Translations under genes and position numbers: made by a program | Part shown: piece after piece, positions 1 through 41,142 of the stretch | Numbering within the stretch: the first letter of the stretch is position 1 | Layout of the letters: every line of letters begins with the position of its first letter | Assembly (NCBI GenBank): GCA_046497505.1 | Contig: JAWOFN010000049.1 | Coordinates: 1 to 41,142, forward strand | Source: JAWOFN01 sp046497505 [NCBI: bacterium] | Lineage (GTDB): Bacteria > Blakebacterota > Blakebacteria > Blakebacterales | Reading direction: 5' to 3' | DNA length: 41,142 bases | The notes under the pieces: model-generated | What the model saw: the letters and a program-made list of their open reading frames with translations, nothing else | The model's database searches: none | What the model was told of the DNA's origin: nothing

Positions 1-2567
1 CCACCGGCCGGGGTGCGCCCGGCGACCCGGCCGGTGGGACGGTCTCCCTCTCCGACCCCGCCGAAGCGACCGAACCTCCTGAAACCCGAGCCGAAGACCG
101 GACCGCTATTGAAGTAGACTCCGAGCTCATCGTCGTATCCGTATGCCAGGGGGCTTTTTTCGTCACTTACCTGGGCCCTGAACACCCCTCCGCGGGCCCA
201 CAGGTCCCGGGTCTCCCGGATGCCCATGCCCCGTGTGAACCCGAAGTGCGAGGGCAGCGATGAACTTCCGGTGAAGGTGATGAAGACGCCCCCCTCCTCC
301 AGGAAGTCCCGCAGGTGCAGGACCCCCTCCAGTCCCAGTCCGCCCCGGATGTCGTCGCTGCTGTCCTGCACCCCCAGGTTGGGCTGCGTCTCGGTCTTCT
401 TCCAGGGTATCGGGTCCCCGGTCATGGGGATCCCCTCCACGGTACTGAGGGCGTCCCCCCGGGCCGGCCCGAAGAGGATCACGTCCCACCGGTCCTTCAG
501 ACGGGACTCGTCCCGCACCTCGTGGACCGAGATGTAGTCGTAGGGTATCTCCATCTGGTCCAGGGCGATGCGGATCCATCCCTCGGTCTGGGTGTTGGTC
601 CAGGTGTGCATGAGCGCCACCCGGGGACGTCCCACCGGATGGAGGTCCACCTCCGGCACCTCGTCCAGGACCAGGGCCTGGAAGCCGTACCGCTCACCCG
701 CTCTGTCCAGCCGGTCGGACAGGTCCTCCGGGTTGCCCTCGCTCTTCAGGATGAGACTCCCCGCGGGGAAGGTCAGGTCCCCTGCCTCGAAGGAAGCCCG
801 TGCGGCCTCGATGACCAGATCGGCGGCGGCGAAGACGAAGCTCCCCACGGAATGTTCCGCGTGGTAGGGGATGGCGAAGGCCTCCGTGCGGCGCCCGGCC
901 CTCTCCGACCCTCCCGCTGCCTGCACCCTCTCCTCCACGAGTTCCATGCGCTGCCCCAGGATGGAGGTATCCTCCACCCGGATCGTCTCCACGTTGAAGA
1001 GCGGTCCCAGGGTCCAGCCCACGTCGTCATAGGGCCTGGGATCGTCCACGTTGTAGTACTGCCGATCGAGGAGCAGGTCCGCCATGCGGGAATAGGGCTG
1101 GTCCATGCGGACCACGTAGCTTCCCTCGGGCCACTGCTGATCCCCGACCTCCAGGTCCCGGGCGGCCCGGTGGATCTCCACTCCCTGTGCCTGGAGCAGC
1201 TGGAGCAGGGAGGCCTGCAGCCCCTTCCGTGGATCGCTGGAAGGGAAGACATAGGCTGCCGGCCCTTCGCTGCGGGCCTTGGCCACAGAGCGCAGGCCCT
1301 TGAGATAGAAGTTCTCGAGGAAGTGCTGCTTGCGCTCCGCCACGGTATGGATGGCCGTGAGCAGCGCGCTCTGCATCAGGTTCGTGTTGTTGCGGATCGA
1401 CCAGACCACTTCCTCGAGCGGCGGGTTCGGTCGGTACCACTGCCTCTCGTCGCTGGCCCGGACGATGTAGTCGCTGCCGTCACGGGCCGCCTGCGTCTCG
1501 TAGAAGCGTCCGATGCCGTTGTGGCCGTTGGCGGCATAGAACATGTAGTTTGGGGCCCACCCGTCGTAGAACCCGTAGGTCCACACGCCGGGCACCCCGT
1601 ACTTGGTCAACTGCGTGACTTCTTCCATCGCCAGCTGGAACCATTCGTCCACCAGGACCGGGTCCAGCCAGGCGTTGTAGGGGCCGGTGCCCGTGCTGGT
1701 GTAGAGGTAGCTCACCGACTCGTGCAGGTCGTGCAGCACCAGGGGGTGCCATTCCAGGTAGGTGCTGGTGGCCATGCGCGAGAGCGCCAGGGTCAGTCCC
1801 AGTCCGTCCCGGTTGTTGTCGTGGAGCACGTACTTGCCCCAGTAGACCATCCGGGTGGCGTGGATGCCCTCCGGGTCCCACCTGGGGGCCATATGGACGT
1901 CCACCTGCTTGTCGCGGCCGTCCGGCTCCACCACGGGGGTGACCATCACGATGGCGTTCTCACGGATGTCCCGGATGAACTGCGACTCTCCCGCGGCCAG
2001 CCGGTAGACCATCTCCATGAGCATCTCAGGCGAGCCGGTCTCCCCGGAGTGCAGGCCGCCGGTCGCCCAGTACATCGGCTTCGCCTGATCCATCAGCCGG
2101 TGGGCCTCCTCCTCGTTCAGCCCCCGGGGGTCGGCCAGCCGGGCGCTGATCTCCTTGTAGCCCTCCAGGTCCGCGATGGTCTCCTCGTCCGAGACCACCA
2201 CCAGGATCATCTCCCGCCCCTCCTCGGAGGTCCCGTTGGAGAAGACCTCCACCCGGGGAGAGGCCTCCGCCACCGCCCGCATGTAGCCGTGGATCTCGTG
2301 GGAGTAGTGGAGCACCTCCGGTGCCCCGACGATGACCCCGAAGTGGTCCATCGGACTCGGCACGGTGTCAGATGCGGGCAGATGGTCGACCAGGGGGGTC
2401 AGGAAGAAGGGTTCGGTGGTGTGCTTTTTGATCTCGGCAGTGTACGTCTCGTCGACCTGGGGCTCGGTAACCTGGGCCTGGACGGACGCGGCGGACACGA
2501 GACAGTACGCCGCCGCCGCGGCGGCCAGCAGGAGCCGACGGGCATGGGAGGCGGATGGATGCTGCAT
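1..2567 (-). CDS. Secreted M14-family zinc carboxypeptidase (3' end cut by window edge)
   Basis: The frame is open from the ATG at 2567 to the window edge (855 codons, no stop), so the C-terminus is missing. The first ~30 residues form a signal peptide: Arg-rich start, Ala/Leu core, then an AxAQ-like cleavage area. An M14 zinc site is visible as HSGE at about residues 173-176, with a later LHDLHES segment (His 279/282) supplying the third ligand. This family removes C-terminal residues from peptides outside the cytoplasm. The distal part, after about residue 450, looks like the extra C-terminal domain common in bacterial M14 proteins of this size. A GGAGGG ribosome site lies 5 nt before the ATG. 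It follows the SRAP gene by 84 nt on the same strand. Substrate unknown. Confidence 0.88.
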   Translation of the reverse strand, partial: MQHPSASHARRLLLAAAAAAYCLVSAASVQAQVTEPQVDETYTAEIKKHTTEPFFLTPLVDHLPASDTVPSPMDHFGVIVGAPEVLHYSHEIHGYMRAVAEASPRVEVFSNGTSEEGREMILVVVSDEETIADLEGYKEISARLADPRGLNEEEAHRLMDQAKPMYWATGGLHSGETGSPEMLMEMVYRLAAGESQFIRDIRENAIVMVTPVVEPDGRDKQVDVHMAPRWDPEGIHATRMVYWGKYVLHDNNRDGLGLTLALSRMATSTYLEWHPLVLHDLHESVSYLYTSTGTGPYNAWLDPVLVDEWFQLAMEEVTQLTKYGVPGVWTYGFYDGWAPNYMFYAANGHNGIGRFYETQAARDGSDYIVRASDERQWYRPNPPLEEVVWSIRNNTNLMQSALLTAIHTVAERKQHFLENFYLKGLRSVAKARSEGPAAYVFPSSDPRKGLQASLLQLLQAQGVEIHRAARDLEVGDQQWPEGSYVVRMDQPYSRMADLLLDRQYYNVDDPRPYDDVGWTLGPLFNVETIRVEDTSILGQRMELVEERVQAAGGSERAGRRTEAFAIPYHAEHSVGSFVFAAADLVIEAARASFEAGDLTFPAGSLILKSEGNPEDLSDRLDRAGERYGFQALVLDEVPEVDLHPVGRPRVALMHTWTNTQTEGWIRIALDQMEIPYDYISVHEVRDESRLKDRWDVILFGPARGDALSTVEGIPMTGDPIPWKKTETQPNLGVQDSSDDIRGGLGLEGVLHLRDFLEEGGVFITFTGSSSLPSHFGFTRGMGIRETRDLWARGGVFRAQVSDEKSPLAYGYDDELGVYFNSGPVFGSGFRRFGRFGGVGEGDRPTGRVAGRTPAG

Positions 2568-2651
2568 GTCGACCCTCCGGTAGGCAGGGGTGTGCTGCTT
2601 CGTGCTGAGGCGGATCAGCCTACATCCAATCGGCCGGGCCGGGTAAGTCGT

Positions 2652-3374
2652 TTATGCGAAGAGGTCGGGGAGTTCGGCCTCCACCGGCTCGGCGACCTCG
2701 GGACGGTCGTTGGCCGGGGAGTTCACGTCGGTGGAGACCGGGTAGACCTCCAGGTCACCCCCCTCGTAGGGGCCCAGCATCTCCAAGAGGGCCGGTTCGG
2801 GAGCGTCCGGGTGGAGCCACTCCCGCCACCGCTCCTGCTTGAGGACCACCGGCATGCGGTGATGGATCCTGCGGACGGGAGGGGCCGCTTCGGCTGTGAT
2901 GATGGCGAAGGTGCGGACGGGATCGAAGTCCTCCGCTCCCTGCACCCCTTTCTTCGGCTCCCACCGCTCCCAGATCCCGGCGAAACCGAAGGGCTCAGCC
3001 GATCCCAGGCGGATACGGACGGGCTGCTTGCCCCCGGGGGTCTTGAGCCATTCGTACCAGCCGTCGGTGAGGACCACGCAGCGGCGCCCTGCGAAGGGGT
3101 CCTTGAACGAGGGCCGCTCAATGATGGTCTCCGACCGCGCGTTGATCATGCGGTTCCCGATGGACGGGTCCCTCACCCACGAGGGGATGAGTCCCCACCG
3201 GAAGAGGTCGGCCCGGAAGGGTCCCTCGGGGTCCTCCTCCTCCAGGCGGAGGACCGGGACCCGCTGGGTGGGAGCCACGTTGTAGCGCGGCAGGGACTCC
3301 TCCAGGTCCCCGAGGAGGCCCAGCTGCTTCAAGAGTTCACCCACCGAGGGTGTCAGCGTGTAGCGCCCGCACAT
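2652..3374 (-). CDS. SRAP-domain protein (YedK/HMCES family)
   Basis: This 240-residue protein begins MCGRYTLTP. After Met removal, Cys2 is the residue that in this family crosslinks to abasic sites in single-stranded DNA, protecting them during replication. Other family motifs are present in order: YNVAPTQ, WGLIPSW, NARSET, GWYEW and HHRMPVVL, the last carrying the conserved His. Length matches the family (about 220-240). It starts 4 nt after the stop of the upstream metalloprotease gene and is probably co-transcribed with it, though no functional link is obvious. The C-terminal ~25 residues are acidic and variable. Confidence 0.95.
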   Translation of the reverse strand: MCGRYTLTPSVGELLKQLGLLGDLEESLPRYNVAPTQRVPVLRLEEEDPEGPFRADLFRWGLIPSWVRDPSIGNRMINARSETIIERPSFKDPFAGRRCVVLTDGWYEWLKTPGGKQPVRIRLGSAEPFGFAGIWERWEPKKGVQGAEDFDPVRTFAIITAEAAPPVRRIHHRMPVVLKQERWREWLHPDAPEPALLEMLGPYEGGDLEVYPVSTDVNSPANDRPEVAEPVEAELPDLFA

Positions 3375-3378
3375 ATCA

Positions 3379-5919
3379 TCATCCTCCGGGAGGCGGCCGG
3401 TGGCCCGGCTGGCCGATGGGACTTCCGGGAGGCGCCTCGGGGGTAGCGGCCGGGTCGGTGATCTGCTGCGCCCGTGCCATCCACCGGCCGATCTCCTCGG
3501 CCATGGTCATCTCGAAGGGCGTCCGTTCCTCCCTGTCGTTGAGACGGTCCACCAGGTCATAGAGCCTGCTGTTCAGTACCGACCGCACCTGGGCGGTGTT
3601 CTGCCCGCTGGCGGCCTGCTGCATCATCTGTCGGGCCACCACGTAACGGACCGACTCCTGGATCCGTGCCTCGCAGGCATCCGAGGGGACCTCGGCATAC
3701 CAGGTGGCGTCCAGGAGAGCGTCCACCGTCTCCTCCAGGCCCGGGTTCTCTGCATCCCGGCTGTGGAACTCCACCAGCCGCGCCATCCGCTGGGGCTGCA
3801 GGATCATCCCCACCGCCATCTCCGCTGCGGTCTCGGCCACGCCGATGGGGTCGAAGGTGGGCGAGGTGCGCTTGGCGAAGGTCTCGCCCCTGGTCATGCC
3901 GAAGGCCCGGGGCGGGATGAGCTGCAGGACCCGCTCCGGAAGGGCCAGGAAGTCGGGACGCAGGGTGGAGAGCCCCAGGCTCAGGGCCCTCCGCTGCCGA
4001 TTCGGATCCACGACCTCGATGACCATCTGGCCATCGCCCCTCAAGGCGTAGTTGTAATCCGCCCCGCCCAGGCTGTGCATGGCAGCCTCGAGCTGGTAGC
4101 GGTGGTGCAGGTAGAGGGGTACCAGCACCTCCTCCAGGCCCGCCATCGGCTCACCCGCTCGGATGTTCTGCTCGCCGAACTGCTCCAGCCCGATCCGACG
4201 GACCCGGATCTCGTGGGCCAGGTGGTCCACCGGGTCGGTCCCGTTGTCCCAGAGTGCGGTGTAGGGATGGGCGGCGCCCAGGGGCCGGGCGTCGGCATCG
4301 CTGATGAACCGCATCCCCCGCTCCAGGCCGTCCTGGACGATGCGCTCGAGCTCGGCCTCCTCGTCCGCGTCCTCGGGGAAATGGCTGTAGAGCCAGGTGA
4401 CCGCGAACTCGTCGAACTCGCCGATCCCCACAGCGTAGGCGTCGGAGAGGTCCAGGCGTCCGTCGGAGGTGATCCCCACCAGCGGCGCCGGGTAATCCAT
4501 CACGCTGGCCCGGCCGGCGTAGGTACTCGCCATGTAATTGTGGGCGAAGCCCAGCGTGTGGCCCACCTCGTGGGCGGAGAGCTGCCGCACCCGGGCCAGG
4601 GCCATCTCCACCGGATCCTCCTCCGCCACCGCCGCCAGGTAGCCGAAGTCCTCGGTACCAGCGAGTGAACATCCGGAGATACTCTGGCCATCGTGCAGGG
4701 GCGGGACACCGGCCCCGTCGGGCCCCGAGGATCCGTACGGCGGGATGAGCCCCTGGGCCAGGAGCACGTCCTGCCGGAGCCGCAGGCTCCCCAGGTTCAC
4801 GTTCCCCTTCAGGATCTCGCCGGTCCGGGGATCGGAGACCGACCCCCCGTACGACCAGCCCCGGGTCGATCGGTGGGTCCAGTGGATCATGTTGTAGCGC
4901 AGGTCCATGGGGTCGGCGTCCTCGGGGAGGACCCGGACCTGGAAGGCGTCGATGTATCCCGCCGCCTCGAAGGCCTGGTTCCACCAGGAGGCGCCCTCCA
5001 CCAGGGCACTGCGGATCGGCTCCGGGGCCCCCGGGTCCACGTAGTAGACGATCGGTTCCACCGCCTCGGAACGCCGTGCGGAGGGATCCTTCCTCTCCAG
5101 GCGATGCCGGTTGACCCAGCGCACCTCCAGCTCCTCGTCGATGGGCGCGGCGTAATCGTGGAAGGTGATCCCGAAGGCGTTGACCCGGGGGTCCACGGCG
5201 CGGGGCTCGTAGCCCGGGTTCGGGAGTTCCACCAGGGAATGGTGTACCCGGAGGGTCACCGCGTCCCCGCTGGCGGCGGCGCTCCTCACCTCCCCGCCCG
5301 GTTCCCGACTCGTGAAGGTCTGACTCACCTCGATCTCGGTGTTCTTCGGGAAGGCCTTCGTGCGGGGGAGGTGGAACACGCTGCGGGAGCGATCCAGCTG
5401 GAAGCCGCCCGGCAGCGTGGAGGCGATGTCGTGCGCGTCCCGCATGAAGAAGTCGGTGGCGTCCACCAGCACCCGGTCCCCGCTCTCGGCCACGATCTCG
5501 AAACCCCAGTGGGTGGAGGGAGCGAAGGCGTCCTCCACCGCCTTCACCTCCCGGGGGTTGTCGCTGCGGGCCCGGTAGCGGTAGTTCGGCTCCACCAGAA
5601 GCACCCGCGGACCCACGCGCCTGGCCGCCAGTACATGGTCCCTCCCCCGCTGCCCCCGGTCCAGTCCGACCGCATTGCTCCCCAGCCCCGACGACAGGCC
5701 GACCGCGCAGAGGAACTCCTCCTCCCACCGGTCGATCTCCCAGTAGAGGTCCCCCGTGGCCTCGTCCCAGTAGATGGTGAAGAAGCCCTCCATCTCCTCC
5801 ATCCCCTCCGTCTTCTCCTCGATGGTCGGGACCTGGGCACCGGCTGCCGCGGGCAGGACCAGCAGCAGACTCAGGAGCGCTGCCAGGGGGAACCGGGCGT
5901 GCGGGACATGGGACCGCAT
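3379..5919 (-). CDS. Secreted zinc-dependent metalloprotease (metzincin, DUF5117/DUF4953 type)
   Basis: An 846-residue exported protein. I chose the ATG at 5919, not the longer frame from 6021: GGAGGT sits just upstream, and a clean signal peptide follows (basic start, Leu/Ala core, AGAQV cleavage region). The metzincin site HEVGHTLGFAH places zinc ligands at H450, H454 and H460 with catalytic E451, and a Met-turn (SVMDYPAP) follows about 25 residues later. The N-terminal half resembles the DUF5117 region and the C-terminal half DUF4953 of large bacterial metalloproteases, common in Gemmatimonadota and Bacteroidota. Expected to act in the periplasm or outside the cell. Substrate unknown. Confidence 0.93.
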   Translation of the reverse strand: MRSHVPHARFPLAALLSLLLVLPAAAGAQVPTIEEKTEGMEEMEGFFTIYWDEATGDLYWEIDRWEEEFLCAVGLSSGLGSNAVGLDRGQRGRDHVLAARRVGPRVLLVEPNYRYRARSDNPREVKAVEDAFAPSTHWGFEIVAESGDRVLVDATDFFMRDAHDIASTLPGGFQLDRSRSVFHLPRTKAFPKNTEIEVSQTFTSREPGGEVRSAAASGDAVTLRVHHSLVELPNPGYEPRAVDPRVNAFGITFHDYAAPIDEELEVRWVNRHRLERKDPSARRSEAVEPIVYYVDPGAPEPIRSALVEGASWWNQAFEAAGYIDAFQVRVLPEDADPMDLRYNMIHWTHRSTRGWSYGGSVSDPRTGEILKGNVNLGSLRLRQDVLLAQGLIPPYGSSGPDGAGVPPLHDGQSISGCSLAGTEDFGYLAAVAEEDPVEMALARVRQLSAHEVGHTLGFAHNYMASTYAGRASVMDYPAPLVGITSDGRLDLSDAYAVGIGEFDEFAVTWLYSHFPEDADEEAELERIVQDGLERGMRFISDADARPLGAAHPYTALWDNGTDPVDHLAHEIRVRRIGLEQFGEQNIRAGEPMAGLEEVLVPLYLHHRYQLEAAMHSLGGADYNYALRGDGQMVIEVVDPNRQRRALSLGLSTLRPDFLALPERVLQLIPPRAFGMTRGETFAKRTSPTFDPIGVAETAAEMAVGMILQPQRMARLVEFHSRDAENPGLEETVDALLDATWYAEVPSDACEARIQESVRYVVARQMMQQAASGQNTAQVRSVLNSRLYDLVDRLNDREERTPFEMTMAEEIGRWMARAQQITDPAATPEAPPGSPIGQPGHRPPPGG

Positions 5920-5960
5920 GGGGACCTCCGTGGGATGCGGGGCAGTTCGCTGAGATGAAA

Positions 5961-5990
5961 GACCCTCTCCGGCCGGGACCGGAGAGGGTC
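5961..5990 (-). terminator. Hairpin terminator after the citrate synthase operon
   Basis: A perfect 12-bp inverted repeat (GACCCTCTCCGG / CCGGAGAGGGTC) with a 6-nt loop lies 40 nt beyond the citrate synthase stop codon. On the minus strand it is followed by a short TTTC, so it is an intrinsic-type terminator with a weak U-tract. It separates the long Hdr/KOR operon from the metalloprotease gene. Confidence 0.7.
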
Positions 5991-6030
5991 GAGTGTAGGG
6001 CCGTGGACGGCCGACCTTCAACTGTGACGA

Positions 6031-7326
6031 TCAGCCGGGCGTCATGGCGACGTCGGTCGCATCCATACACGCCTGCACCCAGTCGGTGGTCACCGACTTC
6101 GGGCGGGTGATGGGCTCCATGGCCGCCCGGCAGAGGACCTGCTGGGCCAGCATGCCCATGGCCCGGCTCACGCTGAAGAGCACGGTATAGTAGTCCATCT
6201 CGGTCATGCCGTAGTGGTAGACCGTGCATCCGGACCCCGCGTCCACGTTGGGCCAGGGGTTCTTCGCCTTGCCATGCTCCTGCAGGACCTCGGGGATCAC
6301 CTCGAAGCCCACGTCCACCGTCTGGAAGAGCGGGTCCTCGGGGAAGTGCTCTTTGGCGAAACCGTGGAGAGCGGTGAAACGCGGGTCGGTGACCCGGAGT
6401 ACCGCGTGCCCGTAGCCCGGCACCACCTGCCCGCTGTCCAGCAGCTCCCAGGTGTACTCCTTCATCTGTTCCGGGGTGGGCGGTCCGTCGAAGCGCTCCA
6501 TGATGGCCAGGTTGAACTTCAGCGACTCCTGGTTCGCCAGCCCGTGGAGCGGCCCTGCCAGTCCGCAGAGTCCGGCGGAGACGGAATAGAAGGGGTCGGC
6601 CAGGGCGCTGGCCACCACCCGGCTGGTGTAGGCACTCACGTTCCCCCCCTCGTGGTCGCTGTGGAGGGTCAGGTAGAGCCGCACCAGGTCCGCGAACTCC
6701 GGGTCGTCGAAACCCAGCATCCGGGCGAAGTTGGCGGAGTAGCCCAGCTGCGGGTCGGGAGGGATCACCTCCCCCCTGTCATACCGGATTCGGTAGACGG
6801 CAGCGGCCACCACGGGCAGCTTCGCCAGCAGGGAGAGCGCATCGTCCAGCAGGGGCTCCCAGTAGCGGTCTTTCGCCACCCCTTCGTCGTACGAGCGCCG
6901 GAAGAAGGAGCCATCTTCCAGGGAGACCAGGGCTGTGATGAGCATGTCCATGGGGTGGGCCTCCCCGGGCATGCTCCTGAGGATGTCGAAGACGTAGGAG
7001 GGCGTCTCCTGGTGTCCCGCGAGCTGATCGCGCAAATCGGTGAGGGCTTCCTGGTCGGGCAGCTCACTCGACAGGAGCAGGTAGAAGATCTCCTCCGGGT
7101 GACGGTCGGTGAGTTCGGCGATGGGAGTGCCCCGTATCAGGAGCCCCCTGTCGGGTTCCACGCAGGAGGTGTCGCAGAGCAGCGCTTTCACGCCGCGCAG
7201 TCCCCCGAAGGCCTGCTTGAGGGTCACTTCCGAGATCACCTTCTCGCCGTGTTCGGTCACCAGGTCGGACAGCTTCTGGCGGAAGACCGGGACCTTCGCG
7301 GCCACCGCATCGTGTAAGGCTGACAT
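6031..7326 (-). CDS. gltA: Citrate synthase, mitochondrial (eukaryotic-like) type
   Basis: A 431-residue citrate synthase that condenses oxaloacetate and acetyl-CoA. It closely follows the pig mitochondrial enzyme, not the E. coli type: SDHEGGNVSA, GLAGPLHGLANQE, VPGYGHAVLR and YGMTEMDYYTVLF are all present. Active-site residues H225, H261, H307 and D362 sit at a constant offset of 13 from pig H238, H274, H320 and D375. This type is known in Geobacter and some other anaerobes. It is the last gene of the Hdr/KOR string, 21 nt after hdrB and before a hairpin terminator, so it is probably expressed with them. The position suggests a TCA cycle wired to ferredoxin; the direction of flux cannot be read from sequence. 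Confidence 0.96.
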   Translation of the reverse strand: MSALHDAVAAKVPVFRQKLSDLVTEHGEKVISEVTLKQAFGGLRGVKALLCDTSCVEPDRGLLIRGTPIAELTDRHPEEIFYLLLSSELPDQEALTDLRDQLAGHQETPSYVFDILRSMPGEAHPMDMLITALVSLEDGSFFRRSYDEGVAKDRYWEPLLDDALSLLAKLPVVAAAVYRIRYDRGEVIPPDPQLGYSANFARMLGFDDPEFADLVRLYLTLHSDHEGGNVSAYTSRVVASALADPFYSVSAGLCGLAGPLHGLANQESLKFNLAIMERFDGPPTPEQMKEYTWELLDSGQVVPGYGHAVLRVTDPRFTALHGFAKEHFPEDPLFQTVDVGFEVIPEVLQEHGKAKNPWPNVDAGSGCTVYHYGMTEMDYYTVLFSVSRAMGMLAQQVLCRAAMEPITRPKSVTTDWVQACMDATDVAMTPG

Positions 7327-7347
7327 CTGTCCATTCCCCCGTTTCGT

Positions 7348-8232
7348 TCAGGCCGGGTGCGGCTCCGTCTCGAACCGCTGCAGGCATTCGGGCTTGAAAC
7401 GCTGCCGGTCCAGGCCCAGCTGGTCGTAGGGCACACCCTGTGCGTGCGCGAGAAGCTGGAAGTAGTAGATGGGCGGGATGCTGAAATCCTCGTCGAAGTC
7501 CTTCGCCACCTTGCGCTGGCCATGGTCGAACTGGCCGAAGCAGGTGGGGCAGATCAAGCAGAGGATCTCCGCGTCCTCTTCGTGTACGGCTCGGAGCAGG
7601 TCCCGCATCATGTTCCCCGGGATGTCGTCCGCCTGGCACGCCTTGCCGCAGCAGAGATACCAGTTCCGGTGCCGTACGGGCTCGGCGCCCAGGGCCTCCA
7701 CCAGGTGCTCCAGGATCGTGGGGTTGTTCGGGTCGTCCACCTGCATGATATGGCTGGGCTTCAGGAGGTGGCAGCCGTAGTGGATGGCCACCTTCAGGCC
7801 CTCCAGCGGCCGGGTGACCGATTCCCGAAGGGCCTCGTACCCCACCTCGTCCCGGACCAGGGTGGCGACGTGACGTATCCGGCTGGTCCCTTTGTACTCC
7901 TTGCCGATCTTGTGCAGCCGCTCGTTCACCTGCTCCCGCACCTCCGGGACCTGGAGGTGGTGCCACGCCTCGGAGAGGGTGGCGGTGCAGCCGGAGCAGT
8001 TGGTGAAGAGGTCCACCCCCTGCTCCTCTGCCAGGCAGAGGTTGCGTGCCGCCACCGAGAGCCAGGCGATCTTGTCCTTCGACTTGAAATAGATGGGGTC
8101 GGGGCAGCAGGAGGCCCCCTCCAGGTCCAGGATCTCGATGCCCAGGCGGGGGAGGGTGTGCCGGATGGCGAACTCCATGGCCGGATACCGGCTGGGTATC
8201 AGGCAGCCGGGGAAGAAGGCGTAGCGGCTCAT
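7348..8232 (-). CDS. hdrB: HdrB-like subunit with two CCG domains
   Basis: A 294-residue protein of the heterodisulfide reductase B family. All ten cysteines of the two CCG motifs are present: C10, C42-C43, C79, C82, and C154, C194-C195, C228, C231. In methanogen HdrB the equivalent residues hold two non-cubane [4Fe-4S] clusters that reduce a disulfide. The start overlaps the hdrC stop (ATGA), and AGGAGG lies upstream, so translation is coupled. The natural substrate here is unknown. CoM-S-S-CoB is unlikely in a bacterium; another thiol or disulfide, or an electron-transfer role, is possible. Confidence 0.93.
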   Translation of the reverse strand: MSRYAFFPGCLIPSRYPAMEFAIRHTLPRLGIEILDLEGASCCPDPIYFKSKDKIAWLSVAARNLCLAEEQGVDLFTNCSGCTATLSEAWHHLQVPEVREQVNERLHKIGKEYKGTSRIRHVATLVRDEVGYEALRESVTRPLEGLKVAIHYGCHLLKPSHIMQVDDPNNPTILEHLVEALGAEPVRHRNWYLCCGKACQADDIPGNMMRDLLRAVHEEDAEILCLICPTCFGQFDHGQRKVAKDFDEDFSIPPIYYFQLLAHAQGVPYDQLGLDRQRFKPECLQRFETEPHPA

Positions 8233-8750
8233 GATGCTGCCTCCTCTCCCGCTGCCTCAGACCCCTCTCCCGGGTCTCCGAGCCCGATGAGTACCCGGAC
8301 CTCATCCATGGGGACGGGCTCCAGGGGGGGCAGACCGAACTTTTCGCGCTGCTTGTCCACCGCGGGGCTGTCCGGGACGGTACGGCCGGTCTCCTCGAAG
8401 GTCCCGATGACCCGTTCCACCGGCGTGGGATAGATGTCCCGATCCGCCAGCATGTTCTTCAGGGCGATGATGACCTCCACCGGCTTCACCTCCTGCGGAC
8501 ACCGCTCCGCGCAGTTGTAGCAGTTCGTGCAGTGCCAGAGGATGGAGTCCTCGGTGAGCAGGTCCCCGCCCAGACCGTAGAGCACCTTCAGCATGATCTT
8601 CCGCGGGTTGAACCCCGACCCGTAGGTCGTGGCGGGACAGTCCCCCACACACGCCCCGCACTGGTAGCAGAAGCTGGCCAGGTTCCCCTCCAGCTTCTCC
8701 GCCAGCTCCCGCCGGAAGGCGAAGTCCACCTGCACGGGCCCCTCGCTCAT
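8229..8750 (-). CDS. hdrC: HdrC-like 2x[4Fe-4S] subunit
   Basis: A 173-residue protein with two classic cubane-binding motifs, C28-C31-C34-C38 (CYQCGACVGDCP) and C74-C77-C80-C84 (CTNCYNCAERCP), in the HdrC arrangement. HdrC carries electrons between the HdrA flavin protein and the HdrB active site. No membrane segment is visible, so this is the soluble type and not the HdrE-fused QmoC type. It begins 4 nt after the zinc-ribbon gene and overlaps hdrB by 4 nt. The C-terminal ~25 residues are acidic and low in complexity. Confidence 0.94.
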   Translation of the reverse strand: MSEGPVQVDFAFRRELAEKLEGNLASFCYQCGACVGDCPATTYGSGFNPRKIMLKVLYGLGGDLLTEDSILWHCTNCYNCAERCPQEVKPVEVIIALKNMLADRDIYPTPVERVIGTFEETGRTVPDSPAVDKQREKFGLPPLEPVPMDEVRVLIGLGDPGEGSEAAGEEAAS

Positions 8751-8754
8751 GGAC

Positions 8755-8910
8755 TCATCCCTCCCCCCCCCTGCCCCGGAGATGCCGGATGCTGTTGGAG
8801 CGGCATTCCGGACAGGAGCGTTCGACGTCCTCGTCCGGGGCCACCTCTTCGGACCATTCTTTGCCGCACGCCATGCAGCGGAACCACTGGGTGCGCGTCT
8901 CGACCGCCAT
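8755..8910 (-). CDS. Small zinc-ribbon protein within the Hdr operon
   Basis: A 51-residue protein. The ATG at 8910 is preceded by GGAGGTGATC, a near-perfect ribosome site, which marks the true start within a longer open frame. Two knuckles, C12-x2-C15 and C33-x2-C36, predict one zinc (or rubredoxin-like iron) site. It lies between the HdrA-MvhD fusion gene (stop at 8951 precedes it) and hdrC, 4 nt from the latter, so it is co-expressed with the complex. Possible roles are assembly, subunit contact or electron transfer. None is proven. Confidence 0.8.
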   Translation of the reverse strand: MAVETRTQWFRCMACGKEWSEEVAPDEDVERSCPECRSNSIRHLRGRGGEG

Positions 8911-8950
8911 GATCACCTCCGCCTCCGAAGGACGGGGAGGCCGCCGGATG

Positions 8951-11428
8951 CTATTCGACGGCCACCTCCACCACTTCCCGGGCCTTCTCCGCCCGCTTCT
9001 CGGCCTTCTTCCTGGCCTTCTCGAACTCCTCCTCCACGACCTTGCGGGTGTGGTCGATCTCATCCTGGCTGACGCTCGCCCGGAGTTCCTCCAGCCGCTT
9101 CATCACCGCGGCGAACTTCTGCCCCTCCGCCGCACTGATCCACTCCAGCTGGAGCCGCTCGGGCCGGATGTCCAGCTTCTCGAGCTTGTTCCACAGCTTG
9201 TTCACCCGCTTCACCGTCTGCCGGTTGGCGTTGATGTAGTGACAGTCAGCGTAGTGACAGCCCGAGACCAGTACCACCGCGGCCCCCATCCGGAAGGCAT
9301 CCAGGACCATCTCCTCCGAGACCCGGGCGCTGCACATGGTGCGCACCACGCGGTTCGTCGTGGGATAGACGATCCGGGAGATCCCCGCCATGTCACCGCC
9401 CGCATAGGAGCACCAGTTGCAGGCGAAGGCGAACACCTTCTCCTCCGCCTCCTCGGCCAGGACCGCCTCCACCTGGGCCATGAGCTGCCGGTCGGTGAAG
9501 TGCCGCATCGTGATGGCGCCGAAGTTGCAGGCCGCGGCACAGTTCCCGCACCCTGCGCATGCCGCCTCGATGACCGTAGCCGACTGCCCCTTCTCCCACT
9601 CGATGGCAGCGAAGGGACAGACCGAGGCACACACCCCGCAGGCCGTACAGGCCGCCTGGTCGATCACCGAGGTGATCGCCTCGATGTCGATATGCCCCCG
9701 GTTGAGGAGCGCCCCGGCCCGGGAGGCCGCGGCTCCGGCCTGGCACACCGAGTCCTTGATGTCCTTCGGGGACTCACAGAACCCGGCGAAGTAGACCCCC
9801 TTGGTGGGGGCGTCGATCGGCTTCAGCTTGGGATGCGACTCCATGAAGAAGCCGTCGCTGGTCTTGGAGAGGGTGAGCATGCCGGAGATCTTCGTCAGGT
9901 CCTTCGGCGGCTGCACACCCACGCTCAGCACCAGCATGTCCAGCTCGTGCTCCTCCACCCTGCCCGCGGTGGTGTTCTCCACCGTCACGGTGAGGTTGCC
10001 GGTGTCCGGGTCCTCCCGGACCTCGCCGGGCAGGCCCCGTACATAACGCGTCCCGACCTCCTTGGAGCGCTGGAACATGTCCTCGAAACCCTTGCCGAAG
10101 GCGCGGATGTCCTGGTAGAAGACCACGTTCTCCACATCCGGGTAGTGGTCGGCCAGCAGCAGGGTGTCCTTCACCGTGTTCATGCAGCAGATGTTGGAGC
10201 AGTAGGGCCGCCCGATCTTCTCGTTCCGGCTCCCCACGCACTGGATGAACCCGATCCGCTTCGGGCGTTCCTGGTCGCCGGGCCGCACGAAGTGTCCCTC
10301 GGTGGGGCCGCCGGCGCAGATGAGGCGCTCGAACTCCATGCTGGTGATCACGTTGGGGAAGCGAGTGTACCCGTACTCGTCCATCTCGGTGGGATCGTAG
10401 ACGTCCAGGCCGATGGCCACGATGACCACCCCCACCTCCCGCTTCAGGATCTGGTCCCGGTCGTCGTAATCGATCGCCTCCTGTTCGCAGACCTCCACGC
10501 ACTTGCCGCAGGCGATCGGGTTGTTCCCCAGGCAGTTCTCCATGTCCAGGATGTAGGAGCAGGGCACGGCCTGTGGGAAGGGGATGTAGATGGCATGACG
10601 GGAGGAGAGCCCTACCTGGTACTCGTCCGGCACTACCACCGGGCAGACCTCCTCGCACTCGCCGCAGGCGTTGCAGGCCTCCAGGTCGACGTACCGCGCC
10701 TTCTTGCGGATCGTCGCGGTGAAGTTGCCGACGTACCCGTCGATGTTCTCTACTTCACTGTGTGTCAGCAGCTCGATGTTACGATGCCGACCGGCATCGA
10801 TGGCCTTAGGGCCGAGTATTCATATGCTGCAGTCCATGGTGGGGTAGGTCTTGTCCAGCTGCGCCATGACCCCGCCGATGGACGGCTGCTTCTCGACCAG
10901 CGTTACCTGGTGGCCCGCTTCGGCCAGTTCGAGCGCTGCCTCGATGCCGGAGATGCCCCCGCCGATGACCAGGGCGCGCTGGGACACCGGGACCCGGAGC
11001 TCTTCCTGCGCCTGCAGGTTCCGGGCCTTGGCCACGGCACTGGCCACCAGGTCCTTCGCCTTCAGCGTCGCCCCTTCCCGGTCGTTGGGATGGACCCAGG
11101 AGCAGTGCTCCCTGAGGTTGGCCATCTCCATCAGGTAGGGGTTGAGCCCCGCGTCCTGCACGCACTGACGGAAGGTGGGCTCGTGCTGTCTGGGTGTGCA
11201 CGATGCCACCACCACCCGGTTCAGTCCGTGCTGGCTTATGGCGTCCTTGATCTCGTTCTGCCCCGGATCCGCGCAGGTGTACTTGTTGCGTATCGCACAG
11301 ACCACGTCGGGCATCTCCGAGGCGTATTCGGTGACCTCCTGGGTATCCACCGCTCCCGCGATGTTCAGACCGCAGTCGCAGACGAACACGCCGATCCGAA
11401 GGTCTCCGTTCGCCGACTTACCAGCCAT
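8951..11428 (-). CDS. hdrA: HdrA-MvhD fusion selenoprotein (in-frame TGA = Sec203)
   Basis: An 825-residue flavoprotein if the TGA at 10820-10822 is read as selenocysteine 203. Both sides are in one frame and one family. In order: N-terminal HdrA Fe-S domain (FVCDCG, YTCADPG, ASCTPRQHEP); FAD-binding GGGISGIEAA (~152-161); the motif DCSI-U-ILGPK, a position occupied by Cys or Sec in HdrA proteins; CNACGECEEVCP (~253); an extra Cys-containing insert (~300-312); two more [4Fe-4S] motifs (~591-634); an MvhD-like domain (~663-790, FACNWCSYAGG, SGCHYADCHY); and a charged helical tail. An HdrA-MvhD fusion recalls QmoB of sulfate reducers. GGAAGG lies 5 nt before the ATG. Probable role: flavin-based electron distribution in an Hdr complex. 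Confidence 0.9.
10782..10799 (-). promoter_or_regulatory. Candidate bacterial SECIS element of the HdrA-MvhD gene
   Basis: Read on the minus strand, a perfect 7-bp stem (CGATGCC / GGCATCG) closes a GGTC loop. It starts 20 nt after the in-frame TGA at 10820-10822. Position and a loop opening with GG match bacterial SECIS elements such as that of E. coli fdhF, which recruit SelB. The stem forces His to CAT and Gly to GGT in a genome that otherwise prefers C-ending codons. Confidence 0.8.
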
Positions 11429-11482
11429 AGCTTCCTTCCTTTGCGGTTCAGCCGGTGTTGATCTCCCTTACCCCTCCACCCC

Positions 11483-12640
11483 TCATGAGCGTGCGGCCGC
11501 GACCAGTTCGGCCACGTCCCGCATCTCGATGCGTATCTCCTCTTCCAGGTTCGGGTCGTTCATGGCACAGCTCAGGTGGATCTGGCACTTGGGGCATGAG
11601 GTCACCAGGACCTCGGCCCCTGTGGCCTTCGCCTCCATGAGCCGGTCCACCTGGATCTTCTTGGCGTAGCGGTCGCAGTTGGACCATGTGCTGCCCGCGC
11701 AGCAGACCGCTCCGGCACGGCTGCGTCCCATCTCGGTCAGCTCGATGCCCGGGATCGCCTCCAGGACCTGGCGGGGGGGGTCGTAGACCCCCAGGTGCCG
11801 TCCCAGACGGCAGGGGTCCTGGTAGGTGACGCGGCGGGTGCCGTTCCCCCCTTCCACCTCTCCCAGGTCCAGATCCCCCAGCATCTCGACCAGGTATTCG
11901 CTGATGTGCAGCATCCGGGGGGGCTCACCCTCCCAGTACGGCTCGTATTCGACCCGTAGGGTCCGCAGGCACTCCGCACAGGAGGTCACCAGGACCTCCG
12001 CCCCGCTCTTCTCGATGAGCTTCGTGTTGTGGCGGGCCAGCATCTCGAAATGCTCGACATCACCGTTCCAGAGCAGGTCGTGGCCGCAGCAGCGCTCCTC
12101 GCCCGAGACCACCGGGTTGGTGCCCAATCCGTTGATGAGACCCACTGCCGCCCGGGCCGCGTCCAGGGTCTTCACCCCGTACTCCTCGAACATGTCGTCG
12201 TAGTAGACCGCGCATCCCGCCCAGTAGAAGATCTCGCTCCGCTGCTTGTTCCCGGTCAGGCCCGCTTCGTCCAGCCAGCCGCGACGGTCCTGCTCGGTAC
12301 CCCCCCGGGCCATCATGCGCATCAGCGACTGGAGGGCCCCTCCGTGGGGACATTCCGGTTCGTATCCCTCTTCGTGGGCGTAGACCCTCAGCTCCTTGAC
12401 CAAGTCGGTGTAGCGGACCTCGGCGGGACAGCGCTGGTCGCACGCTCCGCAGGAGAGGCAGACATAGAGTCCCCCGTCGTCCAGCAGCGCCTCGGGCTGC
12501 ACCTGGTTCGCTGCCAGCACGTTCCTTCGGGGGCTGAAATGACCGCCCGCCCGGGCCACCGGACAGGTGGACGTGCACTTGCCGCAGTCGTAACAGGCCC
12601 AGGCACGGGTCCTGCGGGCGGCGTCTGCGAGCTGGTGCAT
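11483..12640 (-). CDS. HdrD-like protein (fused HdrC-HdrB type)
   Basis: A 385-residue Fe-S protein combining an HdrC-like part (C16-C19-C22-C26 and C61-C64-C67-C71) with two CCG domains. The first CCG domain has YWAGC, RCCGHD and TSCAEC; the second has QDPCR, VCCAGS and TSCPKC. This is the HdrD/GlpC architecture, which reduces disulfides or passes electrons. It is therefore a second, independent catalytic-type module beside HdrB in the same operon. It starts 12 nt after the MvhD-like gene, with GGAGGTGAGGGG before its ATG, and precedes the HdrA-MvhD gene by 54 nt. A tandem-HdrA, MvhD, HdrD order also occurs in the Bam electron-transfer genes (BamE, F, D) of class II benzoyl-CoA reductase. 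No BamB/C is present here. Confidence 0.92.
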   Translation of the reverse strand: MHQLADAARRTRAWACYDCGKCTSTCPVARAGGHFSPRRNVLAANQVQPEALLDDGGLYVCLSCGACDQRCPAEVRYTDLVKELRVYAHEEGYEPECPHGGALQSLMRMMARGGTEQDRRGWLDEAGLTGNKQRSEIFYWAGCAVYYDDMFEEYGVKTLDAARAAVGLINGLGTNPVVSGEERCCGHDLLWNGDVEHFEMLARHNTKLIEKSGAEVLVTSCAECLRTLRVEYEPYWEGEPPRMLHISEYLVEMLGDLDLGEVEGGNGTRRVTYQDPCRLGRHLGVYDPPRQVLEAIPGIELTEMGRSRAGAVCCAGSTWSNCDRYAKKIQVDRLMEAKATGAEVLVTSCPKCQIHLSCAMNDPNLEEEIRIEMRDVAELVAAARS

Positions 12641-12652
12641 CCCCTCACCTCC

Positions 12653-13090
12653 TCATCCGGCTCGGGCACGTGCGACCGGACTGGGCCCGAGGGCCCGGAC
12701 CTGATCGGTGAACTCGTTGATGACAGCGGCGAACTTCGGCCCCTCCGCGGCGCTGATCCATTCCAGGCGGAGCCTGCCCTCCCCGATACCCAGCCGGCGG
12801 ACCAGGCTGCGGGTGGTCTCGAACTGCTCCACCGCACGCTCGTTCCCGGATACGTAGTGGCAGTCCCCGAAGTGGCATCCCGACACCAGCACGCCGTCCG
12901 CACCCCGTTCGAATGCCCGGAGCACGAACCCCGGGTGGACCCGCCCCGAGCACATGACCCGGATGATCCGGAAGTGGGGCTGGTGCTGGATGCGGCTCAC
13001 ACCCGCGGTGTCCGCACCGGCGTAGGAACACCAGTTGCACGCGAAGACCACGATGGTGGGGTCCCAGTCCGACCTCCCCTTCTTCGCCAT
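12653..13090 (-). CDS. MvhD-like [2Fe-2S] electron-transfer subunit
   Basis: A 145-residue stand-alone MvhD/FrhD-type protein (hydrogenase iron-sulfur subunit family). Conserved cysteines are C18 and C21 (ACNWCSYAG), C47 (MCSGR), C72 and C77 (GCHFGDCHY). In methanogens MvhD links a hydrogenase to HdrA through a [2Fe-2S] cluster. No hydrogenase gene is in this window, so its electron partner is open. The ATG at 13090 overlaps the stop of the tandem HdrA gene (ATGA), which fixes the start; the longer upstream open frame is not supported. It is homologous to the C-terminal domain of the HdrA-MvhD fusion in the same operon. Confidence 0.93.
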   Translation of the reverse strand: MAKKGRSDWDPTIVVFACNWCSYAGADTAGVSRIQHQPHFRIIRVMCSGRVHPGFVLRAFERGADGVLVSGCHFGDCHYVSGNERAVEQFETTRSLVRRLGIGEGRLRLEWISAAEGPKFAAVINEFTDQVRALGPSPVARARAG

Positions 13091-16000
13091 CAGCCCGCCT
13101 CCTTCCCTGCGAACACCGCGTCGATCATGGCGTGCACCTGCCGGTCGGTGAAGTGACGGGCCGTGATCGCCCCGGAGGGGCACCAGCTGGCACAGGTACC
13201 GCACCCCTTGCAGAGGGAGGGCTGGATCCGGGCGGCCACCGAACCGTCATCCAGCTCCACCATCTCGGCGGCATGGAAGGGACACACCTCCACACACTTG
13301 CCGCAGGCGCGGCACCGCTCGGTGTCCACCGATGCCACGGCCGGTTCAAGATTCACCCGGTCATAGGCCAGGAGCACCGCCGCCTTCGCTGCGGCCGCAC
13401 TCGCCTGGGAGGCGGTGTCCACCAGGTCCTTCGGCCCCTGGGCCGTGCCCGCCACGAACACCCCGTCCACCACGGTCTCGACCGGCGCCAGTTCGGGGTG
13501 GCGCTCCAGGAAGAACCCGTCCAGCCCCAGGGAGGCCTTGAGCATCTCGTGGAAGTGCTTCGTCTCGGGCTGGCGGGGACGCATCCCCACACTCAGCACC
13601 ACCAGGTCGGTGGGGACCTCCAGTTCGCGGTCCAGGAGCTCGTCCCGGCTGCGTACCGCCCTGGCCCACTTCTCACCCTCCACATCCGGCTGCTGCCCCG
13701 GGGGGATGCGGACGAAGAGCACCCCCATCCCCCGCGCCTTGCGGTAGAGTTCCTCGGCCCCGGTGGAGACGGTCCGTATGTCGCGGTAGAAGATGGTGGT
13801 GTCGATCCCCTGCTCCACCAGCTGGATGGCCTGTTTGATGGCCGTCGGGCAGCAGTAGCGGGAGCATCCGGTGAACCCTTCCTCCTGCCGGGAGCCCACG
13901 CAGAGGATGAAGGAGGCGCTGGTGGGTTTCACCCCGGCCACCGAGATCTCCTCCTCGCTCTCGCAAAAGAGGTTCTCCAGCTCCTGGCTGGTGAGCACGT
14001 TGGGCAGACGCCCGTACCCGTACTCCTCCTCCGGCCGGTAGAGGTCGGCCCCGAAGGCCAGGATGACGGCCCCCACCTCCAGTTCCTCGGTCTCCTCCCC
14101 GTCCGCACCTTCCAGGCAAGCCGTGAAGTTCCCCACGAAGCCGTCGATGGATCCCACCCCGGTGCCGGTGAGGATCCTGGCCCCGCTCTTCTCCAGCCGG
14201 GCAACCTTCGCCTCCAGCACCTCGTCCGCTTCCCGCATGTTGGGATAGAGCACGTGGAGGTTCGGAGGGGCCAGACGCCCCCCGAGCATCTCCTCCTTCT
14301 CCACCAGCGTCACCGGGAAGCCTTGTTCCGCCAGGTCGGTGGCGGCCTGGATGCCGGCCATGCCGCCCCCCACGACCAGTGCCGCCCGCTTCACCGCCTC
14401 GGTACCTCCCGTGAGCGGCTCCAGGTGGCGTGCACGGGCCGCACCCATCCGTATCAGGTCCCGTGCCTTCTCCTGGGCCTCCACCTTGCTCCGGGCGTGG
14501 ACCCAGGAACACTGGTCACGGATGTTGACCATCTCCAGGAGGTAGGGGTTGAAGCCGATTCGGGAGCAGCTCTCCCGGAAGACCGGCTCGTGGGTCCTGG
14601 GCGTGCAGGACGCCACCACGATCCGGTTCAGATCGTGCTCGCGGATCATCTCCACCATGCGGTCCTGCCCGCTGGCCGAGCACGCGAAGAGGTGGGTCTC
14701 GGCGGCAGCCACACCGGGCAGGCCGGCGGAGTACTCCGCCAGGTCCTCCACGTCCAGGACCGCTGCGATGTTCACCCCGCAGTGGCATACGAAGACACCG
14801 ATCCGGGGCGGGCCGCTCAGGTCCATCGGCTCCGTCTCGTCCTCCTCCTCCTCGACCCGGTGACCGCAGAGGAAGAGCTCCGCCCGGGACGCAGCGGCCG
14901 AGGCCTGCGCCACCGAGTCGGGGATGACCTGGGGACCCACCGCGCTCCCGCAGACATAGACGCCCTCACGCGCCGTCTCCACGCTTGAGATGGCCGGGTC
15001 GGCACGGGAGATGAACCCGTACCGGTCGGTCTCGATGCCCAGGGTATGCGCCAGTTCCATGGCCCCTTCGTTGGGGGCCGCGGCCACCGAGAGGACCACC
15101 ATGTCCGCCTCGATACGCCGCTGCTCGTGGGCAAGGGTGTCCTCGACGAACACCTCCAGCGACTTCCCGTCAGCCGCCCTGTCGATCTTGGCCGGGCGGC
15201 CCCGGATGTACGTCGCGCTCTCCTCCTCGCGGCTCCGCGCCACGAAGTCGTCGAAACCCTTGCCGAACGCCCGCAGGTCGGTGTAGAGGATGGTGATCTC
15301 CTCCACTTCCGGGTCGTGCTGGCGGATGAGCATGGAGTCCTTTACCGCGTTCATGCAGCAGAACCGGCTGCAGTACGCCCTCCCGCCGTCACCCCGTGCC
15401 CCCACGCACTGGACGAAGACGATCCTCTTCGGGGTGGTATGGTCGGAGGGTCTCACCACGTGTCCCCCGGTCACGCCCGAAGCGTTGAGCATGCGTTCCA
15501 CTTCCAGGCTGGTGACCACGTCGGGGAAACGGCTGTAGCCGTACTGGCCCAGCTTCCTGGCGTCGAACTCCTGGAATCCCACGGCAACCAGGACCGAACC
15601 CACGTCCACGGTGAACTCGCGGGTATCCTGGTCGAAGTCGATGGCCCCCACGTCGCACGCCTCCAGGCAGTGTCCGCAGGGAAGCAGGTTGAGGGGCTTG
15701 TCGGGGTACTTGCGCTTCTTCGCGGCGGTGACCTTGTCCAGCTTCTGCCGCTGCTTCTCGTCCAGGTGGGCCAGGAAGTTGAGACAGGAGTCCGGCTCGA
15801 TGACATACGCGGCGGGCACCGACTGCGGGAAGGGGCGATAGATCGCCTTCCGTGCCTTCAGCCCCACGTCGAATTCGTTGCCTCCCACCTGGGGGCACAC
15901 CTCGACGCACTGCCCGCAGGCCACGCAGGCATCCTCGTCCACGTAGCGCGGGTACTTGCGGACGGTGACCCGGAAGTCCCCCGGGCTACCCTCGCAGCCG

Positions 16001-16281
16001 ACGACCTCGGCACATGTGATCAGCTCGATGAGTGGATGCCGACCGACATCCATGGCCCTTGGGCCCAGGATTCATATCGAGCAGTCCATGGTGGGGAAGG
16101 TCTTGTCCAACTGGGCCATACGGCCGCCCAGGGAGGGTGACTTCTCCACCAGGACCACAGGGATCCGGGCATCGGCCAGGTCGAGGGCCGCCTGCATGCC
16201 GGCGATCCCGCCCCCGATGACCAGGGCCTTCCGGTCGGTCCTTGCATCCACCCCGTCGCGTGGAACGGTCTGGTCGATCAT
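13090..16281 (-). CDS. hdrA: Tandem HdrA selenoprotein (in-frame TGA = Sec70)
   Basis: A 1063-residue protein if TGA 16072-16074 is selenocysteine 70. Module 1 starts directly with FAD-binding [10 protein letters not shown], then [22 protein letters not shown] (~117) and a lysine-rich insert containing CGHC. Module 2 starts near residue 490 with the HdrA N-terminal Fe-S domain ([27 protein letters not shown]), a second FAD motif ([10 protein letters not shown]) and two C-terminal [4Fe-4S] motifs (~989 and ~1024). Module 2 lacks the Cys/Sec site: its equivalent stretch reads [16 protein letters not shown] double HdrA of this size resembles BamE of benzoyl-CoA reductase complexes. Both ends overlap neighbours by 4 nt (KOR gamma, MvhD), implying tight co-expression and stoichiometry. 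Confidence 0.9.
16034..16051 (-). promoter_or_regulatory. Candidate bacterial SECIS element of the tandem HdrA gene
   Basis: On the minus strand, GGATGTC pairs with GGCATCC (7 bp, one U-G wobble) around a GGTC loop. It lies 20 nt after the TGA at 16072-16074. Spacing, stem length and loop match the element in the other HdrA gene. The single stem difference (C to U) keeps pairing through a wobble, which is compatible with selection for structure. Confidence 0.8.
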
Positions 16282-16919
16282 ACCGCCGTTTCCTGGCTTT
16301 CGGGTGAGGACTCCTGCTCACTCTCTTCGGTCTTCTCCGTCTTCCCGCCGTCGCCCCGGGGCAGCTTCTCACCGTCGTTGTACTCCTCCTCGAACCACGA
16401 CACACCCCGCTCGAAGGCCTTCAGGTTCAGCTCCTCGGTACCCTTGGGCACCGAGTGCTCCACCGCCTCCCGCATCTCCTCCAGGGAGACGATACCCGTG
16501 ACCGCCGTGGCGAAACCGAGCATGACGATGTTCTGGACGATCACCTTCCCCAGTTCCTCGGCGATCCGGGTCGAGGGGATGCCGAAGCTCTCCTGCCCCT
16601 CCTTGGGTCGGGCCTCCACCAGGTCCTGCTCGTAGACGAGCGTCCCGTCCTCCTTCAGCTCGTCCCGGTACTTCTCGTACCCCTCCCCGCTCATGACCAC
16701 GAACACATCCGGACGGCGGATATAGGGGTAGAGCACCTCGTCCTCGGAGAGGACCAGGGTGGCGCTGCACGCGGCTCCGCGGGCCTCGGGACCGAAGGAC
16801 TGGATCATGGTGGCCTGGTTCCCCGCCTCGATGGAGTAGGCCCGGCCGATGATGTGGGCCATGAGGATCGAACCCTGGCCTCCGAGTCCTGTGATCCGCA
16901 TCTGCAGTGGATTACTCAC
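16278..16919 (-). CDS. korC: 2-oxoacid:ferredoxin oxidoreductase, gamma subunit (set 1)
   Basis: A 213-residue gamma subunit of the pyruvate/2-oxoglutarate:ferredoxin oxidoreductase family, with [11 protein letters not shown] at the start, [13 protein letters not shown] and a C-terminal [16 protein letters not shown] chose GTG at 16919: it overlaps the end of the beta gene by 8 nt and has a G-rich ribosome site, whereas the internal ATG at 16901 has none. The last ~35 residues are a charged, Glu/Ser-rich tail beyond the usual end. It overlaps the tandem HdrA gene by 4 nt, so KOR and Hdr parts are translationally coupled. Confidence 0.92.
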
Positions 16920-17808
16920 CGATCCACCCCCCTTCCGGGGCCATGGGCACGTACTCATCGCCCAGCACCTTCTCGTAGTGACTGTGCATCCGCTCCAGGA
17001 ACGAGGGCTTCTCCTCATCCACGAACTTCCCGCAGACGATCCTCCCCTGGTAGGTGATGTCGAGTTCCTTCGTGTCCGCCCCGTGCCGTATCTCCGCGTT
17101 GTCGTGGTAGTACTGCATGAGGTTGAGTCCGGTCCCCAGCTTGTTCCGCCTGCTGTAGAGGGTGGAACAGGGGGTGATCACCTCGATCAGGCGGAACCCC
17201 TTGCGCTGCAGCCCCTCCTCGATGGCCTTGGTCACGCGCCGTATGTGCAGACAGGTCCACCGGGCCACGTAGGAGGCCCCGGCGCTGGCCACCAGGTGGG
17301 GGATGTTGAAGGGATGCTCAAAGTTGCCGAAGGGCATGGTGCTGGAGTTGGCGGTCGTGGGGGTGGTGGGCGCGTTCTGACCGCCGGTCATGGCGTAGAT
17401 GAAATTGTTCACCAGGATGACCAGCAGGTCCATGTCGCGCCGGGCAGCGTGGATCAAGTGGTTGCCGCCGATCCCCGAGAGGTCCCCGTCGCCGCTGAAC
17501 ACCGACACGTTCAGCTCGGGACGGGCCAGTTTGAGCCCGGTGGCGAAGGGGATGGCCCGCCCGTGGGTGGTATGGAAGCCGTCGAGCTTCATGTAGCCCG
17601 CCACACGTCCGGTGCACCCGATGCCCGAGACCACCGAGACCTTGTCGAGGTCGAGCCCCAGCCGTTCCAGGGCGGTCGCGTAGCACTTCACCACCGTCCC
17701 GATCCCGCAGGTCGGACACCAGATGTGGGGCATCCGGTCCATGCGGATGAAGGGCTCGATGGGATGCTCTTCGGCCTGTACGTCCACTTCTTTGACCGGT
17801 GCCGTCAT
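16912..17808 (-). CDS. korB: 2-oxoacid:ferredoxin oxidoreductase, beta (TPP) subunit (set 1)
   Basis: A 298-residue thiamine-diphosphate-binding subunit. IWCPTCGIGTVVK near residue 30 and a later Cys (GIGC) are typical of KorB. GDGDLSGIGGNH followed by NNFIYAMTGGQ form the TPP/Mg site. It decarboxylates a 2-oxoacid with CoA and passes electrons to ferredoxin, or makes the 2-oxoacid in reverse. The substrate is probably 2-oxoglutarate, judging by subunit layout and the neighbouring citrate synthase, but branched-chain 2-oxoacids cannot be excluded. The start overlaps the alpha stop (ATGA). Confidence 0.94.
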   Translation of the reverse strand: MTAPVKEVDVQAEEHPIEPFIRMDRMPHIWCPTCGIGTVVKCYATALERLGLDLDKVSVVSGIGCTGRVAGYMKLDGFHTTHGRAIPFATGLKLARPELNVSVFSGDGDLSGIGGNHLIHAARRDMDLLVILVNNFIYAMTGGQNAPTTPTTANSSTMPFGNFEHPFNIPHLVASAGASYVARWTCLHIRRVTKAIEEGLQRKGFRLIEVITPCSTLYSRRNKLGTGLNLMQYYHDNAEIRHGADTKELDITYQGRIVCGKFVDEEKPSFLERMHSHYEKVLGDEYVPMAPEGGWIGE

Positions 17809-18962
17809 TTCACTGCTCCCATGATGACGTCGAGGATGGCCTCGGGATCGTGGACCCCGCCGCCGCCGTGGGGGACCTGGAAGGTCTCCACCTTCCCGGC
17901 GGCGCAGCGCTCCACCTCGAGGGACATCTGTCCGTAGTTGATCTCCGGTACGACGAAGGCCTTCACCTTCCCGGCCAGTTCGCGGATCCGCTCCTCCGGG
18001 AAGGGCCAGACCACGATGAGGCGCATCACCCCCACCTTGACCCCCTTCTCACGGGCCATCTCCACCGCGAGGCGGGCGACCCGCGCGGTGATGCCGTAGG
18101 TGATGAGGACGACCTCGGCATCCTCCACCCCGTCCTCCTCGAACCGGACGATCTCACCGGCGTTCTCGCGGATCTTCCGGTTGATGCGGCCCACGCTCAC
18201 TTCCTGGGTCTCGGCACTCATCACCGGATAACCCCGCTCGTCGTGGGTGAGGCCGGTGCTGTGGAACTTGTAGCCGTCGCCTGCCCGGGCGAACTCGGGG
18301 ACCATGCCCCCGTTCAGCTCATAGGGCAGGTAATCTCCCGGTTTCTTCTTCGTGAGCCCGCGAGGGACGATCTCGACCTCGTGGGCGGGGGGGATGATGA
18401 CCTTCTCGGTCATGTGCCCCACGCACTCGTCCATCATGAACATCACGGGCACCCGATAGGTCTCGGCCAGGTTGAAGGCCTCTATGACCAGGTCGAAGGC
18501 CTCCTGGGGGGACTTGGGGGAGAGCGCGATGACCTCCATGTCCCCGTGGGAGCCCCATCGGGCCTGCATCATGTCCCCCTGCCCCGTCATGGTGGGAAGT
18601 CCCGTGGAGGGGCCGCCCCGCTGCACGTTCACGACCACGCAGGGGGTCTCCATCATGGCCGCCAGCCCGATGTTCTCCTGCATGAGGCTGAAGCCGGGAC
18701 CGCTCGTCACCGTGGCCGACTTCGTCCCCGTCCATGAGGCACCCACCACGGCCGCCATGCTCCCCAGCTCATCCTCCATCTGCACGAAGGTCCCCCCCAT
18801 GAAGGGGAACCGCCGCGCGATACGTTCCACCACCTCGGTGGAGGGCGTGATGGGGTAGCCGGCCACGAACCGGCAGCCCGCCGCCATCATGCCTTCCCCG
18901 CAGGCGAAGTCTCCGTCCAGGTAGTGGGCGCCCGTCAGTACGCCCGAAGGATCCGCTTTCAA
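17805..18962 (-). CDS. korA: 2-oxoacid:ferredoxin oxidoreductase, alpha subunit (set 1)
   Basis: A 385-residue alpha subunit lacking a fused gamma domain. FVAGYPITPSTEVVE, TSGPGFSLM, QRGGPSTGLPT and GQGDMMQARWGSHGD are KorA/OorA family motifs. The start codon is TTG at 18962, supported by AAAGGAG nine nt upstream; no better start lies nearby. A TTG start in an operon of ATG and GTG genes may lower translation slightly. It follows the delta gene by 54 nt and overlaps beta by 4 nt. Confidence 0.93.
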   Translation of the reverse strand: MKADPSGVLTGAHYLDGDFACGEGMMAAGCRFVAGYPITPSTEVVERIARRFPFMGGTFVQMEDELGSMAAVVGASWTGTKSATVTSGPGFSLMQENIGLAAMMETPCVVVNVQRGGPSTGLPTMTGQGDMMQARWGSHGDMEVIALSPKSPQEAFDLVIEAFNLAETYRVPVMFMMDECVGHMTEKVIIPPAHEVEIVPRGLTKKKPGDYLPYELNGGMVPEFARAGDGYKFHSTGLTHDERGYPVMSAETQEVSVGRINRKIRENAGEIVRFEEDGVEDAEVVLITYGITARVARLAVEMAREKGVKVGVMRLIVVWPFPEERIRELAGKVKAFVVPEINYGQMSLEVERCAAGKVETFQVPHGGGGVHDPEAILDVIMGAVK

Positions 18963-19016
18963 CGCAAACTCTCCTTTCCCGGACCCCGTCCTCGAGGGAT
19001 CGGGGCCGCAGGGCTC

Positions 19017-19304
19017 TCATGCCTTCTGTTCCGCCTTCTCCGCCCCATCCTCGGTGGGGACGCTGAAGATGGCGAAGTCGGGGCAGATCATCTCGCAGAG
19101 GTTGCAGTTCACGCACTCCCCCTGCTTGACCACCTCGGGTGGGTGGTAGCCTTTCTTGTTGAAGGCACTGGAGATGGCCAGGACCCCCTTGGGGCAGTAC
19201 TCCACACAGAACCCGCATCCTTTACACCGTTCCGCCAGGATGCGGACCTCCCCGTGAGGGACGTCGACCTGGTCAAGATCCAGCGGCCTGCGCCAGTATT
19301 CCAT
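19017..19304 (-). CDS. korD: 2-oxoacid:ferredoxin oxidoreductase, delta (2x[4Fe-4S]) subunit (set 1)
   Basis: A 95-residue ferredoxin-like protein with two cubane motifs, CKGCGFCVEYCP and CVNCNLCEMICP. It is the electron outlet of a four-subunit KOR. It is the second gene of the string, 15 nt after the MarR-type regulator, with an AAGGAAGTG ribosome site. The acidic, Lys/Glu-rich tail is not part of the ferredoxin fold. Confidence 0.94.
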   Translation of the reverse strand: MEYWRRPLDLDQVDVPHGEVRILAERCKGCGFCVEYCPKGVLAISSAFNKKGYHPPEVVKQGECVNCNLCEMICPDFAIFSVPTEDGAEKAEQKA

Positions 19305-19319
19305 CGGCCACTTCCTTCG

Positions 19320-19895
19320 TTACTGGGTCTCCGCTTCCGGGTCTTCCCGCTGATTCCGCGCCCGGAGGCTCCGGTAGGGGCATCCGCCCTGGATGACCCC
19401 CACCACACAATCGTCCTGGAGATAGGCGCCGCATCGCAGACAGACGCCGTCCGACAGGGTGTCCAGCCCGCACAGGGCCAGGATGAACCGTTCCAAAAGA
19501 TGGGCCAGCGCCTCGATGTCCTGGGGGGCGAACTGGTCCAGGAGGGGATAGAGACGGGCCGCCTTCAATTCCTCGTAACGGATCACCAGCCGCCTTCCCC
19601 GGGAGGTGACCGAGAGGAGCAGCGCCCGGCGGTCCCCCTCCGACCTCTTCCTGTCCAGCAGGCCGAGCCGAACCAGCTTCTCGATGTTCTTGCTGGCAGC
19701 GGGGGGACTCATCCCCAGAAAATCCGCCACCTCCCCCACCTGGTGCTGTCCGTCGATGGAGAGGAGCTTGAGGAGATGGAACTGGGAGAGGGTCAGGGGG
19801 AGGTTGGTGGTGTCCCGGATCAGGTTCTCTTCGAGGACCTCCCGCACCACGGCGGAGAAGATGTGGCTGCTTCGGAGCAAGCGGAGGTAGTTCAT
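19320..19895 (-). CDS. MarR-type regulator with a C-terminal cysteine cluster
   Basis: A 191-residue regulator. Residues ~30-115 form a MarR winged helix (LTLSQFHLLKLL, GMSPPAASKNIEKLVRLGLL, then the wing EGDRRALLLSVT). Beyond the dimer helix it carries five cysteines: C142, C152, C155, C163, C172. The spacing suggests a bound metal or Fe-S cluster, unusual for MarR proteins. It is the first gene of the KOR/Hdr/citrate synthase string and is 66 nt from an inverted repeat likely to be its operator, so autoregulation and control of the whole string are likely. GGAGGAGG before the ATG gives a strong start. The ligand or redox signal is unknown. Confidence 0.9.
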   Translation of the reverse strand: MNYLRLLRSSHIFSAVVREVLEENLIRDTTNLPLTLSQFHLLKLLSIDGQHQVGEVADFLGMSPPAASKNIEKLVRLGLLDRKRSEGDRRALLLSVTSRGRRLVIRYEELKAARLYPLLDQFAPQDIEALAHLLERFILALCGLDTLSDGVCLRCGAYLQDDCVVGVIQGGCPYRSLRARNQREDPEAETQ

Positions 19896-19961
19896 GCCTC
19901 CTCCTTGCCGCTCCGGTCCGTCGGGCGGGACCTGATCGGTTGGGGTACGAATAGTGAACCC

Positions 19962-19990
19962 GGTTAAACATTAACCTCCTTACACATTAA
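19962..19990. promoter_or_regulatory. Repeated operator-like site upstream of the MarR gene
   Basis: GGTTAAACATTAACC (19962-19976) is a perfect 6-bp inverted repeat with a 3-bp centre. A related copy, TTACACATTAA (19980-19990), follows 16 bp later in the same orientation. AT-rich palindromes of this size next to their own gene are typical MarR-family operators. The 16-bp spacing is about one and a half helical turns. Confidence 0.6.
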
Positions 19991-20232
19991 CAGCCTCAGA
20001 TTGGGCCCGTTCGGCTGCGGGCATCAACAAGCGCTCAATCGGAATTCGGACCGGGGGGTCGGGAACCCGCGTCCAGCCTTGGTTTTCGGGGTCCGAACGT
20101 TCCAACCCGTTAGGAGTCCTACCTGAGGCGGCGTGCGCCGCAGCTCCCTTCTCCGCCCGTCTCCTCCCCCCTCCCCACCTCATCATCCCTCCGCTCCGCC
20201 CCGAATATCGGCCCCTCCCGATCCCTCCCCCC

Positions 20233-20261
20233 TTGACCCCCGGAGAGACGGACTCTAGATT
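20233..20261 (+). promoter_or_regulatory. Sigma-70-like promoter for korC2 and the nucleotidyltransferase
   Basis: TTGACC (20233-20238), a 17-bp spacer and TAGATT (20256-20261) match the sigma-70 consensus at 5/6 and 4/6 positions. The expected transcript starts near 20268, leaving a leader of about 38 nt before the ATG at 20306. Confidence 0.55.
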
Positions 20262-20305
20262 TCAGGCATCGCTGTCCGGTTTACGACGGGAACTGGGGAT
20301 CGCGC

Positions 20306-20845
20306 ATGAGCGACAGGTACGAGATACGATTGAGCGGAGCCGGGGGACAGGGTCTGATCCTGGTGGGTAAGATCCTGGCCGAGGCCGCCGCCATCTACGA
20401 CGAGAAGAACGCCACCCAGAGCCAGTCGTACGGCCCTGAGGCCCGGGGAGGCGCCAGCCGTTCCGAGGTCATCATCAGCGACGGGGAGATCGACTATCCG
20501 AAGGCGGAGGCCATCGACCTGCTGCTGGCCATGACCCAGGAGGCCGCGGACAAGTACGTCAAGGACGTCAAGGGGGAGGGTATGGTGGTGGTCGACTCCA
20601 CCTTCGTGGAGCGTCCTCCCGATGGGGATTTCACCGTCCACTCCTATCCCATCACCCAACTGGCCGACGAGGAACTGGGAAAGAAGATCGTGGCCAACAT
20701 CGTGGCCCTGGGGATCATCGAGAAGCTCTCCAGCGTCGTCAGCGAGGAAGCCCTTCTCACCGCCATCAGGACCCGGGTGCCCAAGGGCACCGAGGAACTG
20801 AACCTGAAGGCGTTCAAACTGGGTCAGGCGCAGGTCACGACCTGA
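20306..20845 (+). CDS. korC: 2-oxoacid:ferredoxin oxidoreductase, gamma subunit (set 2)
   Basis: A 179-residue gamma subunit with IRLSGAGGQGLILVGK at the start, QSYGPEARGGASRSEVI and a C-terminal [12 protein letters not shown]. The family partner is probably the delta-alpha-beta set at 23874-26235, which lacks its own gamma gene. It is thus encoded on the opposite strand from its presumed partners, in a two-gene unit with a large nucleotidyltransferase-like gene 67 nt downstream. The second gamma subunit (16278-16919) has a longer charged tail, so the two are not interchangeable by eye. Confidence 0.92.
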   Translation: MSDRYEIRLSGAGGQGLILVGKILAEAAAIYDEKNATQSQSYGPEARGGASRSEVIISDGEIDYPKAEAIDLLLAMTQEAADKYVKDVKGEGMVVVDSTFVERPPDGDFTVHSYPITQLADEELGKKIVANIVALGIIEKLSSVVSEEALLTAIRTRVPKGTEELNLKAFKLGQAQVTT

Positions 20846-20912
20846 TCCCGGGGCGGCCGGGACCTGCGGCTCCCGCCCGAGGGCTGCTCCCTCCGCCCGG
20901 AAGGTGTCCTGG

Positions 20913-23861
20913 ATGGTCCCTCTCGACACCATACGCCGCAGGCTGGAGGAACTGGGCAACCACCACCTCAAGTATCTCCGGACCCTGGAGCGGGGTCTCC
21001 CCGAACTCGAGGAGACCCTGGAGGCCACGGGCAAGAACCTCCGCATCCATCTCTGGGGACCCGCCTCCTCCTACCGCACCGAGATGGCCCTCATCCAGAG
21101 CCTGGGCGGCGACACCCCCACGGTCATCCGGAGACTCAGCGTCTACTACGCCCTCCGGTTCCTGCGGATGAACTTCCGGCACCAGGACATCCTGAGCCTG
21201 GAACTGGCCGGAGACCGGCGTCCCCCCGATGCCTACCGCGACTTCATGATGGAGATGGGCCGGGAGTTCCGGGACCTGACCGGCGCCTTCATGGAGTCGG
21301 TCCTGGAACGCTACCTGCCCGGGGACGATCCCCGGGATTTCTTCGTCTGCAGCGTGGGCACCCGGGCGGACCAGGACGACATCGACGTCGGGGTGATCAC
21401 CTCGGGAGCGTATGACGACGAGGACCTGAACCGGGCCGTCCGCCGTCTGGCCCAGCACATGCTCGTCCATGCCAGCCCCCTTCATTTCCATCTCTCCGAA
21501 CACGTGGGCCGGGAGACCTTCACCACCTCCATCGACGAGTACGACGAGCTGCTGAAGGACCGCCTGCAGGACGTGGTGATCATCTCCGAGCTGATCAACG
21601 GGAAGCGCATCTTCGGCTCCGAGCCCCTCTTCGACCGGTTCCAGCGGGAGATCATCTCCCGCTATTACCACACCCCGGGACGCCGGAACCTGCACCATGA
21701 AGGCTTCCTCCGGGGCATGCTGGGCGAGGCCCGGGCCCTGATCGTGAGCCCCCTGCGGCCCGACGCCGTCACGCCCAAGGAGGACGGCATACGGTCCCTG
21801 AAGCTGCTCCTCTACGCGAAGAAGACGGTACACGGCGCGCAGGAGGTGAACAGCTGGGACCTGCTGAGGGTGCTGAGCGGGAAGGAGCCGGAACTCCGGG
21901 AGGTCTATCAATCGCTCCACGACCACCTCTCCTTCCTGGAGATGTTCCGCTTCCAGCTCCAGTACTATGTAGTGCAGGAGGAGACCTACCGGCTGGACGA
22001 GGTGGGTTCCGGGCAGCTCCAGCGGGCCGCCCGCCAGATGGGCTATCGCGACACGGGGGCGGCCACGGCCTGGGACCAGCTCGTCATCGATTACTACCGC
22101 CACGTGGAGGACGTGCGCCGTCACGGGGAGATCCTGCTGGAGGACCTCAAGCGGCACCTGGGCGAGGTGTCCAGCTTCCGTGTCCTCTTCGACGAACGCC
22201 CCGACGATCTGGCCGGACGGATCGCCGACCAGGCGGCCTTCTTCGAGGGTACCCGCTTCTGGGACGATGTGCTGGAACGGCTGGAATCCTCCCCCGACCT
22301 CCTCGACCTGGTCCTCGAGGACCTTCAGTCCCGGGACGAGGAGGAGCGCGACCGGATCATCGACGCCTACATCGGTCTGGCCGAACACTCCCCCCTCTCG
22401 GTCCTGCGCCTGCTCACCATGGTCGCCGAGCGCCTGGAGAACGAGGTGGGAGAGACCGTCTACCACAGGATGAACAGCCGCTTCCTGGCCTTCCTGCAAG
22501 GACTCCCCTACGGAGCGGGCCGCCTGGCCAGGATCTACAGCCACTACCCCCGGCTCATCCATGCCTGGCTCCTCTTCCTCCCGGAGGAGTCCTACCCCGC
22601 CCTCTACCGGGTGCTGCAGCGACCGGTCCACGATGAGAGTCTCTCTCTCTACCAGGAGCAGATGATGGACCTCTGCAGGGTCCACGAGTGGTCGGGCCAG
22701 TACTTCCACCGTTTCCTGGCGAGGGTGGTGAGCCGTCACCCGGAGTACCTCTCCAGCATGGACGACCTGGAACAGCTGGCACGGGTCTCCGAGGGGCTCC
22801 TGGCCACCCTCGACGCCCATCCCGATCCCTCCCGGCGGAAGGAGATCCTGGGGGACTACTACGACCTGGAGTTCCTGCGGGTGGGGATCGGTACCCTCAA
22901 GGGGCGCAGTCTGGAGGAGACCAACCGGGAGTTCACCGCGTTCTGCGACCGCTACATGCGCCATCTCTTCGAGGTGTGCGCGGAGGAGGCGGCGGAGAGC
23001 ATCGGCTGGGAGCTCTTCTCCGACCGGTTCGTGATCCTGGCCGCCGGGGGGCACGCCCGCCAGCAGGCGTACGACGACGACTACGACCTCATCGCCCTCA
23101 CCGAACACGACGACGAGCGCACCCTGGCCGCCGCCAACCGGCTGATGGCCCTGATGAACCGTGAGCTGCTCCGGAGGGGCCTGCTCCCCCACTATCGTCT
23201 GGCCGATGTGCTGGGGCGCTATGCCAGCCCCCTGGGCGAACTGGAGGCCTACCTCGCCGAGGAGAACCCGGAACGCTTCATCGACTGCTCCCAGCTCCTG
23301 GGTGCGCGGCTCATCGTCGGGGGCCAGGGGTTGAACGAGGAGCTGATCTCACGCATCCTGCGCCCCTTCATCTTCGATCGGAAGGACGCCTATATCGGCA
23401 GCATGATCGAGGAGGTCCGCTCCCGCAGGGGCCTCTCCTCCCTCGATCGCTCCGACGGACACGCTGTCTGCAACCTGAAGGAATCACCGGGGGGCCTGCG
23501 GGACATCGAGGCCATGGGACTCATACTGAAGGCTTGGCTGGAGATCCCCGAGCCTCTGAGCCAGCACTTCTTCCGGGACATCACACCCCGGCTCCCCGAT
23601 ATGGAGAAGACCCTGGCGGACCTGGACACAGCCCTGGCCCGTCTGCGTACCGTACGGGACCTCCACCGCATCGCGGTGGCCGCAGAGGACGCTGTGCACA
23701 TAGAGGACCTGCATCGGATCGAACGGATCGCGGAAGTGCGGGTCGCCAGGGGGGAAGAGCAGTGGCGTCCCTCCCCGGAGGCCATCGAAGAGACGCTGAG
23801 GGTGTCCGCGGAGGCCGCGGACACCCTCATGGACCACCTGGAAGAACGTATCGGGACCTGA
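20913..23861 (+). CDS. Large protein with two GlnD/GlnE-like nucleotidyltransferase domains
   Basis: A 982-residue protein. I prefer ATG 20913 (GGAAGG about 8 nt upstream) over GTG 20904. Nucleotidyltransferase site 1 is at ~144-160, with SVGTRADQDDIDVGVI supplying the G-T and D-x-D residues. Site 2 is at ~712-726, with GGHARQQAYDDDYDL. NLKESPGGLRDIEAMG (~854-869) matches the conserved segment after the transferase domain of GlnD (PII uridylyltransferase) and GlnE. Between the sites is a long helical region. No HD hydrolase or ACT domain is visible, so it is neither a standard GlnD nor a canonical GlnE. Its link to a KOR gamma gene suggests control of 2-oxoglutarate or nitrogen balance by protein nucleotidylation; this is inference. 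The target is unknown. Confidence 0.75.
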   Translation: MVPLDTIRRRLEELGNHHLKYLRTLERGLPELEETLEATGKNLRIHLWGPASSYRTEMALIQSLGGDTPTVIRRLSVYYALRFLRMNFRHQDILSLELAGDRRPPDAYRDFMMEMGREFRDLTGAFMESVLERYLPGDDPRDFFVCSVGTRADQDDIDVGVITSGAYDDEDLNRAVRRLAQHMLVHASPLHFHLSEHVGRETFTTSIDEYDELLKDRLQDVVIISELINGKRIFGSEPLFDRFQREIISRYYHTPGRRNLHHEGFLRGMLGEARALIVSPLRPDAVTPKEDGIRSLKLLLYAKKTVHGAQEVNSWDLLRVLSGKEPELREVYQSLHDHLSFLEMFRFQLQYYVVQEETYRLDEVGSGQLQRAARQMGYRDTGAATAWDQLVIDYYRHVEDVRRHGEILLEDLKRHLGEVSSFRVLFDERPDDLAGRIADQAAFFEGTRFWDDVLERLESSPDLLDLVLEDLQSRDEEERDRIIDAYIGLAEHSPLSVLRLLTMVAERLENEVGETVYHRMNSRFLAFLQGLPYGAGRLARIYSHYPRLIHAWLLFLPEESYPALYRVLQRPVHDESLSLYQEQMMDLCRVHEWSGQYFHRFLARVVSRHPEYLSSMDDLEQLARVSEGLLATLDAHPDPSRRKEILGDYYDLEFLRVGIGTLKGRSLEETNREFTAFCDRYMRHLFEVCAEEAAESIGWELFSDRFVILAAGGHARQQAYDDDYDLIALTEHDDERTLAAANRLMALMNRELLRRGLLPHYRLADVLGRYASPLGELEAYLAEENPERFIDCSQLLGARLIVGGQGLNEELISRILRPFIFDRKDAYIGSMIEEVRSRRGLSSLDRSDGHAVCNLKESPGGLRDIEAMGLILKAWLEIPEPLSQHFFRDITPRLPDMEKTLADLDTALARLRTVRDLHRIAVAAEDAVHIEDLHRIERIAEVRVARGEEQWRPSPEAIEETLRVSAEAADTLMDHLEERIGT

Positions 23862-23880
23862 GGATACCCGTACTCAGGTC
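23855..23880. terminator. Shared hairpin between convergent genes
   Basis: GACCTGAG and CTCAGGTC form a perfect 8-bp stem with a 10-nt loop. The structure contains the stop codons of both convergent genes (nucleotidyltransferase and KOR beta 2), which lie only 12 nt apart. There is no T-tract on either side, so it may slow or end transcription only weakly in both directions. Confidence 0.45.
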
Positions 23881-24776
23881 GTGACCGCTTCCTCCTGCTC
23901 GTCTGCTTCTCCCGTCTCCGACGCCGACCGCGGGTCCCGGGGACTGCCGACCGCGGGATAGCGGACCGTCCCCCCCACCCGCTCGGTCAGGTCCTGGTAG
24001 CGCTCGCTGTACTCGGGCCGGGGCCGGTTGTGGAGCACGCCGGTGACGATCTTCCCCTCCAGTTCCTCCTCGCTCATCTTCTCCGCCTTCCGCAGGGAGA
24101 CGGACCGTTCCTTCTGGTCCGCGAGCATGTCCGACGGGGACCCCTTCTTGTTGAGACGGCCGAAGATGGTGGGGCACTGCAGGACCGTCTCCACCAGGGT
24201 GAAGCCCCGGGTGGAGAGGGCTTCGGAGATCATGTTCTCCAGCTGCCGTGAGTTGAAGACGGTGTTGCGCGCCACATAGCTCGCACCCGCGGCGATGGCC
24301 AGCCTGCTGATGTCGAAGTTGGGATCGATGGCCCCGTGGGGGGCCGTGGTGGCCCGGGCCCCTGTGGGGGTGGCCGGGGAGACCTGTCCGCCGGTCATCC
24401 CGTAGATGGAGTTGTTCATCAGGATGACCGAGATGTCGATGTTCCGCCGGGCGGCGTGGATGAAGTGGTTGCCCCCGATGGCCAGACCGTCGCCGTCGCC
24501 GGTGACCACGATGACATGCTGGTCGGGACGGGCCATCTTGATACCCGTGGCGTAGGCCAGGGCCCTGCCGTGGAGGGTGTGGACGGTCTGGAAGTCCACG
24601 TAGCCGGTCATGCGGGCGGAACAGCCGATCCCGCTCACCATGACGATCTCCTCCTTCTCCCATCCCAGGCCGTGGATGGCCCGGAGCATGGATTTCAGGA
24701 GGATGCCGTCACCGCATCCCGCACACCAGATGTGAGGGAACTTGTCCTTCCTGAGATACTGCTCGTAGTCGAACAT
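23874..24776 (-). CDS. korB: 2-oxoacid:ferredoxin oxidoreductase, beta (TPP) subunit (set 2)
   Basis: A 300-residue TPP-binding subunit. IWCAGCGDGILLK lies near residue 17, followed by GDGDGLAIGGNH and NNSIYGMTGGQ for TPP and magnesium. It is homologous to the set 1 beta subunit but differs at the cofactor-proximal segment (CAGCGDG against CPTCGIG), suggesting different substrates or partners for the two enzymes. The ATG follows the alpha stop directly (TAG then ATG). The acidic C-terminal tail of ~30 residues is variable. Confidence 0.94.
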   Translation of the reverse strand: MFDYEQYLRKDKFPHIWCAGCGDGILLKSMLRAIHGLGWEKEEIVMVSGIGCSARMTGYVDFQTVHTLHGRALAYATGIKMARPDQHVIVVTGDGDGLAIGGNHFIHAARRNIDISVILMNNSIYGMTGGQVSPATPTGARATTAPHGAIDPNFDISRLAIAAGASYVARNTVFNSRQLENMISEALSTRGFTLVETVLQCPTIFGRLNKKGSPSDMLADQKERSVSLRKAEKMSEEELEGKIVTGVLHNRPRPEYSERYQDLTERVGGTVRYPAVGSPRDPRSASETGEADEQEEAVTT

Positions 24777-25976
24777 CTACCTCTCTCCCGCCTTCACGGC
24801 CTCGGTACCGTCGGCCACGCCCACACTCATGTTCTCCAGGGCCGCCACGATGTCCTGCGGAGGTATGGGTTCGCCATCCACCCGTCCCAGGAACCGGGTG
24901 GGGATCCTCCGGCCCGCAACCCGTTCCACCTCACGCACCATCTGCCCCTGGTTCATCTCCACGGTCACGACCCCCTTGATCCCTCCCATGCACCGCTCGA
25001 GTGCCTTCTCCGGGAAGGGCCAGAGGGTCAGCGGCTTGAAGAGACCTGCCCGGATGCCCATCTCCCGGGCCCGGCGGACCGCCCCCCGTGCGGAGCGGGC
25101 GGAGGAACCGTAGGCGAAGACCAGGTATTCGGCATCCTCCAGGGCGAACTCCTCGACCTTCACGATCTCCTCTTCATACCGCTCCAGCTTCCGCTTCAGG
25201 CGCTCCATGAGCGCCGCCACCTGGCGGGGGTTCCCGGTGGGGAAGCCGGTGGGGTCGTGGGTCAGGCCCGTCATGTGGAAACGATATCCCGCGCCGTAGG
25301 GAGCCATGGGAGGGATGTCCGTCTCGACCGGCTCGTACGGCCGGTAGTTGTCGGGCCGGGCCACCGGGGCCGGCCGGCTTCCGACCTCGACCCGGTCGGG
25401 GATGACCAGGGGTTCCTCCATGTGACCGATGATCTCATCCAGCAGGAGGACCACCGGCACCCGGAAACGCTCGGTGAGGTCGAAGGCCCGGACCGTCTCG
25501 TCGAACGTCTCCTCCACGGTGGCCGGTACGAGCACGATGATGGGGTGGTCGCCATGGGTCCCCCATCGGGACTGCATCACATCCCCCTGGGAGGGGGAGG
25601 TGGGGAGTCCCGTGGAGGGGCCGCCCCGCATCACATTGACCACGACCACGGGCACTTCGGTCATAGCCGCGAAACCCAGGGCCTCCTGCTTCAGGCTGAA
25701 CCCGGGACCGCTGGTGGCGGTCATGGCCCGGGCGCCGGTGATGCTCGCCCCGGTGACCGCGCACATCGAGGCGATTTCGTCCTCCATCTGGATGAAGGTA
25801 CCGCCCCGTCCGGGAAGCTCTCGGGAGAGATGTTCGGCGATCTCGGAGGAAGGGGTGATGGGGTATCCGGCGAAGAAGTCGATCCCGGCGGCCAGTGCCC
25901 CTTCGGCACATGCGATGTTGCCGGGGAGGAGTCGTCGGGTGCCCCTGCGAACGGTGGTGGGTTCGGGCTCGGTCAT
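24777..25976 (-). CDS. korA: 2-oxoacid:ferredoxin oxidoreductase, alpha subunit (set 2)
   Basis: A 399-residue alpha subunit with FFAGYPITPSSEIAE, TSGPGFSLK, MRGGPSTGLPT and SQGDVMQSRWGTHGD. It belongs to the same family as the set 1 alpha but is clearly divergent. Length and lack of a fused gamma domain fit a four-subunit 2-oxoglutarate-type enzyme. It is the middle gene of a delta-alpha-beta operon, 37 nt after delta and adjoining beta. Confidence 0.94.
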   Translation of the reverse strand: MTEPEPTTVRRGTRRLLPGNIACAEGALAAGIDFFAGYPITPSSEIAEHLSRELPGRGGTFIQMEDEIASMCAVTGASITGARAMTATSGPGFSLKQEALGFAAMTEVPVVVVNVMRGGPSTGLPTSPSQGDVMQSRWGTHGDHPIIVLVPATVEETFDETVRAFDLTERFRVPVVLLLDEIIGHMEEPLVIPDRVEVGSRPAPVARPDNYRPYEPVETDIPPMAPYGAGYRFHMTGLTHDPTGFPTGNPRQVAALMERLKRKLERYEEEIVKVEEFALEDAEYLVFAYGSSARSARGAVRRAREMGIRAGLFKPLTLWPFPEKALERCMGGIKGVVTVEMNQGQMVREVERVAGRRIPTRFLGRVDGEPIPPQDIVAALENMSVGVADGTEAVKAGER

Positions 25977-26013
25977 TTCGGGTACTCCCCGATGTTTGGC
26001 TGGGGGATCCGGT

Positions 26014-26235
26014 TCAGGTCACGGTGATGGCGAAGTCGGGACAGAGCAGTTCACACTGCAGGCAGCCCGTGCAGGCGGATTCGTCCACGACCACCGGGTA
26101 GAGTCCCTCCATCTCCAGTACACCGGGCTTGCAGAACTCGACACAGATCTCGCAGCCCTTGCACCATTCCTGCTTTATCTCGATGGTGTGTTCCGTCTGC
26201 CTCGCAGACCGGTCGGCGCTCGCTTGTTCGGACAT
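26014..26235 (-). CDS. korD: 2-oxoacid:ferredoxin oxidoreductase, delta (2x[4Fe-4S]) subunit (set 2)
   Basis: A 73-residue ferredoxin-type subunit with CKGCEICVEFCKP and CTGCLQCELLCP. It is shorter than the set 1 delta. AAGGAGGGG lies just before its ATG. It is the first gene of its operon. The 173 nt upstream hold an AT-rich stretch near 26281-26300 where a promoter is likely, but I could not choose a clear -35/-10 pair. Confidence 0.93.
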   Translation of the reverse strand: MSEQASADRSARQTEHTIEIKQEWCKGCEICVEFCKPGVLEMEGLYPVVVDESACTGCLQCELLCPDFAITVT

Positions 26236-26408
26236 GGGCCCCTCCTTGGAACGGCGTCCTGACCGGCAATATGAGGACCCTTAACGACATATAAAAGAGT
26301 AAAGTGCCTGAATCTCTGCCTGGGAGGAGGAAAGCAGCCGTTCCGGGGGACGGGGCGCCGTACGGAGGAGAGCCGGCGGGTCCGCCCGACGACGGGACCG
26401 TCTCCGGT

Positions 26409-26627
26409 TCATTCCTCGCCGAGGTCCCTGCGGAGGGGGTTGATCTGCATCTTCAGCTCGTCCGTCTCGCCCAGTACCCATTCCAGGGCCTGGATGATGC
26501 CGACACGGCCGGCGATACCCGTGAAGTCGAGTGCCTCGATGCGTCCCCGGCTCAGGTGGTCGGTGGTGGTCGCGAACGCCCTCTGGATCTCTTCGAGCTT
26601 CTCCCGCACCTCATCTTCGCTTCGCAT
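26409..26627 (-). CDS. Small acidic helical protein, unknown function
   Basis: A 72-residue protein from the ATG at 26627 (MRSEDEVREKLEE). It is predicted to be mainly helical and highly charged, with a hydrophobic centre (GIAGRVGIIQALEWVLGE). I do not recognise the family. It follows the Cse60-like gene by 8 nt on the same strand, and codon use matches the neighbours, so it is probably a real gene. No cysteines, signal peptide or membrane segment. Confidence 0.65.
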   Translation of the reverse strand: MRSEDEVREKLEEIQRAFATTTDHLSRGRIEALDFTGIAGRVGIIQALEWVLGETDELKMQINPLRRDLGEE

Positions 26628-26635
26628 GGGACTCC

Positions 26636-26821
26636 CTATTCGTAGATGACCACCGCCACGACGGTGTACTGTCCCGTCCCGCCGCTCTCCCCCCACCCGG
26701 TCAGCTGGACCTCCTGGATGACGGGGGGAGGCGAACCGCTCCGGAGCCAGGCGTTCATCTCACGCTCGAGCCCCACGGAGTTGGCGTTGGCGAAGACCTT
26801 GACCTTCTGCGGCTTGCCCAT
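26636..26821 (-). CDS. Small Cse60-like protein
   Basis: A 61-residue protein. KVKVFANANSVGLEREMNAWL, then an EVQ strand and a closing YTVVAVVIYE resemble the short Cse60/DUF2758 family: strand, helix, strand, strand ending in a hydrophobic IIY-type strand. Cse60 was named from Bacillus sporulation; no sporulation role is implied here. GAGGGTGATCC precedes the ATG. It probably forms a two-gene unit with the 72-residue protein downstream. Confidence 0.6.
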   Translation of the reverse strand: MGKPQKVKVFANANSVGLEREMNAWLRSGSPPPVIQEVQLTGWGESGGTGQYTVVAVVIYE

Positions 26822-26915
26822 GGATCACCCTCGACGATGGATGGAACAGGATCGGACGGACGTCCGGCAGTATAGATGGGCGGCGGTCCGGGGGTCCAGT
26901 CCCCGGGGTCTCCCG

Positions 26916-27488
26916 CTACCGCGTGGTCACCGTCCCCAGGGCCGATTCCACCGCTTCCTGGAACTGCTCATAGGTCTGACGCCCCGTCAGGGACGCGGTC
27001 AGCCGGCCCCCCGGGTCGTAGACGAAGGTCTGGGGTATGCCCCCCCACCACGATTCCGAGAGCCGGGACTGGAAATCCTGCGGCCAGTCGGTGCCCATGA
27101 AATACCGTGCTCCCACCGCCCGCTGCTCGAAGAGGAAGGGTTTCACCTCCTCCTCCAGCACGTCCAGCTCGTCCATGCTGATGGTGGCCACCCGCACCCC
27201 GCGCCCCCAGTAGTCCCGCTGGAGCTGCATCAGTTCGGGGAACTCCTCCACACAGGGGCCGCACCAGGTCGCCCAGAAGTTGACGACCAGGACCTGGCCG
27301 GCGGAGGACGTCCGATCGACCAGCGCCTGGTAGTCCGACCATGCCAGGGTGGGGACCTCGAGGTCAGCCGGCCCAGGGGCCTGGAAGTCACGGGTGAAGG
27401 GGCCCTCTTCCGCCCCGCCGCAGGCGGAGAGGATGAGCAGGAGGGAGATGAGTGCCGCCCATCTCGGCCGTTCGGTCGTCAGCCCCAT
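26916..27488 (-). CDS. TlpA/ResA-like thioredoxin lipoprotein
   Basis: A 190-residue exported thioredoxin-fold protein. A lipobox (LSAC, Cys ~23) follows a hydrophobic signal, so it is probably anchored to a membrane facing the periplasm. The redox motif WCGPC lies in NFWATWCGPCVEEFPEL, and the cis-Pro segment is GGIPQTFVYD. Such proteins reduce disulfides, often for cytochrome c maturation or protein quality control; no cytochrome gene is near. It begins 3 nt after the stop of the redoxin gene and is co-transcribed with it. Confidence 0.93.
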   Translation of the reverse strand: MGLTTERPRWAALISLLLILSACGGAEEGPFTRDFQAPGPADLEVPTLAWSDYQALVDRTSSAGQVLVVNFWATWCGPCVEEFPELMQLQRDYWGRGVRVATISMDELDVLEEEVKPFLFEQRAVGARYFMGTDWPQDFQSRLSESWWGGIPQTFVYDPGGRLTASLTGRQTYEQFQEAVESALGTVTTR

Positions 27489-27491
27489 GGC

Positions 27492-28082
27492 CTACATGCC
27501 GCGCTTGATGGTGCAGCCGAAGGCCCGGGTACTCTCCTTCGGGGGGGCCTCACCCTCCAGGAGCGCCTCCATGGCTGCGTGGAAGTCGGCCTGGACGCTC
27601 TTGTCGTTCCGGGGACCGATGAGACCGCCGTGGAAGACCGTCTTCCCCCCGGCGTCCACGATCCACAGTTCGGGTGTGAAGGTGGCACCGTAGGCATCCG
27701 CCACCCGGTTCCCCGGGTCGTCGAGTACGGGGAAGGTGAAGCCCTGCTCGGAAGCATGGCGCGCCACTTCGTCCGCCGTCTCGCTGCTGTTGCTGTTGAT
27801 GGCCAGGACCCCCACCCCCCGGTCGCCGTATCGGTCGCAGATCGCCTGATAGTCGTCGTTGCAGGCGTTGGAATAGGGGCACTCGGTGGCGATCCACAGC
27901 ACGATGGTGTAGCGATGGTCCTCCCGTGAGGCGGAGAGACTCACCTCGGAACCGTCCAGCACGTCCGTGAGGGTGAAGTCGGGTGCATCTGCCCCCACCG
28001 CCACAGGACCCTCCTGCAGCCCGGACCCGGATCCCAGGACCATCAGGGCCAGGAGTGCCGCCGTCATCGCCGATCTCCTCAT
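27492..28082 (-). CDS. Exported redoxin/AhpC-TSA-type protein
   Basis: A 196-residue protein. I chose ATG 28082 (GGAGGGAAG upstream), which opens a signal peptide; the longer frame is not supported. The thioredoxin-like fold is marked by APDFTLTDVLDGSEVSL, a peroxiredoxin-like active-site region with ECPYSNAC, and FTPELWIVDAGGKTVFHGG. Two cysteines spaced C-x5-C replace the usual CxxC. Probable role: periplasmic thiol redox with the TlpA-like partner directly downstream. Confidence 0.88.
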   Translation of the reverse strand: MRRSAMTAALLALMVLGSGSGLQEGPVAVGADAPDFTLTDVLDGSEVSLSASREDHRYTIVLWIATECPYSNACNDDYQAICDRYGDRGVGVLAINSNSSETADEVARHASEQGFTFPVLDDPGNRVADAYGATFTPELWIVDAGGKTVFHGGLIGPRNDKSVQADFHAAMEALLEGEAPPKESTRAFGCTIKRGM

Positions 28083-28187
28083 CGCTTCCCTCCTCGTCGG
28101 GTGGTGCCTCGAAGGACCTCCCTGCGACCGCCCGCAGGATATCTCGGATATGTGACGGGGCCGCCGCCGGGGACGTTCCAAGGAAAA

Positions 28188-28214
28188 GCCCGCCGGCGTG
28201 TCACGCCGGCGGGC
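28188..28214 (-). terminator. Intrinsic terminator
   Basis: GCCCGCCGGCG and CGCCGGCGGGC form a perfect 11-bp stem with a 5-nt loop. On the minus strand it is followed by TTTTCC, a proper if short U-tract. It ends transcription of the SH3/BamE-like gene (stop at 28245) before the redoxin gene. Confidence 0.85.
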
Positions 28215-28244
28215 TCTTCCCGCTTTCCCGATGCCGGCAGCCTC

Positions 28245-28859
28245 TTACGGCCGCGCCCTGATCTCGGCCACCCGCTTGCGGTGGTCGAACACCACGTCGA
28301 CCTTCCGCTCCTCGTTGTCGTAGACCCACAGCCAGATGTCGCCGGTGGGACCGCTCTCCAGTATGCGGCGGTCGTCGGGCTGGCCCCACGCGTCCTCGAC
28401 CATCTCCATCGTCATCCCCGGCTTCACGTTGCCGACCAGGATGTCGTTGACGACCTGGATGTCCTTGTACTTCTCGAGCAGCTCGTCCTCACGCTCCCTC
28501 TGGGCCTCGGTGAGCTCCTCCCCCGCCTCACCGCTCCCGGCCGAGACCGTGGGGTCGACCTCACTCAGGTAGAGGGAGTGGGCGTAGTGGCCCTCGCTGG
28601 TCTTGTACCAGTACTTGTTGTACATCCGGTCCGTGAAGACCTCGACCGTCTGCCCCGGGACCATGGTCTCCACCGTGGTCCCCAGCGGATCCGGCTCGTC
28701 GTAGAGGCGGATGACCTGCACGTCGTTCCGTCCCACGATGTACATGGTCTTGGTGGCCTGCTCTTCCTGCTGGGCGTCGGCGTCGGCGGGCAGGGCCAGA
28801 AGGCTCAGGGCCACCATGACGGCGGTTCCCGTCCACAGTGCTGCGATACGATGCTTCAT
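28245..28859 (-). CDS. Exported protein with SH3-like and SmpA/BamE-like regions
   Basis: A 204-residue protein from ATG 28859 (GAGGTGAG upstream) with a signal peptide ending near ADAQQ. Residues ~40-105 resemble a bacterial SH3 domain (YIVGRNDVQVIRLYDEP, then GHYAHSLYL). After an acidic helical linker, residues ~145-204 resemble the SmpA/OmlA (BamE) fold: VKPGMTMEMVEDAWGQPD, then WLWVYDNEERKVDVVF. It probably works in the envelope, in the periplasm or at the outer membrane. A known gene symbol is not justified. Confidence 0.75.
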   Translation of the reverse strand: MKHRIAALWTGTAVMVALSLLALPADADAQQEEQATKTMYIVGRNDVQVIRLYDEPDPLGTTVETMVPGQTVEVFTDRMYNKYWYKTSEGHYAHSLYLSEVDPTVSAGSGEAGEELTEAQREREDELLEKYKDIQVVNDILVGNVKPGMTMEMVEDAWGQPDDRRILESGPTGDIWLWVYDNEERKVDVVFDHRKRVAEIRARP

Positions 28860-28987
28860 GAAGCTCTCACCTCGTGGGATGGGCCCGCCGGGACAGGACC
28901 GGGCTGCGTTCCTGACTCCCGGGGGGCGTCCAGTCATTGCTCATGCGAGAAGTTAATGGCAGCGGTCCCTCCTGTCCAGACAACAAG

Positions 28988-29008
28988 GTCCGGAATAGGC
29001 TGCCGGAC
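28988..29008 (-). terminator. Possible weak terminator after apt
   Basis: GTCCGG and CCGGAC form a 6-bp stem with a 9-nt loop about 74 nt beyond the apt stop. On the minus strand a partly T-rich stretch (CTTGTTGTCT) follows. The rest of the 222-nt gap (28860-29081) shows no gene. Confidence 0.35.
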
Positions 29009-29081
29009 GGCCCCGCCGTTCCTGCTCTATCTTCATAGACGTCTGGAGCACCGTTACGTTCGCGGGTGATCCGGGCCCCGC

Positions 29082-29627
29082 TCACAGCCGCATGATCACA
29101 CTGCAGGGCACCTCGCCCACGACCTTCATCCCCTCCAGCTCCGTCAGTTCGATGAGCAGGCTCACGCCGACCAGGTCGGCACCGAGCTTCCTGATCAGCT
29201 CCATGCCCGCCTGGAGCGTGCCGCCGGTGGCGATGAGGTCGTCGACCAGGAGGACCCGGTCCCCCGGGGTCACGGCGTCCTCGTGCGCCTCCACCGCGTC
29301 CTTCCCGTACTCCAGGGCGTAATGCTGGGAGATGGTGGTGTAGGGCAGCTTGCCCGGCTTGCGCAACATCACCACACCGGCATCCAGCTCCAGGGCGATG
29401 GCCGAGGCGAAGAGGAACCCGCGGGATTCGATCCCCGCCACCGTGATCACCCCCGTGTCCCGGAACGGGTCCGCCATGCGGCGGATCGCTTCGGGGAAGG
29501 CCCGGCGGTCGGAGAGCAGCGGGGAGATGTCCTTGAACTGGATCCCCGGCACCGGGAAATCCGGGATGTTCCGTATGTAGTCCTCCAGGCGGACGGGGCC
29601 GCCTTCAGTACTCGATGGAGAAGTCAT
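29082..29627 (-). CDS. apt: Adenine phosphoribosyltransferase
   Basis: A 181-residue enzyme that joins adenine to PRPP to give AMP (purine salvage). The PRPP-binding motif is VLLVDDLIATGGT. Also present are YIRNIPDFPVPGIQFKDI, IESRGFLFASAIA and the flexible-loop region with KLPYTTISQ, all typical of Apt. Length matches the family. Its start lies inside the end of the acylphosphatase gene (23-nt overlap), with GAGGGAGCG before the ATG. Confidence 0.97.
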   Translation of the reverse strand: MTSPSSTEGGPVRLEDYIRNIPDFPVPGIQFKDISPLLSDRRAFPEAIRRMADPFRDTGVITVAGIESRGFLFASAIALELDAGVVMLRKPGKLPYTTISQHYALEYGKDAVEAHEDAVTPGDRVLLVDDLIATGGTLQAGMELIRKLGADLVGVSLLIELTELEGMKVVGEVPCSVIMRL

Positions 29628-29931
29628 CGCTCCCTCGCGGTTCCATCTCCCGGGACGTCAGGTCGTCCACACGGGAGGCGGCAGGCCCTTTCTCTACGTT
29701 CTCGACGAAGTCCTGCAGCGTGGAAGGCGGACCTTCCACTTCCATCTCTACCGACCCGTCCGGCATGTTCTTCACCCATCCGCCCAGTCCCCTGGCACAC
29801 GCCGCCCGATGAGTGAACCACCGGAACCCCACACCCTGGACCCGGCCGCTGAGCCGGAGATGGAGCCGCTGCCGCCCACCCGGTTCCTCTGCACCGGCGG
29901 ACCTCCTGCTTCCGTTCTCTTCATCCGTCAT
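29605..29931 (-). CDS. acyP: Acylphosphatase
   Basis: A 108-residue enzyme that hydrolyses acyl phosphates. The family signature GRVQGVGFRWFTHRAA contains the catalytic Arg, and GGWVKNMPDGSVEMEVEG contains the catalytic Asn. The ATG at 29931 adds about 20 charged residues before the domain; the longer open frame upstream is unsupported. It overlaps apt by 23 nt and is divergent from the porin gene. Confidence 0.93.
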   Translation of the reverse strand: MTDEENGSRRSAGAEEPGGRQRLHLRLSGRVQGVGFRWFTHRAACARGLGGWVKNMPDGSVEMEVEGPPSTLQDFVENVEKGPAASRVDDLTSREMEPRGSDDFSIEY

Positions 29932-30020
29932 GACCGCAACATGGCCCACCGCACACCGCTGGTGCAAGGACCTCTGCATGGTTATCGTGTGGGGTCGCCC
30001 CCGCACGGAAAGGACATGCG

Positions 30021-31079
30021 ATGATGATGAGGCCCCTCCGCTTCCTCGGGATGATGCTGGCATCGATCGCGCTCCTTCCCCGGACGGCACCGGCCCAGGA
30101 GGTCCCCCCGCCGGACATCACGGGCTTCGTCCAGGGAGGGATCCATGCCCGGGTCGGCGGCGAGCTCGAGCGGGACCGGGCGCTCGGGAGCATCAGCATG
30201 CTGCCCCCCGCCGACGTGGAGAGCGGCTTCTTCCTCTCCAAGGCCCGGCTCTATTTCCGCGGGGGAGTGGACGAGCGGTTCGGGTACACCATCCAGACCG
30301 ATCTCGCCGGGGGCCCCAGCATCCTCACCGCCTACGCGACGGCACGGCTCTCTGAGGGACTCCGCATCCAGGCGGGACAGATGCTGAAGCCTTTCGGGAG
30401 GGACCGTCAGCGGGCCCGGCACCGGCTGCTCAGCCTCGACCGCTCCATGGGCTCCTTCGCACTGGTCAGCCGGCTCCTCTACGGAGGCTGGGACCTGGGT
30501 GCCATGGTCTCCGCCGGCTCGGCCGCGACCCGTCTGCGGACCGGTCTCTTCAACGGGCGGGCCCCCGGGGTGACCGCCGACGACGACGAGGGGAAGAACG
30601 CGGTGGCCCGCCTGGATCTCTCGCCGGGGGAGGGCCTCGAGGCGGGTGTGAACGTAAGCTACCTTCACCTCAGTACCCTCGCTCCCGACCGGCGGGGCAA
30701 CCTGGCCTGGGGAGCGGACTTCCTCCTGGATACCGGCCCCCTGACCCTGGAGGGTGAGCTGCTGAGCGCGGACGACCACGATGCGCCCCCCGGCACTACG
30801 GGCGGCCCGCCCCGCATGCTCGACATCCTCCTCACCGCCGCGGTGGAGGGTCCCGACCTGGCGGGCATGGGAGGCACCCGGCTCGTCCTGCGTGTGGAAC
30901 GGCTGGACCCGGACATCTCCACCGATGACGACCACATGATCATGGTGCTGCCGAGCGTGGACGCGGCGACGAGCGCTTCCACCCGCCTGCAGTTCGGGGT
31001 GGTGAGGCAGGAGCCGGCCGGCACCGGCCGGGAGGCCGGGACCGCGGTCATCCTGCTCTGGCAGGTGAACTACTTCTAG
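30021..31079 (+). CDS. Porin of the OprO/OprP (phosphate-selective) type
   Basis: A 352-residue outer-membrane protein with a signal peptide ending at TAPAQE. ITGFVQGGIHARVGGE, GFFLSKARLYFRGGVDERFGYTIQTD and LRIQAGQMLKPFGRD follow the Porin_O_P pattern, with alternating beta strands throughout and a terminal Phe as in barrel proteins. The family forms anion or phosphate channels; selectivity here is unknown. AAGGA lies 6 nt before three consecutive ATG codons. It is followed after 26 nt by an unknown gene on the same strand. Confidence 0.85.
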   Translation: MMMRPLRFLGMMLASIALLPRTAPAQEVPPPDITGFVQGGIHARVGGELERDRALGSISMLPPADVESGFFLSKARLYFRGGVDERFGYTIQTDLAGGPSILTAYATARLSEGLRIQAGQMLKPFGRDRQRARHRLLSLDRSMGSFALVSRLLYGGWDLGAMVSAGSAATRLRTGLFNGRAPGVTADDDEGKNAVARLDLSPGEGLEAGVNVSYLHLSTLAPDRRGNLAWGADFLLDTGPLTLEGELLSADDHDAPPGTTGGPPRMLDILLTAAVEGPDLAGMGGTRLVLRVERLDPDISTDDDHMIMVLPSVDAATSASTRLQFGVVRQEPAGTGREAGTAVILLWQVNYF

Positions 31080-31105
31080 CACGCGGCCGCAGAGAGGACC
31101 GGCGC

Positions 31106-31723
31106 ATGGGTCTGTTCGACTGGCTGAAGGGCATCTTCTCATCCCCCACCGGCTCCGAGGGCCTCGGGGCGATGGACCGCGACCAGATACGCGACCTGGT
31201 CCAGGACAGCCTGGATGAGACGGAAGCCACCAGTGAGGTGGTGGAACGAGCGCAGGACGCCCGGGAGCGTGCCCGGGACCTCATGAGGCAGGGTCTGTAC
31301 GAAGAGGCGCTGGAACGGTTCCGGGAGTCCCGTGAGGCGTGGGAGGCCCAGGCGGCCATCTGCCGCGAGAAGGGGTTCAAGAACCTGTGGCCCGGCCGCC
31401 CCCAGCAGGTGGGCCGGGAGATGGCGGAACTGCGGATCGCCTTCCTGGACGTCCTCGACCTCTCCAGCTTCCGCTTCCTCACCGAACGGGCCCGCCTCCG
31501 CCGTGAACAGGTGGTCGGGATACTCCGGATCCTGGGGGATTCCGGCGACGAGGGGGTCTCGGAAGAGGACATCTACGATGCCTTCCCCCATCATCAGCGG
31601 GAGGGCATACGGAGCGTCCTGCTCCAGGCGCAGAAACGGGGATGGGTCCGAAGAGGGGGATCCGCGGAACGGTATCGGCTCTTCCTCACCGATGACGCAC
31701 CCGATCCGGAGGACGCTAGCTGA
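31106..31723 (+). CDS. Unknown protein with a coiled helical N-terminus and winged-helix-like C-terminus
   Basis: A 205-residue cytoplasmic protein that I do not recognise. Residues ~20-100 are long charged helices with TPR-like features (LMRQGLYEEALERFRESREAW). Residues ~130-195 look like a winged helix (GVSEEDIYDAFPHHQREGIRSVLLQAQKRGWVRR). GAGAGGA precedes the ATG. The last 8 nt overlap the end of the convergent diguanylate cyclase gene. Confidence 0.75.
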   Translation: MGLFDWLKGIFSSPTGSEGLGAMDRDQIRDLVQDSLDETEATSEVVERAQDARERARDLMRQGLYEEALERFRESREAWEAQAAICREKGFKNLWPGRPQQVGREMAELRIAFLDVLDLSSFRFLTERARLRREQVVGILRILGDSGDEGVSEEDIYDAFPHHQREGIRSVLLQAQKRGWVRRGGSAERYRLFLTDDAPDPEDAS

Positions 31724-32573
31724 CCACCTCGGTGGCGGTACAGGTCCTGTCCCGTCCCGACTCCTTCGCGAAGTAGAGGGCCCTGTCCGCGGCCCCCACC
31801 AGTTCCTCCGGTGTCCGGGTGGTGGCATCGAGTGTCGCCACACCCACCGAGACGGTGATCGTCACCACCTCCCCGTCCGCCGCCTCCTCCCCGGAGAGCA
31901 GGCGCAGTTCATCCTTCTCGTCGACGGCGAACCGGAGCTGGGCCGACCGGTTCCGCATGCGCTCCCCGGTGATATAGGCACCTCCGACGGGGGTGGAAGG
32001 GAGCACGCAGAGGAACTCCTCTCCCCCATAACGTCCCACCACGTCGATGCGGCGCAGGCTGGTGCGCAGCATCCCGGCCACCTCCCGGAGGACCGTATCC
32101 CCGCTGATATGCCCCCAGGTGTCGTTCACCGGCTTGAAGGAGTCCAGGTCGAGCATGGCCACGCTCAACGGGAACCCGAAGCGCCGCGCCTTGTAGAACT
32201 CCTCCTCGAGGATCTTGAGGATGGCCCTCCGGTTGAAGAGACCGGTGAGGTCGTCGGTGTGGGCCATGGCCTCCAGCTCGTCCAGCCGCATCACCTGGTG
32301 GATGGTCCGGTAGGAGAAGCGCACCGCCATCAGGATGAACACGGCCGCCAGGAAGAACACCTCGGCGGTGAGGAGGTCCCTGTCGAAGGGACGACCGGTG
32401 AGCATGAAGAGGAGATAGACCGCGTATCCCACCGCGAAGAATCCGATGAGGTTGCGCAGGGAGGGCCACGGCCCCACGTCCTTCAGGATGCCGATGAGCC
32501 GCTGGGTCCGGGCGATGGCGACCAGCAGCACGATGAAGCCGAGGGCGATGAGCACCGCCGACAGCTCAAGCAT
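31716..32573 (-). CDS. Membrane-bound diguanylate cyclase (GGDEF)
   Basis: A 285-residue protein with three predicted membrane helices (residues ~4-22, 43-60, 66-85), then a GGDEF domain. The active site reads GGEEF (183-187), a functional variant, and an RxxD inhibitory site (R174-D177) lies five residues upstream, so feedback inhibition by c-di-GMP is expected. It makes c-di-GMP from two GTP. No N-terminal sensor domain beyond the membrane part. GGGGAGG precedes the ATG. Confidence 0.93.
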   Translation of the reverse strand: MLELSAVLIALGFIVLLVAIARTQRLIGILKDVGPWPSLRNLIGFFAVGYAVYLLFMLTGRPFDRDLLTAEVFFLAAVFILMAVRFSYRTIHQVMRLDELEAMAHTDDLTGLFNRRAILKILEEEFYKARRFGFPLSVAMLDLDSFKPVNDTWGHISGDTVLREVAGMLRTSLRRIDVVGRYGGEEFLCVLPSTPVGGAYITGERMRNRSAQLRFAVDEKDELRLLSGEEAADGEVVTITVSVGVATLDATTRTPEELVGAADRALYFAKESGRDRTCTATEVVS

Positions 32574-32680
32574 GGAGACCTCCCCTACCCCCCGGTATGG
32601 AGGTCCCCACAGAGGGGACTGTCATGCGTGAGATGCGGCTCCGTTCGGAAGCGATGTTGTCGCAGCGGTCGTGACCTTCA

Positions 32681-32699
32681 CCGGGTCGGACCGACCCGG
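32681..32699. repeat. Perfect 19-nt palindrome, possible operator
   Basis: CCGGGTCGG and CCGACCCGG flank a single central A. It lies just downstream of the candidate diguanylate cyclase promoter, a good position for a repressor site or a leader hairpin. No second copy was noticed in the window. Confidence 0.55.
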
Positions 32700-32710
32700 C
32701 TGGGCGCCAC

Positions 32711-32738
32711 CTTAGTGGCAGCCCGCCGACAGGGTCAA
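32711..32738 (-). promoter_or_regulatory. Candidate promoter of the diguanylate cyclase gene
   Basis: On the minus strand TTGACC (32733-32738), a 16-bp spacer and ACTAAG (32711-32716). The -35 is strong, the -10 weak (3/6). The transcript would contain the 19-nt palindrome in a leader of over 120 nt. Confidence 0.35.
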
Positions 32739-32883
32739 ACCTAAAAACCCGCGGACAGGTCTCGATGGTCCAGGATGCACCTCTTCCCCCGACGAGAGAG
32801 CCCCTACTCCCCGGGGGGGGCGAAGGGGTCCATGCTCTCCCCGGTGCGCCCGCGGAGGCGGCGCCGGGATCGTTCGCGCGGGT

Positions 32884-33042
32884 TCAGCCGGCCTCGGCCG
32901 TGATGGGCTCCCACTCCTCACACTCCTGGTCACGACAGCCCACCGTGGGGGGGCATTTCATGCACTCCCCGATCCCCGCTTCGGGGGTGAAGAACGGCAC
33001 CCACCAGCAGCAGTCCTCACAGCGTCCGATCTGGGGACACAT
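32884..33042 (-). CDS. Small cysteine-rich protein, unknown function
   Basis: A 52-residue protein with eight cysteines (C2, C8, C11, C12, C27, C30, C36, C41) and several aromatic residues. The start is fixed by GGAGGATCGGG before the ATG at 33042, and a promoter-like pair lies upstream. The cysteines could bind an Fe-S cluster or zinc. I recognise no family. Neither the neighbouring tRNA nor the diguanylate cyclase gives a clear functional hint. Confidence 0.65.
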   Translation of the reverse strand: MCPQIGRCEDCCWWVPFFTPEAGIGECMKCPPTVGCRDQECEEWEPITAEAG

Positions 33043-33102
33043 CCCGATCCTCCTCGCCGGAGCCTCATCGACGTACCGCCCCCTGCAGGACGGTGACCTC
33101 AC

Positions 33103-33131
33103 CCTATGTCCGCGAAGGGGGTGAGGGTCAA
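33103..33131 (-). promoter_or_regulatory. Candidate promoter of the cysteine-rich gene
   Basis: On the minus strand TTGACC (33126-33131), a 17-bp spacer and CATAGG (33103-33108). Expected leader of about 55 nt. The -35 abuts the hairpin that follows the tRNA gene. Confidence 0.4.
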
Positions 33132-33132
33132 G

Positions 33133-33162
33133 GAGGGTCCACGCGATGCCGGGTGGACCCTC
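33133..33162 (-). terminator. Hairpin downstream of tRNA-Pro(CGG)
   Basis: GAGGGTCCAC and GTGGACCCTC form a perfect 10-bp stem with a 10-nt loop, 9 nt after the tRNA 3' end. There is no U-tract, so termination strength is uncertain. Confidence 0.5.
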
Positions 33163-33171
33163 GACAAACAG

Positions 33172-33248
<77 letters not shown>

Positions 33249-33336
33249 ACGGATCTCGAGTTTTCCAATATAGGAGTTCTCCCACGGTGCGCCAGCCCGT
33301 GGTTGACATCTTCCCGGGGACGCTGGCCGGAGGGGC

Positions 33337-33837
33337 TCACGCGGTGAAGAGTGCGATCCCCCCGATGACCCCCATGGTGGCGAGGGTGACCACGGCCCCT
33401 GAGATCAGGATCCCCGCCAGGACGGCCGGGAATGCCAGACGATGTCGGATGCCGAAGACGAAGGCCGCGGCACATCCCGTCCAGGCCCCCGTGATCGGCA
33501 GGGGGATGGCCACGAAGAGCATGAGACCCAGGGCCTCGTAGCGTTCGACCACCACCCCTCTCCTGCGGGTCCGCTCGAAGAGCCAGGTGAAGAAACGCTC
33601 CCACATCGGCCAGCGGCGGAGCCATCGGGAGACCGGCTCCAGGCCCAGGAGGAGGAAGGGCACGGGGAGGTAGTTGCCCATCACGGCGAAGAGATAGGCG
33701 ACCGGCCACGAGAGCCCCCCCGCACCGATCCCCACGGGGATGGCACCCCGAAGCTCGCTCACCGGGAGGGTGGCGATGAGGAGGGTGGTGAGCTCGGGCG
33801 GGAGCCCCCGCAGTGCCGTCCAGAGGGACTCAGTCAC
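33337..33837 (-). CDS. Small multidrug export protein (COG2426 type)
   Basis: A 166-residue integral membrane protein with four to five hydrophobic helices. ATLPVSELRGAIPVGIGAG and GNYLPVPFLLLGLEP match the small multi-drug export protein family. Real substrates are not known for most members. It starts at GTG 33837, overlapping the end of pcm by 8 nt, so it is the third gene of a surE-pcm unit. Confidence 0.85.
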   Translation of the reverse strand: MTESLWTALRGLPPELTTLLIATLPVSELRGAIPVGIGAGGLSWPVAYLFAVMGNYLPVPFLLLGLEPVSRWLRRWPMWERFFTWLFERTRRRGVVVERYEALGLMLFVAIPLPITGAWTGCAAAFVFGIRHRLAFPAVLAGILISGAVVTLATMGVIGGIALFTA

Positions 33838-34498
33838 GCTTCCATCCGTGACGGCCCAGCAGGGGGACGAAGGAGACCCCGCTCTCCTCCCGCTCCTCGT
33901 ACTTCTCCCCCTTGCGGGTGATGACCTTCAGTTTCTGGAAGCTGTGGCCTCCCACGGGGATCACGAGCCGCCCCCCCTCCTCGCGGAGCTGCTCCAGGAG
34001 GGGTCCCGGCACCCGGGGACCGGCAGCGGTGACCACGATCCCATCGTAAGGGGCATACTGGCTCCAGCCCAGGGTCCCGTCCCCGATGCGCATGGCGATG
34101 TTGTGGATGTCCAGCTCATCCCAGACCTTCCGGGCCTTCCGGGCCAGGCTCGGGACCCGCTCGATGGTGAAGACGCTTCCGCACAGCTTCGCGAGGACCG
34201 CGGCCTGGTAGCCGGAACCGGTCCCGATCTCCAGGACCTTCTCGTCCCCCTGGAGCTGGAGGGCCTGCGTCATGAAGGCCACGATATAGGGCTGGCTGAT
34301 GGTCTGACCCTGGCCGATGGGGAGGGGGTGGTCCCCATAGGCCCGTCCCCGCAGCGCCCGGTCCACGAAGAGGTGCCGGGGCAGTTCCCCCATGACCTCC
34401 AGGACCCGGGGATCGGTGATGCCCCTTCGGACCAGCTGTTCCTCGACCATCTTCTCCCTGGCCAGGGAATGGGAGTCGTATCCGCCGGACGGACTCAC
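33830..34498 (-). CDS. pcm: Protein-L-isoaspartate O-methyltransferase
   Basis: A 222-residue enzyme that uses S-adenosylmethionine to methylate isoaspartyl residues, starting repair of aged proteins. Motifs: GQGQTISQPYIVAFM, VLEIGTGSGYQAAVLA (SAM binding) and RLVIPVGG. I chose GTG 34498, which overlaps the surE stop as GTGA; the upstream ATG lies inside surE. The surE-pcm pairing is common in bacteria. Confidence 0.95.
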   Translation of the reverse strand: MSPSGGYDSHSLAREKMVEEQLVRRGITDPRVLEVMGELPRHLFVDRALRGRAYGDHPLPIGQGQTISQPYIVAFMTQALQLQGDEKVLEIGTGSGYQAAVLAKLCGSVFTIERVPSLARKARKVWDELDIHNIAMRIGDGTLGWSQYAPYDGIVVTAAGPRVPGPLLEQLREEGGRLVIPVGGHSFQKLKVITRKGEKYEEREESGVSFVPLLGRHGWKRD

Positions 34499-35289
34499 GA
34501 GGTGCCCTCCCCGCTCTCGCCCGAGGAGATGTCCCACTCCTCCATGCGGGCCAGGCCCTCGTCGTGGGTCCAGTCGAGCCGCAGAGGACTCAGGGTGATG
34601 TAGCCCTCCTCGATGGAAGCGAAATCGGTCTCCTCCCCCCCCATCCAGGTGGGGTCCTGCCCGCCGATCCAGTAGTACGGCTTGCCCCTGGGGTCGGTGC
34701 TGTGGAAGATGCCCTCACGGTAGATCCGCCTCCCGAGACGGCAGACCCGGACCCCCTTCGCGCTCCCCGGGGGCCCCGGAGGAACATTGACGTTGAGGAG
34801 GAAATCGGGGTCCTCCACCCGCTCGACGACCTCGCGCACGATGTCCACCGCCACCTCGGCTGCCTGTCGGAAATCGTAGTTTTCCTCCTCGTCGGGAAGC
34901 AGGCTGATGGCAACCGACTTGCAGCCCAGGAGGGTGCCCTCGACCGCCGCGGCCACGGTCCCGGAGTAGATCACATCGTCTCCCAGGTTGGAGCCGTGGT
35001 TGATGCCTGACACGACCAGGGTGGGCTTGCGGTCCAGCAGCCCATGCATGCCCAGCATGACACAGTCGGTGGGGGTGCCGTCCACCGCGTACCATCCCTC
35101 TTCCTGCGAGTGGGCCCTGAGGGGGTGGTGGAGGGTGAGGGCATGGCTCGAGGCGGACTGCTCACGGTCCGGGGCTACCACCACCGTGTCCCAGTGACGG
35201 ACGAGGGACTCCTGAAGCGCCCGGATGCCCGGGGCGTAAAGACCGTCGTCGTTGGTGATGAGGATGAAGGTGTCCTGGTCGTCGCTCAC
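34495..35289 (-). CDS. surE: 5'/3'-nucleotidase SurE
   Basis: A 264-residue metal-dependent phosphatase acting on nucleoside monophosphates and stationary-phase survival. Motifs: ILITNDDGLYAPGI (metal-binding Asp pair), APDREQSASSHALTL and SGINHGSNLGDDVIYSGT. I chose GTG 35289 as the start; the longer open frame runs back into the tRNA-Pro gene and is an artefact. It overlaps pcm by 4 nt. Confidence 0.95.
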   Translation of the reverse strand: MSDDQDTFILITNDDGLYAPGIRALQESLVRHWDTVVVAPDREQSASSHALTLHHPLRAHSQEEGWYAVDGTPTDCVMLGMHGLLDRKPTLVVSGINHGSNLGDDVIYSGTVAAAVEGTLLGCKSVAISLLPDEEENYDFRQAAEVAVDIVREVVERVEDPDFLLNVNVPPGPPGSAKGVRVCRLGRRIYREGIFHSTDPRGKPYYWIGGQDPTWMGGEETDFASIEEGYITLSPLRLDWTHDEGLARMEEWDISSGESGEGTS

Positions 35290-35367
35290 GTCCGGCCGCC
35301 GTGCGGAGGGGTGGAGAAAAGGAAAGGGCGTTTCCCGGTTGGAAGCCGGAAGACGCCCTGCAAGAAT

Positions 35368-35444
<77 letters not shown>

Positions 35445-35486
35445 ACTGGCGTCCCAATATAGACGCCATCCCGGCACAGGCAAGCA

Positions 35487-35882
35487 TCACTCTCTTTCCT
35501 CCTCTTCATCGGAGGAGGTGACCCGTCCCGGCATCTCCTCCACCAGGGCCAGGATGTCCCGCAGTTCCTCACGTACCGTCCGGACCATGTCGTGGGCCTG
35601 GATCTCGTCGAAGGAGAGCTCCAGCTGTTCCAGATAGGAGTCGGAGGCCTTCTTCAGCTGCCTCCTGGCCCCGTCGATGGTGTACTTCTCGTGATAGAGA
35701 AGCCGCTTGATGAGGAAGATGAGCTTGATGTCCTTCTCGCGGTAGGCCCGGTTGCCGCCGCGGTTCTTCATGGGTCGGAGGCCGGGGAACTCCGATTCCC
35801 AGTACCGAAGGACATGGGGTTCGAGCCCGGTGAGTTCGGACACCTCGGAGATGCTGTAGTAGACCTTGCTGATCTTGCCCAT
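35487..35882 (-). CDS. MerR-family transcriptional regulator
   Basis: A 131-residue regulator with an N-terminal MerR helix-turn-helix (YYSISEVSELTGLEPHVLRYWESEF, given here only as its extent, residues ~7-31) and wing (NRGGNRAYREKDIKLI). The C-terminal half is helical and Glu-rich without cysteines, so metal sensing is unlikely. I prefer ATG 35882 (GGGAG 5 nt upstream) over the GTG two codons earlier. It lies 9 nt after gpsA and probably ends the der-plsY-gpsA string. Confidence 0.92.
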   Translation of the reverse strand: MGKISKVYYSISEVSELTGLEPHVLRYWESEFPGLRPMKNRGGNRAYREKDIKLIFLIKRLLYHEKYTIDGARRQLKKASDSYLEQLELSFDEIQAHDMVRTVREELRDILALVEEMPGRVTSSDEEEERE

Positions 35883-35891
35883 GCTCACTCC

Positions 35892-36905
35892 CTACCCGCG
35901 GTGGTGTTCCAGCTCCGGTTTCAGGTCCCGGGTCATGAGTTCCTGCACCGCCCCGGCCGCCCGCTTCCTTTCGAAGAGGACCTGGTACATCGCCTCGGTG
36001 ATCGGCATCTCCACCCCATGACGCCGGGCGAGTTCCCGGGTACTCTGCACCGTGTTCACCCCTTCCGCCACCATGACCATCTTCGAGAGGGCCTCGTCGA
36101 GGGTGAGTCCCTCCCCGATCATCTCACCCAGATTCCGGTTGCGGGAGTGACGGCTGATGCAGGTGGTGATGAGGTCCCCCATGCCCGAGAGGCCCGCGAA
36201 GGTGAGAGGATCTGCCCCCATCTCCTGACCCAGCCTGCCGATCTCCGCCAGCCCCCGGGTCATGAGGGCACCCTTGGAGTTGTCCCCGAACCCCAGCCCG
36301 TCCAGGACCCCGGCCGCCACCGCGATGACGTTCTTCAGGCTGCCGGCCAGTTCCACCCCCACCTGGTCGATGTTCGTGTACACGCGGAGAGTCTCGGTGG
36401 AGAAGGCGCGCTGGACCGTCTCGGCTGCGGCACGGTCGGGGCTGGCGGCCACGATGGTGGTGGGCATCCCCCTGCTCACCTCCTCGGCGTGGCTCGGTCC
36501 GGAGAGGGTCACGGTGTGTCCGGAGAACCGGTCGGGGAGTTCCTTCTCCAGGATCTGGCTGATCCGGGCTCCCGTGCCCCGCTCGATCCCCTTCCCCGCG
36601 TTGGCCACCACCGGGGAACCTTCCACCCGGGACGCCGCCTTCTCGGCGGTGGGCCGGACGGCGGTGGTGGGGACGACGAAGAGGAGGATCTCCGCCCCCT
36701 CCATGGCCTCCGACATGTCGTTCGTGATGAGGATCGACTCGGGGATGGGCACGCCGGGCAGCATCTTCCTGTTCTCCCGGTCCCGGTTGAGCGCCTCCAC
36801 CGCCTCGGGGAAGAACTCCCAGGTTCGCACCTCGTGCCCCTTGCCGTCCAGGAGGACCGAGAGGGCCGTCCCCCACGATCCCGCTCCGAGCACCGTGACC
36901 TTCAT
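35892..36905 (-). CDS. gpsA: Glycerol-3-phosphate dehydrogenase [NAD(P)+]
   Basis: A 337-residue enzyme making sn-glycerol 3-phosphate from dihydroxyacetone phosphate for phospholipids. VLGAGSWGTALSVLL binds NAD(P); SGPSHAEEV, the catalytic-Lys segment (GSLKNVIAVAAG) and GDNSKGALMTRGLAEI are all present. It overlaps plsY by 4 nt (ATGA). Its product is the acceptor for PlsY, so the two genes form a phospholipid-synthesis pair. Confidence 0.97.
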   Translation of the reverse strand: MKVTVLGAGSWGTALSVLLDGKGHEVRTWEFFPEAVEALNRDRENRKMLPGVPIPESILITNDMSEAMEGAEILLFVVPTTAVRPTAEKAASRVEGSPVVANAGKGIERGTGARISQILEKELPDRFSGHTVTLSGPSHAEEVSRGMPTTIVAASPDRAAAETVQRAFSTETLRVYTNIDQVGVELAGSLKNVIAVAAGVLDGLGFGDNSKGALMTRGLAEIGRLGQEMGADPLTFAGLSGMGDLITTCISRHSRNRNLGEMIGEGLTLDEALSKMVMVAEGVNTVQSTRELARRHGVEMPITEAMYQVLFERKRAAGAVQELMTRDLKPELEHHRG

Positions 36906-37603
36906 CCCTCTCCCCCTCCCTCCATCTCGTCTCCTCCCTGTTCGGGCCGCGCCGAGCCCGGACGTCCCAGGACACGCTCCTCACCCCGGAGGAGCCGCCC
37001 GATGTTGCTGCGATGGGTGTAGAAGATGAGCAGGGCCAGCAGGACGGTGAACCCGATCAGTTCCGGCGGGGCCTTCTCCGCCGCGCCCATACCCAGGACC
37101 CATACCGCCACGGGCAGGAGTGTCGCAGCGACGAGGCTCGCCACGCTCATGATCCGCACCGTGAAGACCAGGATGAGCCATACCAGCAGGCAGATACCCA
37201 CAGCTGCCGGCGCGATCCCCAGGAAGGCCCCCACGGCGGTGGCCACGCCCTTCCCTCCCTTGAATCCGCCGAACAGGGTCCAGATATGCCCCGCCACCGC
37301 GGCACCGCCCGCAAGGAGCTGGTAGAGGACGGGACTGATGAAGGCGGGGGGAGCGCCCACCGGCAGCCCGCTCAGGACCAGGGCGGCGAAGGCCCCCTTC
37401 CCGACGTCTGCCAGGGCCACGATGATCGCCCACTTCAGGCCCAGGACCCGGTAGACGTTGGTGGCTCCCGCGTTCTCGGAACCGTGCTGACGGATGTCGA
37501 TGCCGCGGACGGCCCGGGCGATGATGATCGATGTGGGGATCGACCCCGCCAGGTAGGAGAGCAGCAGGACCAGGAGGATGTTCAGTATGACGGGGGCTTC
37601 CAT
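36902..37603 (-). CDS. plsY: Glycerol-3-phosphate acyltransferase PlsY
   Basis: A 233-residue membrane enzyme that acylates glycerol 3-phosphate using acyl phosphate. Motifs: AGSIPTSIIIAR, GSENAGATNVYRVLG and FGGFKGGKGVAT, with about five to six membrane helices. A ~30-residue hydrophilic tail (Glu/Gly-rich) extends past the usual end. It is followed directly by gpsA. Confidence 0.96.
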   Translation of the reverse strand: MEAPVILNILLVLLLSYLAGSIPTSIIIARAVRGIDIRQHGSENAGATNVYRVLGLKWAIIVALADVGKGAFAALVLSGLPVGAPPAFISPVLYQLLAGGAAVAGHIWTLFGGFKGGKGVATAVGAFLGIAPAAVGICLLVWLILVFTVRIMSVASLVAATLLPVAVWVLGMGAAEKAPPELIGFTVLLALLIFYTHRSNIGRLLRGEERVLGRPGSARPEQGGDEMEGGGEG

Positions 37604-37697
37604 GCAGGGACCGTGCCCTTTCCCGAGGTATCCGGGGACGGGTATCCAGCTTCTACTGCCCGGGCCGAGGCATGGTAGGTCCGCCCCGCGGAGGCTG

Positions 37698-39269
37698 TCA
37701 AGCCTTGGAGCGGAACCTGAGGCGGATCGGAGTGCCCTCGAGGCTAAACGACTCGCGGATACGGCGTTCGAGGAACCGCTTGAAGTTCGATCTCACCTTC
37801 TTCGGATAGTTGACGAAGAAGACGAAGGTGGGGGGCTCGACCCCCGCCTGCACGGCATACGAGATGCGGACGTCCCCCATGGCCGGGGTGAGGGCCTCCT
37901 GCCTGCGGAAGTGCTCCCGCATGAACCGGTTGAACCGGCCGGTGGGGATGCGCCTGCGGCGGGATTCGCCCGCCTCGCTGGCGAGCATGAGGGTGCGGGG
38001 TACCCGCTGTCCGGTGAGGGCGGACATGAACACGATCGGGACGAAGGGCGCGAAGGGGAAGGCGTCCCGGAGGTCCTGCTCGAACTCCCGCGCCGTACCC
38101 GTCTCCTTCTCCACCAGGTCCCACTTGTTCACCGCGATCACCACGGCCTTGCCCCGCTCGAGCACGCGTTCCAGCAGCCGGGCGTCCTGGTGGGCACTCC
38201 CCTCGACGGCATCCAGCATGAGGATCGCCGCGTCGCAGCGCTCCAGGCTCTGGATGGCCCGGAGGGCGCTGTAGTACTCCACGTTCTCCTTCACCCTGCT
38301 CCGCCGTCTCAGCCCGGCGGTGTCGATGAGGGTCAGCCGCTGTCCCTCCAGTTCCACATCGATGTCCGCCGGGTCCCGCGTGGTGCCGGCCTCGGGGCTC
38401 ACGATGACCCGCTGGTCCCCCACCACCGTGTTCACGAAGGAGGATTTCCCCACGTTGGGCCGCCCCAGCACCGCGATCCTGAGAGGCGCCCGCCGTACCG
38501 GCACATCCACCATCCCCTCTTCCTCCGCGGGCCAGACCTCCTCCGCCTCCAGACTCTCCTCCCCCCCCTCGAAGACCTCTTCCTCCTCCCAGGCCGCCTC
38601 CTCCACCCCCACCTCGGGGCCCTCCGCCTCATCTGTCCCCGATCGGTCCGCCGCGGCGGCCCCCTCCGACCATGCCGCGGCTTCCTCCTCCAGCGCTTCC
38701 AGGTCCAGGTCCGGCTCCCCCGCCAGGGTCCGGGCGTGGGCCTCCCGCGCGGCCTCGATCGCTTCCTCCGGCAGGGTCTCCAGCACCCTGTCCAACAGGT
38801 CACCGGTCCCCCGCCCCGATTCCGCGGAGATGGGAACGGGCTCTCCCAACCCCAGGGCGTGGAAATCGTGCACATCATGCTCCCTGGGGGCGTTGTCCAC
38901 CTTGTTCACCGCCAGGAGCACCGGCCGCTCCGACTTCCGGAGCTGGTCGGCCACCGCGGCATCCAGGTCGGTCACACCGGTCTCCACGTCCGCGACGAAG
39001 AGGATGAGGGAGGCCTCCTCCATGGCCACCCCGGCCTGGTTCCGGACGGCCTCCTCCATGGGGTCGGAGGAATCGGGTACCAGACCGCCCGTGTCGACGA
39101 GGCGGAAGCGGGCGCCGCTCCAGTCCGCGTGTGCGTAGATCCGGTCCCGGGTGACCCCGGGCGCGTCGTCCACCACGGCCTGCCGGCGCTGTATCACGCG
39201 GTTGAAGAGGGTGGACTTGCCCACGTTGGGGCGTCCTACGATGGCGATGAGCGGGGGGCGCGGATCCAC
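37698..39269 (-). CDS. der: Ribosome-assembly GTPase Der (EngA) with an acidic linker
   Basis: A 523-residue double GTPase for 50S ribosome assembly. The first P-loop is GRPNVGKST (residues 12-20) with DTGG and NKVD; the second is GRPNVGKSS with DTAG and NKWD; a KH-like domain ends the protein. It is longer than usual (about 440-490) because of a strongly acidic Glu/Ala-rich linker at about residues 190-262. It starts at GTG 39269, one nt after the DUF512 gene stop. Confidence 0.96.
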   Translation of the reverse strand: MDPRPPLIAIVGRPNVGKSTLFNRVIQRRQAVVDDAPGVTRDRIYAHADWSGARFRLVDTGGLVPDSSDPMEEAVRNQAGVAMEEASLILFVADVETGVTDLDAAVADQLRKSERPVLLAVNKVDNAPREHDVHDFHALGLGEPVPISAESGRGTGDLLDRVLETLPEEAIEAAREAHARTLAGEPDLDLEALEEEAAAWSEGAAAADRSGTDEAEGPEVGVEEAAWEEEEVFEGGEESLEAEEVWPAEEEGMVDVPVRRAPLRIAVLGRPNVGKSSFVNTVVGDQRVIVSPEAGTTRDPADIDVELEGQRLTLIDTAGLRRRSRVKENVEYYSALRAIQSLERCDAAILMLDAVEGSAHQDARLLERVLERGKAVVIAVNKWDLVEKETGTAREFEQDLRDAFPFAPFVPIVFMSALTGQRVPRTLMLASEAGESRRRRIPTGRFNRFMREHFRRQEALTPAMGDVRISYAVQAGVEPPTFVFFVNYPKKVRSNFKRFLERRIRESFSLEGTPIRLRFRSKA

Positions 39270-39270
39270 G

Positions 39271-40617
39271 TCAGCCCGCGGCCCGTTCGAAGCGGTCCCC
39301 GGCGCGCGCGGCCTCCCGAAGGTCGGCGGCCAGATCGTAGCTCCCCCGCCGGACCGGGCAGGGATAGCGTGCCGCGAAGGTCTCCAGACCCACGTCGTCC
39401 AGGAATACCTCCTCCTCGTTGGTGCAGTTGACGGGAAGCAGGACCAGGTCGACCCCGGAGAGGTCCTCGTCGGCGAGGCGGGAGGCGAAGCACCGGCTCG
39501 TGAGCAGGCCGGCGATGGTGATGGAGGGACCGAAGAAAATGTTCTCGGTCTCAGCCAGCCGCAGTTCCAGACCCTCCATGGCGGCCAGCGGTGCCAGGAG
39601 ATGGCGACGGAACATCTCCGCCCCCAGCTTCCCTGTGCAGACGGTCACCCTGAGCGGTCCGCCCGTCCGCTCCCCGCGGGCGGCGAGGGCCTCCGCCAGT
39701 CCCTCCCGTCTCTCATCGAAGGTCCGAACGAAGTCGGCCGCCATCCCCACCCCGTTCTCCTCCAGGGCGAAGTCGTCGTACCACGGGATGGCGGGGAGGG
39801 GGGTATCCGACTCCAGGAAGAACTCGTCGGCGGGGTACACGAACCCGCTGCCGAACTCGCGGTACATATCGGCCCGCAGCACCTCCAGCTCTTCCAGGGT
39901 CCGGCGCATCTCGGCGGGGGTCGAGCGCCGGATCCTCGCCAGTCCCTCCCGGTGCTCGGTGAGCCCCACCGGGACCACCGCCACGTTCAGGATGCCCGGA
40001 TGGTACCCGGCCAGGTCCCGTACCGTACGCTCCAGCTCGGCTCCGTCGTTCCACCCCGGGACCAGCACCACCTGGGTGTGCATCCGGATGCCGGCGTCCA
40101 GCAGGCGCTGCAGCCGCTCGTTGAAGCGGCCGCTCCGCTTCCCCCGGAGCATCCGCTTGCGCAGGTCGGGGTCGGTGGTGTGTACCGAGACGTAGAGCGG
40201 GCTCATGTTCATCTCGATGATCCGCTCGAAGTCTGCGGGGCGGAGGTTGTCCAGGGTGACGTAGTTCCCGTGGAGGAAGGAGAGGCGGTAGTCCTCGTCC
40301 TGGACCATCAGGGAGGGACGGACCCCCTGGGGGTTCTGGTGCACGAAGCAGAAGATGCAGTCGTCCCCGCACCATTTCGCCTCCAGCTCCTCGAAGACCA
40401 GACCCAGGTCCTCCATGTACTGCTTGACCATCCGGCGGGTGAAGTCCTCCCCCTCCCGGCGGAAGTCCGCCTCCACGACCTCGTCGGCGGCGTGATAGAG
40501 GATGTCGAGATGGTCCTCGACCCGGCGGCCGTTGATGGAGAGGACCTCGTCCCCGGCCCGGATGCCGTGACGGCTCGCCAGGCTGCCGGGACGGACCCCC
40601 TTGATGCGGATACTCAC
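39271..40617 (-). CDS. DUF512 radical-SAM protein with PDZ domain
   Basis: A 448-residue protein. An N-terminal PDZ-like part (GVRPGSLASRHGIRAGDEV) is followed by the radical-SAM cysteine set C83-x3-C87-x2-C90 (WCGDDCIFCFV) and a C-terminal DUF512 region. Its reaction is unknown. Genes of this family are often found next to der, as here. It starts at GTG 40617, overlapping the transporter stop (GTGA), with GGGGAGGT upstream. Confidence 0.93.
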   Translation of the reverse strand: MSIRIKGVRPGSLASRHGIRAGDEVLSINGRRVEDHLDILYHAADEVVEADFRREGEDFTRRMVKQYMEDLGLVFEELEAKWCGDDCIFCFVHQNPQGVRPSLMVQDEDYRLSFLHGNYVTLDNLRPADFERIIEMNMSPLYVSVHTTDPDLRKRMLRGKRSGRFNERLQRLLDAGIRMHTQVVLVPGWNDGAELERTVRDLAGYHPGILNVAVVPVGLTEHREGLARIRRSTPAEMRRTLEELEVLRADMYREFGSGFVYPADEFFLESDTPLPAIPWYDDFALEENGVGMAADFVRTFDERREGLAEALAARGERTGGPLRVTVCTGKLGAEMFRRHLLAPLAAMEGLELRLAETENIFFGPSITIAGLLTSRCFASRLADEDLSGVDLVLLPVNCTNEEEVFLDDVGLETFAARYPCPVRRGSYDLAADLREAARAGDRFERAAG

Positions 40618-41142
40618 CCGGCGGACACCTCCCCGGTGTCACCCTCCGCCGCCTCCGCGAAGGCCGCACTGGAACGCCAGCGGTCCAGTACCCGGTCGAG
40701 CCCCACTTTGAACACGGCGGTGAGGGGGACGGCGATGAGCAGCCCCACGAACCCCATGAGGGTGGCGAAGACCAGGATGGCCACCAGGACCACCACCGGA
40801 TGGAGACCTACCCGGTCCCCCATCACCTTGGGGGTGATGAGGTTCGCGTCCAGGAGCTGTACCGCCCCGTAGACGATGATCACGCCCAGGAGATGGGACC
40901 AGGGAGCGGGCCCCACGACCGCGACCAGCGCCGCGAGCACCGCGGTGAGGACGCTCCCCACGTAGGGGACCAGGGAGAGCACGCCCGCCGCGAGACCCAG
41001 CAGGGCCGCGTACTGCAGCCCGATGATCGCGAACCCGATGCCGTAGAGGACCGCGATGATGAGGCTCACGGCCAGCTGCCCCCGGAGGAAGTTCCCGACC
41101 GCGGCGCCCACCTCGCCCCCCACCTCCCGGACCACCTCCCTG
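40614..41142 (-). CDS. AI-2E/PerM-family membrane transporter (5' end cut by window edge)
   Basis: The frame runs open through the right edge, so only the C-terminal ~175 residues are present. Hydrophobic helices with LSLVPYVGSVLTAV and the family's GDRVGLHPVVVLVAIL, then GFVGLLIAVPLTAVFKV, identify the AI-2E (PerM) family. Members export varied small molecules or ions; the substrate cannot be told. It is followed by the DUF512 gene with a 4-nt overlap. Confidence 0.9.
   Translation of the reverse strand, partial: REVVREVGGEVGAAVGNFLRGQLAVSLIIAVLYGIGFAIIGLQYAALLGLAAGVLSLVPYVGSVLTAVLAALVAVVGPAPWSHLLGVIIVYGAVQLLDANLITPKVMGDRVGLHPVVVLVAILVFATLMGFVGLLIAVPLTAVFKVGLDRVLDRWRSSAAFAEAAEGDTGEVSAG

Follow-up and report, generated by a model that had tools for sequence, protein, structure and literature searches.

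Where do the low-potential electrons of a 2-oxoacid:ferredoxin oxidoreductase (KOR) go, or where do they come from? In anaerobic TCA cycles, whichever way they run, KOR catalyses a key step, and the use or supply of its low-potential electrons is an open energy question. The 41,142-nucleotide stretch of DNA analysed here (the window) bears on it in that KOR genes share one string with those of a heterodisulfide reductase (Hdr). Counting two in-frame UGA codons as read through, thirteen minus-strand genes run from 19895 to 6031 in the order marR, korD, korA, korB, korC, hdrA1, mvhD, hdrD, hdrA2-mvhD, zinc ribbon, hdrC, hdrB and gltA (Table 1). If korC starts at GTG, as assumed here, intergenic distances lie between -8 and +54 bases, and the single string described in the sequence-only reading thus holds. 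So does its statement that hydrogenase, formate dehydrogenase, Flox, MetF, Qmo and Bam partners are missing: none occurs among the 33 window genes scanned with Pfam, and neither do flxABCD or aclAB. The hairpin behind gltA is the sole terminator-like hairpin on the minus strand between 5900 and 20400; the scan overall found four against a shuffle mean of 5.4, that is, no excess over shuffles. At the opposite end, marR adjoins korD in 11 of the 79 related loci listed, and in several relatives from the Planctomycetota and Acidobacteria it directly precedes korD. We lean towards regarding the string as an operon that encodes a heterodisulfide-reductase module linked to KOR.

Table 1. Features of the gene string and its flank, in window positions
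Feature	Position	Strand	Remarks
MarR-family regulator	19320..19895	-	Pfam MarR_2 4e-13
KorD, ferredoxin subunit of KOR	19017..19304	-	NCBIfam OGOR_delta 66 bits, below cut-off 125
KorA, alpha subunit of KOR	17805..18962	-	PRK08659 550 bits (cut-off 411); PDB 1yd7, 8ys5
KorB, TPP-binding beta subunit	16912..17808	-	Pfam TPP_enzyme_C; PDB 8ys5 chain C 206 bits
KorC, gamma subunit	16278..16919	-	GTG start assumed; Pfam POR 1e-34; PRK08537 185 bits, below cut-off 235
HdrA1, double-HdrA (type II) fusion, 1063 aa	13090..16281	-	UGA, predicted Sec, at residue 70
hdrA1 TGA codon and GGUC-loop SECIS-like hairpin	16034..16074	-	z -1.27
MvhD (FlpD), stand-alone	12653..13090	-	Pfam FlpD 2e-52
HdrD-like protein	11483..12640	-	two CCG motifs and 4Fe-4S dicluster domain
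HdrA2, HdrA-MvhD (type Ia) fusion, 825 aa	8951..11428	-	UGA, predicted Sec, at residue 203; NF040770 1138 bits (cut-off 1100)
hdrA2 TGA codon and GGUC-loop SECIS-like hairpin	10782..10822	-	z -3.0
Zinc-ribbon protein, 51 aa	8755..8910	-	FmdB-like (below family cut-offs); conserved beside hdrA2
HdrC	8229..8750	-	TIGR03290 104 bits, below cut-off 160
HdrB	7348..8232	-	two CCG motifs; TIGR03288 293 bits, below cut-off 345; PDB 8rvu, 5odc
Citrate synthase (gltA)	6031..7326	-	Pfam 5e-93; PRK09569 504 bits (cut-off 344)
Terminator-like hairpin	5961..5990	-	directly 3' of gltA; consensus match only

The tandem HdrA of the sequence-only reading is indeed HdrA, arranged differently: one double-HdrA protein (HdrA1) and a separate HdrA-MvhD protein (HdrA2). 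The apparent breaks in both genes are in-frame UGA codons at the Cys197 position, U70 of HdrA1 and U203 of HdrA2 aligning to residue 197 of PDB 5odc chain A; that reading had overlooked both codons. In the literature, Cys197 is a ligand of the iron-sulfur cluster shared between two HdrA. HdrA1 has the features of a type II HdrA, namely FAD motifs at 21 and 636 and complementary halves: the Sec motif occurs in the first half only, the residue-197 equivalent is absent from the second, and an N-terminal CxCG is confined to the latter. Equivalents of K409 and E356 are retained at all three flavin sites (hand count on the 5odc alignment; motif search). HdrB and HdrD each contain two complete CCG motifs, the pattern of a non-cubane cluster site, and the zinc-ribbon gene was detected in 31 of the 79 listed loci.

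Are these UGA codons likely to be read as selenocysteine? Both stand where homologues have Cys and are followed just 3' by a SECIS-type hairpin, as in bacterial selenoproteins. At the corresponding position, the 34 listed loci with an ordered core (see below) have TGA in 32 cases for HdrA1 and in 33 for HdrA2, and Cys in the remainder. Taken alone, the hdrA1 hairpin of the window is unremarkable. Across relatives, each of the 71 TGA sites matched by motif has a hairpin of at least six pairs, compared with 0 of 31 Cys sites. Among TGA sites placed by alignment, one, in hdrA1 of locus L051, lacks the hairpin. Covariation points the same way, with 20 cells changed on both sides, a value equalled by none of 500 shuffles, although two of the five covariation measures were equalled by about half of them (238 and 290 of 500). 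SelB scored above cut-off in 36 of 41 relatives' genomes with TGA sites and tRNA-Sec in two of the five where SelB fell below, which leaves G005, G019 and G033 with both below cut-off. If the codons were instead ordinary stops, each HdrA would be produced as two pieces, and under table 11 the open frames do terminate at both. That explanation is very improbable given the hairpin contrast between TGA and Cys sites, the equal placement of UGA in both genes and nearly all core relatives where other homologues have Cys, and the precedent of bacterial Sec-HdrA (PMC1794560, as far as the portion of that source used here extends). Separate tandem genes or pseudogenes were likewise rejected as a description of HdrA, because UGA and hairpin recur in relatives. 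On these sequence grounds, both HdrA proteins of the string are probably selenoproteins, Sec presumably being inserted in the source organism itself.

The sequence-only reading had called for a synteny search and had suggested that KOR may be the redox partner of the Hdr set. The synteny comparison shows that gene order is kept in relatives and that KOR is a conserved neighbour of this Hdr set. Related loci were retrieved with HdrA1 alone, the sample being drawn from the 80 best among the matches listed. The core korB-hdrA1-mvhD-hdrD-hdrA2 lies in order on one strand in 34 of the 79 listed loci, from nine bacterial phyla and one archaeon (phyla as in database records), and all eleven genes from korD to hdrB are in order in 16. 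Six rearranged or split loci (L005, L007, L028, L033, L058 and L072) retain the gene set. Where HdrA1 identity is 45% or higher and the listed locus extends at least 3 kb upstream, two or more KOR subunits are present in every case (38 of 38), compared with just 2 of 18 more distant listed loci. Because retrieval relied on HdrA1 only and still returned KOR in each of the 38, the KOR-Hdr neighbourhood is not due to chance. KorA distances correlate with those of HdrA1 (r 0.96), HdrD (0.95) and HdrB (0.92). By this measure divergence of KOR has kept pace with that of Hdr, a pattern that vertical descent would also produce. The window's Der (EngA) is at most moderately similar to its counterparts in all 26 genomes searched, and its score correlates negatively with HdrA1 identity (Spearman -0.47, 25 genomes; summed bits, with G028, locus L032, dropped for a fragment hit and L021 kept despite a partial one). 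KOR and Hdr seem to move between phyla together. Shared reading frames link mvhD to hdrD in five of the 79 listed loci and hdrC to hdrB in four; none of the 79 holds a KOR-Hdr fusion.

Which 2-oxo acid might the Hdr-linked KOR act on? Its four subunits korDABC, with KorA above the family cut-off (PRK08659), identify it as a KOR/OOR enzyme; KorD, KorB and KorC score below the cut-offs of their specific models. On the 2-oxoglutarate-specific OOR models, KorA reaches 353 bits (PRK09627, cut-off 579) and KorB 236 (PRK09628, cut-off 364). A second KOR, in the window just outside the string, scores higher on both, with 426 bits for KorA' and 346 for KorB'. In the KorA tree, the Hdr-linked KorA is separated (100/99) from this second KorA, for which, as for L008_3738, there is a long-branch warning. 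Conceivably, with somewhat less than an even chance, the Hdr-linked KOR acts on a 2-oxo acid other than 2-oxoglutarate, for example an amino-acid-derived one, and the second KOR is the TCA enzyme. The higher scores of the latter and the distinct place of the former in the tree speak for such a division, yet both KOR sets miss the specific cut-offs, and for the Hdr-linked KorB the best-named relatives in NCBIfam and PDB are still 2-oxoglutarate enzymes.

The scores of the second KOR also weaken the tie to the TCA cycle that had been drawn from citrate synthase. Among the 14 complete listed relatives whose loci continue for at least 1.5 kb downstream, gltA follows hdrB in none, and no citrate synthase was found among 16 scanned downstream proteins from 14 loci; the lone gltA match in the 79 listed loci (L068) lies upstream on the opposite strand. 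Citrate synthase was accordingly rejected as a member of the module: it was added locally to the end of the string and lies outside the conserved set. Its lack of linkage in listed relatives tells against a reductive scheme in which Hdr bifurcation drives carboxylation of acyl-CoA to a 2-oxo acid by KOR in a reverse TCA cycle, citrate synthase running backwards. So does CODH/ACS (CdhC), which no more than 6 of 41 genomes have above cut-off, one of them weakly. We consider that scheme rather improbable, even though gltA does lie within the string in the window, 37 of the 41 genomes contain a match to the citrate synthase family, and a similar idea has been put forward for tubeworm symbionts, in which korABCD accompanies flxABCD-hdrABC (PMC6315080, in the part consulted). 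A tie to the Wood-Ljungdahl pathway was rejected as not general on the same CdhC count, as were ties to sulfate reduction (dsrA above cut-off in 10 of 41 genomes) and to DsrC (23 of 41).

How might KOR and Hdr work together? The reading that we somewhat favour makes KOR the low-potential partner dedicated to an Hdr unit that depends on selenium and bifurcates or confurcates electrons by way of flavins. The four KOR subunits would oxidise, or in reverse produce, a 2-oxo acid, with KorD carrying the low-potential electrons. The Hdr part would comprise two flavin sites in the double HdrA1 and a third in HdrA2-MvhD, MvhD as adapter, and one site of the thiol/disulfide type in each of HdrB and HdrD, both HdrA having selenocysteine at the Cys197 position. 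KOR would thereby replace the free ferredoxin, hydrogenase or formate dehydrogenase of known Hdr complexes, and electrons would be confurcated or bifurcated among KOR at low potential, some mid-potential carrier, and some thiol or disulfide. Complex formation, bifurcation, direction, substrate, and thiol and other partners are all elements that we infer. Against this reading stand the lack of fusions in the 79 listed loci, the co-divergence equally expected from vertical descent, and the scores of Hdr-linked KorA and KorB below the 2-oxoglutarate-specific cut-offs; nor does the module encode anything for a mid-potential carrier. Alternatively, linkage may exist without a complex: co-expressed KOR and Hdr would swap electrons via soluble ferredoxin, Hdr being a ferredoxin-dependent bifurcating enzyme in its own right. 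KOR enzymes generally use free ferredoxin, KOR and Hdr each appear complete as units, and the missing fusions fit. We nevertheless think this unlikely, given the distinct position of the Hdr-linked KOR in the KorA tree and its retention in all 38 testable listed loci, although reduced ferredoxin probably has another source as well, as at least two KorA-family matches were found in 39 of 41 genomes. Returning to KOR as a dedicated partner, a bolder form, which we hold only tentatively and regard as doubtful, would be a stable, Sec-dependent, three-flavin KOR-Hdr supercomplex with two linked bifurcations or confurcations and KOR as low-potential partner, spreading between bacterial phyla as an eleven-gene unit. 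If true, reversible 2-oxo acid oxidation or carboxylation would be coupled directly to thiol/disulfide chemistry.

Methanogen HdrABC-MvhD has hydrogenase as its partner, and, to our knowledge, MetFV-HdrABC-MvhD of Moorella thermoacetica has neither a second HdrA nor an HdrD. The methanogen complex (PDB 5odc) provides sequence relatives of HdrA, HdrB, HdrC and MvhD in which positions 197, 356 and 409 can be matched, but has one HdrA domain per chain, and Cys where the window has Sec. The Moorella complex shares fused complementary HdrA, MvhD and a partner enzyme from carbon metabolism, which is MetFV rather than KOR (PMC9012536, in the passages drawn on). Methane-metabolising archaea have type II HdrA clusters for which two bifurcation events have been suggested; the sources cited, in the parts used, describe MvhD and HdrBC beside a double HdrA whose halves complement each other, and sometimes an extra HdrA and HdrD. 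Partners there are FdhB and a molybdopterin-family protein, whereas the window has KOR, an extra HdrA fused to MvhD, UGA in both HdrA and an added zinc-ribbon gene (PMC12054007, PMC9012536). Sec-HdrA operons of Deltaproteobacteria and methanogens likewise have UGA-encoded HdrA, the bacterial ones with hdrA-hdrA neighbours, but in the sections cited lie beside frhD-frhG-frhA and glpC in place of KOR (PMC1794560). As in the window, KOR genes are interspersed with Hdr genes in the korABCD, flxABCD-hdrABC and tfrAB cluster of tubeworm symbionts and Thioflavicoccus, whose proteins, its authors propose, may form a complex (PMC6315080, as excerpted). That cluster differs in its flxABCD (NADH) and in belonging to a reverse-TCA cluster with aclAB; the same excerpts do not name Sec, double HdrA or HdrD, and the set found here spans many phyla.

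The Hdr core, Sec-HdrA and the KOR/Flx-Hdr proposal are thus already published, whereas the literature searched yielded no match for KOR combined with this Sec-HdrA/double-HdrA set. Standard gene calling splits both HdrA genes because of the UGA, and the module is therefore easily overlooked. For many uncultured Planctomycetota, Acidobacteria, Zixibacteria and other groups, a conserved selenoprotein module of KOR and Hdr would mean a site of energy coupling that has gone unrecognised, and this gene set, common to uncultured bacteria of many phyla, may represent an unrecognised way in which anaerobes save energy.

The minus strand of the window carries, from 19895 down to 6031, marR, korD, korA, korB, korC, hdrA1, mvhD, hdrD, hdrA2-mvhD, a zinc-ribbon gene, hdrC, hdrB and gltA, with neighbors overlapping by at most 8 bases or separated by at most 54. 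The close-packed string of 13 genes described in the sequence-only reading, which joins a 2-oxoacid:ferredoxin oxidoreductase (KOR) to heterodisulfide reductase (Hdr) genes, is thus borne out. Under table 11, hdrA1 and hdrA2 both end at PTMDCSI-TGA-ILGP; reading through the UGA turns the supposed tandem HdrA into one double-HdrA protein (HdrA1, 1063 aa, U70), and yields an HdrA-MvhD fusion (HdrA2, 825 aa, U203). One transcript ending past gltA is likely in this organism, a prediction to which the terminator scan adds little, because shuffled sequence yields as many hairpins.

Features within and beside the kor-hdr gene string
Feature	Positions	Strand	Remark
Terminator-like hairpin	5990-5961	-	directly 3' of gltA
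Zinc-ribbon protein, 51 aa	8755-8910	-	FmdB-like, under family cut-offs; matches in 31/79 loci listed
korC'	20306-20845	+	adjoins string
GlnD-like protein, 985 aa	20904-23861	+	between korC' and korB'
korB' and korA'	23874-25976	-	second KOR
KorD-like ferredoxin	26014-26235	-	second KOR

How widely is this arrangement kept? One scan of genome contigs with HdrA1, rather than KOR, as query supplied a sample of 79 loci from the best 80 matches, in which cluster genes were placed by tblastn of the window's proteins. The proposed kor-hdr synteny holds in relatives: korB-hdrA1-mvhD-hdrD-hdrA2 keep their order and share a strand in 34 of the 79 loci listed (core loci), and 16 have the complete 11-gene order from korD to hdrB, the remainder being ended by a contig edge, rearranged or without KOR. 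Records L022, L028, L034 and L036 carry the title chromosome. All 34 core-locus records are titled MAG and, by title, include Planctomycetota, Acidobacteria, Myxococcales/Deltaproteobacteria, Zixibacteria, Gemmatimonadota, Eisenbacteria, Fermentibacteria, Armatimonadetes, Verrucomicrobia and one Methanomassiliicoccales archaeon. The 11-gene order occurs in Planctomycetota, Acidobacteria, Myxococcales/Deltaproteobacteria, Zixibacteria, Fermentibacteria, Armatimonadetes and records titled just 'bacterium', and is absent from the Gemmatimonadota loci listed. Elsewhere the set is kept with korC after hdrB (L005, L007) or hdrCB ahead of hdrA1 (L028), is split into divergent halves korDABC-hdrA2-zinc ribbon and hdrCB-hdrA1-mvhD-hdrD (L033, L058), runs korC-hdrA1-mvhD-hdrD-hdrA2-korDAB (L072), or is a small Cys version, korDABC-hdrA2-hdrCB (L077). 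The zinc-ribbon gene adjoins hdrA2 even where hdrCB lies elsewhere (e.g., L024, L034, L058).

Linkage to KOR was counted in the 75 of 79 loci with a usable HdrA1 match. At least two KOR subunits accompany HdrA1 in 38/38 loci with at least 45% identity and at least 3 kb upstream (21/21 at 60% or more, 17/17 at 45-60%), and in 44/50 once the upstream condition is dropped; below 45% the figures are 2/18 with 3 kb upstream and 2/25 overall. KOR linkage therefore marks one double-HdrA group. The proposed tie to the TCA cycle through citrate synthase, by comparison, finds no support in the loci listed: gltA follows hdrB in none of the 14 full loci (of 16) with at least 1.5 kb beyond hdrB, and only one of the 79 loci listed has a gltA match (L068, upstream, other strand). 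The 16 downstream proteins scanned, from 14 loci, are varied (GH127, sigma-54 regulator, lipase, nuclease, B12-binding), and a GNAT acetyltransferase recurs 3' of hdrB (L004 18347-19249, opposite strand; L009 18941-19888; L017 16697-17302). Past hdrB, L019 (Ca. Sulfomarinibacter, 8331-11755) encodes a further HdrA, together with a 470-aa protein whose N-terminal MvhD is joined to a long tail lacking any Pfam match. A citrate-synthase-family match occurs somewhere in 37/41 genomes, these matches including some short ones that might be citryl-CoA lyase-like.

The two breaks in the window's hdrA genes are, judging from sequence, probably selenocysteine codons. U70 and U203 both align (counted by hand) to HdrA position 197 of PDB 5odc, and a GGUC-loop hairpin lies 3' of both TGAs (z -1.27 for hdrA1, -3.00 for hdrA2). 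Among sites located by motif search, hairpins with 6 or more pairs accompany 71/71 TGA sites, the window's two included, and 0/31 Cys (TGC/TGT) sites. In the alignment of the 34 core loci, the Sec position is occupied by TGA in 32 HdrA1 and 33 HdrA2 genes and by TGC in the remaining 2 and 1, respectively; hdrA1 of L051 is the one exception there, a TGA site without such a hairpin. Across 47 aligned sites, both partners of a pair are altered in 20 cells (17 C-G to U-A, 3 G-C to C-G), which 0/500 shuffles reached; but this covariation is confined to two of seven pairs, the other five being invariant, the outermost pair is unformed in 13/47 sites, and shuffles attain two of the five covariation measures in 238 and 290 of 500 cases.

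SelB exceeds its cut-off in 36/41 genomes with a TGA site at the locus and in 3/9 with a Cys-only locus. The exceptions are G004, G005, G019, G023 and G033, with G005 narrowly below (230 vs 242 bits); tRNA-Sec passes the gathering score in G004 and G023 and, among the part of the first-look candidates scored, not in G005, G019 or G033, nor in any of six archaeal Cys genomes. In L022 (G019), titled chromosome and possibly an incomplete MAG, each hdrA gene contains a UGA with its hairpin, yet SelB and tRNA-Sec both stay under cut-off. L021 carries a partial second hdrA1 copy (6872-14544) with an identical UGA/hairpin stretch, either a recent duplication or an assembly error. Bacterial Sec-HdrA as such has been known since 2006, as passages of PMC1794560 and likewise of PMC5109826 and PMC13188914 indicate.

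In pairwise protein distances (non-independent pairs), compared among the cluster genes, KorA correlates with HdrA1 (r 0.96, 465 pairs), HdrD (0.95, 496), HdrA2 (0.92, 435) and HdrB (0.92, 276), whereas KorC gives lower values (0.62-0.80). In a midpoint-rooted KorA tree of 49 rows, for which the tool warns of long branches, 45 rows including all Hdr-linked KorA split (100/99) from four others, namely the second KorA of the window, L028 and L024, and L008_3738; L017_19776, adjoining yet outside the L017 cluster, falls among the 45. Within these, 24 rows mix Planctomycetota, Acidobacteriota, Myxococcota, Fermentibacterota and the window (99/97). The window's Der (EngA) has 33-55% identity per segment to genomes with a full Der match, the top summed score being Gemmatimonadota G024, and the window's second KorA groups with Gemmatimonadota L028 (95/73, not starred). 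The window's cluster proteins share mostly 65-80% identity with Planctomycetota/Acidobacteria (HdrD and KorC ~55-70%), and less, 42-68%, with L028. Der score and HdrA1 identity are inversely related (Spearman -0.47, n=25, p 0.017), which fits inter-phylum transfer of the KOR-Hdr set.

The second KOR (20306-26235) is split over both strands around the GlnD-like protein, and the korC'-GlnD-like pair recurs near the KOR-Hdr cluster in nine loci listed, from Zixibacteria and Gemmatimonadota. At least two KorA-family matches (E <=1e-60), some of them long fused or partial relatives, occur in 39/41 genomes. Because 2-oxoglutarate models favor the second KOR over the Hdr-linked one (KorB' 346 vs 236 bits, KorA' 426 vs 353), the latter may act on a substrate other than 2-oxoglutarate. 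Two tRNA-Pro genes (33172-33248 and 35368-35444, anticodons CGG and GGG) lie ~2 kb apart elsewhere in the window.

We found no description of KOR together with a double HdrA, HdrD and HdrBC in the open-access literature searched. The nearest precedent is the korABCD/flxABCD-hdrABC complex suggested in a passage of PMC6315080; type II HdrA with an extra HdrA and HdrD is already known from archaea, according to portions of PMC12054007, and bifurcating Hdr complexes are reported for Ca. Sulfomarinibacter in PMC8528874, the searched text of which does not mention 2-oxoglutarate or ferredoxin oxidoreductase.

How might the KOR-Hdr set work? HdrA1 consists of two HdrA halves, of which the first has one FAD site, Sec at the position of residue 197 and an inserted ferredoxin domain; HdrA2 is a complete HdrA fused to MvhD. 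All three FAD sites, two in HdrA1 and one in HdrA2, retain counterparts of K409 and E356, residues put forward in PMC12054007 as signatures of bifurcating HdrA, and HdrB and HdrD each hold two complete CCG motifs. In-frame joins of mvhD-hdrD (L037, L042, L045, L054, L074) and hdrC-hdrB (L015, L017, L018, L047) hint at protein contacts. We envision one submodule of KOR and HdrA2-MvhD and another of HdrA1, MvhD, HdrD and HdrCB, whereby the partner of KorD in electron exchange would be either an MvhD or the ferredoxin domain inserted in HdrA1. Run reductively, the Hdr part would feed KOR for carboxylation; the set may equally run oxidatively. DsrC, found in 23/41 genomes, and dsrA, in 10/41, are not general enough to single out a thiol partner. 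Since the sole autotrophy marker tested, CdhC, is not general (6/41 genomes), we lean slightly towards the oxidative direction, in which low-potential electrons from KOR and thiol electrons would be confurcated to a mid-potential carrier.
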